A program made the translations under genes and the position numbers. Below are positions 1 through 48,238 of a DNA stretch of 48,238 nt, piece by piece (the first letter of the stretch is position 1; every line of letters starts with the position of its first letter). Origin of the DNA: Thermomicrobiales bacterium. GTDB lineage: Bacteria > Chloroflexota > Chloroflexia > Thermomicrobiales > UBA6265. The notes beneath the pieces were generated by a model. That model did no database searches. It was not told the DNA's origin and worked only from the letters and a program-made list of their open reading frames with translations. Where the stretch lies: the NCBI GenBank assembly GCA_020432165.1, contig JAGQGU010000051.1:1-48238 (forward strand). The letters run 5' to 3'.

Positions 1-2218
1 GGTTGGCGCAGGTGCCGTGGTTGGAGCGGGCGAACTTGCGCATCCGGTAGGTCTGCCGGGTGCCGTCGTCGGCCATCACCGTGATGTAGTCGGCGGACAC
101 CTCTTCGATGACGCCGGGCTTCTCGGTGACAACGACGTCTCCGGCGTCGATGGCCGCGCGCAGCTCCATGCCGGTGCCGACCAGCGGCGCCTCACTGCGC
201 ACCAACGGCACCGCCTGACGCTGCATATTGGCACCCATCAGGGCGCGGTTGGCATCGTCGTGCTCCAGGAATGGAATGAGTGCCGTCGCGATAGAGATAA
301 CCTGCTTCGGCGAAACATCCATGTAATTGACGTTGGCAATCGACACAGTCGGGAAGCTGTGACCACCGGTAACGCGGCGAACCACCACTTCATCGCCGAC
401 GAGGCGATTCTGCTCGTCCAGCTCGGTATTCGCCTGAGCGATGAGTACACCCTCTTCCTTATCGGCAGAGAGGTAGTCGATCACGGTGGAGGCAACCGGG
501 CGAATGCGAATAAGTTTGACGCCAGCCTTGCGGAGCGCCTTGACCTCTTTCTCGGTCATCTCGGTGCCAGCAGCAACGATCACCTTGCCAGCTTCGCTGG
601 TCGCATCTTCGCGCAGGATCTGGCCTTCCATATCGATGGCCGGATTCTCGACATCCAGTACCGAGACAACGCGACGGTATGGCGTCTCCAGGAAGCCATA
701 CTGGTTGATCTTGCCGTAGCTCGCCATGTAACCGATAAGACCGATATTCGGACCTTCCGGTGTCTCAATCGGGCAGATACGACCATAGTGGCTTGGGTGC
801 ACATCGCGCACATCCATGCCGGCGCGGTCGCGGCTGAGACCGCCTGGACCAAGCGCGGAGAGACGACGCTTGTGTGTCAACTCGGCGAGCGGATTCAGCT
901 GATCCATGAACTGGCTCAACTGGGAGCTACCAAAGAATTCACGCACAGCAGCCATAACCGGACGGGTTGTGCTGATGAGTTCCTTCGGCTTAAGGATCTC
1001 GCCAGCTTTCTCCTTCTCCGGGTACATCAGGGTCATGCGTTCGCGGATACCGCGCTCAAGGCGCTGGAAACCGGTGCGGACATGCATCTGAATGAGCTCG
1101 CCCACGGAACGAATACGACGATTGCCCAGATGATCGATGTCATCGATGTGGCCCTTGCCGTTGTTCACCAGGATCATTTCGCGAATGATGGCGATGAGAT
1201 CGTCGTTGTTAAGCACGCGGCTATCGGTCTGCTTCGAGGCATCGTCCGCATGCAGACGACCGTTCAGCTTGTACCGGCCAACCTTGGCGAGGTCGTATCG
1301 ACGCGGCTCAAAGAAGAGATTCTCGAGCATGGAGCGTGCATTGTCCTTGGTCGGCGGATCGCCGGGACGCAAACGCTTGTAAAGCTCGATCAGCGCCTCT
1401 TCCTGAGTGCGGGTGTTTTCGCGATCGATGGTACTGGCCATGTAGTGGTGATCGGGGTTGGTATCAACATCCGCGACCGCCTTAAGCAGCTCTTCATCAT
1501 CAACAATGCCCACCGCACGCAACAGGATGCTGACCGGCATCTTGCGCTTGCGATCGACCTTGACCGAAATCACATCCTTGTTGCTGGTCTCGAATTCGAG
1601 CCAGGCACCGCGATTCGGGATCAACTTGGCTTTGGCCAGCGGTCGACCGGTGGCAGGATCGATATCACGATCCAGATAGACACCAGGAGAACGCACGAGC
1701 TGGGAAACGACCACGCGCTCGGCACCATTAATAATGAACGTGCCATCGCTGGTCATCATCGGGAAGTCGCCGAGGAAGATGTCGTCATCGACTTCCTGGC
1801 GGATTTCACCGTGCTCCGAGACACTCTCGAGCATGGCGCTCACGCGTAGCGGGGCACTGAAGGTGAGATCACGTTCGCGGCAGAAAACTTCGGCCACGCG
1901 TGGGTCAACCTTGGCACGCTCCTTCTCCGGACCATCTGGCATGCGGGTCCAGTAGGGATCGAATCGGGGATCGGAAATGGTGAGCTTCAGCTTCTTGTGG
2001 TGATCCTCAATGGGAGAGATCTCCTCGAGCAGCTCACGCAAACCTTCTTCCACAAACCACTTGAAAGACTCCAGCTGGATTTGCACCAGGTTCGGAATCT
2101 CCAGCACGAGCGGGATGTGGGCGTAGCTTTTGCGATTGATACCGACGTTGGACGCAACCTGCATGACAGCAGGATCGTGTACCAGCATGGCATTTCGCAC
2201 ATCGGATTGGACAGCCAT
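1..2218 (-). CDS. rpoB: RNA polymerase beta subunit, N-terminal part (cut by window edge)
   Basis: This encodes the beta subunit of RNA polymerase, which with beta-prime forms the catalytic core. About 739 codons are present; the C-terminal part and any rpoC lie beyond base 1. Reading the minus strand from ATG at 2218 gives [12 protein letters not shown], then [28 protein letters not shown] and the conserved [18 protein letters not shown] segment of the protrusion. The last visible residues, [15 protein letters not shown], match the conserved region leading to the catalytic domain. The start is supported by AAAGGA a few bases upstream (GAAAGGAACGGTGAATG). The plus strand here is also open for long stretches, but that is an antisense shadow. 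Unusually, no rplJ/rplL genes precede it; the upstream neighbour is a glycosyltransferase-like gene on the same strand. Confidence 0.97.
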
Positions 2219-2574
2219 TCACCGTTCCTTTCACGCCGCCGATAGCGAACTATCGAGGGACATGACATTGCGGGTCAGCGAGGAGAGATCGCCGTACCCG
2301 GAGGTATGAGATTGAGAAGAATCGGTGAGAGCTATGCGATGCTGTATCAGGGGTAACGACTCGTCCGTTCTGCATGCCACGCCGAAAAGGGAGACACAAT
2401 GCCCCCTTCCCCATTTCCCTGTCAAATTACGTGGTATGCTCGCCGCAACGTGTCGCCCAGTCCATACACTCTCCGCGAGTGGCGTAATGGAGTACGAATG
2501 TGCCCCGCCGCCGATTCGCGAATACCGATGATAACACCTATCTCAGCCTACGTCAATAGCTGGATTCGGACCTG
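2219..2574 (-). promoter_or_regulatory. rpoB promoter and long leader
   Basis: This 356-base gap upstream of rpoB holds no gene. On the minus strand it has a strong sigma-70-type promoter: -35 TTGACG at 2556-2551, a 17-base spacer, and -10 TATCAT at 2533-2528. Transcription would start near 2520, giving a leader of about 300 nt. A second, weaker match (TTGACA at 2425-2420, an 18-base spacer, CATTGT) lies inside. Close to the gene, CGATAG (2255-2250) and CTATCG (2245-2240) flank the loop TTCG, a small perfect hairpin about 20 nt before the start codon. The promoter is seen directly; a regulatory role for the leader or hairpin is inference. Confidence 0.6.
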
Positions 2575-3915
2575 TCAAGGCCGGCTGCGATGCGGCAGCT
2601 GCCAGCGTGCTTCCTGGGTAGGTTCCTTTCTTCTGCACGCCTCCCAAACTAGCCATCCAAACGCACCAACGGTGATGAGGACGAGCAACCAGATCAACCA
2701 CACCTGATGAAATACGTGTGCCAAACCAGTCGATCGGTATTCAGCGGCAGACCATGCAAATCGCAGGGCGATGTTGGCAAAAATCAGGGCATTCATGGTG
2801 ATTGCATAGCGACGGTAGTGGCCATCGATTGTGGCGAGCAGAATGCTAAGGACCGCAAGCGGGAACGAATAACGTTCATGCATACGAGTCAAAAATAGGA
2901 ACGAGCCGAGCATAAGAATGTTGCTCGCCAGCACCATCGTCACTGCTCCCCGCCACCTACAGAGGAGGATCCAGAAAGTTGTGGCCACAACAACGGAGAA
3001 AGATGCAATGCCAATGGTGTAGCGACTGAAACCAAACATCCAGGCATGGCGATCATCGGGCGGCCAGCTGAAAGGGTTCGCCAGAATCCACACATTGTGC
3101 GCACCCAGCGAGCTGACCGGATAAAGATCATTGGCCAGACGTACGCGATCTATGAGTGACCATTCACCCCAGCCACCTATAGGACTGACACGAAAAGGAA
3201 CGCATACCAAGACCATCAAAGCAAGACAGGCAGCGCAAGTACCTGCTACCTGAAATATCCACGATTTCCACAATCGGTCGGATGTATGCCACCAACTAAC
3301 CATTAGCGGTATGGCAAGCAATCCGTATTGCGGCTTGATGAGCACAACCAATGTGAGCACAAGCATTGCCCAGGGATATCTGCCACTAATGCCCAACGCC
3401 AATACAGTGACGGCCAAGCCAGCTGCGATACCATCAGTTTGTCCCCAGACAGCAGCAACAAAAATCGGTGCCGGTGCGAGCCAATATGCCAGGGCATAGC
3501 GAAACGCGCGGTCAGAATCGCTGAAGTAGGTACCGATATGCCAGATACTGACCATGGCAACTACATCGAAAAGCATCACCATACAGGCGATCGCTATGCT
3601 ATATGACCGAGAGTAGTAATCGATAGATGGATCAAAAACCCTCGTGATCTCACCCAGGATTTTGAGGAGCCAAAGATCTCCCGGGAGGTGGTCCGGGAAA
3701 GCCTGACCATCATCGACATAGAATCTCCCCAATGGCTCGTGAACCAGGCGCCAGGTCCAATGCCGGTAGGCGAAGGTGTCGAAACCGTGAAAAGGCGTCA
3801 CCAGGAGGAAGAGTAGTCGGAGGACAAAGCCGGCCAGGATTGCCATCACGCCATGGCGTGAAAACGAGACCGCCTTCACACTGGTTGTTGCCACTCTCTC
3901 CGTCACCGTTACCAT
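2575..3915 (-). CDS. Multi-pass membrane GT-C-type glycosyltransferase (putative)
   Basis: This is a 446-residue polytopic membrane protein with roughly ten hydrophobic segments and a basic C-terminal tail. The N-terminal part (FDTFAYRHWTWRLV, then DHLPGDLWLLKIL) lies in the first extracytoplasmic loop after one helix, as in GT-C glycosyltransferases that use polyprenyl-phosphate sugars. A WGQTDG segment and the LIKPQYGLL motif in the middle resemble the GT87/PIG-M-like families. These features support a sugar-transfer role in envelope glycan or glycolipid synthesis, but donor and acceptor cannot be read from sequence. The ATG start has GGGAG seven bases upstream. It is divergent from the HIT-like gene, with only 50 bases between them, and is followed by rpoB on the same strand. 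The family assignment is moderately sure and the substrate is unknown. Confidence 0.65.
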   Translation of the reverse strand: MVTVTERVATTSVKAVSFSRHGVMAILAGFVLRLLFLLVTPFHGFDTFAYRHWTWRLVHEPLGRFYVDDGQAFPDHLPGDLWLLKILGEITRVFDPSIDYYSRSYSIAIACMVMLFDVVAMVSIWHIGTYFSDSDRAFRYALAYWLAPAPIFVAAVWGQTDGIAAGLAVTVLALGISGRYPWAMLVLTLVVLIKPQYGLLAIPLMVSWWHTSDRLWKSWIFQVAGTCAACLALMVLVCVPFRVSPIGGWGEWSLIDRVRLANDLYPVSSLGAHNVWILANPFSWPPDDRHAWMFGFSRYTIGIASFSVVVATTFWILLCRWRGAVTMVLASNILMLGSFLFLTRMHERYSFPLAVLSILLATIDGHYRRYAITMNALIFANIALRFAWSAAEYRSTGLAHVFHQVWLIWLLVLITVGAFGWLVWEACRRKEPTQEARWQLPHRSRP

Positions 3916-3965
3916 CGCTTCTCCCAGTCTGCTTTCATCTCTGACCGGGGAAACGCACTATTCTC

Positions 3966-4538
3966 ATGACGGTGTCAAAACCTATGGACAATATCCAGAG
4001 AGGCAGCGCGTTGAGTCTCAAAACAGTCGCTTTCAACATCGGACGCAGGATCGGCAAGCATCCTCTGGCGAGCCGCGTCTTTTACCTGAGCGAACGGTTT
4101 CTACCAGTGGAACGGCTCGCGCGCAGCGAGCATGTTGCCGCATTCCGGCATCCCCGTCCGAGTTGGATACCGCATATCCTGATCGTGCCCACCACGCCTT
4201 TCCCTGAGCTGGTGACTTCGAAGTTATCCCTCGAGCGAAAGTCTGAGATTTTGGGGGAGATGCTAGCTCTGGCTCAGCAGGTGGCCGCAACCGAAGATAC
4301 CGATGCGAGTTGGTTCGTCATCATCAATGGCGGGATCAGGCAGGAGATCGGGCAAGTGCATGGTCACCTGATTCATGAACCACACGACGTAGGCGAGCCC
4401 ACCCATTCCATCGCGACGGCAAACGGCTGGAAACCTCTCCTGGAAACGCTCCAAAGGGCAAACGAAGTTCCTGACAATGGCTATTCACTGGTCATCCTTC
4501 TCGACCAGGAAATTGCCTGGGTCTCAGAGTCACAGTAG
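3966..4538 (+). CDS. HIT-superfamily-like protein
   Basis: This 190-residue soluble protein has a HIT-like core. SEHVAAFRHPRPSWIPHILIVP resembles the strand that carries adjacent substrate contacts, and INGGIRQEIGQVHGHLIHE corresponds to the histidine-triad strand. The canonical triad H-x-H-x-H reads Q-V-H-G-H here, so the first His is Gln while the two catalytic-side His residues remain. HIT proteins are nucleotidyl hydrolases or transferases acting on phosphoanhydrides or phosphoramidates; the actual substrate is not evident. The first about 60 residues, including GRRIGKHPLASRVFYLSERFLP, are an extra N-terminal segment. The start is ATG at 3966 with weak GGGGAAA upstream; ATG 3984 is an alternative. 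It is divergent from the glycosyltransferase gene and followed by yvcK. Confidence 0.6.
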   Translation: MTVSKPMDNIQRGSALSLKTVAFNIGRRIGKHPLASRVFYLSERFLPVERLARSEHVAAFRHPRPSWIPHILIVPTTPFPELVTSKLSLERKSEILGEMLALAQQVAATEDTDASWFVIINGGIRQEIGQVHGHLIHEPHDVGEPTHSIATANGWKPLLETLQRANEVPDNGYSLVILLDQEIAWVSESQ

Positions 4539-4561
4539 GACCCCGCCTGGACCGTCTACGA

Positions 4562-4570
4562 TGCTATACT
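4562..4570 (+). promoter_or_regulatory. Extended -10 promoter element before yvcK
   Basis: TGC followed by TATACT, an extended -10 hexamer, lies about 100 bases before the chosen yvcK start and just after the HIT-like gene. No good -35 hexamer lies 16-18 bases upstream, which is common for extended -10 promoters. Nearly identical elements precede nuoE and rplU in this window. Confidence 0.45.
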
Positions 4571-4673
4571 CGGACAGAGCCGCAACCATGTGGTGCCTGC
4601 ATCTAAATTTTGCGGAGAATCCCGATCGTAGCGTTGGTTGTGGCGAAATCGCTCTGGCCGACTTGGACCGTCT

Positions 4674-6011
4674 ATGAACAGTCGCAATTTGCGAATGTGG
4701 CTGAGACCCGGCATGCAGGTGAAGCGCTGGCTGGCGCTGCTCATCCTCGCCGTTATCATCATCAGCCTTGCGCTCGCTATGGGCGCTGCCTGGCTCTACG
4801 ACAACTACAATTTCCCAAAACGCCTTCAACCTTATGTAGAATGGCTCACGCTCCAGCATATCGGTCATCCATGGCGTGAGTTGCTGATCGTGATGATCGG
4901 CTTCATCTTTCTGCTCTTCACCCTGTACAAACTCTCATCATCCATCATCGCTCCTCTGATCGCGGCCGATCCGGATGGTCGTGACATGGCCGATATCCTC
5001 ACGGAGAACCGTTTCGGCACGGCCAAGCCAGAGCTTAAGGTGGTGGCAATCGGTGGCGGTACCGGGCTGAGCGCCCTTCTCCGTGGTCTCAAACTACACA
5101 AGATTGAGCTCACAGCAATCGTGACGGTCGCTGATGATGGCGGTAGTACCGGCCGTATTCGCAACGTCTTCAATATGCCCGCGCCAGGTGATATCCGTAA
5201 CTGTCTGGTGGCGATGGCCGACGACGAATCGCTGATGGGTCGTCTCTTCCACTATCGCTTCGATCAGGAAGGATCTGAACTCACTGGTCACGCGTTCGGC
5301 AATCTTTTCATCACCGCCCTCACACAGGTGACAGGGAGCTTCGAGCAGGGTGTGATTGAGAGCGCAAACCTGCTAAAAGTGCGTGGTCGCGTGCTTCCGA
5401 GTACGCTCGAGAACATCACGCTCTGCGCCGAAATGGAAGATGGCCAGGTGGTGCGCGGCGAGTCGGCACTCTCACACGATGCTGACAAAATCGCCGATGT
5501 CTTTCTCGAACCTGCTGCCCCGGATCCCTATCAACCGGCAATCGCGGCTATCCTCAACGCCGATCTCATCGTGATGGGTCCGGGCAGCCTCTACACCAGC
5601 GTTATTCCCAATCTCCTCGTTGGCGGTGTGCGTGAGGCTATTCGCTGGAGCCGGGCGGCAACAGTGTACGTCTGCAACGTCGCCACCCAACATGGCGAAA
5701 CCGACGATATGGGCTATGAAGAGCACGCTCACCAGATCGTTAAGTATCTGGGCGACAACGAACTTGACTACACGCTGGTAAATAGCCACACGGTACCCGA
5801 CGACGCGATCCGGCCAGAATGGCAGGTGCAGGCACTTGGGTATGACGGCCACGAGACGACCAGGGACGGAGTCTCCATCATCGCGGAAGATGTGGTGAAC
5901 GACAAGAATCCGCTCCGACACGATCCCGGTAAACTGGCCGATGTACTCATCGCGCTGGCCAAGCATCACAAGGCCACCAGCTTCCCCGTGGAGAGCGACG
6001 AATCGGCATAG
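4674..6011 (+). CDS. yvcK: Membrane-anchored YvcK/CofD-like gluconeogenesis factor
   Basis: This is a 445-residue protein. Two hydrophobic segments come first (about residues 18-40 and 67-88), then a linker, then a complete CofD/YvcK domain from about residue 120. Domain marks include VVAIGGGTGLSALLRGLK, TVADDGGSTGRIR, PGDIRNCL, GHAFGNLFI, MGPGSLYTSVIPNLLV and CNVATQHGETD. In Bacillus and Mycobacterium YvcK/CuvA binds UDP-sugars and is needed for growth on gluconeogenic carbon and for normal cell wall synthesis. Those proteins are soluble and about 320 residues long; the N-terminal membrane anchor is an addition. ATG 4674 is chosen because the in-frame TTG at 4638 has no better ribosome site; ATG 4695 is a third option. 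Its position before gapA-pgk-tpiA fits a carbon-flux role. Confidence 0.9.
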   Translation: MNSRNLRMWLRPGMQVKRWLALLILAVIIISLALAMGAAWLYDNYNFPKRLQPYVEWLTLQHIGHPWRELLIVMIGFIFLLFTLYKLSSSIIAPLIAADPDGRDMADILTENRFGTAKPELKVVAIGGGTGLSALLRGLKLHKIELTAIVTVADDGGSTGRIRNVFNMPAPGDIRNCLVAMADDESLMGRLFHYRFDQEGSELTGHAFGNLFITALTQVTGSFEQGVIESANLLKVRGRVLPSTLENITLCAEMEDGQVVRGESALSHDADKIADVFLEPAAPDPYQPAIAAILNADLIVMGPGSLYTSVIPNLLVGGVREAIRWSRAATVYVCNVATQHGETDDMGYEEHAHQIVKYLGDNELDYTLVNSHTVPDDAIRPEWQVQALGYDGHETTRDGVSIIAEDVVNDKNPLRHDPGKLADVLIALAKHHKATSFPVESDESA

Positions 6012-7169
<1,158 letters not shown>

Positions 7170-7209
7170 CACCGATTCGCTAGATGGTGTCGATGCGATG
7201 CAAGGTAGA

Positions 7210-7310
7210 GGAGCAGATGGTCTGCTCCAAAAGGGACCACAAAATCCCCCGCTACCAACCAAAGGATGACACGTATGGAATCCAGGCGGGTGCAGTGATG
7301 CTGCACCCGC
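7210..7310 (+). promoter_or_regulatory. Two intercistronic hairpins between gapA and pgk
   Basis: The 158-base gapA-pgk gap contains two perfect inverted repeats. The first has arms GGAGCAGA (7210-7217) and TCTGCTCC (7221-7228) around TGG. The second has arms GCGGGTGCAG (7286-7295) and CTGCACCCGC (7301-7310) around TGATG. Neither is followed by a U-run, so they are not classical terminators. The second ends just before the pgk ribosome site GAGGG. Roles in mRNA processing or differential stability of gapA versus pgk are inference. Confidence 0.5.
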
Positions 7311-7327
7311 AATAGCGAGGGATCAAC

Positions 7328-8509
7328 ATGTCCAGGAGATCCATGACCTCGGCAGATGTTCGCGGCAAGCGCGTGCTCTGCCGTGTTGACTTTAATGTGC
7401 CACTTGATGGCGACAGGATTACCGATGACACCCGCATCCGCGCCGCGTTGCCAACCATCAATTGGCTACGTGAGCATGGGGCCAAGGTGATCCTCTGCAG
7501 CCACGCCGGTCGACCTAAAGGTCAGGTTATCGAGAGCATGCGTTTGCGGCCAGCTGGCGAACGGCTCGCCGAGTTGCTTGGTGCGCCGGTCGTGATCGTA
7601 CCGGAAGTGACAGGCGATGTACCGAAAGCGGCTATCGCGCAGATGCACGATGGTGACGTGTTGCTCCTGGAGAACCTTCGCTTCGATCCGCGTGAAGAGA
7701 AGAATGCGCCGACAATGGCGATGGAGCTGGCAGAACTCGCGGATATTTATGTGAACGATGCCTTCGGCGCCGCACATCGTGCTCATACCAGCACCGCTGG
7801 TGTGGCAACGTTCCTTCCCGCCTATCTCGGTCTGCTGATGCAGAAGGAAGTCGATTCTCTCAGCAAGCTTTTGGATCATCCAGAACGCCCCTTTGCCGCG
7901 ATCATCGGTGGTGCCAAGGTGAGCGACAAAATCGAGATCTTGTCCAATTTGGTGGACAAGGTCGATCACCTGCTCATTGGCGGCGGCATGGCCAATACTT
8001 TTCTGCTGGCCAAGGGCAAATCCGTGGGCAAGAGCCTGGTGGAAGCTGACAAGGTGAATCTTGCCTATCAGGTCATCGCCGAAGCAGAAGCAGCCGGTGT
8101 CGCGCTGCACATCCCGACGGATGTGATCGTCAGCAACGATATCAACGCTGAGCATGGTGATGTGGTCAGTATCGATGCGATACCCGATGACCAGGCGATC
8201 TTCGATATCGGTCCTGAGACCGCGCGCTCTTATGCCGAGGTCGTGATTGGTATGAAGACGGTGCTTTGGAACGGCCCAATGGGTGTTGCAGAAAATCCGG
8301 CATTCGCTGGTGGCACCCGCACCGTCGCCGAAGCAGTCGGTGCGGCAGATGGCTTTACCGTGATCGGCGGTGGCGATTCGGTGGCGGCAGTCGAGAATCT
8401 CGGTCTGGCCGACAAGATCGATCACATCTCCACAGGCGGTGGAGCGAGCCTGGAACTGCTGGAAGGTAAGGAGTTGCCCGGTATCGCGGCGATTCCGGAG
8501 GACGCCTAA
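7328..8509 (+). CDS. pgk: Phosphoglycerate kinase
   Basis: This enzyme transfers phosphate from 1,3-bisphosphoglycerate to ADP, the first ATP-yielding step of glycolysis. The 393 residues are the normal bacterial length. Visible motifs are RVDFNVPLD near the N-terminus, SHAGRPKG (usually SHLGRPKG), LENLRFDPREEKN, NDAFGAAHRAH, IIGGAKVSDKI, WNGPMGV and the nucleotide-site GGGDSVAAV followed by HISTGGGASLE. The ATG follows GAGGG at suitable spacing. Its stop codon is directly adjacent to the tpiA ATG, with no bases between, which implies translational coupling. Confidence 0.98.
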   Translation: MSRRSMTSADVRGKRVLCRVDFNVPLDGDRITDDTRIRAALPTINWLREHGAKVILCSHAGRPKGQVIESMRLRPAGERLAELLGAPVVIVPEVTGDVPKAAIAQMHDGDVLLLENLRFDPREEKNAPTMAMELAELADIYVNDAFGAAHRAHTSTAGVATFLPAYLGLLMQKEVDSLSKLLDHPERPFAAIIGGAKVSDKIEILSNLVDKVDHLLIGGGMANTFLLAKGKSVGKSLVEADKVNLAYQVIAEAEAAGVALHIPTDVIVSNDINAEHGDVVSIDAIPDDQAIFDIGPETARSYAEVVIGMKTVLWNGPMGVAENPAFAGGTRTVAEAVGAADGFTVIGGGDSVAAVENLGLADKIDHISTGGGASLELLEGKELPGIAAIPEDA

Positions 8510-9271
8510 ATGACACCGTCATTGCTCATTGGTAACTGGAAATCGAATACGACCTTCGCGGAAGCGGAATCCCTTATCGATGCCGCCAAGGCCGCACAAA
8601 ATGCGACGGGTGCCGAGGTATGGGTGGGGGTGACGCCTCCATTTCCATGGTTGATGGCGCTGCGTGAGCGTATCCAGGACAGCAATGTCTGGATCGGTGC
8701 GCAGAATTGCTCTGCCACCGATATGGGAGCCTATACCGGCGAGGTAACCGCTTCCATGCTCAAGGAATGCGCCACCTTTATCATCGTCGGACACAGCGAA
8801 CGGCGCGCCTACTATGGTGAAACCGACGAGGTTGTGCGCGAGAAGGTTGCTCGCGTACTGGAGCAGGATTTGCACGCGGTGCTATGTGTCGGTGAGGTGC
8901 TGGCCCAGCGCGAGGCGGGCGAAGCCGAAGCTGTGGTGAAATCCCAACTCCTGGCGGCGTTGGAAGGATATCCCGAGGACAGGCTCTATCGACTTGTTAT
9001 CGCCTATGAACCTGTCTGGGCGATCGGCACCGGGGTAGCGGCAACCGCAGACGATGCCGAAGAGATGTGCGCGTTCATTCGCGGCGTCCTGGATAAGCGC
9101 TTTGGCGATTCGAACCACATCATCATTCAGTATGGCGGCAGCGCCAACGAGAAGAACGCAGCCGAGTTGCTAACCAAGCCCCACGTGGGCGGATTACTCA
9201 TCGGTGGTGCCAGCCTGAAACCGGAGGCCTTCGCAGCCATGATTCAGGCAGCGGCTGATGTAGCAGAATAG
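8510..9271 (+). CDS. tpiA: Triosephosphate isomerase
   Basis: This enzyme interconverts dihydroxyacetone phosphate and glyceraldehyde 3-phosphate. The 253-residue TIM barrel carries IGNWKSN (catalytic Lys), the catalytic His in IVGHSERR, the catalytic Glu in AYEPVWAIGTG (loop 6) and the phosphate-binding segments YGGSANEKNA and GLLIGGASL. It starts at the base after the pgk stop codon and ends the gapA-pgk-tpiA unit. A small hairpin with arms GCGACG and CGTCGC around GGAA lies at 9281-9296, without a T-tract. Confidence 0.98.
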   Translation: MTPSLLIGNWKSNTTFAEAESLIDAAKAAQNATGAEVWVGVTPPFPWLMALRERIQDSNVWIGAQNCSATDMGAYTGEVTASMLKECATFIIVGHSERRAYYGETDEVVREKVARVLEQDLHAVLCVGEVLAQREAGEAEAVVKSQLLAALEGYPEDRLYRLVIAYEPVWAIGTGVAATADDAEEMCAFIRGVLDKRFGDSNHIIIQYGGSANEKNAAELLTKPHVGGLLIGGASLKPEAFAAMIQAAADVAE

Positions 9272-9375
9272 ATGATTCTGGCGACGGGAACGTCGCAATG
9301 CTACGCTTGTAGTTCGCACAGGGCGAGGATTCGCCGTGCACGCAACCAACATGTCATCGGAAGGATCGTTCGTCC

Positions 9376-9600
9376 GTGGATATAGCTGTCAATATTATGA
9401 TGATCATCACCTCGGTGGTGCTCGTCTTCCTCTTGCTCTTGCAAACCAAGGGTTCGGCCTTCGGCGGTCAGTTCGGCAGTGGCGGTGAATCCATTCAGCG
9501 CACGCGCCGTGGTTTCGAGAAGACCTTGTTCCAGTTCACCGTTGGTATTGCTGTCTTGTTTGTGATCATGGGTGTCATCAGCAGTATCGTTTTGAGCTAG
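9376..9600 (+). CDS. secG: Preprotein translocase subunit SecG
   Basis: This is a small 74-residue inner-membrane protein with two hydrophobic helices (about 3-23 and 50-73). They are separated by the conserved polar loop QTKGSAFGGQFGSGGESI followed by TRRGFEKT, the typical SecG signature. SecG associates with SecYE and stimulates SecA-driven export. The start is GTG 9376, with GGAAGGA about ten bases upstream. It lies between tpiA and tatA, as often seen in Chloroflexota and Actinobacteria where secG follows pgk-tpi. Confidence 0.9.
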   Translation: MDIAVNIMMIITSVVLVFLLLLQTKGSAFGGQFGSGGESIQRTRRGFEKTLFQFTVGIAVLFVIMGVISSIVLS

Positions 9601-9630
9601 CAGAGAGGTGCATGGAACGCAGGGCTTGGC

Positions 9631-9636
9631 TATACT
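9631..9636 (+). promoter_or_regulatory. -10 element before tatA
   Basis: TATACT lies between secG and tatA, preceded by GGC rather than TGN, with no clear -35. The tatA ribosome site AGGAGG is at 9699-9704. It is a plausible separate promoter for tatA. Confidence 0.3.
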
Positions 9637-9714
9637 TTCCTTGGCCTGTGATCCGTGCAAACGGACGGCCGGAAAAACGTCCGCGGCGATCCCACAGCAG
9701 GAGGTACTCGTTCA

Positions 9715-9981
9715 ATGATGGGTCTAGGTTGGCAAGAGCTTGCCATTATTCTCGTGATCGTTATCGTGATCTTTGGTGCAGGCAAACTTCCTGAAATCGG
9801 CTCGGGCCTTGGTAAGGGCATCCGCGGCTTCAAGGAAGAGTCCGGCATCGGCGACGACAAGAAGGCCGAGAGTGCTATCGATAAGGGCACCTCGCAGACA
9901 GCATCCACCATCACCGAGGCGAAGACCGCGGTGGAAGATACGGTGGACCACGCAAAGGGCACGCGCGCAGACGATATCTAG
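9715..9981 (+). CDS. tatA: Twin-arginine translocase subunit TatA
   Basis: This is an 88-residue TatA/E-type protein. A short N-terminal membrane helix ([21 protein letters not shown]) ends in the conserved FG hinge, followed by an amphipathic helix ([10 protein letters not shown]) and a charged, probably disordered, tail. TatA oligomers form the pore through which TatC-bound folded proteins cross the membrane. Two ATGs stand in tandem at 9715 and 9718; the first has AGGAGG ten bases upstream and is preferred. No tatC is present in the window. Confidence 0.92.
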
Positions 9982-10032
9982 CGCGGCCAGTTACCCCACT
10001 TCTGTGGGTTCGTTACTCAACTCCAGCGGACG

Positions 10033-10071
10033 TACCGGGATGGGCCAGATGCTCATCCCGGTAGCTTTTTT
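10033..10071 (+). terminator. Rho-independent terminator after tatA
   Basis: The arms TACCGGGATG (10033-10042) and CATCCCGGTA (10054-10063) form a ten-base-pair stem with an 11-base loop. GC and six T residues (10066-10071) follow. This is a classical intrinsic terminator separating tatA from lepB. Confidence 0.85.
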
Positions 10072-10141
10072 CTGCAAGCAATGTTGCATACTAGGCAGTG
10101 CGCATTTCTGCCGCCGCGGTATTCAATGAAATCTGGAACAC

Positions 10142-10852
10142 ATGACCGAATCCACCCCGCCTACGCTGCCCACCGAGATCGCATCCACTCCAGCAGAGAT
10201 CCCTGTCACCAAGCCTAAGAAGAAGACTGGCGCCCTTCGTGAAATCATTGAAACTGCGCTGCTGGCACTCATCATTTTCGTGCTGGTGCGCAATATTGTC
10301 CTGAACTTCCGCGTCGACGGTTCTTCCATGCTGCCCACGCTGCAGAATAACGAGATGATCCTCGTCAATCGCAACGCCTATCGCGAACTCGATCTGGGTG
10401 ACTTTGTTGACTGGTTGCCGGGAGTACCGGAGCAGCACTGGGTCCAAATCGTCGATTGGGGCCAACCTGAGCGTGGCGATGTGATCGTCTTCACGCCACC
10501 CCCTCCAGGGGAAGACAAACCCTACATCAAGCGCGTTATCGGGCTACCAGGCGATCACGTACAGATCACTGCCGATGGTCAGGTGTTGGTCAACGGTGTC
10601 GCACTTGATGAACCCTATATCGGCGACTACACCAACGATTGCGTGAATGTGCCCAGCTTCAACTATTGCGATGTCATCGTTCCCGAAGGGAGCTACTTCG
10701 TTATGGGAGATCATCGCAACAATAGCTCGGACTCCCGCTACTTCGGCGTGGTGACCGAGGATCGAATCATCGGTAAGGCATGGATTGTCTATTGGCCAAC
10801 TGGTGAGTTCGGTCCCGTGGAGCATCCCGATTACGATGAGCTTGGCGAGTAA
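10142..10852 (+). CDS. lepB: Signal peptidase I, first copy
   Basis: This membrane-bound serine protease removes signal peptides from exported proteins. The 236 residues comprise a Pro/Thr-rich cytoplasmic N-tail with a KPKKK patch, one membrane helix (about 39-56), the nucleophile Ser62 in DGSSMLPTL, the general base Lys130 in YIKRVIGLPGD, and the structural box MGDHRNNSSDSR. An insertion of roughly 25 residues (WLPGVPEQHW and flanks) sits between the Ser and Lys boxes and is shared with the next gene. The start is ATG 10142 with a weak GGAA upstream; CATACT at 10087-10092 after the terminator may be its -10. The second copy begins six bases after this stop codon. Confidence 0.95.
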   Translation: MTESTPPTLPTEIASTPAEIPVTKPKKKTGALREIIETALLALIIFVLVRNIVLNFRVDGSSMLPTLQNNEMILVNRNAYRELDLGDFVDWLPGVPEQHWVQIVDWGQPERGDVIVFTPPPPGEDKPYIKRVIGLPGDHVQITADGQVLVNGVALDEPYIGDYTNDCVNVPSFNYCDVIVPEGSYFVMGDHRNNSSDSRYFGVVTEDRIIGKAWIVYWPTGEFGPVEHPDYDELGE

Positions 10853-10858
10853 AGCCCG

Positions 10859-11527
10859 GTGGAAGTAACAGCTCCCACTCCCCCACCACCAACTGCCAAA
10901 ACCCGGTCGTTCCTGCGGGACATCGTCGAGACGGCTATAGTAGCCATTCTCATCTACCTCCTCATCCATTCGACGGTGCTCAACTTCGTGGTGGAAGGGA
11001 GTTCAATGCAGCCAACGTTGCAAAGCGGTGATCGTATTCTGGTCAATCGCAATGCCTATGGCACGTTCGATCTCGGTGACCTCGTCGACTGGCTTCCCTT
11101 CGTGCCCGATCAGCACTGGTTTACGATCATTGACTGGGGCGAGCCGGAACGTGGCGATGTGATTGTGCTTACACCGCTTCCACCTGGCGAACAGAAAGCC
11201 CACATCAAACGCGTCATTGGGCTGCCAGGTGATCATGTTCAGATCATCGCTGGTGAGGTGATCGTGAATGGCACCGTGTTGGACGAAGAGTATATTGGCG
11301 ACTTCCAGAATACCTGCAACGGAGGTGGATCATTTGCCATCTGCGATGTGGTGGTGCCCGAGGATTCCGTCTTCGTGATGGGCGATCATCGCAACGACAG
11401 TGCCGATTCCCGCTACTTCGATGTCGTGCCGTATGAGCGCATCATTGGCAAGGCTTGGCTGGTCTACTGGCCCGTTGATGCATTCGGTATGATCAGACAC
11501 CCCGACTACCCGGAACTGACCCCATAG
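10859..11527 (+). CDS. lepB: Signal peptidase I, second copy
   Basis: This 222-residue paralogue of the preceding gene has the same order: a short proline-rich N-tail, one membrane helix (about 25-42), the nucleophile Ser49 in EGSSMQPTL, Lys117 in HIKRVIGLPGD and MGDHRNDSADSR. Both catalytic residues are intact, so both copies are likely active. The shared WLPxVPxQHW insertion and near-colinear sequence point to tandem duplication followed by divergence. The start is GTG 10859, six bases after the first copy's stop, which suggests co-translation. The C-terminus (HPDYPELTP) matches the first copy's HPDYDELGE. Confidence 0.94.
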   Translation: MEVTAPTPPPPTAKTRSFLRDIVETAIVAILIYLLIHSTVLNFVVEGSSMQPTLQSGDRILVNRNAYGTFDLGDLVDWLPFVPDQHWFTIIDWGEPERGDVIVLTPLPPGEQKAHIKRVIGLPGDHVQIIAGEVIVNGTVLDEEYIGDFQNTCNGGGSFAICDVVVPEDSVFVMGDHRNDSADSRYFDVVPYERIIGKAWLVYWPVDAFGMIRHPDYPELTP

Positions 11528-11572
11528 CTATCTACTGCGGTGTAGAATGGAGTCCGAAGGAAAGGACGCGCC

Positions 11573-12121
11573 GTGATTGAAGCAACCGTCGAAAGCATCC
11601 GCGTGAGCATGGTCACCCAGAACCGGGTGGTGATTCTCCGCGAGGTCAACGGTACACGCTCGCTTCCGATCTGGATTGGCTCGTATGAAGCCGAAGCCAT
11701 CGCTCTGGAGTTGCAGGGTGTTGCACCCACGCGACCGCTTCCCTACGATCTGATGTGCACGATGATCGGGGAGCTTGGCGCGGATATGGATCGGGTCATC
11801 ATCAGTGATCTGAGCCACAAGGTCTATTACGCCACCATCGTGCTGGTGGTGGGCACGAGCACAATTGAGATTGATGCTCGTCCAAGTGATGCTCTCGCCC
11901 TTGCTATCCGCACAGATGCCCGCATCCTGATTGAGGATGCTGTCATGGAATCGGCCGGTATCACGGTGCTGGACGAGAATGAGGTTGAGCAGACCGAATC
12001 CGAAACCCTTCTGACTTCTGATCCGCAGACACCGATGCCGGACATCGGTGACCTGGGACTCTTCCGAGACTTCATCAATTCACTCGAGGCCGACGATCAC
12101 AATCGGGATTTCGAGCTTTAG
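11573..12121 (+). CDS. Bifunctional nuclease (DUF151) family protein
   Basis: This 182-residue protein contains the BFN/DUF151 domain in its first about 135 residues. Marks include VILREVNGTRSLPIWIGSYEAEAIAL, the central RPLPYDLM and RPSDALALAIR. The family is widespread in bacteria and plants; some members have reported nuclease activity and are linked to stress responses, but the physiological role is unclear. The C-terminal about 45 residues are acidic and end in an aromatic/acidic tail. The start is GTG 11573, with GAAAGGA upstream. It follows the lepB pair and precedes a zinc-ribbon protein. Confidence 0.88.
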   Translation: MIEATVESIRVSMVTQNRVVILREVNGTRSLPIWIGSYEAEAIALELQGVAPTRPLPYDLMCTMIGELGADMDRVIISDLSHKVYYATIVLVVGTSTIEIDARPSDALALAIRTDARILIEDAVMESAGITVLDENEVEQTESETLLTSDPQTPMPDIGDLGLFRDFINSLEADDHNRDFEL

Positions 12122-12165
12122 CACCACTGCATTCCTCCGAATCCGGTGGAGCGTCAGGAATTTCC

Positions 12166-12558
12166 ATGGACGATTTCGACCACATCAAACATATCGTTCT
12201 CCAGCAGCTGCATCGCTGCGTGGTATGTCATCGCGAATATGAAATCGGTGATATCACCAGCCTGCAACGCAAACCGGGTGTGTGGACGCTCATGGTGGAA
12301 TGCGAACAGTGTCATAGTCGCAACTACCTGGCGGCAGTAACCCCGGATGGTGATCCGGAAGCGGCCATGCTCGAGGTACGTTCCCTCACCCAGCAGGCTA
12401 TTCGCGAGATCGGACTTCCGCGCGAGCGACGAAGCGGTGAGATCGTTCCCGAGGCGCCTGCCTCCGGGGAGCTCGTGACATCACGGGATGTTCTGGAGAT
12501 GCACGAATTCCTGCAGGAATTCGATGGCGATTTCGCTCGACTCTTCCGCTCCAGCTAA
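12166..12558 (+). CDS. Conserved zinc-ribbon-like protein of unknown function
   Basis: This 130-residue protein has two CxxC knuckles, C18-x2-C21 and C46-x2-C49, spaced as in a zinc ribbon. The second knuckle is followed by HSRNYLAAV. The middle is a charged linker, and the C-terminus (RDVLEMHEFLQEFDGDFARLF) is a probable amphipathic helix. I do not recognise a named family; similar small zinc-ribbon proteins occur in Chloroflexota. A role in binding nucleic acid or a protein partner is only a guess. ATG 12166 follows an AGGAA motif. It lies between the DUF151 gene and nuoE. Confidence 0.6.
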   Translation: MDDFDHIKHIVLQQLHRCVVCHREYEIGDITSLQRKPGVWTLMVECEQCHSRNYLAAVTPDGDPEAAMLEVRSLTQQAIREIGLPRERRSGEIVPEAPASGELVTSRDVLEMHEFLQEFDGDFARLFRSS

Positions 12559-12568
12559 CCGCTCTCAC

Positions 12569-12577
12569 TGGTATACT
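12569..12577 (+). promoter_or_regulatory. Extended -10 promoter before nuoE
   Basis: TGG followed by TATACT lies 75 bases before the nuoE start. There is no convincing -35. The same TGN-TATACT form appears before yvcK and rplU, which supports it as a genuine element of this genome. Confidence 0.5.
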
Positions 12578-12651
12578 CTGCTTGGTAGAAGTTCGCGAAA
12601 TGCGCACTGTTGCGCCTTCCCTATCGTGGGTGCAGCAGGGAGGAGTTCCGA

Positions 12652-13230
12652 GTGGTTCAGCCGGATCATACACACGCCCCAAGGCCAGTTCCATCTCCAT
12701 ACACTGGTCGTCAGGAGATCGATCTCGATGTCGTACGCGAGATGCTCTCCCACTTTACCTATAGTGATCACGAAGAGGCTCAGGAACTGATTCTCTCCGC
12801 GCTCCAGGAGATCAACGAGCACTTTGGCTGGGTCTCCTTTGAGGCAGCCGAAATAGTTGCCGATCACCTTGGCACATCAGCTACGCGCGTTTTCGCGATT
12901 CTGACGTTCTATGCCGATTTCCGCACCACCCCACGTGGTCATCATCACATGCTGCTTTGCCATGGCATGAGCTGCTACGTGATGGGTTCCAGCAAACTGG
13001 TCCAGAAGGTCCGCGATGAGTATGGCATCGGCGATGGCGACACCACGCCGGATAACCAGCTCAGCGTTCAGGTAGCCAACTTCTGCCTGGGCGTTTGTGA
13101 TCGCTCACCGGTGGTGAAGATCGACGACGAGTACTACGGCCACGTCGATCCCGAGAATCTGACCGATCTGGTCAATCGCGCCATTGCAGGCAGGGAGGCC
13201 ATGCAGGCGAGCGAGGTGAACCATGGTTAG
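12652..13230 (+). CDS. nuoE: NADH dehydrogenase 24 kDa-type subunit (NuoE/HydC/FdhC-like)
   Basis: This 192-residue protein with a thioredoxin-like fold holds one [2Fe-2S] cluster. The four ligands are visible as C103-x4-C108 (CHGMSC) and C145-x3-C149 (CLGVC). The N-terminal half is the usual helical region (EEAQELILSALQEINEHFGW and on). It works with the 51 kDa-type partner as an NADH-oxidising diaphorase. GTG 12652 is chosen because GGGAGGAG ends about six bases upstream; the frame is open back to a TTG at 12610, but that lacks a site. It overlaps nuoF by eight bases. No other complex I subunits are present, so its partner could instead be a formate dehydrogenase or hydrogenase encoded elsewhere. 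Confidence 0.9.
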   Translation: MVQPDHTHAPRPVPSPYTGRQEIDLDVVREMLSHFTYSDHEEAQELILSALQEINEHFGWVSFEAAEIVADHLGTSATRVFAILTFYADFRTTPRGHHHMLLCHGMSCYVMGSSKLVQKVRDEYGIGDGDTTPDNQLSVQVANFCLGVCDRSPVVKIDDEYYGHVDPENLTDLVNRAIAGREAMQASEVNHG

Positions 13231-14962
13231 TGTGAAGCCAGGCGAACATCTGACAAAGCTCACCAGTAAGGATGATTACATCGCATTCCGCGAGCAGGCC
13301 CACCAGAAGTGGGAGACGCTCTGGAACGGCGACGCCACCGTTGTATCGGTTGGCGTTGGCTCATCCAGCATCGCCAAGGGTGCATTGGAGGTTCTGGAGC
13401 AAGCTCACCAGGTTGGCGGCAACGCCATCATTCGTGAAGTGAGCGGCAATGGTGCCTTCTGGATGGAGCCATGGATCGAGGTTAAGCGCCCCGGTGTTGA
13501 TCCGATTCTCTACGGGCCGCTGACGGTCGACGATGTCGCTGGTGTGATCGCTGGCGAGCGCAATGATCTCGCAGTCGGTGTTCGCGGAGCGAATCCGGTC
13601 GGGGAGATTCGACCACTCAACGAGCATCACTATTTCAAGCATCAGATTCAGCTGCTCACCCGCAATGCCGGCTTGATTGAGCCGGATAGCATCGAAGATG
13701 CCATTGCCCGTGGTGCCTACGACGGCTACTTCAAGGTGCTCTTCGAGATGAGTCAGGAAGAGGCCATCGCCGAAGTCACGACCGCACAGGTGCGGGGCCG
13801 AGGGGGCGGAGGTTTCCCGGCTGGTATCAAGTGGGAAAGTGGTCGCAAGGCCCGCAACAATCCCAAGTTCATCGTGTGCAATAGCCACGAGGGCGAGCCG
13901 AATGTGTATAAGGACCGCCATCTCCACGAATGCGATCCACATCGTATTCTGGAAGGCATCCTCATCGCCTGTATCGCCTGCGGTGCCGAACGCGGCTACA
14001 ACTACATCGGTGGTGAGTATCCGCTAGGTATTCGTCGCTTCCGCAAGGCCGTAGCCGATGCCGAGCGCATTGGTCTCATCGGCAAGGATGTGCTCGGTAC
14101 CGGCAAGAATGTCGCGATGCGTGTCCGCACCGGTGGTGGTGCCTATGTCTGTGGCGAGGCATCCGCCCTCATGTATTCCATCATGGGCGTGCGTGGTCAA
14201 CCCCGCACCAAGCCACCTCGATCCGTTGAGGAAGGTTTGTGGAAGCGCCCAACTGTGGCCAACAACACGGAGACACTGGCTAACGTGCCGGATATTATCG
14301 TGCGCGGTGGCGAATGGTATGCCAGTCTTGGTACCGAGAACAGCAAGGGTACCAAGCTGATGACCATGCAAGGCCCGAGCAAGCTCTCTGGTGTGGTTGA
14401 GGTCGAGATGGGTGTGACCATGCGCCATTTGCTCGACGATATCTATGGCGGCATGCGCGAGGGCTACACCTTCAAGGGTATTCAGACCGGTGGCGCCTCC
14501 GCTGGCCCGATCACCGAAGATGCCTTCGATCGTCCGATCGATTTCGATTCGCTCAGCGATATCCACGGCATGCTCGGCTCTGGTGGCTGGGTACTCTTTG
14601 ATGAGGGTGTTTGCGCGGTCGATATGGCGCGCTACCTCACCGCATTCAGCCGCTACGAAAGTTGCAGCAAGTGCGTCCCCTGCCGACTCGGGAATCCGGC
14701 GTTGGTGGAGATCCTGGATCGCATTCGCTTCGGTCGCGGTTCGCTGGAGGATCTGGCGCTCATCCGCCGCACCAGCAAGTACATTATCGAGCTGAGCCTC
14801 TGTGGCTTGGGGCAGGTCGCACCAGTGCCGCTGGTGGCTTTCCTGGATGCCTATGAAGAAGAGTTCCGCCAGCACATCGTCGATGGCGTGTGCAAGTGCG
14901 GAGTCTGTCCGATCTCGGCAGACTCGCGCCAGGCGGTCTTCACGGAAGTCGCCGCAGACTAG
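13223..14962 (+). CDS. nuoF: NADH-binding 51 kDa-type diaphorase subunit (NuoF/HydB/FdhB-like)
   Basis: This 579-residue flavoprotein oxidises or reduces NAD(H) through FMN and iron-sulfur clusters. Domains in order are: an N-terminal thioredoxin-like domain (about 25-115), where the usual cluster Cys residues are absent (VSVGVGSSSIAKGA); an FMN/NADH domain with RGRGGGGFPAG, NSHEGEPNVYKDR and GGGAYVCGEASAL; an SLBB region; and a [4Fe-4S] site C481-x2-C484-x2-C487-x39-C527. A short C-terminal CKCGVC (C557, C559, C562) follows. The extended architecture resembles the HydB/FdhB subunits of electron-bifurcating or NAD-linked enzymes more than plain NuoF. The start overlaps nuoE by eight bases. 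A strong terminator follows. Confidence 0.92.
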   Translation: MVSVKPGEHLTKLTSKDDYIAFREQAHQKWETLWNGDATVVSVGVGSSSIAKGALEVLEQAHQVGGNAIIREVSGNGAFWMEPWIEVKRPGVDPILYGPLTVDDVAGVIAGERNDLAVGVRGANPVGEIRPLNEHHYFKHQIQLLTRNAGLIEPDSIEDAIARGAYDGYFKVLFEMSQEEAIAEVTTAQVRGRGGGGFPAGIKWESGRKARNNPKFIVCNSHEGEPNVYKDRHLHECDPHRILEGILIACIACGAERGYNYIGGEYPLGIRRFRKAVADAERIGLIGKDVLGTGKNVAMRVRTGGGAYVCGEASALMYSIMGVRGQPRTKPPRSVEEGLWKRPTVANNTETLANVPDIIVRGGEWYASLGTENSKGTKLMTMQGPSKLSGVVEVEMGVTMRHLLDDIYGGMREGYTFKGIQTGGASAGPITEDAFDRPIDFDSLSDIHGMLGSGGWVLFDEGVCAVDMARYLTAFSRYESCSKCVPCRLGNPALVEILDRIRFGRGSLEDLALIRRTSKYIIELSLCGLGQVAPVPLVAFLDAYEEEFRQHIVDGVCKCGVCPISADSRQAVFTEVAAD

Positions 14963-14975
14963 GATTCCGAGAACG

Positions 14976-15014
14976 ACAAAGGCCGGAGCGTTTTTGAACT
15001 GCTCCGGCCTTTGT
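14976..15014. terminator. Bidirectional terminator between nuoF and the OCD-family gene
   Basis: The arms ACAAAGGCCGGAGC (14976-14989) and GCTCCGGCCTTTGT (15001-15014) give a 14-base-pair perfect stem with an 11-base loop. It lies between convergent genes, and the A/T-rich outer pairs can serve both directions. Confidence 0.85.
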
Positions 15015-15087
15015 GTTGATCTTCATGTCCCGAATGCGATTAACATCCGACACCGTCGCCGTCACCATTTCGGGCTACGAAACTTTT

Positions 15088-16077
15088 CTATCCGAGATCG
15101 ATCTCCTGGCCGATGCCGCGCTCACGAGCGGCGCGAAGAGCGTAACCACCCACAGCCATATCCTGCACAGCGTTACCAACCGACTTGAAGAAGGTCAGCT
15201 CCGTGGCGGAGGTACGACCCGGGAACTCACCGAGGACCAGGCCACCGAGTTCGCCGACGATGTTGTCCTCGGTTATCGTGCCATCCTGCAATGGGATAAT
15301 GAGATCACCCGCTTCCGCAAGCGCATGTTCCTTCATATCCACCACAATGCGCGCCTGAGCGACGTATTGAGGCGGAGTTTCCTGCATCTCGGGTGTGAAG
15401 GCCCCAACCCCGCTCACATGCGTCCCTGGCTTCACCCAGCTGGCATCGAAGACTGGCTTGCGCGAGGTTGTGCTGAGACAGATGATGTCGGCCTCTCGCA
15501 CCGGTGACTCGGCATCGGCAGTGAACTCCAGCTTGTCCGCGAGGTGCGGCCAATCTTGCTCGATAGCGGCACGGAAGCGCGGATAGCTGGTCTCAAAGGG
15601 ATCGACGACGGTGATCTTCTCGATTGGACGTGCCGCCGCAATACCGGCAGCCTGAGTGACACCCTGCGCACCGCCGCCGATGACAACCAGGTTCTTCGAA
15701 TCCTCACGGCTCATCAGCTGTGCGCTCGCACCCGAGACAGCGCCCGTGCGCAACTGAGTGAGATAAGCACCATTGATGATTGCCGCTGGTATGCCGGTTT
15801 GGCTATCAACCATCATGACGGCAGCGTTCGTCACCGGGATCCCCGCTGCACTATTGCGCTGAAAAACGGAGACAACCTTGAACCCCAACGCATCCAGACC
15901 GCTCATATAGGCGGGCATGAGCAGTGTCACATCCTTGCCGGGATCGACATCGAGCCCAATCCGCAAAGGCACCTCGGCACGCCCCTGATAGAGTTCGACG
16001 AAGGCTTGCTTCACCAATTCGATGCATTGTTCCATCGAGATCAATTGCTGCAAATCAGACTTTGAAATCGCCAGCAT
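15088..16077 (-). CDS. Ornithine cyclodeaminase / mu-crystallin family protein
   Basis: This 329-residue NAD(P)-binding protein of the OCD/mu-crystallin family includes ornithine cyclodeaminase, alanine dehydrogenase (archaeal type) and imine reductases. Visible marks are VPLRIGLDVD, the substrate-domain PAYMSGLDALGFKVVSVF, LTQLRTGAVSGASAQLMS, the dinucleotide-binding VVIGGGAQGVTQA, VDPFE (acidic residue after strand 2) and ISTTS-like ICLSTTS. HVSGVGAFTPEMQE corresponds to the conserved GSFTPxMRE-type motif. The exact substrate cannot be assigned from the family alone. ATG 16077 has GGAG seven bases upstream. It is convergent with nuoF and divergent from the double four-Cys gene. Confidence 0.88.
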   Translation of the reverse strand: MLAISKSDLQQLISMEQCIELVKQAFVELYQGRAEVPLRIGLDVDPGKDVTLLMPAYMSGLDALGFKVVSVFQRNSAAGIPVTNAAVMMVDSQTGIPAAIINGAYLTQLRTGAVSGASAQLMSREDSKNLVVIGGGAQGVTQAAGIAAARPIEKITVVDPFETSYPRFRAAIEQDWPHLADKLEFTADAESPVREADIICLSTTSRKPVFDASWVKPGTHVSGVGAFTPEMQETPPQYVAQARIVVDMKEHALAEAGDLIIPLQDGTITEDNIVGELGGLVLGEFPGRTSATELTFFKSVGNAVQDMAVGGYALRAARERGIGQEIDLG

Positions 16078-16293
16078 GAGTATGCTCCATCACTGAAAAG
16101 TTCCACATATACAGGCAGTGTACGGGTGATGGCGATTTGCCACAACCACACGTACGTACGCAGCCAAACAGTGACAGTTTGTCGCAGCCACTATATGTCT
16201 GAAGCTCTATGTGGCCGAAAATGATGAGATTTGCGGACAAGTATTTGTACGAACAAGGTGTAGGGTCACAGTGTCCGTAAAGGATTTGACCAC

Positions 16294-16322
16294 TAGACAA
16301 GGGTCCGCCAAGTGGATACAAT
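16294..16322 (+). promoter_or_regulatory. Promoter of the double four-Cys protein
   Basis: -35 TAGACA (16294-16299), a 17-base spacer and -10 TACAAT (16317-16322) each match the consensus at five of six positions. Transcription would begin near 16329, giving a leader of about 120 nt. The remainder of the 371-base gap 16078-16448 shows no gene or RNA that I recognise. Confidence 0.6.
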
Positions 16323-16448
16323 CAGCGCAGCGGGGGAGAAGTAGCAGGCTTTGGGCCATTCGATGGTTGGTATGGGGATCCATCATCGATAGACGGCTCA
16401 AGCGACTGTCACCTCTCCCACAGCCAGCGCAAGAGGGTACGATTTGGT

Positions 16449-18188
16449 ATGGCAGTGAGGAAACGGCAGTGCGGTACCTGCCGATTTTTCGTTCAGGATT
16501 CAACAGGATTTGGGAAGTGCTCGAATCCGGCGTGGCCGGAATCAAGCGCACCATTGTTGTTGTTGCGCCCAAACGAACTCGCCTGCCGTACCCGCTGGGG
16601 CACCAGTCTCTGGCAAGATCGATCCGGCGCGCTGGAGCCCGACCCAACAGATACCCCGCAGCAGCCGTCTCTTCCTGAACCCATCTCTGTGCAGCTGCAG
16701 TATGACGACGAGGTTACCTCTGTTTCCATCGCCGGCAGTAGTCGTACCCACACGTCATACGACGATGGCGTCATCGAGACAACCACGGTGAAGCCAGGCT
16801 CTTCAATTTGGGAGGATGATTTGCAATCGGAACGTCGGGAACTTCTGCGACAGAGTCCGCACGACGCACTGGCGGGAGCCCGCAAGCGTCATATGGACAA
16901 ACAGGCCCGACAACGTGAGCTTATTCCGTTCGCGGAGGACAGTGATGTTCTGGAGGATCCGTCGGCTGAACCGGACGTGGAACCTGCCATCGCATCCACC
17001 CAACCTGCGGCACAGGCCCATACGTTCCCTCCCGATGACTTCGTGGAGGATGAACGGGCTTCATCCGACGCCGATGATCGTCAAGATGAGTTGGTCGATG
17101 AGGGAGTCCCCGGCACACGCCGATCCCCACGACTCAATCATTTGCTTCGCTCCCCAAAAGGTAGGCAGGCGATGACGTTCGGTGCTGCCACAGAACTATC
17201 AGTTACGGCGCATAACCCGGAGCAGCGCGAACAGTGGAATACTGTTCCGCAGATTCAGCCTGGGTTTGACCTGCCGCTCAACACTACCGATACGAATCCG
17301 CCGACGGCGGCGCGCATGAGTGCGCACACCGCTCCTGCGGCTACATTCAATTACAGCACCCGGCCGGTCTCTGTCGCCCGCGAAGTGGTGACCGAAACAC
17401 GTCAGAAGAGCGAGCGAGCCCAGCGTCAGGTGCAGGTACCACTCGCTGATGATCGATCGATGCCACCGGTTCGCATCGACGAACAACATCCCGAGATTGA
17501 GACGCGACCACGCCTGACGCATGCATCGTCGAACCAGTCAGGTCTGTTGGAACGTGCCCGGGATAGTCCGCTCCGCGGCTACCGCCCTGCTCCGCAGCCC
17601 ACGCAGCAACGGGCACCTCAACCAGAGGTTGATCCGCTTACACTGCGATCCAGACCGGCGAATACGACGAGGCCGGAGATATTGAATGAATCAGACACGA
17701 TTGTGTCTGAGGGAACAGCGGTGCCCGTGGCGACACCGGCGTCACAACCACAACAGACCAGAGACGTAGAATCGCGCACGAATTCAGTAGATGCAGCGTC
17801 ACTGGACAGGCCACAGGTAAAGAAGAAACCACTCATTCCACTACGAGTGGACAACTCGCCCTTTGAGTCGGCCCAGATCGAGATCGCTCCGAATGTACCT
17901 CGTTGCTGCGGCACCTGTGCCAGCTATCAGCCTGGAGATTCCGGAACCTCGCCCGGGCGAGGCGCCTGTATGAATGCCTTCACCGGCCCCGTACCCCGCA
18001 TGGTTTCCGAGCGTGATTTGGGATGCCAGCATACATTCGGATGCTTCTGGGTTCCCGCCGACGAGGAGGTCTGGCTGGACGAGTTGCCGGTGTTCAACGA
18101 GCCGACCCCGCGGGTGGATCGCATGGTTGCACGGCGGGAGCGTAGGAAATCTACGGTACTACCGGATTTGGAGGAGTTGACCTCCTGA
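16449..18188 (+). CDS. Protein with a four-Cys module at each end and a long disordered middle
   Basis: This 579-residue protein of unknown function has a striking layout. The N-terminal module is C8-x2-C11-x12-C24-x21-C46 (CGTCRFF, GKCSNP, ACRTRWG). The C-terminal module is C-x2-C-x16-C-x18-C (CGTCASY, GACMN, LGCQHTFGCFW), starting around residue 485. Both share CGTC, G-x-C-x-N and a C followed by an aromatic-rich strand, so they look homologous. About 420 residues between them are rich in Pro, Gln, Ser, Thr, Asp, Glu and Arg, with no predicted fold. Four-Cys modules usually bind zinc or an iron-sulfur cluster. No signal peptide or membrane helix is seen. ATG 16449 has AAGAGGG about 12 bases upstream. 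It precedes a RodZ-like gene on the same strand. Confidence 0.75.
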   Translation: MAVRKRQCGTCRFFVQDSTGFGKCSNPAWPESSAPLLLLRPNELACRTRWGTSLWQDRSGALEPDPTDTPQQPSLPEPISVQLQYDDEVTSVSIAGSSRTHTSYDDGVIETTTVKPGSSIWEDDLQSERRELLRQSPHDALAGARKRHMDKQARQRELIPFAEDSDVLEDPSAEPDVEPAIASTQPAAQAHTFPPDDFVEDERASSDADDRQDELVDEGVPGTRRSPRLNHLLRSPKGRQAMTFGAATELSVTAHNPEQREQWNTVPQIQPGFDLPLNTTDTNPPTAARMSAHTAPAATFNYSTRPVSVAREVVTETRQKSERAQRQVQVPLADDRSMPPVRIDEQHPEIETRPRLTHASSNQSGLLERARDSPLRGYRPAPQPTQQRAPQPEVDPLTLRSRPANTTRPEILNESDTIVSEGTAVPVATPASQPQQTRDVESRTNSVDAASLDRPQVKKKPLIPLRVDNSPFESAQIEIAPNVPRCCGTCASYQPGDSGTSPGRGACMNAFTGPVPRMVSERDLGCQHTFGCFWVPADEEVWLDELPVFNEPTPRVDRMVARRERRKSTVLPDLEELTS

Positions 18189-18424
18189 CAAATACCCTGT
18201 ACGAACGTTAATTATCTGAAATCCAGGGAGGAATTGATCGTTTACGAGCACCAAAACGAGTAGACTGAAACCAGCACCGCAGGTTGGCTGGAACCACGGA
18301 TGCGCTGACACAACACGGCAGCCACCGGTATTCACCTCACAGCTTCTATCTGCATCGGTGAATGCGTACCTACACTGATTTTCGGGAATCGCGCACCCTA
18401 CGCGCGACGCGCTTTGGAGCATCC

Positions 18425-19237
18425 ATGGCCGGATTCGGGGAAACACTAAGACAGGCTCGCGCCCTCAAGAATGTCACCTTGCGGGAGGCGGAGACCGAAA
18501 CACGGATCAATCGTCATCATCTGGCTGCGCTGGAAGATGAGGATTTTACCGCGTTACCACCGCAGATCTACACCAGGGGGATTGTCCGCAAGTATGCGAA
18601 CTACCTCGGCCTTGATGCAGGTAAGGTGCTGGATATGTATCGGGAGGCCGCGGGCGTGCCTCGCGATGCCAGCCCGATTCCGCATGTCCCGGCAGAAATG
18701 CCGCGGATGTGGGCTCCCAACTTTGCGATCGTGGCGTTTGGTGTGGTGCTGACAGCCATCGTCTTTGCCTGGGGATATAGCATCTGGCTTTCTCCATCCG
18801 ATCAAACCAACGATTTGGCCGCCACATCAACAACGACCATCAGTGCAACCACGGCCGCCGATACTGTGCGTCCCACAGCCCCGGCAGCACCCACCGCTGT
18901 AGTCACGGCTCCGCCTGCAACAGAAGCAGTCGTAAGCGGTGGCGATAATCAGAACGGCACCGCGGAATACCAGACTGGTATTGGTGTGGCCGTCACCGCC
19001 GATGCAGATATAACCATCCAGGTCGATGGTCAGATTGTCTACGAAGGCACTCTGGGTGCCGGTGAAGAGACTGATCTGTTTGTAGGCACGGATTTCGCCG
19101 TCACCTCGAGTGACGGTAGCGTGACCTACGTCAAGAACAGCTGCGGCACAACATCCAGCGTTTCGATGGGCGAGATCATCGGCGATCACTGGGAGTTCTC
19201 GGCATCCGAGAAATCTTGCCCGGTGCCTGAAGGATAG
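18425..19237 (+). CDS. RodZ-like helix-turn-helix membrane protein
   Basis: This 270-residue protein has the RodZ order: a cytoplasmic HTH domain of the HTH_25 type (about 1-75, MAGFGETLRQAR, LREAETETRI, LEDEDFTALP, YTRGIVRKYANYLGLD), one membrane helix (about 96-118), a Thr/Ala/Pro-rich linker, and an extracytoplasmic DUF4115-like beta domain (GVAVTADADITIQVDGQIVYEGTL in outline). RodZ links MreB to the cell-wall elongation machinery in rods; in organisms without MreB such proteins may have other membrane or regulatory roles. Two Cys residues near the C-terminus (NSCG and KSCP) could form a disulfide. ATG 18425 follows TGGAGC at seven bases; the upstream GTG in frame is less likely. Confidence 0.82.
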   Translation: MAGFGETLRQARALKNVTLREAETETRINRHHLAALEDEDFTALPPQIYTRGIVRKYANYLGLDAGKVLDMYREAAGVPRDASPIPHVPAEMPRMWAPNFAIVAFGVVLTAIVFAWGYSIWLSPSDQTNDLAATSTTTISATTAADTVRPTAPAAPTAVVTAPPATEAVVSGGDNQNGTAEYQTGIGVAVTADADITIQVDGQIVYEGTLGAGEETDLFVGTDFAVTSSDGSVTYVKNSCGTTSSVSMGEIIGDHWEFSASEKSCPVPEG

Positions 19238-19260
19238 TCAACACACAGGAGAGAAACGAT

Positions 19261-19298
19261 ACGCCCTTGATCGGATATCTGATCAAGGGCGTTCGTTT
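19261..19298. terminator. Bidirectional terminator between the RodZ-like and lipid-kinase genes
   Basis: The arms ACGCCCTTGATC (19261-19272) and GATCAAGGGCGT (19281-19292) make a 12-base-pair perfect stem with an eight-base loop. TCGTTT follows on the plus strand, and the mirrored AAACGAT precedes it for the minus strand. It serves both convergent genes. Confidence 0.85.
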
Positions 19299-19303
19299 AT
19301 GCC

Positions 19304-20224
19304 TTATCTACGACCTGACACCGAGATAGAGAGCGCATGTGGCCGAATACTAAACTCGGCAGGTGTGCTATCCGCCACATCACCGTCCAACTGGATTGGC
19401 TGTGGCGTATTGCTCTGGAGCGTGACGCGCTTTGCCTTGCGCAGGGTCACATACGGTGAATCTCGCAGGGCGACAATCGGATTCGCTGCTCGCGCCACGA
19501 CTGCGGCAAGCTCGTGCGCGCGCTTGGCCGTCACGACCATCACATCCAGCAAACCATCATCGGAGCGAATGGATTCATCCAGTCTGAATGCCGAGCTGAT
19601 AACAGCGGAACCATTTGCGATCAACACAAGTGGAGAAACGACATCAAGCTCCTCATCATCAATCGTGATGTGGAACTTGGCGGAATTCTCGAATACCGCA
19701 CGCATCGCGGGCGGCACGTAGGCCAACCAACCCACACGTCGTTTGAGTGCCTCATCGGCATTGTCGAAGATCTTGCTATCGATACCCGTTCCCGCCATGT
19801 GCAGGAAGTAGTGATCGTTGCAAACACCGACATCGAGTTGATGGATATCAAACGGTCCAAAAGCAAGTGCCACCGCGGCCTGAATACTGGTGGGAATGGA
19901 GAGTTCCTGCGCCACGATGTTGGTCGAACCAGCCGGGACGATGCCCATCGGTATCCCAAACTCTTCGACGCCAGCTGCCACTTCGGAGACCGTGCCATCA
20001 CCGCCGCAGGCAATAACACCGTCAGCATCCTTCGCGACTTCCTCAACGAGGGCACGCGTCGAAACATCCCGCCGGGTTTCGTAAATCACCAAATTCACGC
20101 CATCGGGGACCTGCTGACCAAGTGCAGCACGAACCTGCATGGATCCTGTGCGTGTGTTGGGGTTAACAACTGCGACAACCTTGTCACCCGCCACATAGCG
20201 CCGTTTCATGGGTTTCTCAGCCAT
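19304..20224 (-). CDS. Diacylglycerol/lipid kinase family protein
   Basis: This 306-residue protein has the DAGK catalytic domain. NPNTRTGS sits at the N-terminal strand, followed by the nucleotide-binding ACGGDGTVSEV, GIPMGIVPAGSTNIVAQEL and the C-terminal beta domain with HMAGTGIDSKIF and SDDGLLDVMVV. Bacterial members phosphorylate diacylglycerol, ceramide or related lipids, or are uncharacterised like YegS; the substrate is not evident. ATG 20224 (MAEKPMKRRY) with GAGA upstream is preferred over an upstream start in the same frame. It is the last gene of the operon running from the Ser/Thr kinase. Confidence 0.88.
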   Translation of the reverse strand: MAEKPMKRRYVAGDKVVAVVNPNTRTGSMQVRAALGQQVPDGVNLVIYETRRDVSTRALVEEVAKDADGVIACGGDGTVSEVAAGVEEFGIPMGIVPAGSTNIVAQELSIPTSIQAAVALAFGPFDIHQLDVGVCNDHYFLHMAGTGIDSKIFDNADEALKRRVGWLAYVPPAMRAVFENSAKFHITIDDEELDVVSPLVLIANGSAVISSAFRLDESIRSDDGLLDVMVVTAKRAHELAAVVARAANPIVALRDSPYVTLRKAKRVTLQSNTPQPIQLDGDVADSTPAEFSIRPHALSISVSGRR

Positions 20225-20244
20225 GTCTCTCGTACCCGTCTTGA

Positions 20245-20358
20245 TTAGGCAACCTCTTCGTCGGGTCCGAATATCGCCTCGACGATAGCGTTCGCTGCCC
20301 ACGTAGCAGCGGCGGTAAGGACCAGGCCAAGAATTCCACGCGCAACATTCTTCATCAT
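20245..20358 (-). CDS. 37-residue single-pass membrane protein
   Basis: This very small gene encodes MMKNVARGILGLVLTA and on to GPDEEVA at the end. One hydrophobic helix (about 8-29) lies between a basic N-terminus and an acidic C-terminus, giving an N-in orientation by the positive-inside rule. AAGGAGA stands about eight to ten bases before the ATG, a clear ribosome site. It lies between the YggT-like and lipid-kinase genes on the same strand, 49 and 20 bases away. Function unknown; such microproteins often modulate membrane partners. Confidence 0.6.
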   Translation of the reverse strand: MMKNVARGILGLVLTAAATWAANAIVEAIFGPDEEVA

Positions 20359-20407
20359 TAGATGGTCTCCTTCACAGCAGATTCTGCACTGATTGTAGCG
20401 GCAATCC

Positions 20408-20725
20408 CTAAGGTCGTGGGGATGTAGCGGTGAGTCCAAGCGGGAAAAGCACGACAACAGCGATCATGAGGATGTCCACCATGGTCAATGGCCCGAGGAT
20501 CGTCGTGCCAAATCCCGGGACACGCCCCAGAGCATCGGTAATGAACGCTGTCGAGCCAAAGACAACCCTACCGATCCAGACACGATCAGTAACACCCAGC
20601 AACATCATGATCAACCGCACGACCGTGATCGTGGCGCCAACGGCATAGACAAAGAGAATGACTTCCAGTGCCACGCGGTTACGCGCTTCTGTTTCACGTC
20701 GACGTTGCTGCGGATGCTGGATCAT
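20408..20725 (-). CDS. YggT-like small membrane protein
   Basis: This 105-residue protein has a charged N-terminus and two or three hydrophobic segments (about 20-44 and 78-98). They are joined by VWIGRVVFGSTAFITDALGR, which resembles the YggT-family linker between its helices. YggT proteins occur near cell division and cell-wall genes, but their role is unsettled. Its ATG overlaps the coaBC stop as ATGA, so translation is probably coupled. Family assignment is tentative because the sequence is short. Confidence 0.55.
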   Translation of the reverse strand: MIQHPQQRRRETEARNRVALEVILFVYAVGATITVVRLIMMLLGVTDRVWIGRVVFGSTAFITDALGRVPGFGTTILGPLTMVDILMIAVVVLFPLGLTATSPRP

Positions 20726-21930
20726 GAGATCACCTGCCGGGCAAAGATTTCGGCCAATCGCGCAACGATCACACCAGCCAGGTCTTCTTTCGACATCTCC
20801 GCAAGCGATTCCGGTTCGTGACCAGGTATAAGGAGTGTTGCTTGAGAATGGCTCGCGCCGATAGTGGCAACGGCATCGTTGGCAACGATAAGGTCCAGTC
20901 CCTTGGCCTGCAGCTTCTGGGTGGCATTGGCAATCAGGTCGTCCGTTTCCGCGGCAAACCCGACCTTCACCAAACCTGGCTGGGAGATACCGGCAATAAT
21001 ATCCGGATTCTTCACCAGTTCGAGCTGCTGGGTATTCTCATCCGGATTCTTCTTGAGCTTGTGTTCCGATGGATGCGCGGGTCGGAAATCGGCCACGGCC
21101 GCGGCCATAATGAGCGCGTCGGCATCAACGATGGCTGCCTGAACTGCAGACTGCATCTCCAGCGCCGTCGTGATCCGCACCGGTGTCACACCAATCGGCA
21201 GCGTCGCCACCGTCGGACCGGCGATCAGGGTGACCTCAGCCCCGGCATCCATCGCAGCCTGTGCGAGAGCATTGCCCATGGCACCGCTGGAGCCGTTCCC
21301 AATGAAGCGCACCGGATCGATGGGTTCGTGGGTACCACCGGAGGTGATGACGATCCTCTTACCGTTTAGGACACCACCAGCACCAAGCACACAACGCGCC
21401 TCTGCGAGGAGGCGGTCAACCGCGGCAAGGCGACCATCACCTGCGGCACCGGAAGCAAGGCGGCCTGCTTCTGGAGAAATCACACGTACACCCCGAGACC
21501 GCAGAGTCTCCAGATTCGCCTGCGTGGCGGCGTGATGCCACATGCGGTGTTCCATTGCAGGTGCAATCAGGATTGGCGCCTGGGTAGCGAGCAACACCGC
21601 CCCGAGCATATCGTCGGCAAATCCGCCTGCTATTTTGGCAATGCTATTGGCGGTGGCGGGTGCGACTATCACAAGATCAGCTGTGGCAGCCAGCGTGACG
21701 TGGCCGGAATGCTCACCTTCCCATCCCTCAAAGACGGATGTGTGCACGGAATTATGCGTGATAGCCGCAAAGGAGAGTGGCTGCACAAACTCACAGGCCG
21801 AAGCTGTGAGAATCGCGTGCACATCGGCACCCAACTGCACGAGCTTGCTGGCGAAATCGATAGCTTTATACGCCGCGATTCCACCGCTCACTCCCAGAAC
21901 AATGCGCTTACCAACGAGTGGTTCAGGCAT
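20722..21930 (-). CDS. coaBC: Bifunctional phosphopantothenoylcysteine decarboxylase/synthetase
   Basis: This enzyme makes 4'-phosphopantetheine for CoA: CoaB joins cysteine to phosphopantothenate and CoaC decarboxylates the product with FMN. In 402 residues the CoaC domain shows GVSGGIAAYK, the catalytic His77 and APATANS. The motif usually written PxMNxxMW reads PAMEHRMW (124-131), with Glu127 in place of Asn. The usual redox Cys of the flexible flap is Ser160 (LASGAAGDGR). The CoaB domain has VITSGGTHEPIDPVRF, NGSSGAMGNALA, AAAVADFRP and the conserved KLKKN. ATG 21930 has GGGAGA seven bases upstream and overlaps the aldolase stop by eight bases; the first in-frame start upstream lies inside that gene. 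Confidence 0.95.
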   Translation of the reverse strand: MPEPLVGKRIVLGVSGGIAAYKAIDFASKLVQLGADVHAILTASACEFVQPLSFAAITHNSVHTSVFEGWEGEHSGHVTLAATADLVIVAPATANSIAKIAGGFADDMLGAVLLATQAPILIAPAMEHRMWHHAATQANLETLRSRGVRVISPEAGRLASGAAGDGRLAAVDRLLAEARCVLGAGGVLNGKRIVITSGGTHEPIDPVRFIGNGSSGAMGNALAQAAMDAGAEVTLIAGPTVATLPIGVTPVRITTALEMQSAVQAAIVDADALIMAAAVADFRPAHPSEHKLKKNPDENTQQLELVKNPDIIAGISQPGLVKVGFAAETDDLIANATQKLQAKGLDLIVANDAVATIGASHSQATLLIPGHEPESLAEMSKEDLAGVIVARLAEIFARQVIS

Positions 21931-22987
21931 GGGCAATCTCCCGTATGGCCACGACCGCCCGATCGATATCACTATCCGTAATCTGATAATGCGTCACCAA
22001 CCGAATACCCGCGGCCCCGAGACTCACTGCCAGTATGCCGCGTTCGCGCAGCATGGCCACGACCTCCGTCTGATCACGTTGGCTCTTGAAGATAACGATG
22101 TTCGTCTGCACGGTATCGAGATCTATGCTGAAAGCCGGATACTCCGCGATCGTTTCCGCCAGCAGTCGCGCCCGCGCATGATCTTCGGGTAGACGTGCGA
22201 TCATCGTATCCATCGCTACCTGTGCAGCTGCGGCAATCACGCCGGACTGTCGGAGCGCGCCACCGAGCAACTTGCGCTTGGTGCGGACCTTGTCGATAAA
22301 GGCCAGGTCACCAACAACCATGGAACCGACCGGTGCACCCAGGCCCTTGCTGAAGCAGAACTGCACCGAATCAACTTGCTGAGCGATCTCACGGACCGGA
22401 ATGCCGAGGGCCGCAGCCGCATTGAAGATCCGGGCACCATCCATATGGATCGGCAGGCCGCGTTCATCCGCCAGGGCTCGTACCTGTGCAATATATTCTT
22501 GGGACAGAACCGTACCACCACAGAAGTTGTGGGTGTTCTCAATCGCAATCAGGGCTGGCTGGGCACCACCCGGGCCGGCTGGCATGGTGGCGATAGCCAG
22601 GGCATCCAACGGCAACGTGCCATCGGTATTGGTCGGCACCGCACGCGGCATCACACCACCAAGTGCGGAGATACCACCGGACTCGCTACCGAGGATATGG
22701 CAACGATCCCCAAGAATCACCTGCTGACCAGGAGCACAATGGGTGATGACGCTGCTGAGGTTGCCCATGGTACCGCTCGGCATGAAGACCCCGGCTTCCT
22801 TCCCCAGCACCTCGGCACAATGCACTTCCAGGCGGTTGACAGTGGGATCCTCTCCGAACTGGTCATCGCCAACTTCGGCGTTCGCCATGGCAGCACGCAT
22901 GGCATCGGTCGGATGCGTCACCGTATCCGAGCGCAGATCAACGAGTCCAACCGCAGCCTGAGTTTGACGTTCTCCGTACATGTTCAT
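21923..22987 (-). CDS. ltaE: L-threonine aldolase, beta-eliminating lyase family
   Basis: This PLP-dependent fold-type I enzyme cleaves threonine or allo-threonine to glycine and acetaldehyde. The 354 residues show [11 protein letters not shown] near the start, [24 protein letters not shown], the PLP-contacting ENTHNFCGG and [11 protein letters not shown], and the PLP lysine in [13 protein letters not shown]. Length is typical. Two starts compete: ATG 22987, very close to AAAGGG, and ATG 22981, eight bases from it and better spaced. It begins six bases after the kinase stop and overlaps coaBC by eight bases, so it is firmly in the operon. Confidence 0.93.
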
Positions 22988-22993
22988 ATCCCT

Positions 22994-24301
22994 TTATCCA
23001 GCCGGTTCGATAGCGGCATCCTCGGTGGGCGTTTCAGGTTCAAGTGGTTCAATGACCGGTTCATCCGTCGGAGCTTCAGTCGCGGGAACCTCAGTTGGCA
23101 CCGCTGTGGGCGGCTCAGTCGGGATCATCGTTGGCACTTCGGTCGGTTCGTTTCCGATCGGATCAATAACACCATTTTCCTGTGTTGCGGTGGCAGTGGG
23201 TGTCAGCACCTCTTGTGTCGTATTGTCGCCGAATCCGGGCAAATTGATATTGATATCGCGATCACCCATAAGCTGAATAGCACCCCAGAGCGCTATGCCG
23301 AGTATCCCCAGCATGAGGACAGCGATCAACCCTTTCATGGCACCGTTGAGCCCGGCCCCCACATCCTCAGGGTATGCAGGGGTGTAGGAGATCGGCTGAT
23401 TCAGGGGCGCTGAGGGTGGCGTGGTGATGACCGTTGTTTGCTGGGTCGATCCACTCGCAAGCGCCTGACCAATCGCCTGCTTCATTGCGCGGGCACTACC
23501 AAACCGACGTTGCGGCTGCTTGGCCATACTCTGCACTACCACCGCATCCATCTGGGAGGTGATACCTCGCTGAGGCAAACGCACACTCGGTGGAGTCACT
23601 GGCACATTGATGTGCTGCATCATGATTTCGCGCGGGGTACCGGTGTACGGCAGTGTGCCAGTCATCATTTCGTAGAGCATGACGCCGGTCGCATACAAAT
23701 CGGCGGATGGCGTCAATGCCAAACCCTGTGCCTGTTCGGGAGCCATATAGTCGACGGTACCAATAGTCATTCCATCAGTCGTGAGACCAGCATCACCGCC
23801 GGTTTCGGCGACCCCGAAATCGGTGACCCGGGCGACCCCATCGTTGCCGATAAGGATATTTTGCGGCTTGATATCACGATGGACGATGCCAGCAGCATGA
23901 ATGGCTTGCAGGCCATCGAGCACATTGCCGATGATGCGGCGGATCTCACGCATTTCCATTGGTGCGCGCTGCGCGATGAGTTGCTTCAGCGTTTGCCCAT
24001 CGACAAATTGCATGACGATGTAGAGAACACCCTGCTCCTGGCCAAAATCGTAGATATCCACGACATTGTTCTGTCGCACTGAGGCAGCAACGCGTGCCTC
24101 GTCGCGAAATCGCTGCACGAAAACCGCATCATCAGTCAACTTGCGATGCAGAATCTTGATCGCCACCGGTCGACTAAGCTTCTCATCCCAACCACGCCAG
24201 GTAGTGGCATGCGCACCCTCGCCAACAATTGAGTCGAGGCGATAGCGATCGGCAAGCAAGTGCGGGAACTGGTTGTCAGTGGCGTTGGGCAAGAGGTTCA
24301 T
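22994..24301 (-). CDS. Transmembrane Ser/Thr protein kinase (PknB-type)
   Basis: This 435-residue eukaryotic-like kinase has an intact catalytic core: the glycine loop VGEGAHATTW at 26-35, VAIK with Lys49, the catalytic HRDIKPQN, TDFG, and the GTVDYMAPEQ activation segment. A linker and one membrane helix (KGLIAVLMLGILGIALWGAI) lead to a short extracellular tail of Thr, Pro, Glu and Val repeats, without PASTA domains. The ligand is therefore not the usual muropeptide-type. ATG 24301 places the kinase domain about 15 residues in. It is first in the operon with ltaE, coaBC, YggT-like and lipid-kinase genes and divergent from the MFS gene, with 92 bases between them. Confidence 0.93.
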   Translation of the reverse strand: MNLLPNATDNQFPHLLADRYRLDSIVGEGAHATTWRGWDEKLSRPVAIKILHRKLTDDAVFVQRFRDEARVAASVRQNNVVDIYDFGQEQGVLYIVMQFVDGQTLKQLIAQRAPMEMREIRRIIGNVLDGLQAIHAAGIVHRDIKPQNILIGNDGVARVTDFGVAETGGDAGLTTDGMTIGTVDYMAPEQAQGLALTPSADLYATGVMLYEMMTGTLPYTGTPREIMMQHINVPVTPPSVRLPQRGITSQMDAVVVQSMAKQPQRRFGSARAMKQAIGQALASGSTQQTTVITTPPSAPLNQPISYTPAYPEDVGAGLNGAMKGLIAVLMLGILGIALWGAIQLMGDRDININLPGFGDNTTQEVLTPTATATQENGVIDPIGNEPTEVPTMIPTEPPTAVPTEVPATEAPTDEPVIEPLEPETPTEDAAIEPAG

Positions 24302-24393
24302 CCGAAACGTACAGCGCGTCGAGACACTGTACATATGATAGTACGGTTGCGGCACATGAGATGCTCTGCGATGCTGACAGCGGAGGAGATGCA

Positions 24394-25614
24394 ATGACCC
24401 AACCTTCGGAATCAATGACGCGCAATGTGCTGATCTGGATGTGCGTGCTGATTGCCGCCAACCAGCTGGCGTTCAGTGCAAACACACCGATCCTGGCGCA
24501 GTATGCCGAGAGCTTTGGCGTCAGCATGACCGCGATCGGTTTCACGTTCGCGATCTATGGGTTAGCCCGCCTCCTGCTCAATATTCCGGCTGGGAATACG
24601 GCAGACAGGTTTGGCCGCAAAGAGGCACTCGCTATTGGCGGCGCGCTTTCGGCACTCTCGGCAGTTGGCTGCGCGATTGCGCCAACCTATGAACTCTTTC
24701 TGGCTGCGCGTTTCCTTGGTGGTGCCGGAGCAGCCTTCGTGCTGACCGGCGGACAAATCGTGCTGGCAGATATCGCGCTACCGCACAATCGCGGTCGCCT
24801 CATGTCTATTTATCAGGGTGTCTTCCTGGCAACTGCCGGACTAGGTGCGATTCCCGGCGGTTGGTTGGCCGATCACTACGGTATCGCATCGCCATTCTGG
24901 GCGTCGGCTATCTTCTGCGCGTTGGTGACTGTCGTCGCGTTGATGTTCGTTCCAGAGACGCGCGAGATGGGTCGAGCCAAGACGGGCTCGCACTCACATC
25001 AACCGGCCACGAGTTTTCTTCAGCAACTGCGCATACTCTCCCGCAATGAAGGATTGATGCTCATCGGACTGATCGGGTTGATGGCCGCCTTCGGTCGGAC
25101 CGGGGGTGTCTTTAACATCATCCCGTTGATGGCCGAAAATGACCTCCATCTGACATCGACACAGATCGGCTTCGGGCTGGGTATGATCAGCATCGTCAGT
25201 CTTGTGTTCGTCATGCCAAGTGGTGTGTTGGTAGATAAGTTGGGTCGTAAGCCCGTATTGGTACCAGCCACGCTCCTGAGCGGAGCAGGATTTCTGCTCT
25301 TCATGTTCGCAAGCGACTACCGGTCGTTCCTGCTGGCCTGCTTCATCTGGAGCTGCGCCGGCGGATTCGCAGGTGGGGCACCTGCCGCGTACGCCGCGGA
25401 TATGGCACCCGCCGGTATGAATGCCGCTGCCATGGGGCTCTATAGGGCGCTGATGGACGTTGGCTACGTCGCTGGTCCACTGGCTCTGGGATTTATGGGT
25501 GATACCTGGAGCGTCGATTTCGCCCTGTTGGTAACCGCCACGCTGATCATCGGAACAGCGATCCTCTTCGCGATCCGGGCTCCGGAATCGAAACCAGTCA
25601 CACGGGTGATCTAG
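24394..25614 (+). CDS. Major facilitator superfamily transporter
   Basis: This 406-residue protein has twelve predicted hydrophobic segments. MFS motif A between helices 2 and 3 reads GNTADRFGRKEAL, repeated in the second half as GVLVDKLGRKPVLVP. A conserved RFLGGAGAAFVLTGGQIVLAD follows helix 4. This fits the drug:H+ antiporter or sugar-efflux branches, but the substrate cannot be named. ATG 24394 has GGAGGAG seven bases upstream. Its stop codon overlaps the convergent histidine kinase stop on a shared CTAG, with no room for a terminator. Confidence 0.88.
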   Translation: MTQPSESMTRNVLIWMCVLIAANQLAFSANTPILAQYAESFGVSMTAIGFTFAIYGLARLLLNIPAGNTADRFGRKEALAIGGALSALSAVGCAIAPTYELFLAARFLGGAGAAFVLTGGQIVLADIALPHNRGRLMSIYQGVFLATAGLGAIPGGWLADHYGIASPFWASAIFCALVTVVALMFVPETREMGRAKTGSHSHQPATSFLQQLRILSRNEGLMLIGLIGLMAAFGRTGGVFNIIPLMAENDLHLTSTQIGFGLGMISIVSLVFVMPSGVLVDKLGRKPVLVPATLLSGAGFLLFMFASDYRSFLLACFIWSCAGGFAGGAPAAYAADMAPAGMNAAAMGLYRALMDVGYVAGPLALGFMGDTWSVDFALLVTATLIIGTAILFAIRAPESKPVTRVI

Positions 25615-27440
25615 ACCAATCCCTTCAACGTGTGTTTGCGCGCGCGCTTCGCGGCTTTCTTGCGCTTCATCGGGAGCGTGAAGGTAAACTCTGCGCCTTC
25701 GCCTGGTGTGCTCTCCACCCAAATACGGCCGCCGTGCAAGCGCACGATATTCTGAGCAATGGCAAGTCCCAGACCGGTGCCATCGGAACGACGGGCTTTG
25801 TCCGACTTGTAGAAACGTTCAAAGAGACGCGCCTGCTCCGCATCCGGAATACCGACACCTGTATCTTTGAGCGCCACATAGACCGTGTTCTTCTCCCGCC
25901 AGGCACGCAACGTCACCTTGCCCCCACCGGGAGTGAACTTGATGGCGTTGTGCAACAGGTTAATAAGAACTTGCTCGATGCGGCCGACATCGACAGCCAT
26001 TTCAGGCAACTCATCTTCCAGATCGATCTCAAGCGTGAGCCCTGCCCGTTCAATCTGCTCCTGCAAACGGCCAGCGCCATGGCGGAGCACCTCGTCAATT
26101 AGCTGATACTCCAGTCTCAACGGGGTACGGCCCGCCTCTAACCGCGCGAAATCGAGCAAGTCCTCTAGCAACGCGTTTAGCCGATCGATCTCACCCACGA
26201 TACGGGCGAGGAAATCCAGCGCGACTTCCGGCTCCTCAACAGCGCCTGCTTCCAGGGTCTCGACCATCGCCCGAATCGAGGTTAATGGCGTACGCAACTC
26301 GTGCGAAACGTTAGCGACAAACTCTCGACGCACGGTTTCCAGACGGCGAATCTCGGTGACATCATGGAGCACCACCAAACCCAACTTCTCGTGCACACCC
26401 TGAACCACACCGGCGTGCACCTGAATGGCTCGCCTCTCGATGCCGTGTTCGACCGTACCGGTAGCATTTTCCTTGCCATCGAAAGCCTTGTTGAGCACGC
26501 GTGCGATCTCATAGTCACGCGCAGCTTGCACGAATGGCTTACCGACTACCTCTTCCTCCGCCGAGTTCAGCATTTGCTCGGCGGCGGGATTCATGCGCAA
26601 TACCAATCCCTGCTCATCGGTCAGGACCACGCCATCGAGCAGGCCTTCCAGCACTGATTCGAGACGAAGACTGGTCTGCTCTTGTCGTTCCATCACATCT
26701 TCGAGGCGATCAGCCATGCGATTGAATGCGCGACCCACGCCATTGATTTCCCGAATCGGAACCTCGGGCACGCGAGCACTGAAATCGCCGACGGCAATCC
26801 GCATCGCCTGGCGTGTCAAATCTTCCAGAGGGCGTGCCAATCTGCCAGCGAAATACCAGCCGGCAACAGCGAACGCGACGATACTGAACAGGCAAGCCAG
26901 GATAATTGCACGCAGGATAGATACGACTGAATGCTGGACCTCAGTAGTGGGTACGCTGACCCGGAGAATCAGTCCATCACTGTTGGGCACCTGCACTGCC
27001 ACATACAGGCTAGGTTCGCCCGACGAGGTACTCCGCCGCCGATCCCAGCCAGTACCATCTTCACGGGCAGCTACTACCTCTGACTTGTCATTCTGATTAA
27101 CGACATTCTGTTCTCCGAACTCCGTATCGACAAGCACCGCTCCGTCGGCGGCGATAAGCGTCATGCGGGTATCGGTGGCATCGGCAAATTGGAGCAACTC
27201 CTGATCGAGGTCGAGAGTCCGGTCTGGATCCTCAAGGAGATATGAGACGACATACGCCGCTATCTGGGCGTTGCCCTCGAGATCACTTCGTAACGTGGTT
27301 ACGCGAGTCTCCTCGGCGGTATTGGAGAGCAGGAAATAGAGGCCAACAAATATCACCAGGGAAAGCACAATGAATGGGATTGCTACCCGCCATCGCAGCG
27401 AACCGCGCATACGATCCCAGGCGTGATTGACCCAGTCCAT
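25611..27440 (-). CDS. Membrane sensor histidine kinase (PhoR/WalK-like)
   Basis: This 609-residue sensor is laid out as follows: membrane helix 1 (about 19-38), an extracytoplasmic domain of roughly 130 residues, helix 2 (about 170-190), HAMP, a PAS domain (LESVLEGLLDGVVLTDEQG), HisKA with phospho-acceptor His380 in VSHELRTPL, and HATPase_c with INLLHNAIKFTPGG, DTGVGIP, FERFYKSD and GTGLGLAI. The layout matches PhoR/WalK kinases that sense envelope or phosphate state. A basic C-terminal tail (KRKKAAKRARKHT) follows. Its ATG shares one base with the regulator's stop (TAATG), so the pair is co-translated. Confidence 0.94.
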   Translation of the reverse strand: MDWVNHAWDRMRGSLRWRVAIPFIVLSLVIFVGLYFLLSNTAEETRVTTLRSDLEGNAQIAAYVVSYLLEDPDRTLDLDQELLQFADATDTRMTLIAADGAVLVDTEFGEQNVVNQNDKSEVVAAREDGTGWDRRRSTSSGEPSLYVAVQVPNSDGLILRVSVPTTEVQHSVVSILRAIILACLFSIVAFAVAGWYFAGRLARPLEDLTRQAMRIAVGDFSARVPEVPIREINGVGRAFNRMADRLEDVMERQEQTSLRLESVLEGLLDGVVLTDEQGLVLRMNPAAEQMLNSAEEEVVGKPFVQAARDYEIARVLNKAFDGKENATGTVEHGIERRAIQVHAGVVQGVHEKLGLVVLHDVTEIRRLETVRREFVANVSHELRTPLTSIRAMVETLEAGAVEEPEVALDFLARIVGEIDRLNALLEDLLDFARLEAGRTPLRLEYQLIDEVLRHGAGRLQEQIERAGLTLEIDLEDELPEMAVDVGRIEQVLINLLHNAIKFTPGGGKVTLRAWREKNTVYVALKDTGVGIPDAEQARLFERFYKSDKARRSDGTGLGLAIAQNIVRLHGGRIWVESTPGEGAEFTFTLPMKRKKAAKRARKHTLKGLV

Positions 27441-28171
27441 TAACGTGGTTGCTCCGGCACAAAACGATAACCCGAGCCCCGAACAGTGACGAACATGGTC
27501 GGTGCAGCAGGATCATGCTCCAGCTTGGTACGCAGCCAGCGAATATGCACATCCACCGTGCGCGTGTCCATGCGATAGTCGTAGCCCCATACCTCACGCA
27601 GAAGCGCATCGCGGCTGAGCACGACGCCCGGATGGCGCATGAAGTACTGCAGCAGGTCGAATTCCTTGGGTTTCAGATCCACCACCGTATCACCAATTCT
27701 GGCGACTCGATTCGATGGATTGATCGCAAGCGTGCCAGCAATGATCCAGCCCGCATCAGCATCCGTGGTTGTGGTCTGCGATTGCATGCTGATACGACGG
27801 CAAATAGCGCGGATGCGCGCAACAAGCTCGCGCATGGCGAAGGGTTTGGCGATGTAGTCGTCCGCACCTATCTCCAGGCCAACGATGCGGTCGATCTCAT
27901 CGCCCTTGGCGCTGAGCATGAGCACCGGTGTGTTCGAAGTGGCACGAACCCGGCGCAATACCTCCAGACCATCGAAGCCTGGCAGCATGACATCCAGCAC
28001 GATCACATCAATATCGGGCTTCGCGAGTTCAACAGCTTCCGGACCTGTACCCGCCTGCACCACACGGAAGCCTTCCCGCTTCAATGTGAGCACGATGGCC
28101 TCCCGGATATTTACCTCGTCATCGACAACCAGTATTGTGGCGCGGTCAGCATCGGTCATGCGGGTATCCAA
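27440..28171 (-). CDS. OmpR/PhoB-family response regulator
   Basis: This 243-residue DNA-binding response regulator is the partner of the adjacent histidine kinase. The receiver domain has the acidic pair VVDDE, phospho-acceptor Asp60 in IVLDVMLPG, the conserved Ser and Lys (MLSAKGDE, YIAKPF). The C-terminal winged helix has LKPKEFDLLQYFMRHPG, LLREVWGYDY, RTVDVHIRWLRTKLE and TVRGSGYRF. TTG 28171 has a GGTGA-type site at good spacing; ATG 28159 is the alternative start. It has its own promoter just upstream. Targets cannot be deduced. Confidence 0.95.
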   Translation of the reverse strand: MDTRMTDADRATILVVDDEVNIREAIVLTLKREGFRVVQAGTGPEAVELAKPDIDVIVLDVMLPGFDGLEVLRRVRATSNTPVLMLSAKGDEIDRIVGLEIGADDYIAKPFAMRELVARIRAICRRISMQSQTTTTDADAGWIIAGTLAINPSNRVARIGDTVVDLKPKEFDLLQYFMRHPGVVLSRDALLREVWGYDYRMDTRTVDVHIRWLRTKLEHDPAAPTMFVTVRGSGYRFVPEQPR

Positions 28172-28207
28172 CCATCTTCACCCCGGTTGGGTTCATGATC
28201 TCCGGGA

Positions 28208-28213
28208 ATTATA
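28208..28213 (-). promoter_or_regulatory. -10 element before the two-component genes
   Basis: On the minus strand a perfect TATAAT lies between hemE and the response regulator gene, about 37 bases before the TTG start. No clear -35 is seen. It would let the two-component pair be transcribed apart from the heme genes. Confidence 0.5.
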
Positions 28214-28231
28214 GGATACTGGTTGGTGCCC

Positions 28232-29260
28232 CTATGAGCGGAAATTGTGAACAAATTGTGTAAGTTCCAGGAGTTTACCGGGATCGGTTTCCGGATGGAT
28301 GCCGTGACCAAGATTGAAAATGTGCCCGTTCCGCCCACGCGTCTGCGTGAGAATATCGCTGGCAGCAGCTTCAATTGCTGACCAGGGAGCAAACATCATC
28401 GCCGGATCAAGATTCCCCTGGATGCCAATTTCGTCACCGAGAATGTCCCAGGCGTCCTCAATACGGATACGCCAATCCACACTCACCATATTCGGACGCG
28501 TATCGCGAATAGCCGCAAGCAGATGTGTGGTGCCGGTGCTGAAGTGAATCGTTGGCACTGATTGTCGCAACGCAGAGAAAATGCGCGCGGTATACGGCAA
28601 TACGTGTGCACGGTAGGAATCAGAATCGACCAATCCCAGCCAACTATCGAAAAGCTGCACGACATCGGCACCAGCCTCAGCCTGCCCCTGCACATAGAGT
28701 TCCGTGACCTGCGTCAGTTTCTCCATGAGGGCATGCCAAAGGCGAGGTTCGCCGTACATCATTGCCTTGGTCTTGGGATATTCCTTGGATGGTCTGCCAT
28801 CGACCAGATAGCAGGCAAGTGTCCAGGGTGCGCCAGCGAATCCGAGCACGGCAGCGCGATCACCGAGCTCATGTCGCAGCAGTGTCAATGCCTCGAGTAC
28901 GTATGGTGTGCCTTCTTCCGGACCAACAACCTGGAGCGCTTCGACATCGGCCATGGTGCGGATGGGATTCGCGATGACGGGGCCGACTCCTGGCTTGATC
29001 TCAAACTCAACACCCATGCCTTCGAGCGGCAACATAATATCGGCAAAGAGCACTGCACCATCGACACCAAAGCGATCAACGGGCATCAGTGTCGCCTGCA
29101 CAGCGAGTTCTGGCGTGTGCGCAAGCTCCATAAAGGAATACTGTTTGCGCAATGCGCGATACTCCGGCAAGCAGCGCCCCGCCTGCCGCATGAACCAAAC
29201 CGGCGTGGTATCGACTGGCTGCAGATTGGCCGCAGCGAGGAAACGATCGCGACCCATCAT
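28232..29260 (-). CDS. hemE: Uroporphyrinogen decarboxylase
   Basis: This enzyme decarboxylates the four acetate side chains of uroporphyrinogen III to give coproporphyrinogen III. The 342-residue barrel shows the N-terminal signature PVWFMRQAGRCLPEYR, the catalytic-site Asp in LFADIMLPLEGMG, GFAGAPWTLACY, FDSWLGL and the C-terminal NLGHGIHPETDP. ATG 29260 overlaps the hemB stop as ATGA, with AGGAGAG seven bases upstream; a second ATG follows at 29257. It is the last gene of hemCD-hemB-hemE. Confidence 0.96.
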   Translation of the reverse strand: MMGRDRFLAAANLQPVDTTPVWFMRQAGRCLPEYRALRKQYSFMELAHTPELAVQATLMPVDRFGVDGAVLFADIMLPLEGMGVEFEIKPGVGPVIANPIRTMADVEALQVVGPEEGTPYVLEALTLLRHELGDRAAVLGFAGAPWTLACYLVDGRPSKEYPKTKAMMYGEPRLWHALMEKLTQVTELYVQGQAEAGADVVQLFDSWLGLVDSDSYRAHVLPYTARIFSALRQSVPTIHFSTGTTHLLAAIRDTRPNMVSVDWRIRIEDAWDILGDEIGIQGNLDPAMMFAPWSAIEAAASDILTQTRGRNGHIFNLGHGIHPETDPGKLLELTQFVHNFRS

Positions 29261-30237
29261 GCCTGACTCTCCTGCAACCAACGGGCGATATCTTTGGTGT
29301 GATAGGTGATGATCCGATCCGCACCCGCACGCCTGAAACCAAGCATGGTTTCCATGACGATGCGTTCTTCGTCAATCCAGCCACGCTCGGCAGCAGCCTT
29401 CACCATCGCAAACTCACCAGAAACGTTGTAGGCCACAATCGGCACCAGTGTGCGCTCTCGGGCGGCGCGAATGATATCCATATAGGCCAAAGCAGGTTTC
29501 ACGATGATGGCATCCGCGCCTTCAGCGAGATCGATATTGATCTCGCGCATCGCCTCCCGGCTGTTGGCTGGATCCATCTGATGCGTGCGACGATCGCCAA
29601 ATGTAGGCGTGCTTTCGGCAGCTTCACGGAAAGGTCCGTAGTAGCCGCTGGCATACTTGGCGGCGTAACTCATGATCGGTGTTGTTGAATAACCAGCGCT
29701 ATCCAGCGCCTCTCGCATCACCGCTACTCGTCCATCCATCATATCGCTGGGAGCGACGATATCGGCACCAGCGCGGGCGTGGCTAACCGCCGTACGCGCA
29801 AGCAGTGGCAGGGTGAGATCGTTATCGACTGAATCGCCAACGATGATCCCGCAGTGACCATGACTGGTGTATTCGCAGCAACAAACATCGGTGATGATGA
29901 GCATCTCCGGTGTGCGGGCCTTGATCTGCCGCACCGCCCGCTGCACGATACCATCCTCGGCATAGGCACCACTCGCCTGCTCATCTTTCTCCGCCGGAAT
30001 ACCGAAAAGGAAGATCGCCGGGATACCCAGATTGATCAGATCGTCGATCTCCGCATCGAGATTATCCAGCGATATCTGGTATTGACCGGGCATCGATGAT
30101 ATCTCGTGCCGAATCCCCTCTCCTTCAATGATGAAGAGTGGGTAGATCAAGTCCGAGACGGCAACCGTGTGCTCGCGCGCTAACGCGCGCAAGGCAGCGG
30201 ATTGACGCAGGCGGCGGGTACGTACAAACGATGTCAT
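29257..30237 (-). CDS. hemB: Delta-aminolevulinic acid dehydratase (porphobilinogen synthase)
   Basis: This enzyme condenses two 5-aminolevulinate molecules into porphobilinogen. The 326-residue protein has the metal-site DVCCCEYTSHGHCG (usually DVCLCEYTSHGHCG), the Schiff-base lysines in SYAAKYASGYYGPFR and IIVKPALAY, PSDMMDGRV, and AYNVSGEFAMVKAA. The Cys-rich site indicates a zinc-dependent type. Its ATG overlaps the hemCD stop by four bases and its stop overlaps hemE by four, a tightly coupled operon. Confidence 0.97.
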   Translation of the reverse strand: MTSFVRTRRLRQSAALRALAREHTVAVSDLIYPLFIIEGEGIRHEISSMPGQYQISLDNLDAEIDDLINLGIPAIFLFGIPAEKDEQASGAYAEDGIVQRAVRQIKARTPEMLIITDVCCCEYTSHGHCGIIVGDSVDNDLTLPLLARTAVSHARAGADIVAPSDMMDGRVAVMREALDSAGYSTTPIMSYAAKYASGYYGPFREAAESTPTFGDRRTHQMDPANSREAMREINIDLAEGADAIIVKPALAYMDIIRAARERTLVPIVAYNVSGEFAMVKAAAERGWIDEERIVMETMLGFRRAGADRIITYHTKDIARWLQESQA

Positions 30238-31934
30238 GATGCAGGTTCTTCTCCCCCGAAATAGCGGGTCAATGTAGCTACGATGCCGGTTGATGTCGAC
30301 GTATCCGCTGTCGCGTGGACAGGTAGATTGTGCTCGACCATCGCGCGGGCAGTGGTGGGACCAATAGCGACCATGGCGGCACCACTGAGCGCAGGCAGAT
30401 CAATACCGATGAGCGCAACGAAGGCTGCGACTGAGCTGGGTGATGCGAAGGTGACCGCATCCATTTCGCCTCGCGCAATCCGCGCACGTAGATCAGGGTC
30501 GATCGTGGTAACCGGATGATTCACATAGCCGATCAATGATGTTACCGTCACACCCGTTGCGGCCAGCGCCTCCGCCAGTTCGGGCCGGGCGATATCGCTA
30601 CCGACATGAACGACCCGTTTGCCAGCGATACCGCTCGCGATGATCTCTTCGGCAAGCACCTCGCCGCCGGGCCCTTCCGCAATCAACAAGGGTTCGACTC
30701 CGGCTTCCCGCAACGCATTGGCCGTTGCCTCGCCAACGATGGCGACAGGAACCTCCGTGCTGCTCCAATCAACCGATGGCACCGCATGTTTGCTGGTGAG
30801 AACAACGAGGTCGGCATCAGGTTGGATTACGACGTATTGAGTCGCGATCTCAATAGTAGGTAAAGAGTACGTCTCAGCTCCGAGCGGTTCTAACCTCGTT
30901 CTCTGGTTCGCGATGATGCTCTCGGAACCCGTCACCAAAATACGGCGATCCTTGAGAGGTTCCCCGAGCGAAACGCCAGACCATTCCGGAGCCACAGTGC
31001 GCATCATCTGATCCGCGACGATAAAGGCACGGTCCTGCGCCTGGCCTGCTGGCCACTCGGCGTAAAAGTGCTCTACCCGCGAGCCGTCATCGGCACCGAG
31101 CATCGCCCAAAACCGGATGGTAGCTATGCCATGCATCTTCTCGATGAGCGCATGCGCACCGATAGGCGTCGAACAACCGCCACCAACGCCACGCAGGAAG
31201 GCACGCTCAGCCATAACGGCCGTGCGAATAGCCGGATCGTCCAACAATGCCGCTGCCTCCCAGGCGGGGGTACCGGTCATAGCTTCGACGGCGAGTGCAC
31301 CCTGTCCTGGCGCCGGGCAACTGACATCTATGGGGAGAAATTCTGTGATCTGGTCATCCCAACCCATACGCTTGAGACCAGCTGCGGCCAGAATCACGGC
31401 ATCGTAGTCATCGGAGAGACCCTTTTTCAGTCGGGTATCGATATTACCGCGGAGTTCATGGATGATCGCGTCTGGTCGCACCTGCTGGATCTGAACGGCG
31501 CGACGACGACTACTGGTACCGATAACCGGGTTCGGAGGTAATACCTCCAGGCCGGCACCATGTCTGCTGATCAGGGCATCACGAGCATCCTCGCGTTGGG
31601 GGAAAGCAGCGATAGCGATACCGTACGGAGCCAGGCTAGGGAGATCCTTGGTCGAATGCACGGCCAAATCGATGTTGCCCGCCAGCATCTGCTGCTGAAG
31701 CGCAGAGGTGAAAACGCCCCGACCGCCGATCTGGCGCAAGGAACTGTGCTTGTCGAGATCGCCCTCGGGCTTGATGATGACGAGTTCCGAATCGATACCG
31801 CGAGCGGTAAGCAGATCCTGCACGGTCGTCGCTTGCCACAGCGCCAGGGCACTACCGCGCGTGCCGATACGAAGAGGTTGTGAAAGAGGAAGAGACACGT
31901 ATGCTCCCGATGCTGGTGGGATACGACGCGGCAT
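30234..31934 (-). CDS. hemCD: Fused porphobilinogen deaminase / uroporphyrinogen III synthase
   Basis: This 566-residue fusion carries out two consecutive steps. The N-terminal about 310 residues are HemC (LRIGTRGSALALWQA, HSTKDLP, GTSSRRRAVQ, LRGNIDTRL, APGQGALAVE) with the dipyrromethane-cofactor Cys in GGGCSTPIGAHA. From about residue 325 comes HemD (RRILVTGSES, VVLTSKHAV, VAIVGEATANAL, VTFASPSSVAAF, MVAIGPTTARAM). HemD itself is poorly conserved in all bacteria, so the fold is inferred from these strands and the fusion order. ATG 31934 is preferred, with GAGGAAG about ten bases upstream; a TTG at 31952 is the other in-frame option. First gene of the heme operon. Confidence 0.95.
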   Translation of the reverse strand: MPRRIPPASGAYVSLPLSQPLRIGTRGSALALWQATTVQDLLTARGIDSELVIIKPEGDLDKHSSLRQIGGRGVFTSALQQQMLAGNIDLAVHSTKDLPSLAPYGIAIAAFPQREDARDALISRHGAGLEVLPPNPVIGTSSRRRAVQIQQVRPDAIIHELRGNIDTRLKKGLSDDYDAVILAAAGLKRMGWDDQITEFLPIDVSCPAPGQGALAVEAMTGTPAWEAAALLDDPAIRTAVMAERAFLRGVGGGCSTPIGAHALIEKMHGIATIRFWAMLGADDGSRVEHFYAEWPAGQAQDRAFIVADQMMRTVAPEWSGVSLGEPLKDRRILVTGSESIIANQRTRLEPLGAETYSLPTIEIATQYVVIQPDADLVVLTSKHAVPSVDWSSTEVPVAIVGEATANALREAGVEPLLIAEGPGGEVLAEEIIASGIAGKRVVHVGSDIARPELAEALAATGVTVTSLIGYVNHPVTTIDPDLRARIARGEMDAVTFASPSSVAAFVALIGIDLPALSGAAMVAIGPTTARAMVEHNLPVHATADTSTSTGIVATLTRYFGGEEPAS

Positions 31935-32020
31935 TGCGTCGTGCTTCCTCAAGTCTATCGAGCGAGACGAGGTGGGGCAACGGTAATCGCTGTTGGATAC
32001 GAATCCGGGGCAACAGAGTC

Positions 32021-32048
32021 TAGACGTTTACAGAAGTGCTGCTATAAA
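32021..32048 (+). promoter_or_regulatory. Promoter of the Pro/Thr-rich anchored protein
   Basis: -35 TAGACG (32021-32026), a 16-base spacer and -10 TATAAA (32043-32048), with TGC before it as an extended -10, lie 46 bases before the ATG at 32094 and just after the divergent hemCD start region. Confidence 0.5.
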
Positions 32049-32093
32049 ATCGGAATCACACAATTCATAAGTCGCTGGCATCAGGAGCTACCC

Positions 32094-32822
32094 ATGCCTG
32101 AAGAGACTGTAAACAACGAGCAAACAAGTTTCTGGGATCGCCTTAGAGGTTTCACTTCTCATCCCGCAATCGCTCCAGCGATTACCGCTGGAATCCTGGC
32201 CTGCTGCGGATTCCTTTATACCCAGGTACGCGGTAGCGACTCTGGACCAGAGACAACTTCTGCTGTCGTCTCTGAGGTCAGTCCGACTTCCACCGCGACG
32301 GCGACAGCGACAATGGAACCTTCCCCTACGCCCACAAACACTCCGCCCCCAACACCAACTCCCACCGTCGAATCTAGCGACGTGGTCACGGGCACTACTA
32401 ACGATCAATCAGGTGGTGCTGACGACTGTGGAGCACCTCCTGGTGGGTGTCCAGATCCTACACCCACATATTCCGTAGGGACAGACAACCCCAAGCCTCC
32501 GGGGCAAACTGTTTACGTTGTAGAAGCGCTCGATGCGAGTGGTCATGCCTCGGGTGTCGATATCAACATAGGGTACACGCACGGCACCGATTCTCTGGAT
32601 GTCTGGATCCAAACGTCGCCTGAGAATCTGGCTAACATCAAGTACGTTCAATACTCAAGTGAACCCCAAGCCGACTGGATTCCATGGACGACTGATGATG
32701 CAGATAGCGGCTTTAGGATGCATATCAGCAATCCAGGTGAGGGTTGGAATCTCGTCACGACGATATTTCTCATCAATGGCTCCTCAATTGAGGGTAGGTT
32801 TGAAGTCAATCTCTCACCATAG
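32094..32822 (+). CDS. Membrane-anchored protein with Pro/Thr linker, unknown function
   Basis: This 242-residue protein has a short charged N-terminus, one membrane helix (about 24-45), a Ser/Thr/Pro-rich linker (TNTPPPTPTPT) and a C-terminal extracytoplasmic domain of about 100 residues. That domain is rich in aromatic, Gly and Asp residues (VYVVEALDASG, LDVWIQTSPENL, GEGWNLVTTIFLINGSS) and probably all-beta. A small GGADDCGAPPGGCPDP loop holds two Cys residues. I recognise no named family. ATG 32094 follows GGAGC at suitable spacing. Codon use is somewhat more AT-tolerant than in neighbours, which could mean recent acquisition or weak expression. It sits alone between the heme operon and rplU. 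Confidence 0.7.
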   Translation: MPEETVNNEQTSFWDRLRGFTSHPAIAPAITAGILACCGFLYTQVRGSDSGPETTSAVVSEVSPTSTATATATMEPSPTPTNTPPPTPTPTVESSDVVTGTTNDQSGGADDCGAPPGGCPDPTPTYSVGTDNPKPPGQTVYVVEALDASGHASGVDINIGYTHGTDSLDVWIQTSPENLANIKYVQYSSEPQADWIPWTTDDADSGFRMHISNPGEGWNLVTTIFLINGSSIEGRFEVNLSP

Positions 32823-32929
32823 TGATCCTTCTGCCGTTCAATAACTTTATAGATCCAGCGATTTACCCAACCTGCTGGACAGGTCATTAACAGACAGGCT
32901 TGGGCTAGAACACTGGTAATCCACACGTG

Positions 32930-33096
32930 TGCTATACTCAGGTGTCTCGAGCGCACATGCGCTCGCTTTTGCGTGCATCACTGCGGCAATGTGATTGGAT
33001 TCTGGCGAGCAAACGGATATCGACGGTAGATGATCGATATCGGCCATGGATCGAGAGTTTGAACGCAGATGCGAAATAAGGGCAGGTAGTAGATAC
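32930..33096 (+). promoter_or_regulatory. rplU promoter and structured leader
   Basis: TGC with TATACT (32930-32938) is an extended -10. Almost at the expected transcript start, arms CGAGCGC (32948-32954) and GCGCTCG (32959-32965) form a hairpin with loop ACAT followed by CTTTTG, resembling a small attenuator. Further on, GATATCGA (33016-33023) and TCGATATC (33034-33041) form a second inverted repeat. The leader is about 150 nt long. Ribosomal protein operons often have autoregulatory leaders (an L21 leader RNA is known in Firmicutes); I cannot tell whether this is related. Confidence 0.5.
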
Positions 33097-33423
33097 ATGA
33101 GCGAAGCGACGAAGTATGCCGTCATCGAAACCGGCGGCAAGCAGTATCGCGTTTCCGAGGGTGATCGCATCACCGTCGAGCGTCTCGCAGCCGAAGAGGG
33201 TGCGGATATCACCATCGATCGCGTGCTGCTGATCGGTGGAGATGGTGCCACCAAGATCGGTACCCCGGTTGTGGATGGCGCCAGCGTGACGGCCACGGTT
33301 ACCGAGCACAAGCGCGGTCCGAAGATTGAAGTCTTCAAGTTCAAGGCCAAGAAGCGCTATCGCCGCCACACTGGCCACCGTCAAGAGCAGACCCGACTGA
33401 CGATCACCGGCATCAAGGGCTAA
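33097..33423 (+). CDS. rplU: 50S ribosomal protein L21
   Basis: This 108-residue large-subunit protein shows the L21 signature: [17 protein letters not shown] at the N-terminus, [33 protein letters not shown] and [10 protein letters not shown]. It binds 23S rRNA near L20. ATG 33097 is chosen because the L21 fold begins there; an ATG at 33046 in frame would add 17 non-conserved residues. It heads rplU-rpmA-rpmE. Confidence 0.97.
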
Positions 33424-33455
33424 TCGTTCGGCTGTATCCGAGAGAGGACAACACA

Positions 33456-33779
33456 ATGGCACATAAGAAAGGTGCGGGTTCAACTCGCAACGGCCGCGAT
33501 TCACAGGCCCAGCGACTCGGCGTTAAGCGCGCCGACGGTCAGTTCGTGCGCACTGGCACCATCGTGGTGCGTCAGCGTGGCACGCAGTTCTGGGTCGGCA
33601 ACAATGTCGGCATCGGCAAGGATCACACGATCTACGCGATGATCGATGGTGTGGTTCGCTTCGAGACCATTGGTCGCCAGAAGCAGCGCATTAGCGTTTA
33701 TCCGCCCGATGTTTACCCGATTGGCGGCGCCAAGGAACTGATCGCGGATGCGGCCAGCACCGAAGCTGCTGCTGACTAG
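33456..33779 (+). CDS. rpmA: 50S ribosomal protein L27
   Basis: This 107-residue protein begins [16 protein letters not shown], the flexible N-terminus that reaches the peptidyl-transferase centre, followed by [27 protein letters not shown] and [14 protein letters not shown]. An acidic/alanine tail of about 20 residues ([14 protein letters not shown]) extends beyond the usual end. No N-terminal cleavage sequence of the Firmicutes type is present. GAGAGGA precedes the ATG. It follows rplU by 32 bases. Confidence 0.97.
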
Positions 33780-33814
33780 ACCTGGCTTACCCCAGTACAA
33801 CGGAGAAATCACCC

Positions 33815-34300
33815 ATGAAGCCGGGAATTCACCCGAATTACGTTGAGACCACAGTCATTTGCAGCTGTGGCAACACCTTCACCACCCGCGGCACCAAGCC
33901 GGAGCTGCGTATCGACCTCTGCAACGTTTGCCACCCGTTCTACACCGGTGAGCAGCGCATTGTGGACACCGCTGGCCAGGTTGAGCGCTTCACCAAGCGC
34001 ATGGAAGCCGCTGCCGCCAATGTTGGTAGCAAGACCAAGAAGCAGAAGCGTGCCGAAGAGGCCGCTGCTCTCCGCGCCCAGAAGGATGCGGAAGCCGCCG
34101 CTGTTCGTGAGGCTGCTGCCAAGGAAGAGCGTGCCAAGGCTCGCGCCGAGCGCGAGAAGCGCGAAGCCGAAGCTGCTGCCAAGGCCGAGCGTCAGGCTGC
34201 TGCCGAAGCCGCCAAGGCCGAGGCTGAAGCCGCCGCTGCTGAGACTGCAGAGGCCGAAGTCGAAGCTGTGGATGAGGCTGTCGCCGAAACCGCAGAGTAA
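33815..34300 (+). CDS. rpmE: 50S ribosomal protein L31 with long charged C-terminal extension
   Basis: The first about 70 residues are a normal zinc-binding (C+) L31: [20 protein letters not shown] with C16 and C18, then [11 protein letters not shown] with C36 and C39, and VERFTKRM. Typical L31 stops near residue 70-80, but this one continues to 161. The extra 85-90 residues consist almost entirely of Ala, Glu, Lys and Arg and should form one long helix or coiled coil, with an acidic end. The extension keeps the frame and codon style and ends before a strong terminator, so it is not a sequencing run-on. It is last in rplU-rpmA-rpmE. Confidence 0.93.
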
Positions 34301-34313
34301 TATCGCAATTCAG

Positions 34314-34350
34314 GAGGCCTCGGGCGAGTTGATCGCCCGAGGCCTCTTTG
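34314..34350 (+). terminator. Rho-independent terminator after rpmE
   Basis: The arms GAGGCCTCGGGCGA (34314-34327) and TCGCCCGAGGCCTC (34333-34346) give a 14-base-pair stem with a five-base loop, followed by TTTG. It ends the rplU-rpmA-rpmE transcript directly before the repeat array. Confidence 0.85.
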
Positions 34351-34850
34351 TCATTCCGAAGCCACAGGCGAGGAATCAGTCGAACGATTGGTAGTCAGGC
34401 CATTGGCCTATTACGTCGATCGTGCCTTGATTTCGCTCAGAGCTCGGGATGGCGATGACACCCCCCCACGCCCCCAGGGATAAACCCTGGGGCTACGTTC
34501 GAGCCTTGTCATTCCGATGCCACAGGCGAGGAATCAGTTAAACGATTGGTAGCATAGCCAATGGCCTAATACGTCAATCGTCCCTTGATTTCGCTCGGGG
34601 CTCGGGATAGCGATAATACCCACGCCCCCAGGGATAAACCCTGGGGCTACGTTCGAGCCTTGTCATTCCGATGCCGCAGGAGAGGAATCAACCGAACGAT
34701 TGGGGGTCTGGTCAATGACCTAATACGTCACTCGTGCCGTGATTCCGCTCAAGGCTTGGGATGGCGATAACACCCTCACGCCCCCCAGGGATAAACCCTG
34801 GGGCTACGTTCGAGTCTTGTCATTCCGAAGCCCCAAACGAGGAATCAACG
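34351..34850. repeat. Tandem array of three ~157-base units plus a partial fourth
   Basis: Units start at 34351, 34509 and 34663 (lengths 158, 154 and 157), and a truncated fourth begins at 34820. Each starts with TCATTCCGA, then GAGGAATCA about 19 bases on (an imperfect inverted repeat). A small dyad follows in the middle (AGGCCA and TGGCCT around T in unit 1). The unit ends in a strong stem-loop with arms CCCCAGGG and CCCTGGGG around ATAAA (34472-34492, 34626-34646, 34783-34803) and the conserved GGCTACGTTCGAG. The gap 34301-34911 has no gene; 34851-34911 shows nothing further. It is not CRISPR: there are no short repeats with unique spacers. Confidence 0.85.
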
Positions 34851-34911
34851 GTACGCCAGTTCAGTCGACTACAAGGGTCGACGCTACGGATATCGTTGCT
34901 GCAGAACGCTG

Positions 34912-35382
34912 TTAATCGTCCAGGCTGAAAAGTGCCAGAGGTGTATTTGCCCGGCTCGGTGGTGATGCAGGTTCTTCGAGGAAGGTTGCCTGCTTCAGGC
35001 TGTGCTCCTCATGATGGAGAAAGCGGACGTAGCGCATCACCTGCTCCTGGCCGGAGGCAGACATATCGCGAAAAAGTTGCAACATCCGTCGCTCCTCCTC
35101 CGATTCCTTGGGGATTAGCGCCTTATCGATGAGGCCGCTGGCCTTCATCAGATCCGAACGCGAGGCTCCGAGGGCGCCAGCAAGCTTGTCCAGCGTGTTG
35201 AGGCTGGGCTCGCTGCCCCGGCCGCGCTCGATATCGCAGACATAGCTTCGGCTTAGCCCGGCGGCATCGGCCAACTCGCGCTGACTCAATCCCTGCTGCT
35301 GCCGTGTCTGTCGCACCCAAATACCAAGGAGTGATCCTACAGTCGGGGCTTTCGATTTTGCGTCGGTGGTCGCCACCATGTC
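34912..35382 (-). CDS. XRE-family transcriptional regulator
   Basis: This 156-residue protein has a cro/C1-type HTH in its middle (about 20-80): GIWVRQTRQQQGLSQRELAD, AAGLSRSYVCDIERGRG, PSLNTLDKLAGALG. A C-terminal helical part follows (SEEERRMLQLFRDM, QEQVMRYVRFLHHEE) that may mediate dimerisation, and then a disordered tail. No ligand-binding domain is recognisable. ATG 35382 has AGGATG about six bases upstream and puts a short tail before the HTH; longer in-frame starts would extend across the divergent promoter. It is divergent from the PfkB-like gene and may control it or itself. Confidence 0.82.
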   Translation of the reverse strand, partial: DMVATTDAKSKAPTVGSLLGIWVRQTRQQQGLSQRELADAAGLSRSYVCDIERGRGSEPSLNTLDKLAGALGASRSDLMKASGLIDKALIPKESEEERRMLQLFRDMSASGQEQVMRYVRFLHHEEHSLKQATFLEEPASPPSRANTPLALFSLDD

Positions 35383-35503
35383 CACATCCTGACGAGCTAT
35401 GCTCACATCTGCTATCAGCATACGACAGAATGGACGTTTGCGCCGTACCATTTCTCCACATTTTCGCGGCAAAATGACGCGCAGGCCGTACATACACCCA
35501 TGG

Positions 35504-35540
35504 ATGACATTGTCTCCCCTACTCTTCATAATTGGGGACA
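35504..35540 (+). promoter_or_regulatory. Promoter with overlapping inverted repeat before the PfkB-like gene
   Basis: -35 ATGACA (35504-35509), a 17-base spacer and -10 CATAAT (35527-35532) match the consensus at five of six positions each. An inverted repeat, TGTCTCCCC (35511-35519) and GGGGACA (35534-35540), brackets the -10 and would occlude RNA polymerase if bound. The divergent XRE gene is the obvious candidate regulator; that link is inference. Confidence 0.55.
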
Positions 35541-35581
35541 TGACATCGGCGAGGAAGCCGATGACCAACAGTGGGTGAAAC

Positions 35582-36364
35582 ATGAGCAAGCGTTACGCGA
35601 TTATCGGCGATATCGTAGCCGAGGACTTCGGTGAATCGATTCATCCTGGCGCGGCCGGTGCGATCGCGCTATCGCTGCGCGATCTCGGCGGTGAAGTAAC
35701 GCTGCGCAGCTGCATCGGTGATGACGATGCTGGCACTGAGGTGCTGCAGCACCTCAAGGCTGCCCGGATTCACCCGAAGAATATCGATGTCATCGAAGGC
35801 AATACCTGCGCGCTTGTTCGCCATGAGGATGGCAGTTTCACTGATTGGCAACAGGGTGCGCTTATGACCAAGGGTGGCGTGATGGATATCTACGCGCTTT
35901 TCGGTCACGATGCGTTGGTGCTGGATTTGCTGGATCAATCGCTGCGCCATTTCCTCACCGATCTCCCCGCTCATACCGATGGCACCGTGCGCATGGCCAC
36001 GACATTGCGTCATCTGGATCATATTCCGGCTCAGGCTAATGAACTGGAAATCGCGATGCGCTGCGACACGATTATCGGCACCGAGGAACAGTACACAAAA
36101 ATGACTGGACTACCCTCGGCCAGTGAGGCACTCGGGGAGATCTTCGCGCAAATGCCATTTGCGGCATTACGCGCAGCCATCGCGATCACACCCGATGGAT
36201 TGCAATGTGTCGCGCGTGATAGCCGCATCATCAAACCGGTGCAGGATGCGATCCCGAATCTGTTGGCCCCGCGGGTCGCGGCGGCCGTGGCCTGGGGGAT
36301 GGCACATCACGCCGATTGGGATGTGGTGCTGAATGTCGCACTCGATGCCGATACCGCTCAGTAG
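35582..36364 (+). CDS. PfkB-fold sugar/nucleoside kinase-like protein, active site degenerate
   Basis: This 260-residue protein has a recognisable ribokinase/PfkB N-terminal half: IIGDIVAEDF, the PGAAGAIALSLRDLGGEVTLRSCIGDDDAG block, and a VLDLL-type strand. The C-terminal half has IIGTEEQYTKMTG (as in DxxxxNExE regions) and AITPDGLQCVARD. The universal catalytic GAGD motif, expected before the last helix, is missing: the region reads DAIPNLLAPRVAAAVAWGMAHH. It is also shorter than the usual 300-320 residues. It may be a non-catalytic sugar-binding relative or a broken kinase. ATG 35582 starts MSKRYAIIGD. It ends two bases before queG. Confidence 0.7.
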   Translation: MSKRYAIIGDIVAEDFGESIHPGAAGAIALSLRDLGGEVTLRSCIGDDDAGTEVLQHLKAARIHPKNIDVIEGNTCALVRHEDGSFTDWQQGALMTKGGVMDIYALFGHDALVLDLLDQSLRHFLTDLPAHTDGTVRMATTLRHLDHIPAQANELEIAMRCDTIIGTEEQYTKMTGLPSASEALGEIFAQMPFAALRAAIAITPDGLQCVARDSRIIKPVQDAIPNLLAPRVAAAVAWGMAHHADWDVVLNVALDADTAQ

Positions 36365-36366
36365 AG

Positions 36367-37527
36367 ATGGAACCAATCACGCTTAGTCCGCCAGATGCAC
36401 GCAAGCAACTCGCCGCACAGGTGAAGATGTTGGCTGCACGTAACGGCTTGAGCGTCAGCGCTATCACCTCGGCCGAGCCATTTCCGGAGCTCGCCGGCTT
36501 TATGGAGCGCCATATCGAAGCTGGCCATGTGGAGGGAATGGACTGGTTCACGGTGGATCGGGCCCGCTTCAGCACCGATGTGCGCAATCTGCATCCGCAT
36601 GCAAAATCGGTTATCAGCGTCGGACTCGCCTATTGGAGCGGTCCGGCGGAGAAACCGGATGATGTCCCGCGCGGGCGGATCAGCCGCTATGCCTGGGGTC
36701 GGGATTACCATCGCACCCTGAAGCGACGTCTCAAGGGATTGCAAGCTGATCTGGAGGAGCTGGCCGGACGTTCTCTCGATACGCGCATCCTGGTGGACAC
36801 CGCTCGTATCGTCGAGCGCGCTGTGGCGGCAAGAGCCGGACTCGGTTGGTATGGCAAAAATGCCAATCTGATTGTGCCGGGGCATGGTAGCTGGGTGATG
36901 CTTGGCGAACTCGTAACTGATCTCGATATCGCTCCGGATATCCCATCGGAGAAGAACTGCGGCAAGTGCACGATCTGTATCGATAACTGCCCCACACACG
37001 CAATTGTGGAACCCTATACGATTCACGCGCCCCATTGCATCAGTTATCTGACCATTGAGGAACGTGGTCCGATTCCGCACGAGTTACGACCGTTGATGCA
37101 GGACTGGGTCTATGGCTGCGATGTTTGCCAGGAGGTGTGCCCATATACCGGTGCCGCCAAAGTGGTAGACGAAACCGATATGCAACCAGCATCCATCAGC
37201 AACCAATTCCCATGTTTGCACTGGCTGCTGCGGATGACCGATGAGGAGTTTGGACAGACCTACTTTGGTACACCAGTGCCGAGGACGAAACGACGTGGGT
37301 TGGCACGCAATGCCGCGATTGCGCTGGGGAATATCGGCACAGAAGCGGATATCCCGGTGCTTGCATTGACGCTACGGGAACACGACGAGCCGATCGTGCG
37401 CGGTCACGCCGCCTGGGCGTTGGGTCGGTTAGGTGCCGCAGCTGAGATACGCGCCTGCACGCAAACAGAGTCCGACGAGTACGTGCGACAGGAAATCGAC
37501 CTGGCGCTGACGAATCCAGCCAGATAG
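36367..37527 (+). CDS. queG: Epoxyqueuosine reductase
   Basis: This cobalamin- and iron-sulfur-dependent enzyme reduces epoxyqueuosine to queuosine in tRNA. The 386 residues have the catalytic-domain segments YAWGRDYHRTLKRRL, ARAGLGWYGKNANLIVP and GSWVMLGELVTDL. Two [4Fe-4S] clusters are visible: NCGKCTICIDNCPTHAI, and CDVCQEVCPYTGAA with an adjacent HCISYLTIEERG. A C-terminal HEAT-like part (RNAAIALGNIG, HAAWALGRLG) follows, as in QueG. ATG 36367 (MEPIT) is chosen because it follows the PfkB-like stop by two bases; a longer start lies inside that gene. A convergent terminator follows. Confidence 0.95.
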   Translation: MEPITLSPPDARKQLAAQVKMLAARNGLSVSAITSAEPFPELAGFMERHIEAGHVEGMDWFTVDRARFSTDVRNLHPHAKSVISVGLAYWSGPAEKPDDVPRGRISRYAWGRDYHRTLKRRLKGLQADLEELAGRSLDTRILVDTARIVERAVAARAGLGWYGKNANLIVPGHGSWVMLGELVTDLDIAPDIPSEKNCGKCTICIDNCPTHAIVEPYTIHAPHCISYLTIEERGPIPHELRPLMQDWVYGCDVCQEVCPYTGAAKVVDETDMQPASISNQFPCLHWLLRMTDEEFGQTYFGTPVPRTKRRGLARNAAIALGNIGTEADIPVLALTLREHDEPIVRGHAAWALGRLGAAAEIRACTQTESDEYVRQEIDLALTNPAR

Positions 37528-37529
37528 CA

Positions 37530-37567
37530 AACGACCGACGAGAAGTGATCCTCGCCGGTCGTTCTTT
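37530..37567. terminator. Bidirectional terminator between queG and rpmB
   Basis: AACGACCG (37530-37537) pairs with CGGTCGTT (37556-37563), with an inner CGAG/CTCG helix after a one-base mismatch, then CTTT. It lies between convergent genes. Confidence 0.75.
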
Positions 37568-37587
37568 CGTCTGATGATTTCCGCGAA

Positions 37588-37782
37588 CTAGGCGGCCTTA
37601 CCGGCCTTGCCCAGACTGCGCTGGCAACGGGTGCAGATATTCAGGCGAATACCAATACCGTTCACCACAATGCGCTTCTTGTGCACATTGGCGCGAAAAT
37701 CGCGGCTGGTGCGGCGCTTGGAGAAGCTCACGTTGTTACCAAAGGTCTTGGCCTTGCCGCAGACATCACACTTACCGGACAT
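37588..37782 (-). CDS. rpmB: 50S ribosomal protein L28
   Basis: This 64-residue L28 is of the zinc-binding kind. MSGKCDVCGKAKTFGNNVSFS carries the first CxxC and LNICTRCQRSL the second, with KRRTSRDFRANVHKKRI between. Length is normal. GGGAG stands eight bases before the ATG. It is monocistronic and convergent with queG. It is often found near a Gls24/FakA cluster in other bacteria, as it is here on the opposite strand. Confidence 0.96.
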   Translation of the reverse strand: MSGKCDVCGKAKTFGNNVSFSKRRTSRDFRANVHKKRIVVNGIGIRLNICTRCQRSLGKAGKAA

Positions 37783-37985
37783 GAAATGCTCCCTTCACAC
37801 TTCGCGACGATCCGGGAACAGAACGACCGGAGGCGTGCGTACATTAATGCTCATGAATCAGGTGGGGTGCGCAGGCGCACCACGATATCGCCACACGCGG
37901 GGCGACACAACGCTGAATGCTACCACGAAGGCAGGAGAGGTGCCAAGGAGATTTCAGGAACGTTCAGGCATCAGCCGCTTGCGCT

Positions 37986-38006
37986 CCCCGTGGATAAACC
38001 ACGGGG
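37986..38006. repeat. Distant covarying copy of the array stem-loop
   Basis: The arms CCCCGTGG (37986-37993) and CCACGGGG (37999-38006) enclose ATAAA, the same loop as in the array at 34472-34803. Two base pairs differ and both keep pairing. The following bases (GGCCACCTCC, CTTGTCA) also resemble the array's GGCTACGTTC, CTTGTCA. The rest of the 374-base gap 37783-38156 shows an inverted repeat GGTGCGC/GCGCACC at 37866-37881 and the -10 box before the Gls24 gene, but no gene. Confidence 0.7.
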
Positions 38007-38094
38007 CCACCTCCAACCCTTGTCAGATGCTCGGTGACCTATCCAGCAATGATGATGGTGGGGCAAATCGCATAACGACTATGGTCAAAATGTT

Positions 38095-38100
38095 TATAAT
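38095..38100 (+). promoter_or_regulatory. -10 element before the Gls24/fakA/fakB genes
   Basis: A perfect TATAAT lies about 57 bases before the Gls24-family GTG start; at 17 bases upstream only ATAACG (three of six matches) is found as -35. Confidence 0.45.
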
Positions 38101-38156
38101 TCTTGAAACTGTCAACTTCGTCGAGCATGCAGCGTGTGCACGAAAGGAGCATTATC

Positions 38157-38543
38157 GTGCCACCGGTCTCACCTACTGATGATATACCGGAGCCAACCGG
38201 TCGAGTCGAAATTGCCGAGAGCGCTATCGTTGCTGTCATTCATGAAACAGTGCTCTCATGCTATGGCGTGGTGGAACTTGGTCCCAATAATCGTTCCGCG
38301 CTGGTCCGGCGTTTGCGCCGAAATGATCCCTCGCGCGGTATCGAGATCAGTGTTACCGACGATCATCTGGAGATTGAGCTCAGCATCGTGGCCGAATATG
38401 GCACTCCTATCTTCACGGTCGCGCAAAATGTGATGCAGGCCATCAAGTTCCAGGTTGAAAACACACTGAATATGACCGTCGACCGCGTCAATGTGAATGT
38501 CGATGGCATTCGCGTGAGCCCAGCAGCCGAGAAGACCGCATGA
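38157..38543 (+). CDS. Asp23/Gls24 (YloU) family envelope-stress protein
   Basis: This 128-residue protein belongs to the Asp23/Gls24 family. Marks include GRVEIAESAIVAVIHETVLSCYGV, the basic ALVRRLRRND, ISVTDDHLEIELSIVAEYG and the C-terminal VNVNVDGIRV. In Firmicutes YloU stands next to rpmB and yloV (fakA), exactly as here. Its role is not well defined; Asp23 relatives are membrane-associated and linked to alkaline or envelope stress. GTG 38157 is chosen because AAGGAG lies eight bases upstream; an ATG at 38103 has no site. Its stop overlaps the fakA start as ATGA. Confidence 0.9.
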   Translation: MPPVSPTDDIPEPTGRVEIAESAIVAVIHETVLSCYGVVELGPNNRSALVRRLRRNDPSRGIEISVTDDHLEIELSIVAEYGTPIFTVAQNVMQAIKFQVENTLNMTVDRVNVNVDGIRVSPAAEKTA

Positions 38544-40231
38544 CCAACGCCACCCCCCGCACGACCACTGGCCACGCTACCTGGAATGGCGAGCAACTGC
38601 TGGAGGCGATCACCTTTGCTGCCCGACTCCTCGGTCACCATCGCGACCGGGTCAACGCGCTTAACGTCTTCCCGATCCCGGATGGTGATACCGGTACCAA
38701 TATGTCGCTAACGATGAACAGCAGTCTGGATTTCGCAATAAAGGCGAATGCGACAGACACTGCCGGACATCTGGCCGATCGCTTTGCCTATGGCGCGCTC
38801 ATGGGTGCCCGTGGCAACAGCGGTGTGATCCTCAGCCAAATCTGGCGAGGATTCGCTGACGGGCTGGCAGGTTGCGACACGATCAACGGCGATGACCTCG
38901 TACGCGCCCTCGATTCCGCGCGGGTAAAAGCGTACAAGGCGGTGATGCGGCCCGTGGAAGGCACCATGCTTACCGTCATCCGCGTCGCTGCCGAGGACGC
39001 AGTCAAGGGGGGTACGGGTCGAGCCCTCACGGATGTGCTTGCGACCGCACTCGATGGCGCCGGGCGCGCACTGGCAGAAACACCAGAGATGCTGGAGATT
39101 CTCAGGCAGGCGGGTGTGGTCGATGCCGGTGGCCAGGGTGTGGTCTATCTTCTGGATGGCCTCTATCGCTATGCACTCGGGAACACGACGATCGACGAGG
39201 ATAGCACCAGCGCTCAGATCGGTGCCGAAATGGATTTTCTGGACAATGTCGCGGAACTCCACGGTGAGGATCCCTTCGGCTATTGCACCAACTTTATGGT
39301 CTTCGGCGAAGGGATCGACTTCGAGAAAGCCCGCGAGACCCTGAACGACATGGGTCAGTCAATGGTCGCCGTTGGCGATGACACGGTGCTGAAAGTGCAC
39401 ATTCATGCCGAGAATCCAGGCGAGGTTCTGGCTTATGCGCTGACACTGGGCTATCTCGATCAGATCAAGATCGACAACATGACACTGCAGACTGAGGCGC
39501 TCAAGGAGCAGCGCACAGATCATGCATCGGATCGTCCTTCGTGGGCAGGATCAGACATCCCGACTGAGATTCATGGCGATATCGGCGTCATTGCGGTCGC
39601 CGCGGGGGAAGGTTTGGCGCAAGCCCTACTCTCCATGGGCGCCAATCTGATCGTGATGGGCGGACAAACAATGAACCCCAGCACCGAGGATCTGCTCTCC
39701 GCCGTAGAAGCACTACCCGTCAATCAGGTCATCATTCTGCCCAACAACAAAAACATCATTTTGGCCGCACAACAGGTAACTGAACTCAGCGACAAAGAGG
39801 TGCGCGTGGTACCGAGCAAGTCGCTCCCTCACGGGTTAGCAGCGTTGGGGCGCTTCGGGTTCGATGAGAGTATCGATGAGAATGTCGCGGAAATGACGGC
39901 TGCCCTCATGGATGTGCGCTGTGTAGAGATCACGACAGCGGTTCGCGATGTCGAACTCAACGGTGTCGATGTCAAGGAAGGCCAGCTTATCGGTTTGGTG
40001 GATGGCGATCTCGTGGCCAGTGGCGACGACTTGCCAGAAATCGTTAGCGCGGCTTTTGCGGCTTTGGGCGATGTTGAACCAGAATTGTTGACAGTTTTCA
40101 CCGGGGAAGATGCAAACGACACGGAATCCGAAGCGCTGGAGGAAGCCGCCAGTGCACTTTATCCGGATGCCGAAATCGAGATCATCGCGGGCAATCAACC
40201 ACACTACCACTTTGTGATTGCCGTAGAGTAA
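38540..40231 (+). CDS. fakA: Fatty acid kinase subunit FakA (DhaL-domain protein)
   Basis: FakA phosphorylates fatty acids held by FakB, feeding exogenous acyl chains into phospholipid synthesis. This 563-residue protein has an N-terminal DhaL nucleotide-binding domain with NVFPIPDGDTGTNM (magnesium Asp residues), GARGNSGVILSQIWRGF, RPVEGTMLTVIR and GVVDAGGQGVVYLLDG. The middle and C-terminal FakA domains follow (GYCTNFMV, VHIHAENPGEVL, and VIILPNNKNIILAAQQ near the C-terminal third). It is followed by two fakB genes, which completes the kinase system. ATGA overlap with the Gls24 gene suggests coupled translation. Confidence 0.93.
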   Translation: MTNATPRTTTGHATWNGEQLLEAITFAARLLGHHRDRVNALNVFPIPDGDTGTNMSLTMNSSLDFAIKANATDTAGHLADRFAYGALMGARGNSGVILSQIWRGFADGLAGCDTINGDDLVRALDSARVKAYKAVMRPVEGTMLTVIRVAAEDAVKGGTGRALTDVLATALDGAGRALAETPEMLEILRQAGVVDAGGQGVVYLLDGLYRYALGNTTIDEDSTSAQIGAEMDFLDNVAELHGEDPFGYCTNFMVFGEGIDFEKARETLNDMGQSMVAVGDDTVLKVHIHAENPGEVLAYALTLGYLDQIKIDNMTLQTEALKEQRTDHASDRPSWAGSDIPTEIHGDIGVIAVAAGEGLAQALLSMGANLIVMGGQTMNPSTEDLLSAVEALPVNQVIILPNNKNIILAAQQVTELSDKEVRVVPSKSLPHGLAALGRFGFDESIDENVAEMTAALMDVRCVEITTAVRDVELNGVDVKEGQLIGLVDGDLVASGDDLPEIVSAAFAALGDVEPELLTVFTGEDANDTESEALEEAASALYPDAEIEIIAGNQPHYHFVIAVE

Positions 40232-40261
40232 GGCATCGCCATCGACGCCACTGGAGGAATC

Positions 40262-41125
40262 GTGAACACGAACGCAACCGTCGCCATCGTCACTGACAGC
40301 ACGTGTGACATCGATAAAGAACTCGCGCAAGATCGTCGCATTACGGTAGTGCCGCTAAATGTCCACTTCGGTGAAGAAGTTTTCGCCGATCAGGTCACCA
40401 TCAGTACCGATGAGTTCATGGAGAAGATGTCTACTTCCGCGGCTCTACCGACAACCAGTCAACCATCGGTAGGTGCATTCGAGCGCGCCTTTCGCGAGGC
40501 AGCTGCTGCGCAAAACACAAAAGAGATTGTCTGTGTGACGCTCTCCTCCAAATTGAGTGGTACATTCCAAAGCGCTTCCATCGCTGCACAGAATCTCGCT
40601 GATGAACTTCATGTGGAAGTCGTCGACTCGTTCAGTGTCAGCTTTGGCCTTGGTTTTCAGGCATTGCGTGCGGCAGATCTCGCCGGGCAAGGGCTGGATG
40701 CGAGCAAGATTGCCGCGATCCTGCGCGGAGAAGTTGGCCGCTACCATATCGTCTTCTTCGCCGACACGTTGGAGCATCTTCGACGTGGAGGACGCATCGG
40801 CAAGGCCGCGCAGCTAGTCGGCACGCTTCTGCAACTTAAGCCGCTCCTGCGCATTGATGAAGGGGTGATTGTTCCTTTCGAACGTACTCGCACTCGCTCC
40901 AAGGCGATCAAGGCACTGGAGACATTCGTCAATGAAACCGGGGCTATCGATGAGTTGGCGGTGATGTACAACACTACCCCCGATGATGCCCGGGCGCTTG
41001 CAGATGTTCTCCAGCCAAAAACACCGGGGCACCCCATCACGCTCACCAAGGTGAGTCCGGTTATCGCCACGCATATCGGCCCGGGCGTGCTCGGTGTGAT
41101 CGTTAAGGAGCACATCAGTGAGTAG
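40262..41125 (+). CDS. fakB: DegV family fatty-acid-binding protein (FakB), first copy
   Basis: This 287-residue DegV-fold protein presents a fatty acid to FakA. Visible marks are the N-terminal AIVTDSTCDI, SQPSVGAFERAF, the ligand-site VTLSSKLSGTFQSA, a mid-protein VVDSFSVSFGLGF, RRGGRIGKAAQLVGTLLQLKPLL and the C-terminal THIGPGVLGVI. GTG 40262 has GGAGG upstream, 30 bases after fakA. The next copy overlaps by eight bases, so the two FakB proteins are made together. Confidence 0.92.
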   Translation: MNTNATVAIVTDSTCDIDKELAQDRRITVVPLNVHFGEEVFADQVTISTDEFMEKMSTSAALPTTSQPSVGAFERAFREAAAAQNTKEIVCVTLSSKLSGTFQSASIAAQNLADELHVEVVDSFSVSFGLGFQALRAADLAGQGLDASKIAAILRGEVGRYHIVFFADTLEHLRRGGRIGKAAQLVGTLLQLKPLLRIDEGVIVPFERTRTRSKAIKALETFVNETGAIDELAVMYNTTPDDARALADVLQPKTPGHPITLTKVSPVIATHIGPGVLGVIVKEHISE

Positions 41126-41963
41126 TACACGTCGCGTTCGGGTCGTTACCGATAGCGCCTCCGATATTCCCCTGCACGTGCGGGAGGAACTTGGTATTCG
41201 CGTGGTGCCGCTCTCGCTGAACTTCGAAAACGAATCCCTGCTGGATACGATCGATATCAACGCCCAGCAGTATCTTGATCGCTTGCGAGCGGACGCCAAA
41301 CTGCCGAGTACCGCGCAACCATCGGTCGATCAGTTTGTGCAGGTTTTCCAGCAGGAACTCGATGCCGATCTGGATGTCGTCTGCTTCACGCTCTCCGCCG
41401 GACTCAGCGGCACCTATAACGCCGCGCGACTGGCTGCCGAGCAAATTGACTCGAAACGGCTCTATGTTGTCGATTCTCGCGGTGCCACCATGCAGCAGGG
41501 CTGGACAGTCATTGAGGCAGCACGCTGGGCCGAAGGCGGGGCCTCGGCTCTGGAAGTGATCGCCGTCGGCGAAGCCGCCATCCCCAAGTGCTTCACCTTT
41601 GCCGTGCTGCAAACGCTCGACTACGTCCATAAGGGTGGACGCATCGGTCGTGTCGGCCATCTCGTCGGATCGGCCCTGGGGGTAAAGCCGGTGGTCGGCT
41701 TTGCCGATGGTGTGCTGGTACCATATGAACGGGTTCGCACCTGGAAGAAAGCGCTGAAGCGCGCCATTGAGTTGGCATCTTCCAAAGGCAATGCCCTCGA
41801 TATTGCGGTTCTCCATGCGGATAACCTCGCGGATGCGCGCATGGTCGAGGCAGAGTTGCGGACAATCTTTCCGAATGCGAACTACCTTGTCGATTGGGCA
41901 GGGCCAACCATTACCACCTACGCCGGACCAGGTGCTATTGGCATCATGATTCGGGTCGCCTAA
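41118..41963 (+). CDS. fakB: DegV family fatty-acid-binding protein (FakB), second copy
   Basis: This 281-residue paralogue of the preceding protein has RVVTDSASDIP, STAQPSVDQFVQVF, the ligand loop FTLSAGLSGTYNAAR, VVDSRGATMQQGW, HKGGRIGRVGHLVGSALGVKPVV and TYAGPGAIGIM. GTG 41118 lies inside the end of the first copy, with AAGGAG about eight bases before it. The two copies differ clearly in the binding-site loop, which fits distinct acyl-chain preferences as known for multiple FakB proteins in other bacteria. recG begins four bases after its stop. Confidence 0.92.
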   Translation: MSSTRRVRVVTDSASDIPLHVREELGIRVVPLSLNFENESLLDTIDINAQQYLDRLRADAKLPSTAQPSVDQFVQVFQQELDADLDVVCFTLSAGLSGTYNAARLAAEQIDSKRLYVVDSRGATMQQGWTVIEAARWAEGGASALEVIAVGEAAIPKCFTFAVLQTLDYVHKGGRIGRVGHLVGSALGVKPVVGFADGVLVPYERVRTWKKALKRAIELASSKGNALDIAVLHADNLADARMVEAELRTIFPNANYLVDWAGPTITTYAGPGAIGIMIRVA

Positions 41964-41967
41964 TGCC

Positions 41968-44421
41968 GTGCCATCAACGCGTTCTACAGGTTCAACCAGG
42001 CACATCAGTGCCGCGATAGATGCACTCCGTCAGGTATGGCGGGGTGGTACTGACGCTGGCCGTGAACTGGTGAACGCGATCGATCACATCGAAGCAGCAC
42101 GCGCCGGAGCACCCTATCAGATCGTCGCCGAGCTGAATGCTCTCGCGGCAGCGGTACGCACTCTCCCCAAAGAGAGCGAAGCCCGCAAGCGCAGCATCCA
42201 GACCGTGGCCGAAGAGCTCAAGAAGCTGGGTGCGGATATGGTCGCTTCCACCCAGCCTCCTGTCGAGAAAGGCAAACTCACCAGCGCGCTGGTGCCTCAG
42301 AAGCGAGCAAGCACCAGCGCGGGCCCGCGAGGGGTCACCCCCGTGTCACCGACAGACGTGCTCAGCGCATTACCCGGGATCGGCAGCAAAAAGCTCAAAC
42401 CATTCAACGAAGGTCTACACCTCTTTACCGTGCAAGATCTGCTGCAGTTCCTACCCCGCAAACACATCGATTACTCTCGCAGCGCCAATTTGAGCGATCC
42501 TTTACAGATGCGGGGTGATATCGTGGTGCAGGGCACGCTTAACAATATCCAGGTCATCCGCACGGGGACACCACGGGTTCAGGCCAGACTCTCCAATGAA
42601 ACCGGCACGATTCGTATCACCTGGTTCAGCACCTATATCCAGAATCAACTACATGAGGGCAATCGTATTATCGTCGCGGGCGCGCTTTCACCAGGCCATG
42701 GCGGGTTGCAACTCACCAATCCGGAATGGGAATTTGTGGGTGCTGGCAGTGTTTTTCAAAGCGATGCACTCGTGCCGATCTATCCGCTGACCAAGGGCAT
42801 TAGCCAGAAGATGATGCGGCAGCACACGCGCAATGCGCTGGATGCCACGAGAGAGCGACTCATCGATTGGCTCGGTGATGCCCGCCCTTATATCGATGAC
42901 GATGTCTGGGAGTTCCTCCCCGATATCGCCACGATGTATGAGCACATTCACTATCCACCGCATGTAGACGACTACGTTAAGGCTCGCAAACGCCTCACAT
43001 TCGAGAACCTGCTCTTGCTGCAGCTCGGCATGGTGCAAACACGCGTCAAGGCGAAGGCGGAAGAGGGTCGAGCACTGACGGTGAATCGGGATGATCTGGA
43101 AGTATTCATCACTACCCTTCCCTTCACGCTCACGCGCGCCCAACGCAGGGTTATGGCCGAGATGATGGGCGATCTCACGCAGGCAGCGCCGATGACGCGT
43201 TTGGTGCAGGGTGATGTGGGATCGGGCAAGACAGTTATCGCCGCCATCGGAGCCTGGGTGGCCTGGCACAGCGGAATGCAGACCGCGATCATGGCTCCTA
43301 CCGAGTTGCTTGCCGAGCAGCATGCAGAGACATTCGACCGTCTCTTTGCGGCGCTGCCAGAGGAGAGACGTCCACGTATAGCACTCCTTACCGGCTCAAC
43401 CCGAGCAAAGCAACGGCGAGAGGTGACGGCGGGTCTAGCCTCGGGTGAGATTGATATCGCTATCGGCACCCATGCGCTCTTCAGCGAAGATGTGGAGTTC
43501 AGCGCGCTCGGTTTTGTGGTCATCGATGAGCAGCACCGCTTCGGTGTGAACCAACGCACGGCGCTCACGAAAAAGGCGCACGGATACCAACCTCACCTTC
43601 TTTCGATGACAGCCACCCCGATCCCACGCACACTCAATCTGGTGCTCCATGGCGATCTGGATGTGAGCATCATTGATGAACGCCCCCCCGGTCGGATTCC
43701 CATCAGCACATTTAGCTACGTGGGACCAGATCGCGTGAAAGCGTACCAACTCGTCCGGCATGAGGTGCAGAAGGGTCATCAGATCTTCGTCATCTGTCCG
43801 TTGGTGAACGAATCGGACACTATTGTGGCAAAGGCTGCGGTCGAGGAGGCAGAGCGGCTGCAGCATGAAGTCTTCCCGGATTTGCGGGTGGATGTATTGC
43901 ACGGCAAGATGAGCGGCAAACAAAAAGATGAGATCATGACGAGATTTCGGGAGAAGGAGTTCGATATTCTCGTCAGCACATCAGTGATCGAGGTCGGTAT
44001 CGATATCCCGAACGCGACGGTGATCATGATCGAGGGCGCGGAACGATTTGGTCTGGCGCAACTCCATCAGTTTCGAGGCCGGGTAGGTCGTGGTCAGCAT
44101 GATAGCTATTGTTTGTTGCTGGCCGATAAAGTGACGCCCGAAGCCAAGGAACGTTTACAGGCCGTACAGGATACAACTAACGGTTTTGAACTGGCCGAGT
44201 CGGATTTGAAGATGCGTGGGCCGGGTGAATTTTTTGGGACGCGTCAGAGCGGACTGCCCGATTTGAAATTGGTGCAACTTACCGACGTTAAGCTGTTGGA
44301 GTTGGCCCGAGAGGAAGCCCAAATTATCTTTGAAAATGATAAAAGTTTAGAGCAACCACAACACCGGCTGTTGGCGCGACAGGTAGAAAATTTTTGGAAA
44401 AACAAGAGTGATTTAAGCTAA
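41968..44421 (+). CDS. recG: ATP-dependent DNA helicase RecG
   Basis: RecG remodels stalled replication forks and Holliday junctions. This 817-residue protein has about 110 extra N-terminal residues, then the wedge/OB domain (GIGSKKLKPFNEGLHLFTVQDLLQFLPRKH in outline), and the helicase motifs: Walker A QGDVGSGKT, MAPTELLAEQH, DEQHRFGVNQR, MTATPIPRTL, the motif V region STSVIEVGIDIPNA, motif VI HQFRGRVGRG, and the C-terminal GPGEFFGTRQSGLPDLKL. GTG 41968 is the best in-frame start. The last 120 or so codons are written in a more AT-rich style than the rest; frame and motifs are unbroken. Its stop shares one base with the coaD start. Confidence 0.94.
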   Translation: MPSTRSTGSTRHISAAIDALRQVWRGGTDAGRELVNAIDHIEAARAGAPYQIVAELNALAAAVRTLPKESEARKRSIQTVAEELKKLGADMVASTQPPVEKGKLTSALVPQKRASTSAGPRGVTPVSPTDVLSALPGIGSKKLKPFNEGLHLFTVQDLLQFLPRKHIDYSRSANLSDPLQMRGDIVVQGTLNNIQVIRTGTPRVQARLSNETGTIRITWFSTYIQNQLHEGNRIIVAGALSPGHGGLQLTNPEWEFVGAGSVFQSDALVPIYPLTKGISQKMMRQHTRNALDATRERLIDWLGDARPYIDDDVWEFLPDIATMYEHIHYPPHVDDYVKARKRLTFENLLLLQLGMVQTRVKAKAEEGRALTVNRDDLEVFITTLPFTLTRAQRRVMAEMMGDLTQAAPMTRLVQGDVGSGKTVIAAIGAWVAWHSGMQTAIMAPTELLAEQHAETFDRLFAALPEERRPRIALLTGSTRAKQRREVTAGLASGEIDIAIGTHALFSEDVEFSALGFVVIDEQHRFGVNQRTALTKKAHGYQPHLLSMTATPIPRTLNLVLHGDLDVSIIDERPPGRIPISTFSYVGPDRVKAYQLVRHEVQKGHQIFVICPLVNESDTIVAKAAVEEAERLQHEVFPDLRVDVLHGKMSGKQKDEIMTRFREKEFDILVSTSVIEVGIDIPNATVIMIEGAERFGLAQLHQFRGRVGRGQHDSYCLLLADKVTPEAKERLQAVQDTTNGFELAESDLKMRGPGEFFGTRQSGLPDLKLVQLTDVKLLELAREEAQIIFENDKSLEQPQHRLLARQVENFWKNKSDLS

Positions 44422-44900
44422 TGGCTGAAGCAATTTACCCTGCGACGTTTGATCCTATTACCAATGGCCATGTTGAGATCGCCGAACGGGCTGCACAACT
44501 CTTTGATCGGTTAGTCGTAGGTGTCTATGACAAGCCCCTCAAGAATTGGCTCTTTTCTATCGAAGAACGACTGGAAATGACACGGCAAGCGTTGGCTCAT
44601 GTAGATAATGTCGAAATTGAACGGTATGGCGGTTTGACGGTTAATTTTGCTCAAGAGAAAAATGCTAACTATATTGTACGTGGCTTGCGTACGCTTTCTG
44701 ATTTTGAATGGGAATTGCAGTTGTCTCAAGCAAACCACGGTTTAGTGCCGGAAATCGAAACCGTCTGCCTGTTAGCAAGCCAAAAAAACTCTTTCTTGAG
44801 TTCCAGTATTCTCAAAGAAATTGCCCTAAATGAGGGCAAGATTGACCATCTGGCACCGCCGGTAGTGGTCGCGGCCCTGCGCCGTAAACTTGAAATTTAA
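44421..44900 (+). CDS. coaD: Phosphopantetheine adenylyltransferase
   Basis: CoaD adenylylates 4'-phosphopantetheine, the penultimate step of CoA synthesis. The 159-residue protein shows IYPATFDPITNGHVEIAERA with the nucleotidyl-transferase TxGH-like motif TNGH, GLRTLSDFEWELQLSQAN, and the C-terminal SSSILKEIA. Its ATG shares an A with the recG stop (TAATG). Codon use is AT-rich (many AAT, AAA and TTA codons), unlike coaBC earlier in the window, so the two CoA enzymes may not come from the same genome if the contig is chimeric. Confidence 0.95.
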   Translation: MAEAIYPATFDPITNGHVEIAERAAQLFDRLVVGVYDKPLKNWLFSIEERLEMTRQALAHVDNVEIERYGGLTVNFAQEKNANYIVRGLRTLSDFEWELQLSQANHGLVPEIETVCLLASQKNSFLSSSILKEIALNEGKIDHLAPPVVVAALRRKLEI

Positions 44901-44929
44901 TAGTAGGCGTTTAGCTATATTTGTTTGAA

Positions 44930-44935
44930 TATAAT
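44930..44935 (+). promoter_or_regulatory. -10 element after coaD
   Basis: A perfect TATAAT lies 50 bases before the coiled-coil gene's ATG. No clear -35 is visible at the right distance. Confidence 0.35.
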
Positions 44936-44984
44936 GGGGGCTAATCCCCTTGATACGACAGACTTTTAATGCAAGGTGGGCGTT

Positions 44985-45467
44985 ATGGATATTCTTCACC
45001 TGATAGATCGGCTTGAAAATTTAGTCACAGAAAGCTTTCATCTTCCCTTTACCTCAAACGTTATTATTCAGGAAGATGCTTTTCTCGATATTATCGACCA
45101 AATGCGGGTGACCATTCCGGAAGAAGTGAAGCTGGCTAAACGCACTGAAGCCGAACGAGAAAGGCTCATGCTTCAGGCTCAGGAAGAAGCTAACCGGTTA
45201 GTGGATATGGCCCGCGAAAAGGCTAAAGCCTTGACAGAAGATCACGAGCTGATCACGTTCGCCAAACAACGTGCTCAAGAAATTGAAGCAGAGGCGCACC
45301 GTCAGGCCGAGGAAATTTTAGGCGACACCGATGAATACATCATCGATCAGCTTAGCGAACTTGAGGAACAGCTTATGAAAACGTTGACCACCGTTCGAAA
45401 TGGTTTGCACCATGTTCGCGCCACCCAACCCGATTTAGAGCAGTCACAAGTTGAGGCAGAAAGATAA
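44985..45467 (+). CDS. Coiled-coil protein (DivIVA / F-type b-subunit-like), unknown function
   Basis: This 160-residue protein has an N-terminal about 45 residues (MDILHLIDRLENLVTES and on) followed by a long charged helix rich in Ala, Glu, Lys, Arg and Gln (AKRTEAERERLMLQAQ, AREKAKALTEDHE, AQEIEAEAHRQAEEILGD). This pattern resembles ATP synthase b-type or DivIVA-type coiled coils, and such proteins are conserved beside coaD and yceD in Chloroflexota. No membrane helix is present, so it is not a true ATP synthase b subunit. ATG 44985 follows AAGGTGGG at good spacing; GTG 44976 in frame is closer to it and less likely. Role unknown. Confidence 0.7.
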   Translation: MDILHLIDRLENLVTESFHLPFTSNVIIQEDAFLDIIDQMRVTIPEEVKLAKRTEAERERLMLQAQEEANRLVDMAREKAKALTEDHELITFAKQRAQEIEAEAHRQAEEILGDTDEYIIDQLSELEEQLMKTLTTVRNGLHHVRATQPDLEQSQVEAER

Positions 45468-45501
45468 GATGCCATCGCGCAACGCTTAGGATAGGTTTAT
45501 T

Positions 45502-45529
45502 TTGAAGTTTACTCGTTTTGTTTTACAAT
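45502..45529 (+). promoter_or_regulatory. Promoter of yceD-rpmF
   Basis: -35 TTGAAG (45502-45507), a 16-base spacer and -10 TACAAT (45524-45529). Transcription would start near 45536, less than 20 bases before the yceD ATG, which lacks a strong ribosome site. Confidence 0.6.
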
Positions 45530-45554
45530 ATACGACTTGTGTGTCAATAAAACT

Positions 45555-46121
45555 ATGTCTACTAAACACGATACTTACGGGTTGCAGTTCAACGTCTCCC
45601 AGTTACTTAAGGAACCAACCGGCGCAACCCGCCATTATGAAATCAATATTCAACCGTTTGGTCAACTCGATGAAGATGTTGCCGTTGTCGCCCCTTTAAC
45701 GGGGGAAATAAAATTTTTACGAACCGGATCGGAAATTTTAGTTCAAGGTATTTTACAAACAATTGTTGAAAAAAATTGCGGTCGATGCTTAGAAGATTTC
45801 AACGCGCCGGTAGTCTTCGATTTAGAGGAACAGTTTTTTCCGACTATCGACGTTAATACCGGAGTTGGTGTGGAAGCGCCTGATGATGCCGACGAAGCCA
45901 ATAGAATTGATGCCCAACATACGTTGGATTTAAGCGAAGTTGTTCGCCAAGGCTTGTTGTTGGAAATCGACAGCGTTCTCTACTGTAAGCCCAATTGTAA
46001 AGGCATCTGCTTGCAGTGTGGTCAAAACCTTAACCTGGCGCAGTGTGACTGTGTCGATGATGTTATCGATGCCCGATGGGCCAGCTTATTGCAAAAATTA
46101 GAAACTGAAGATAAACCATAG
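45555..46121 (+). CDS. yceD: YceD/DUF177 family protein
   Basis: This 188-residue DUF177 protein is the usual partner of rpmF; homologues affect 23S rRNA accumulation in bacteria and plastids. A beta-rich N-terminal half (LTGEIKFLRTGSEILVQG) precedes CGRCLEDF and the Cys-rich end YCKPNCKGICLQCGQNLN then CDCVDD, which likely binds zinc. ATG 45555 has no clear ribosome site and a very short leader, so initiation may be nearly leaderless. rpmF follows by 60 bases. Confidence 0.9.
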   Translation: MSTKHDTYGLQFNVSQLLKEPTGATRHYEINIQPFGQLDEDVAVVAPLTGEIKFLRTGSEILVQGILQTIVEKNCGRCLEDFNAPVVFDLEEQFFPTIDVNTGVGVEAPDDADEANRIDAQHTLDLSEVVRQGLLLEIDSVLYCKPNCKGICLQCGQNLNLAQCDCVDDVIDARWASLLQKLETEDKP

Positions 46122-46181
46122 CGCGAATTGATAAGTCGCGATGTTAGTACGGCCTGTTACCGTAGGAAAGGATACTATATC

Positions 46182-46385
46182 ATGGGTGCATTACCAAAGC
46201 GAAAAGTTTCACGAGTCCGGCGCGACCGCCGGCGTGCGCACTACTTACGCCTGAGTTTACCGAAAATGGTGCATTGCTCAACCTGCAATGTGTTGCATTT
46301 ATCGCACCACGTATGTCGCAATTGCGGAACATACAATGGTGTTCAGGTGGTTGAAGTAAAAGCTGATACCCCAGCTACCAGCTAA
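46182..46385 (+). CDS. rpmF: 50S ribosomal protein L32
   Basis: This 67-residue L32 begins MGALPKRKVSRVRRDRRRAHY and has a four-Cys zinc site, CSTC and CRNC (MVHCSTCNVLHLSHHVCRNC in part), followed by a short tail GTYNGVQVVEVK. Length is normal. AAGGA stands about ten bases before the ATG; an earlier in-frame start would add non-conserved residues. It lies in the common order yceD-rpmF-fab. Confidence 0.95.
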   Translation: MGALPKRKVSRVRRDRRRAHYLRLSLPKMVHCSTCNVLHLSHHVCRNCGTYNGVQVVEVKADTPATS

Positions 46386-46399
46386 TTTTATATCCTTAG

Positions 46400-46463
46400 A
46401 GGAGGAGTCGCAGCCGTGTCAATGCCTCTCAACTGGCGATACGGCTCTTGTTTTGTTTTATGA
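46400..46463 (+). promoter_or_regulatory. fabD leader: strong ribosome site, 15-codon reading frame and hairpin with U-rich tract
   Basis: AGGAGGAG (46400-46407) stands eight bases before GTG 46416, which opens a 15-codon frame (VSMPLNWRYGSCFVL). Its TGA (46461-46463) overlaps the fabD ATG 46460 as ATGA. fabD itself has no ribosome site. Within the short frame AGCCGT (46413-46418) can pair with ACGGCT (46441-46446), with an inner TGCC/GGCG pairing. CTTGTTTTGTTTT follows, as in an intrinsic terminator. This could be an attenuator with a leader peptide, or simply a coupling device for fabD translation. Confidence 0.5.
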
Positions 46464-47395
46464 CAGAGAATATTGCTTTTGTATTTCCCGGTCAAGGCTC
46501 TCAAGAAGTTGGTATGGGGGCCGCTTTGATGGAAACCTCTGCCGCAGCGCGAGCTGTTTTTGAAAAAGCCGATGAAATTTTAGGCGTTCCGTTAAGCCGC
46601 GTGTGTTTCGAAGGGCCTGAAGAAGAACTAAACGATACTTACAATACGCAACCTGCTTTGTTTGTAACCAGCATCGCCGTTTTAGAAGCGATGCGCGAGG
46701 CCGGTTATCAGAATGAGCCAAAATATGTAGCCGGTCATAGCTTAGGTGAATATTCTGCCTATGTTGCGGCCGGCGTTTTGGGTTTTGAAGACGGCTTGCG
46801 CCTGGTTCGTGAGCGTGGTCGGCTGATGAAGCAAGCCGGTGAGTTAAACCCCGGCAGTATGGCGGCCATCTTGAAGCTGGATGATGATAAGGTGGCCGAA
46901 ATCTGCCAAGAGGTAACTTCTGAAGGTTACGGGACGTTGCAGGTCGCCAATTACAATTCGTCCGGTCAGATAGTGATCTCCGGCGATGATAAAGCGGTCG
47001 ATAAAGGGGTGGAACTGGCGCTGGCTGCGAAAGCGCGACGTGCCGTTAAGTTGCCCGTCAGTATCGCCGCACATTCGGAATTGATGCGCGTGGTGGCTGA
47101 CTCGTTTCGTGAGGCAATCGATCAGGCTCCGCTTAACTTGCCAGAAATGCCAATTATCGCTAACATTACCGCTCAGCCTCTGGAATCCCTTGAGGCTATT
47201 CGGGAGGAAATGGAGGGCCAGTTAACGTCCTCCGTACGTTGGTCAGAATCAGTTCAGTGGATGATTGATCACGGAGTTGATACCTTTCTGGAAATCGGCT
47301 CCAAAGATGTCTTGAAAGGACTCATTCGCCGGATTGATAAGTCAGTCAAAACCGTAACCGTGGGTTCCCCGGACGAAATAAAAGTACTTGTGTGA
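46460..47395 (+). CDS. fabD: Malonyl-CoA:acyl-carrier-protein transacylase
   Basis: FabD loads malonate onto acyl carrier protein for fatty acid synthesis. This 311-residue protein has AFVFPGQGSQEVGMG, the nucleophile Ser in GHSLGEYSAYVAAG, the catalytic Arg in RERGRLMKQA, the catalytic His in PVSIAAHSELM, and GVDTFLEIGSKDVLKGL near the end. ATG 46460 (MTENIAFVFPG) is chosen because the domain begins there. It overlaps a short upstream reading frame and lacks its own ribosome site. fabG follows after six bases. Confidence 0.95.
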   Translation: MTENIAFVFPGQGSQEVGMGAALMETSAAARAVFEKADEILGVPLSRVCFEGPEEELNDTYNTQPALFVTSIAVLEAMREAGYQNEPKYVAGHSLGEYSAYVAAGVLGFEDGLRLVRERGRLMKQAGELNPGSMAAILKLDDDKVAEICQEVTSEGYGTLQVANYNSSGQIVISGDDKAVDKGVELALAAKARRAVKLPVSIAAHSELMRVVADSFREAIDQAPLNLPEMPIIANITAQPLESLEAIREEMEGQLTSSVRWSESVQWMIDHGVDTFLEIGSKDVLKGLIRRIDKSVKTVTVGSPDEIKVLV

Positions 47396-47401
47396 TGCCT
47401 T

Positions 47402-48151
47402 ATGTTTGATTTAACCAACAAAGTGGCCGTTGTTACCGGTAGTTCGCGAGGAATTGGAGCAGGTATCGCCCAAATGCTGGCGGCTCAAGGGGCTAAGGTG
47501 GTGGTCAATCATCGTAACAGTGCTGATGAAGCCGAAGCCGTAGTTGCTGCTATCAAAGAACAGGGTGGGGAAGCGGTTGTTATTCAGGCAGATGTAAGCC
47601 AGAGCAGCGAAGCACAGCGTCTCATAAAATCCGCTATTGACACCTTCGGACAAATTGATATACTTGTAAATAACGCTGGAACTACACGTGATAAATTGAT
47701 TATACAATTGAAGGAAGAAGATTGGGACATTGTGCTTAATTCTAATCTTTCAAGTGTGTATCATTGCTCGAAGGCTGTCGTTCGGCCGATGATGAAAAAG
47801 CGAACCGGTCGTATTATTAATATTACTTCCATAGTCGGGTTAGCGGGGCAGGCCGGCCAAACCAATTATGCGGCTTCCAAAGCCGGTATTGTTGGGTTTA
47901 CGAAATCGCTTGCCAAAGAAGTTGGGGCTCGTAATATTACGGTAAACGCTATTGCCCCCGGCTTTATCCCTACCGCACTGACAGAAGTCTTGCCGGAAGA
48001 GCAAATAAAGTCTATCATTGATACCACACCGGTGGGCCGATTGGGTAGTGTAGAGGATGTGGCTGTGGCCACGCTATTTTTAGCCTCTGACGAGGCGGCT
48101 TTTATTACCGGGCAAGTGCTGTCTGTTGATGGCGGGCTTGTAATGCAGTAA
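47402..48151 (+). CDS. fabG: 3-oxoacyl-[acyl-carrier-protein] reductase
   Basis: FabG reduces 3-ketoacyl-ACP with NADPH. This 249-residue short-chain dehydrogenase shows the cofactor motif VTGSSRGIGAG, VVNHRN with the Arg expected for NADPH, NNAGTTRD, the catalytic Ser in INITSIVGLAG, Tyr-x3-Lys in NYAASKAG, and PGFIPTALTEVL. VNAIAPG and ITGQVLSVDGG complete the family pattern. ATG 47402 starts six bases after fabD. Downstream, before the window ends, lies a short palindrome at 48198-48215. Confidence 0.95.
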   Translation: MFDLTNKVAVVTGSSRGIGAGIAQMLAAQGAKVVVNHRNSADEAEAVVAAIKEQGGEAVVIQADVSQSSEAQRLIKSAIDTFGQIDILVNNAGTTRDKLIIQLKEEDWDIVLNSNLSSVYHCSKAVVRPMMKKRTGRIINITSIVGLAGQAGQTNYAASKAGIVGFTKSLAKEVGARNITVNAIAPGFIPTALTEVLPEEQIKSIIDTTPVGRLGSVEDVAVATLFLASDEAAFITGQVLSVDGGLVMQ

Positions 48152-48197
48152 CCTAGAACTTGTTTGTGAGTTTTACCAGCACATTATAACGTAACAG

Positions 48198-48215
48198 ATA
48201 CGATTGTAATCGTAT
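48198..48215. promoter_or_regulatory. Near-perfect palindrome downstream of fabG
   Basis: ATACGATT (48198-48205) and AATCGTAT (48208-48215) flank GT. The symmetric 18-base site lies in the intergenic end after fabG, where acpP or another fab gene often follows. It could be an operator or a weak hairpin; the bases after it are not a clear U-run. Confidence 0.35.
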
Positions 48216-48238
48216 TTGGTATGAACATTTACATATAC

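Follow-up and report, generated by a model that had tools for sequence, protein, structure and literature searches.

Does contig C41 belong to one organism along its whole length, given that its GC content falls at a single point, abruptly, within recG? The window analysed here is this entire contig (48,238 bases), one of 105 in a genome of 3.2 Mb (completeness 98.3%, contamination estimate 3.34%). The initial annotation attributed the shift to a conserved motif that had joined two genomes during assembly, or else to homologous recombination or transfer of a housekeeping block. The segments and genes concerned are listed below, with identities to a comparison genome of the same genus (G003) or to the Anaerolineae MAG Bin_81R (L042).

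1..44044: genuine host segment, 57.2% GC, assigned by collinearity with G003 for 24100-44069 and by even composition only for 1-24099
41968..44043, plus strand: host recG 5' part, residues 1-692, 77% identity to G003
44045..44069, plus strand: junction, the exact 25-mer GATTTGGTCTGGCGCAACTCCATCA, equal to C10 bases 1-25, one assembler word, encoding RFGLAQLHQ
44070..44421, plus strand: foreign recG 3' end, Anaerolineae-like, 77% to L042 and 45% to G003
44421..44900, plus strand: foreign coaD (pantetheine-phosphate adenylyltransferase), 70% to L042
44976..45467, plus strand: foreign coiled-coil-looking ORF, 74% to L042, DivIVA-like by position and look only
45537..46121, plus strand: foreign yceD (PF02620), 53% to L042
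46182..46385, plus strand: foreign rpmF (ribosomal protein L32), 74% to L042
46448..47395, plus strand: foreign fabD, 69% to L042
47402..48151, plus strand: foreign fabG, 81% to L042

GC content is 57.2% in 1-44044 versus 46.7% in 44070-48238. The best likelihood change point lies at 44261, with positions no more than 10 units from the maximum spanning 43653-44392, and its likelihood ratio is 170 versus a maximum of 96 among 2000 shuffles of 500-base blocks (0/2000 as strong). In the genes checked, third-position GC is 0.61-0.69 on the left versus 0.42-0.50 on the right, and by tetranucleotides the right piece lies at a distance of 0.465 from the remaining contig, compared with 0.135-0.187 for each of the 20 equally long left pieces. 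The G+C counts made by hand in the initial annotation (69/120 in 43981-44100, 22/60 in 44641-44700 and 27/60 in 44281-44340) are exact, the right side is indeed AT-richer up to the window end (46.7% GC across 44070-48238), and the GC, tetranucleotide and codon statistics that it had proposed to compare on each side all shift, third-position GC and tetranucleotides included. Its description of the edge as not sharp holds for composition alone, which blurs the edge, but at the level of single bases the edge is sharp, as homology places it at the 25-mer 44045-44069.

The encoded RecG protein changes affinity along its length. Its residues 1-692 share 77% identity with G003 and 42% with L042; for residues 700-817 the values are 45% and 77%, respectively. 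Identity to G003 is 0.50-0.60 in the variable first 120 residues and 0.70-0.97 at residues 121-720, then drops to 0.53, 0.30 and 0.18, while identity to L042 rises along the protein from 0.17-0.70 to approximately 0.8; the switch falls at residues 681-720. The trees of the N- and C-terminal parts, which the initial annotation had suggested building, disagree, with a different phylogenetic affinity on each side of the join: the window groups with G003 in the N-part tree (SH-aLRT 100) and with L042 in the C-part tree (97), where the RecG end encoded at the start of another contig, C10, groups with G003 (99). The window protein nevertheless scores as a full-length RecG (NCBIfam NF008168, TIGR00643; 845.9 bits, cut-off 718). 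Unlike real RecG, it is an in silico hybrid that any organism is unlikely to make; the 817-aa RecG does not exist in nature.

The join coincides with the start of C10. In a search of the genome against itself, the first 46 bases of C10 proved similar to window 44045-44090, with identity throughout the first 25; allowing up to two mismatches, the 25-mer occurs at only two sites in the genome, the window and the C10 start. Beyond it, DNA identity between window and C10 is approximately 0.5-0.6, dropping to 0.2, and any longer common stretch is absent. The shared word encodes RecG R693 to Q701. The initial annotation had placed the beginning of the shift near HQFRGRVGRG; the junction does adjoin this motif, but the shared word lies just upstream, ending in the motif's first two codons. 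As the annotation stated, the reading frame continues across the join, because both sides are recG and are joined at the same codon. Past base 25, C10 encodes a different recG 3' end (a 129-aa open frame, 84% identical to G003), followed by rsmD, coaD, a coiled-coil-looking ORF, yceD, rpmF, fabH and fabG.

Comparison with G003 decides which of the two continuations belongs to the host. Collinearity was checked for window 24100-44069: positions 24100-37500 are collinear with G003 contig C23 and positions 37552-44069 with G003:C16:400-6813. Within the latter, window 38086-44069 matches G003:C16:841-6813; then, abutting, C10:3-17999 matches G003:C16:6791-24861 in pieces, with C10 collinear at 74-77% DNA identity over most of its length. 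Since both abut on this single contig, the arrangement in the genus is the left part of the window followed by C10, and the GC content of C10 (57.2%) matches that of the left part. C10 is the true continuation of the host, and the organism's real recG runs through window 41968-44069 and on into C10 from base 26.

The length of the shared sequence recurs elsewhere in the assembly. Among 109 ends of 65 readable contigs, all of 3 kb or more, nine end-to-end overlaps are exactly 25 bases and one further pair overlaps by 24; in 12 pairs, the contig ends have exactly 25 bases in common and diverge thereafter. Exact sharing of 25 bases at contig ends is the mark of a word-based assembler that used a 25-base word and broke contigs at graph branches. 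Given that many contig ends share exactly 25 bases, the assembler word length is 25; the recG junction is one word long and C10 starts exactly at it. Terminal 25-mers of other contigs also occur inside contigs of this genome (G000 C8:1761, C37:3346, C67:763 and C55:168). These sites may be additional joins, made between paths that are closely related, and none of the four has a GC step comparable to that of the recG join.

Window 44070-48238 is foreign to this organism; as the window is the entire contig, the foreign piece forms its final 4.2 kb. All genes right of the join follow the L042 order, with protein identities of 53-81%; the ORF at 44976..45467 has no Pfam match. Between recG and coaD, rsmD is absent in the window, in L042 and in other Anaerolineae-type loci, and present in relatives from the same family as the window wherever their contigs extend far enough. 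The collinearity and identities with L042, together with the absence of rsmD at this position, point to a donor among Anaerolineae-like Chloroflexota, one with no close genome in the collections searched. A DNA search for the donor across 158 class genomes yielded nothing beyond short or weak hits (63-73% identity over stretches above 150 bases), and in a scan of named genomes the best relative was Anaerolineae bacterium Bin_81R, at 69% in FabD. Neither the foreign species nor its recG 5' part, which is expected to end in the same 25-mer, was found in the collections searched.

Judged from sequence comparison, contig C41 is almost certainly an assembly chimera of two genomes. A de Bruijn assembler using words of 25 bases would have reached GATTTGGTCTGGCGCAACTCCATCA in recG, identical in two Chloroflexota of the sample, entering from the side of the host (57% GC) and leaving along the recG of the other organism. 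Its path would then have run for 4.2 kb into an Anaerolineae-like genome (47% GC) before stopping, leaving the real continuation of the host as the separate contig C10, which opens with the same word. We infer that the assembler's choice of path, rather than biology, made the join. The proposal that a conserved motif had joined two genomes in assembly is thus borne out by the start of C10 with the junction 25-mer, the equality of the junction length with the word length, the un-joined arrangement in G003 and the disagreement between the N- and C-part trees. The contamination estimate of 3.34% counts against a chimera as a low figure, yet a foreign piece of this small size would fit such a value. 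In a mock community, chimeric contigs of two organisms carried their chimeric sequences always at contig ends (PMC8172020), as does C41. As in other inter-genome chimeric contigs of MAGs, the join lies at a short exact repeat in a conserved gene and the true partner contig starts with this repeat. Unlike in the typical case, the two organisms in C41 are not close relatives (their RecG C parts are 44-45% identical), and the common sequence is just one assembler word.

The main competing account is a real event, in which, by homologous recombination or transfer, a block from a distant chloroflexotan, recG(3')-coaD-yceD-rpmF-fabD-fabG, was inserted or took the place of host sequence at this locus, C41 and C10 being two real alleles, perhaps in part of the population. 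The continuity of frame and gene order and the predicted functionality of the block would fit such an event, and a mixed population could also yield two graph paths. However, its border would have to fall by chance on an assembler word that starts another contig, while the same bin kept the ancestral arrangement unbroken, whereas the observed boundary coincides to the base with that contig start and the word length. Recombination would also have had no stretch beyond the 25-mer common to window and C10 to act on, and no host-like sequence follows the block: the contig is still foreign when it ends at 48238, with no second boundary back to host sequence in these 4.2 kb. Host genes are neither missing nor displaced, given that recG 3' end, rsmD, coaD, yceD, rpmF and fabG stand intact in genus order on C10 (fabG at C10:4277-5035, 58% identical to the window fabG) and a fabD lies on C99 (87075-87968, 49% identical to the window fabD). 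With the boundary on a word-length repeat at a contig start and the host copies intact, the recombination or transfer alternative of the initial annotation loses its footing and is very improbable. There is correspondingly only a slim chance that part of the population truly carries a hybrid recG with a fatty-acid/ribosomal block imported from a distant chloroflexotan, alongside the ancestral arrangement of C10.

Two further readings have next to nothing in their favour. An ordinary fluctuation of composition inside one genome, such as a housekeeping block of low GC, could draw on the 500-base blocks left of the join that go down to 49% GC, but the step is reached by none of the block shuffles and the gene trees change affinity where composition does, leaving this reading a negligible probability. 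The reverse assignment, with C10 foreign and the window intact, arises because either path out of the common 25-mer could in principle be the wrong exit; it is vanishingly improbable, as the G003 contig matching the left part is collinear with C10 and not with the right part of the window, and C10, again not the right part, equals the left in GC.

Departures from the genome's composition also occur on other contigs. A low-GC island (approximately 45-51%) on the minus strand of L183 (G000:C50):1748-4000 adjoins a methionyl-tRNA-synthetase-like gene and encodes a defence-associated reverse transcriptase, type RT_UG13b (PADLOC, 363 bits), next to a Schlafen group 3 helicase-domain protein (PF09848). 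On L197 (G000:C64), in the region of approximately 1500-4000, GC drops from approximately 61% to 46% after 1500 bases, which reflects either an island or a second join; the defence library gave no match for a 326-aa ORF there (1526-2506). L236 (G000:C103):1-4000 belongs to an 8.7 kb contig of 65% GC, versus a genome mean of approximately 57%, and is possibly a contaminant or an element.

The chimera in C41 is an ordinary artefact and a matter of data quality only, and one that can be argued from contig ends alone, without reads. As the join happens to lie in frame within the same gene, annotation tools are blind to it. In the public genome, the host recG is divided between two contigs, a non-existent hybrid RecG is encoded, and 4.2 kb of foreign sequence add second copies of coaD, yceD, rpmF, fabD and fabG. 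Since it passes the family cut-off, the hybrid RecG would mislead surveys of gene transfer.
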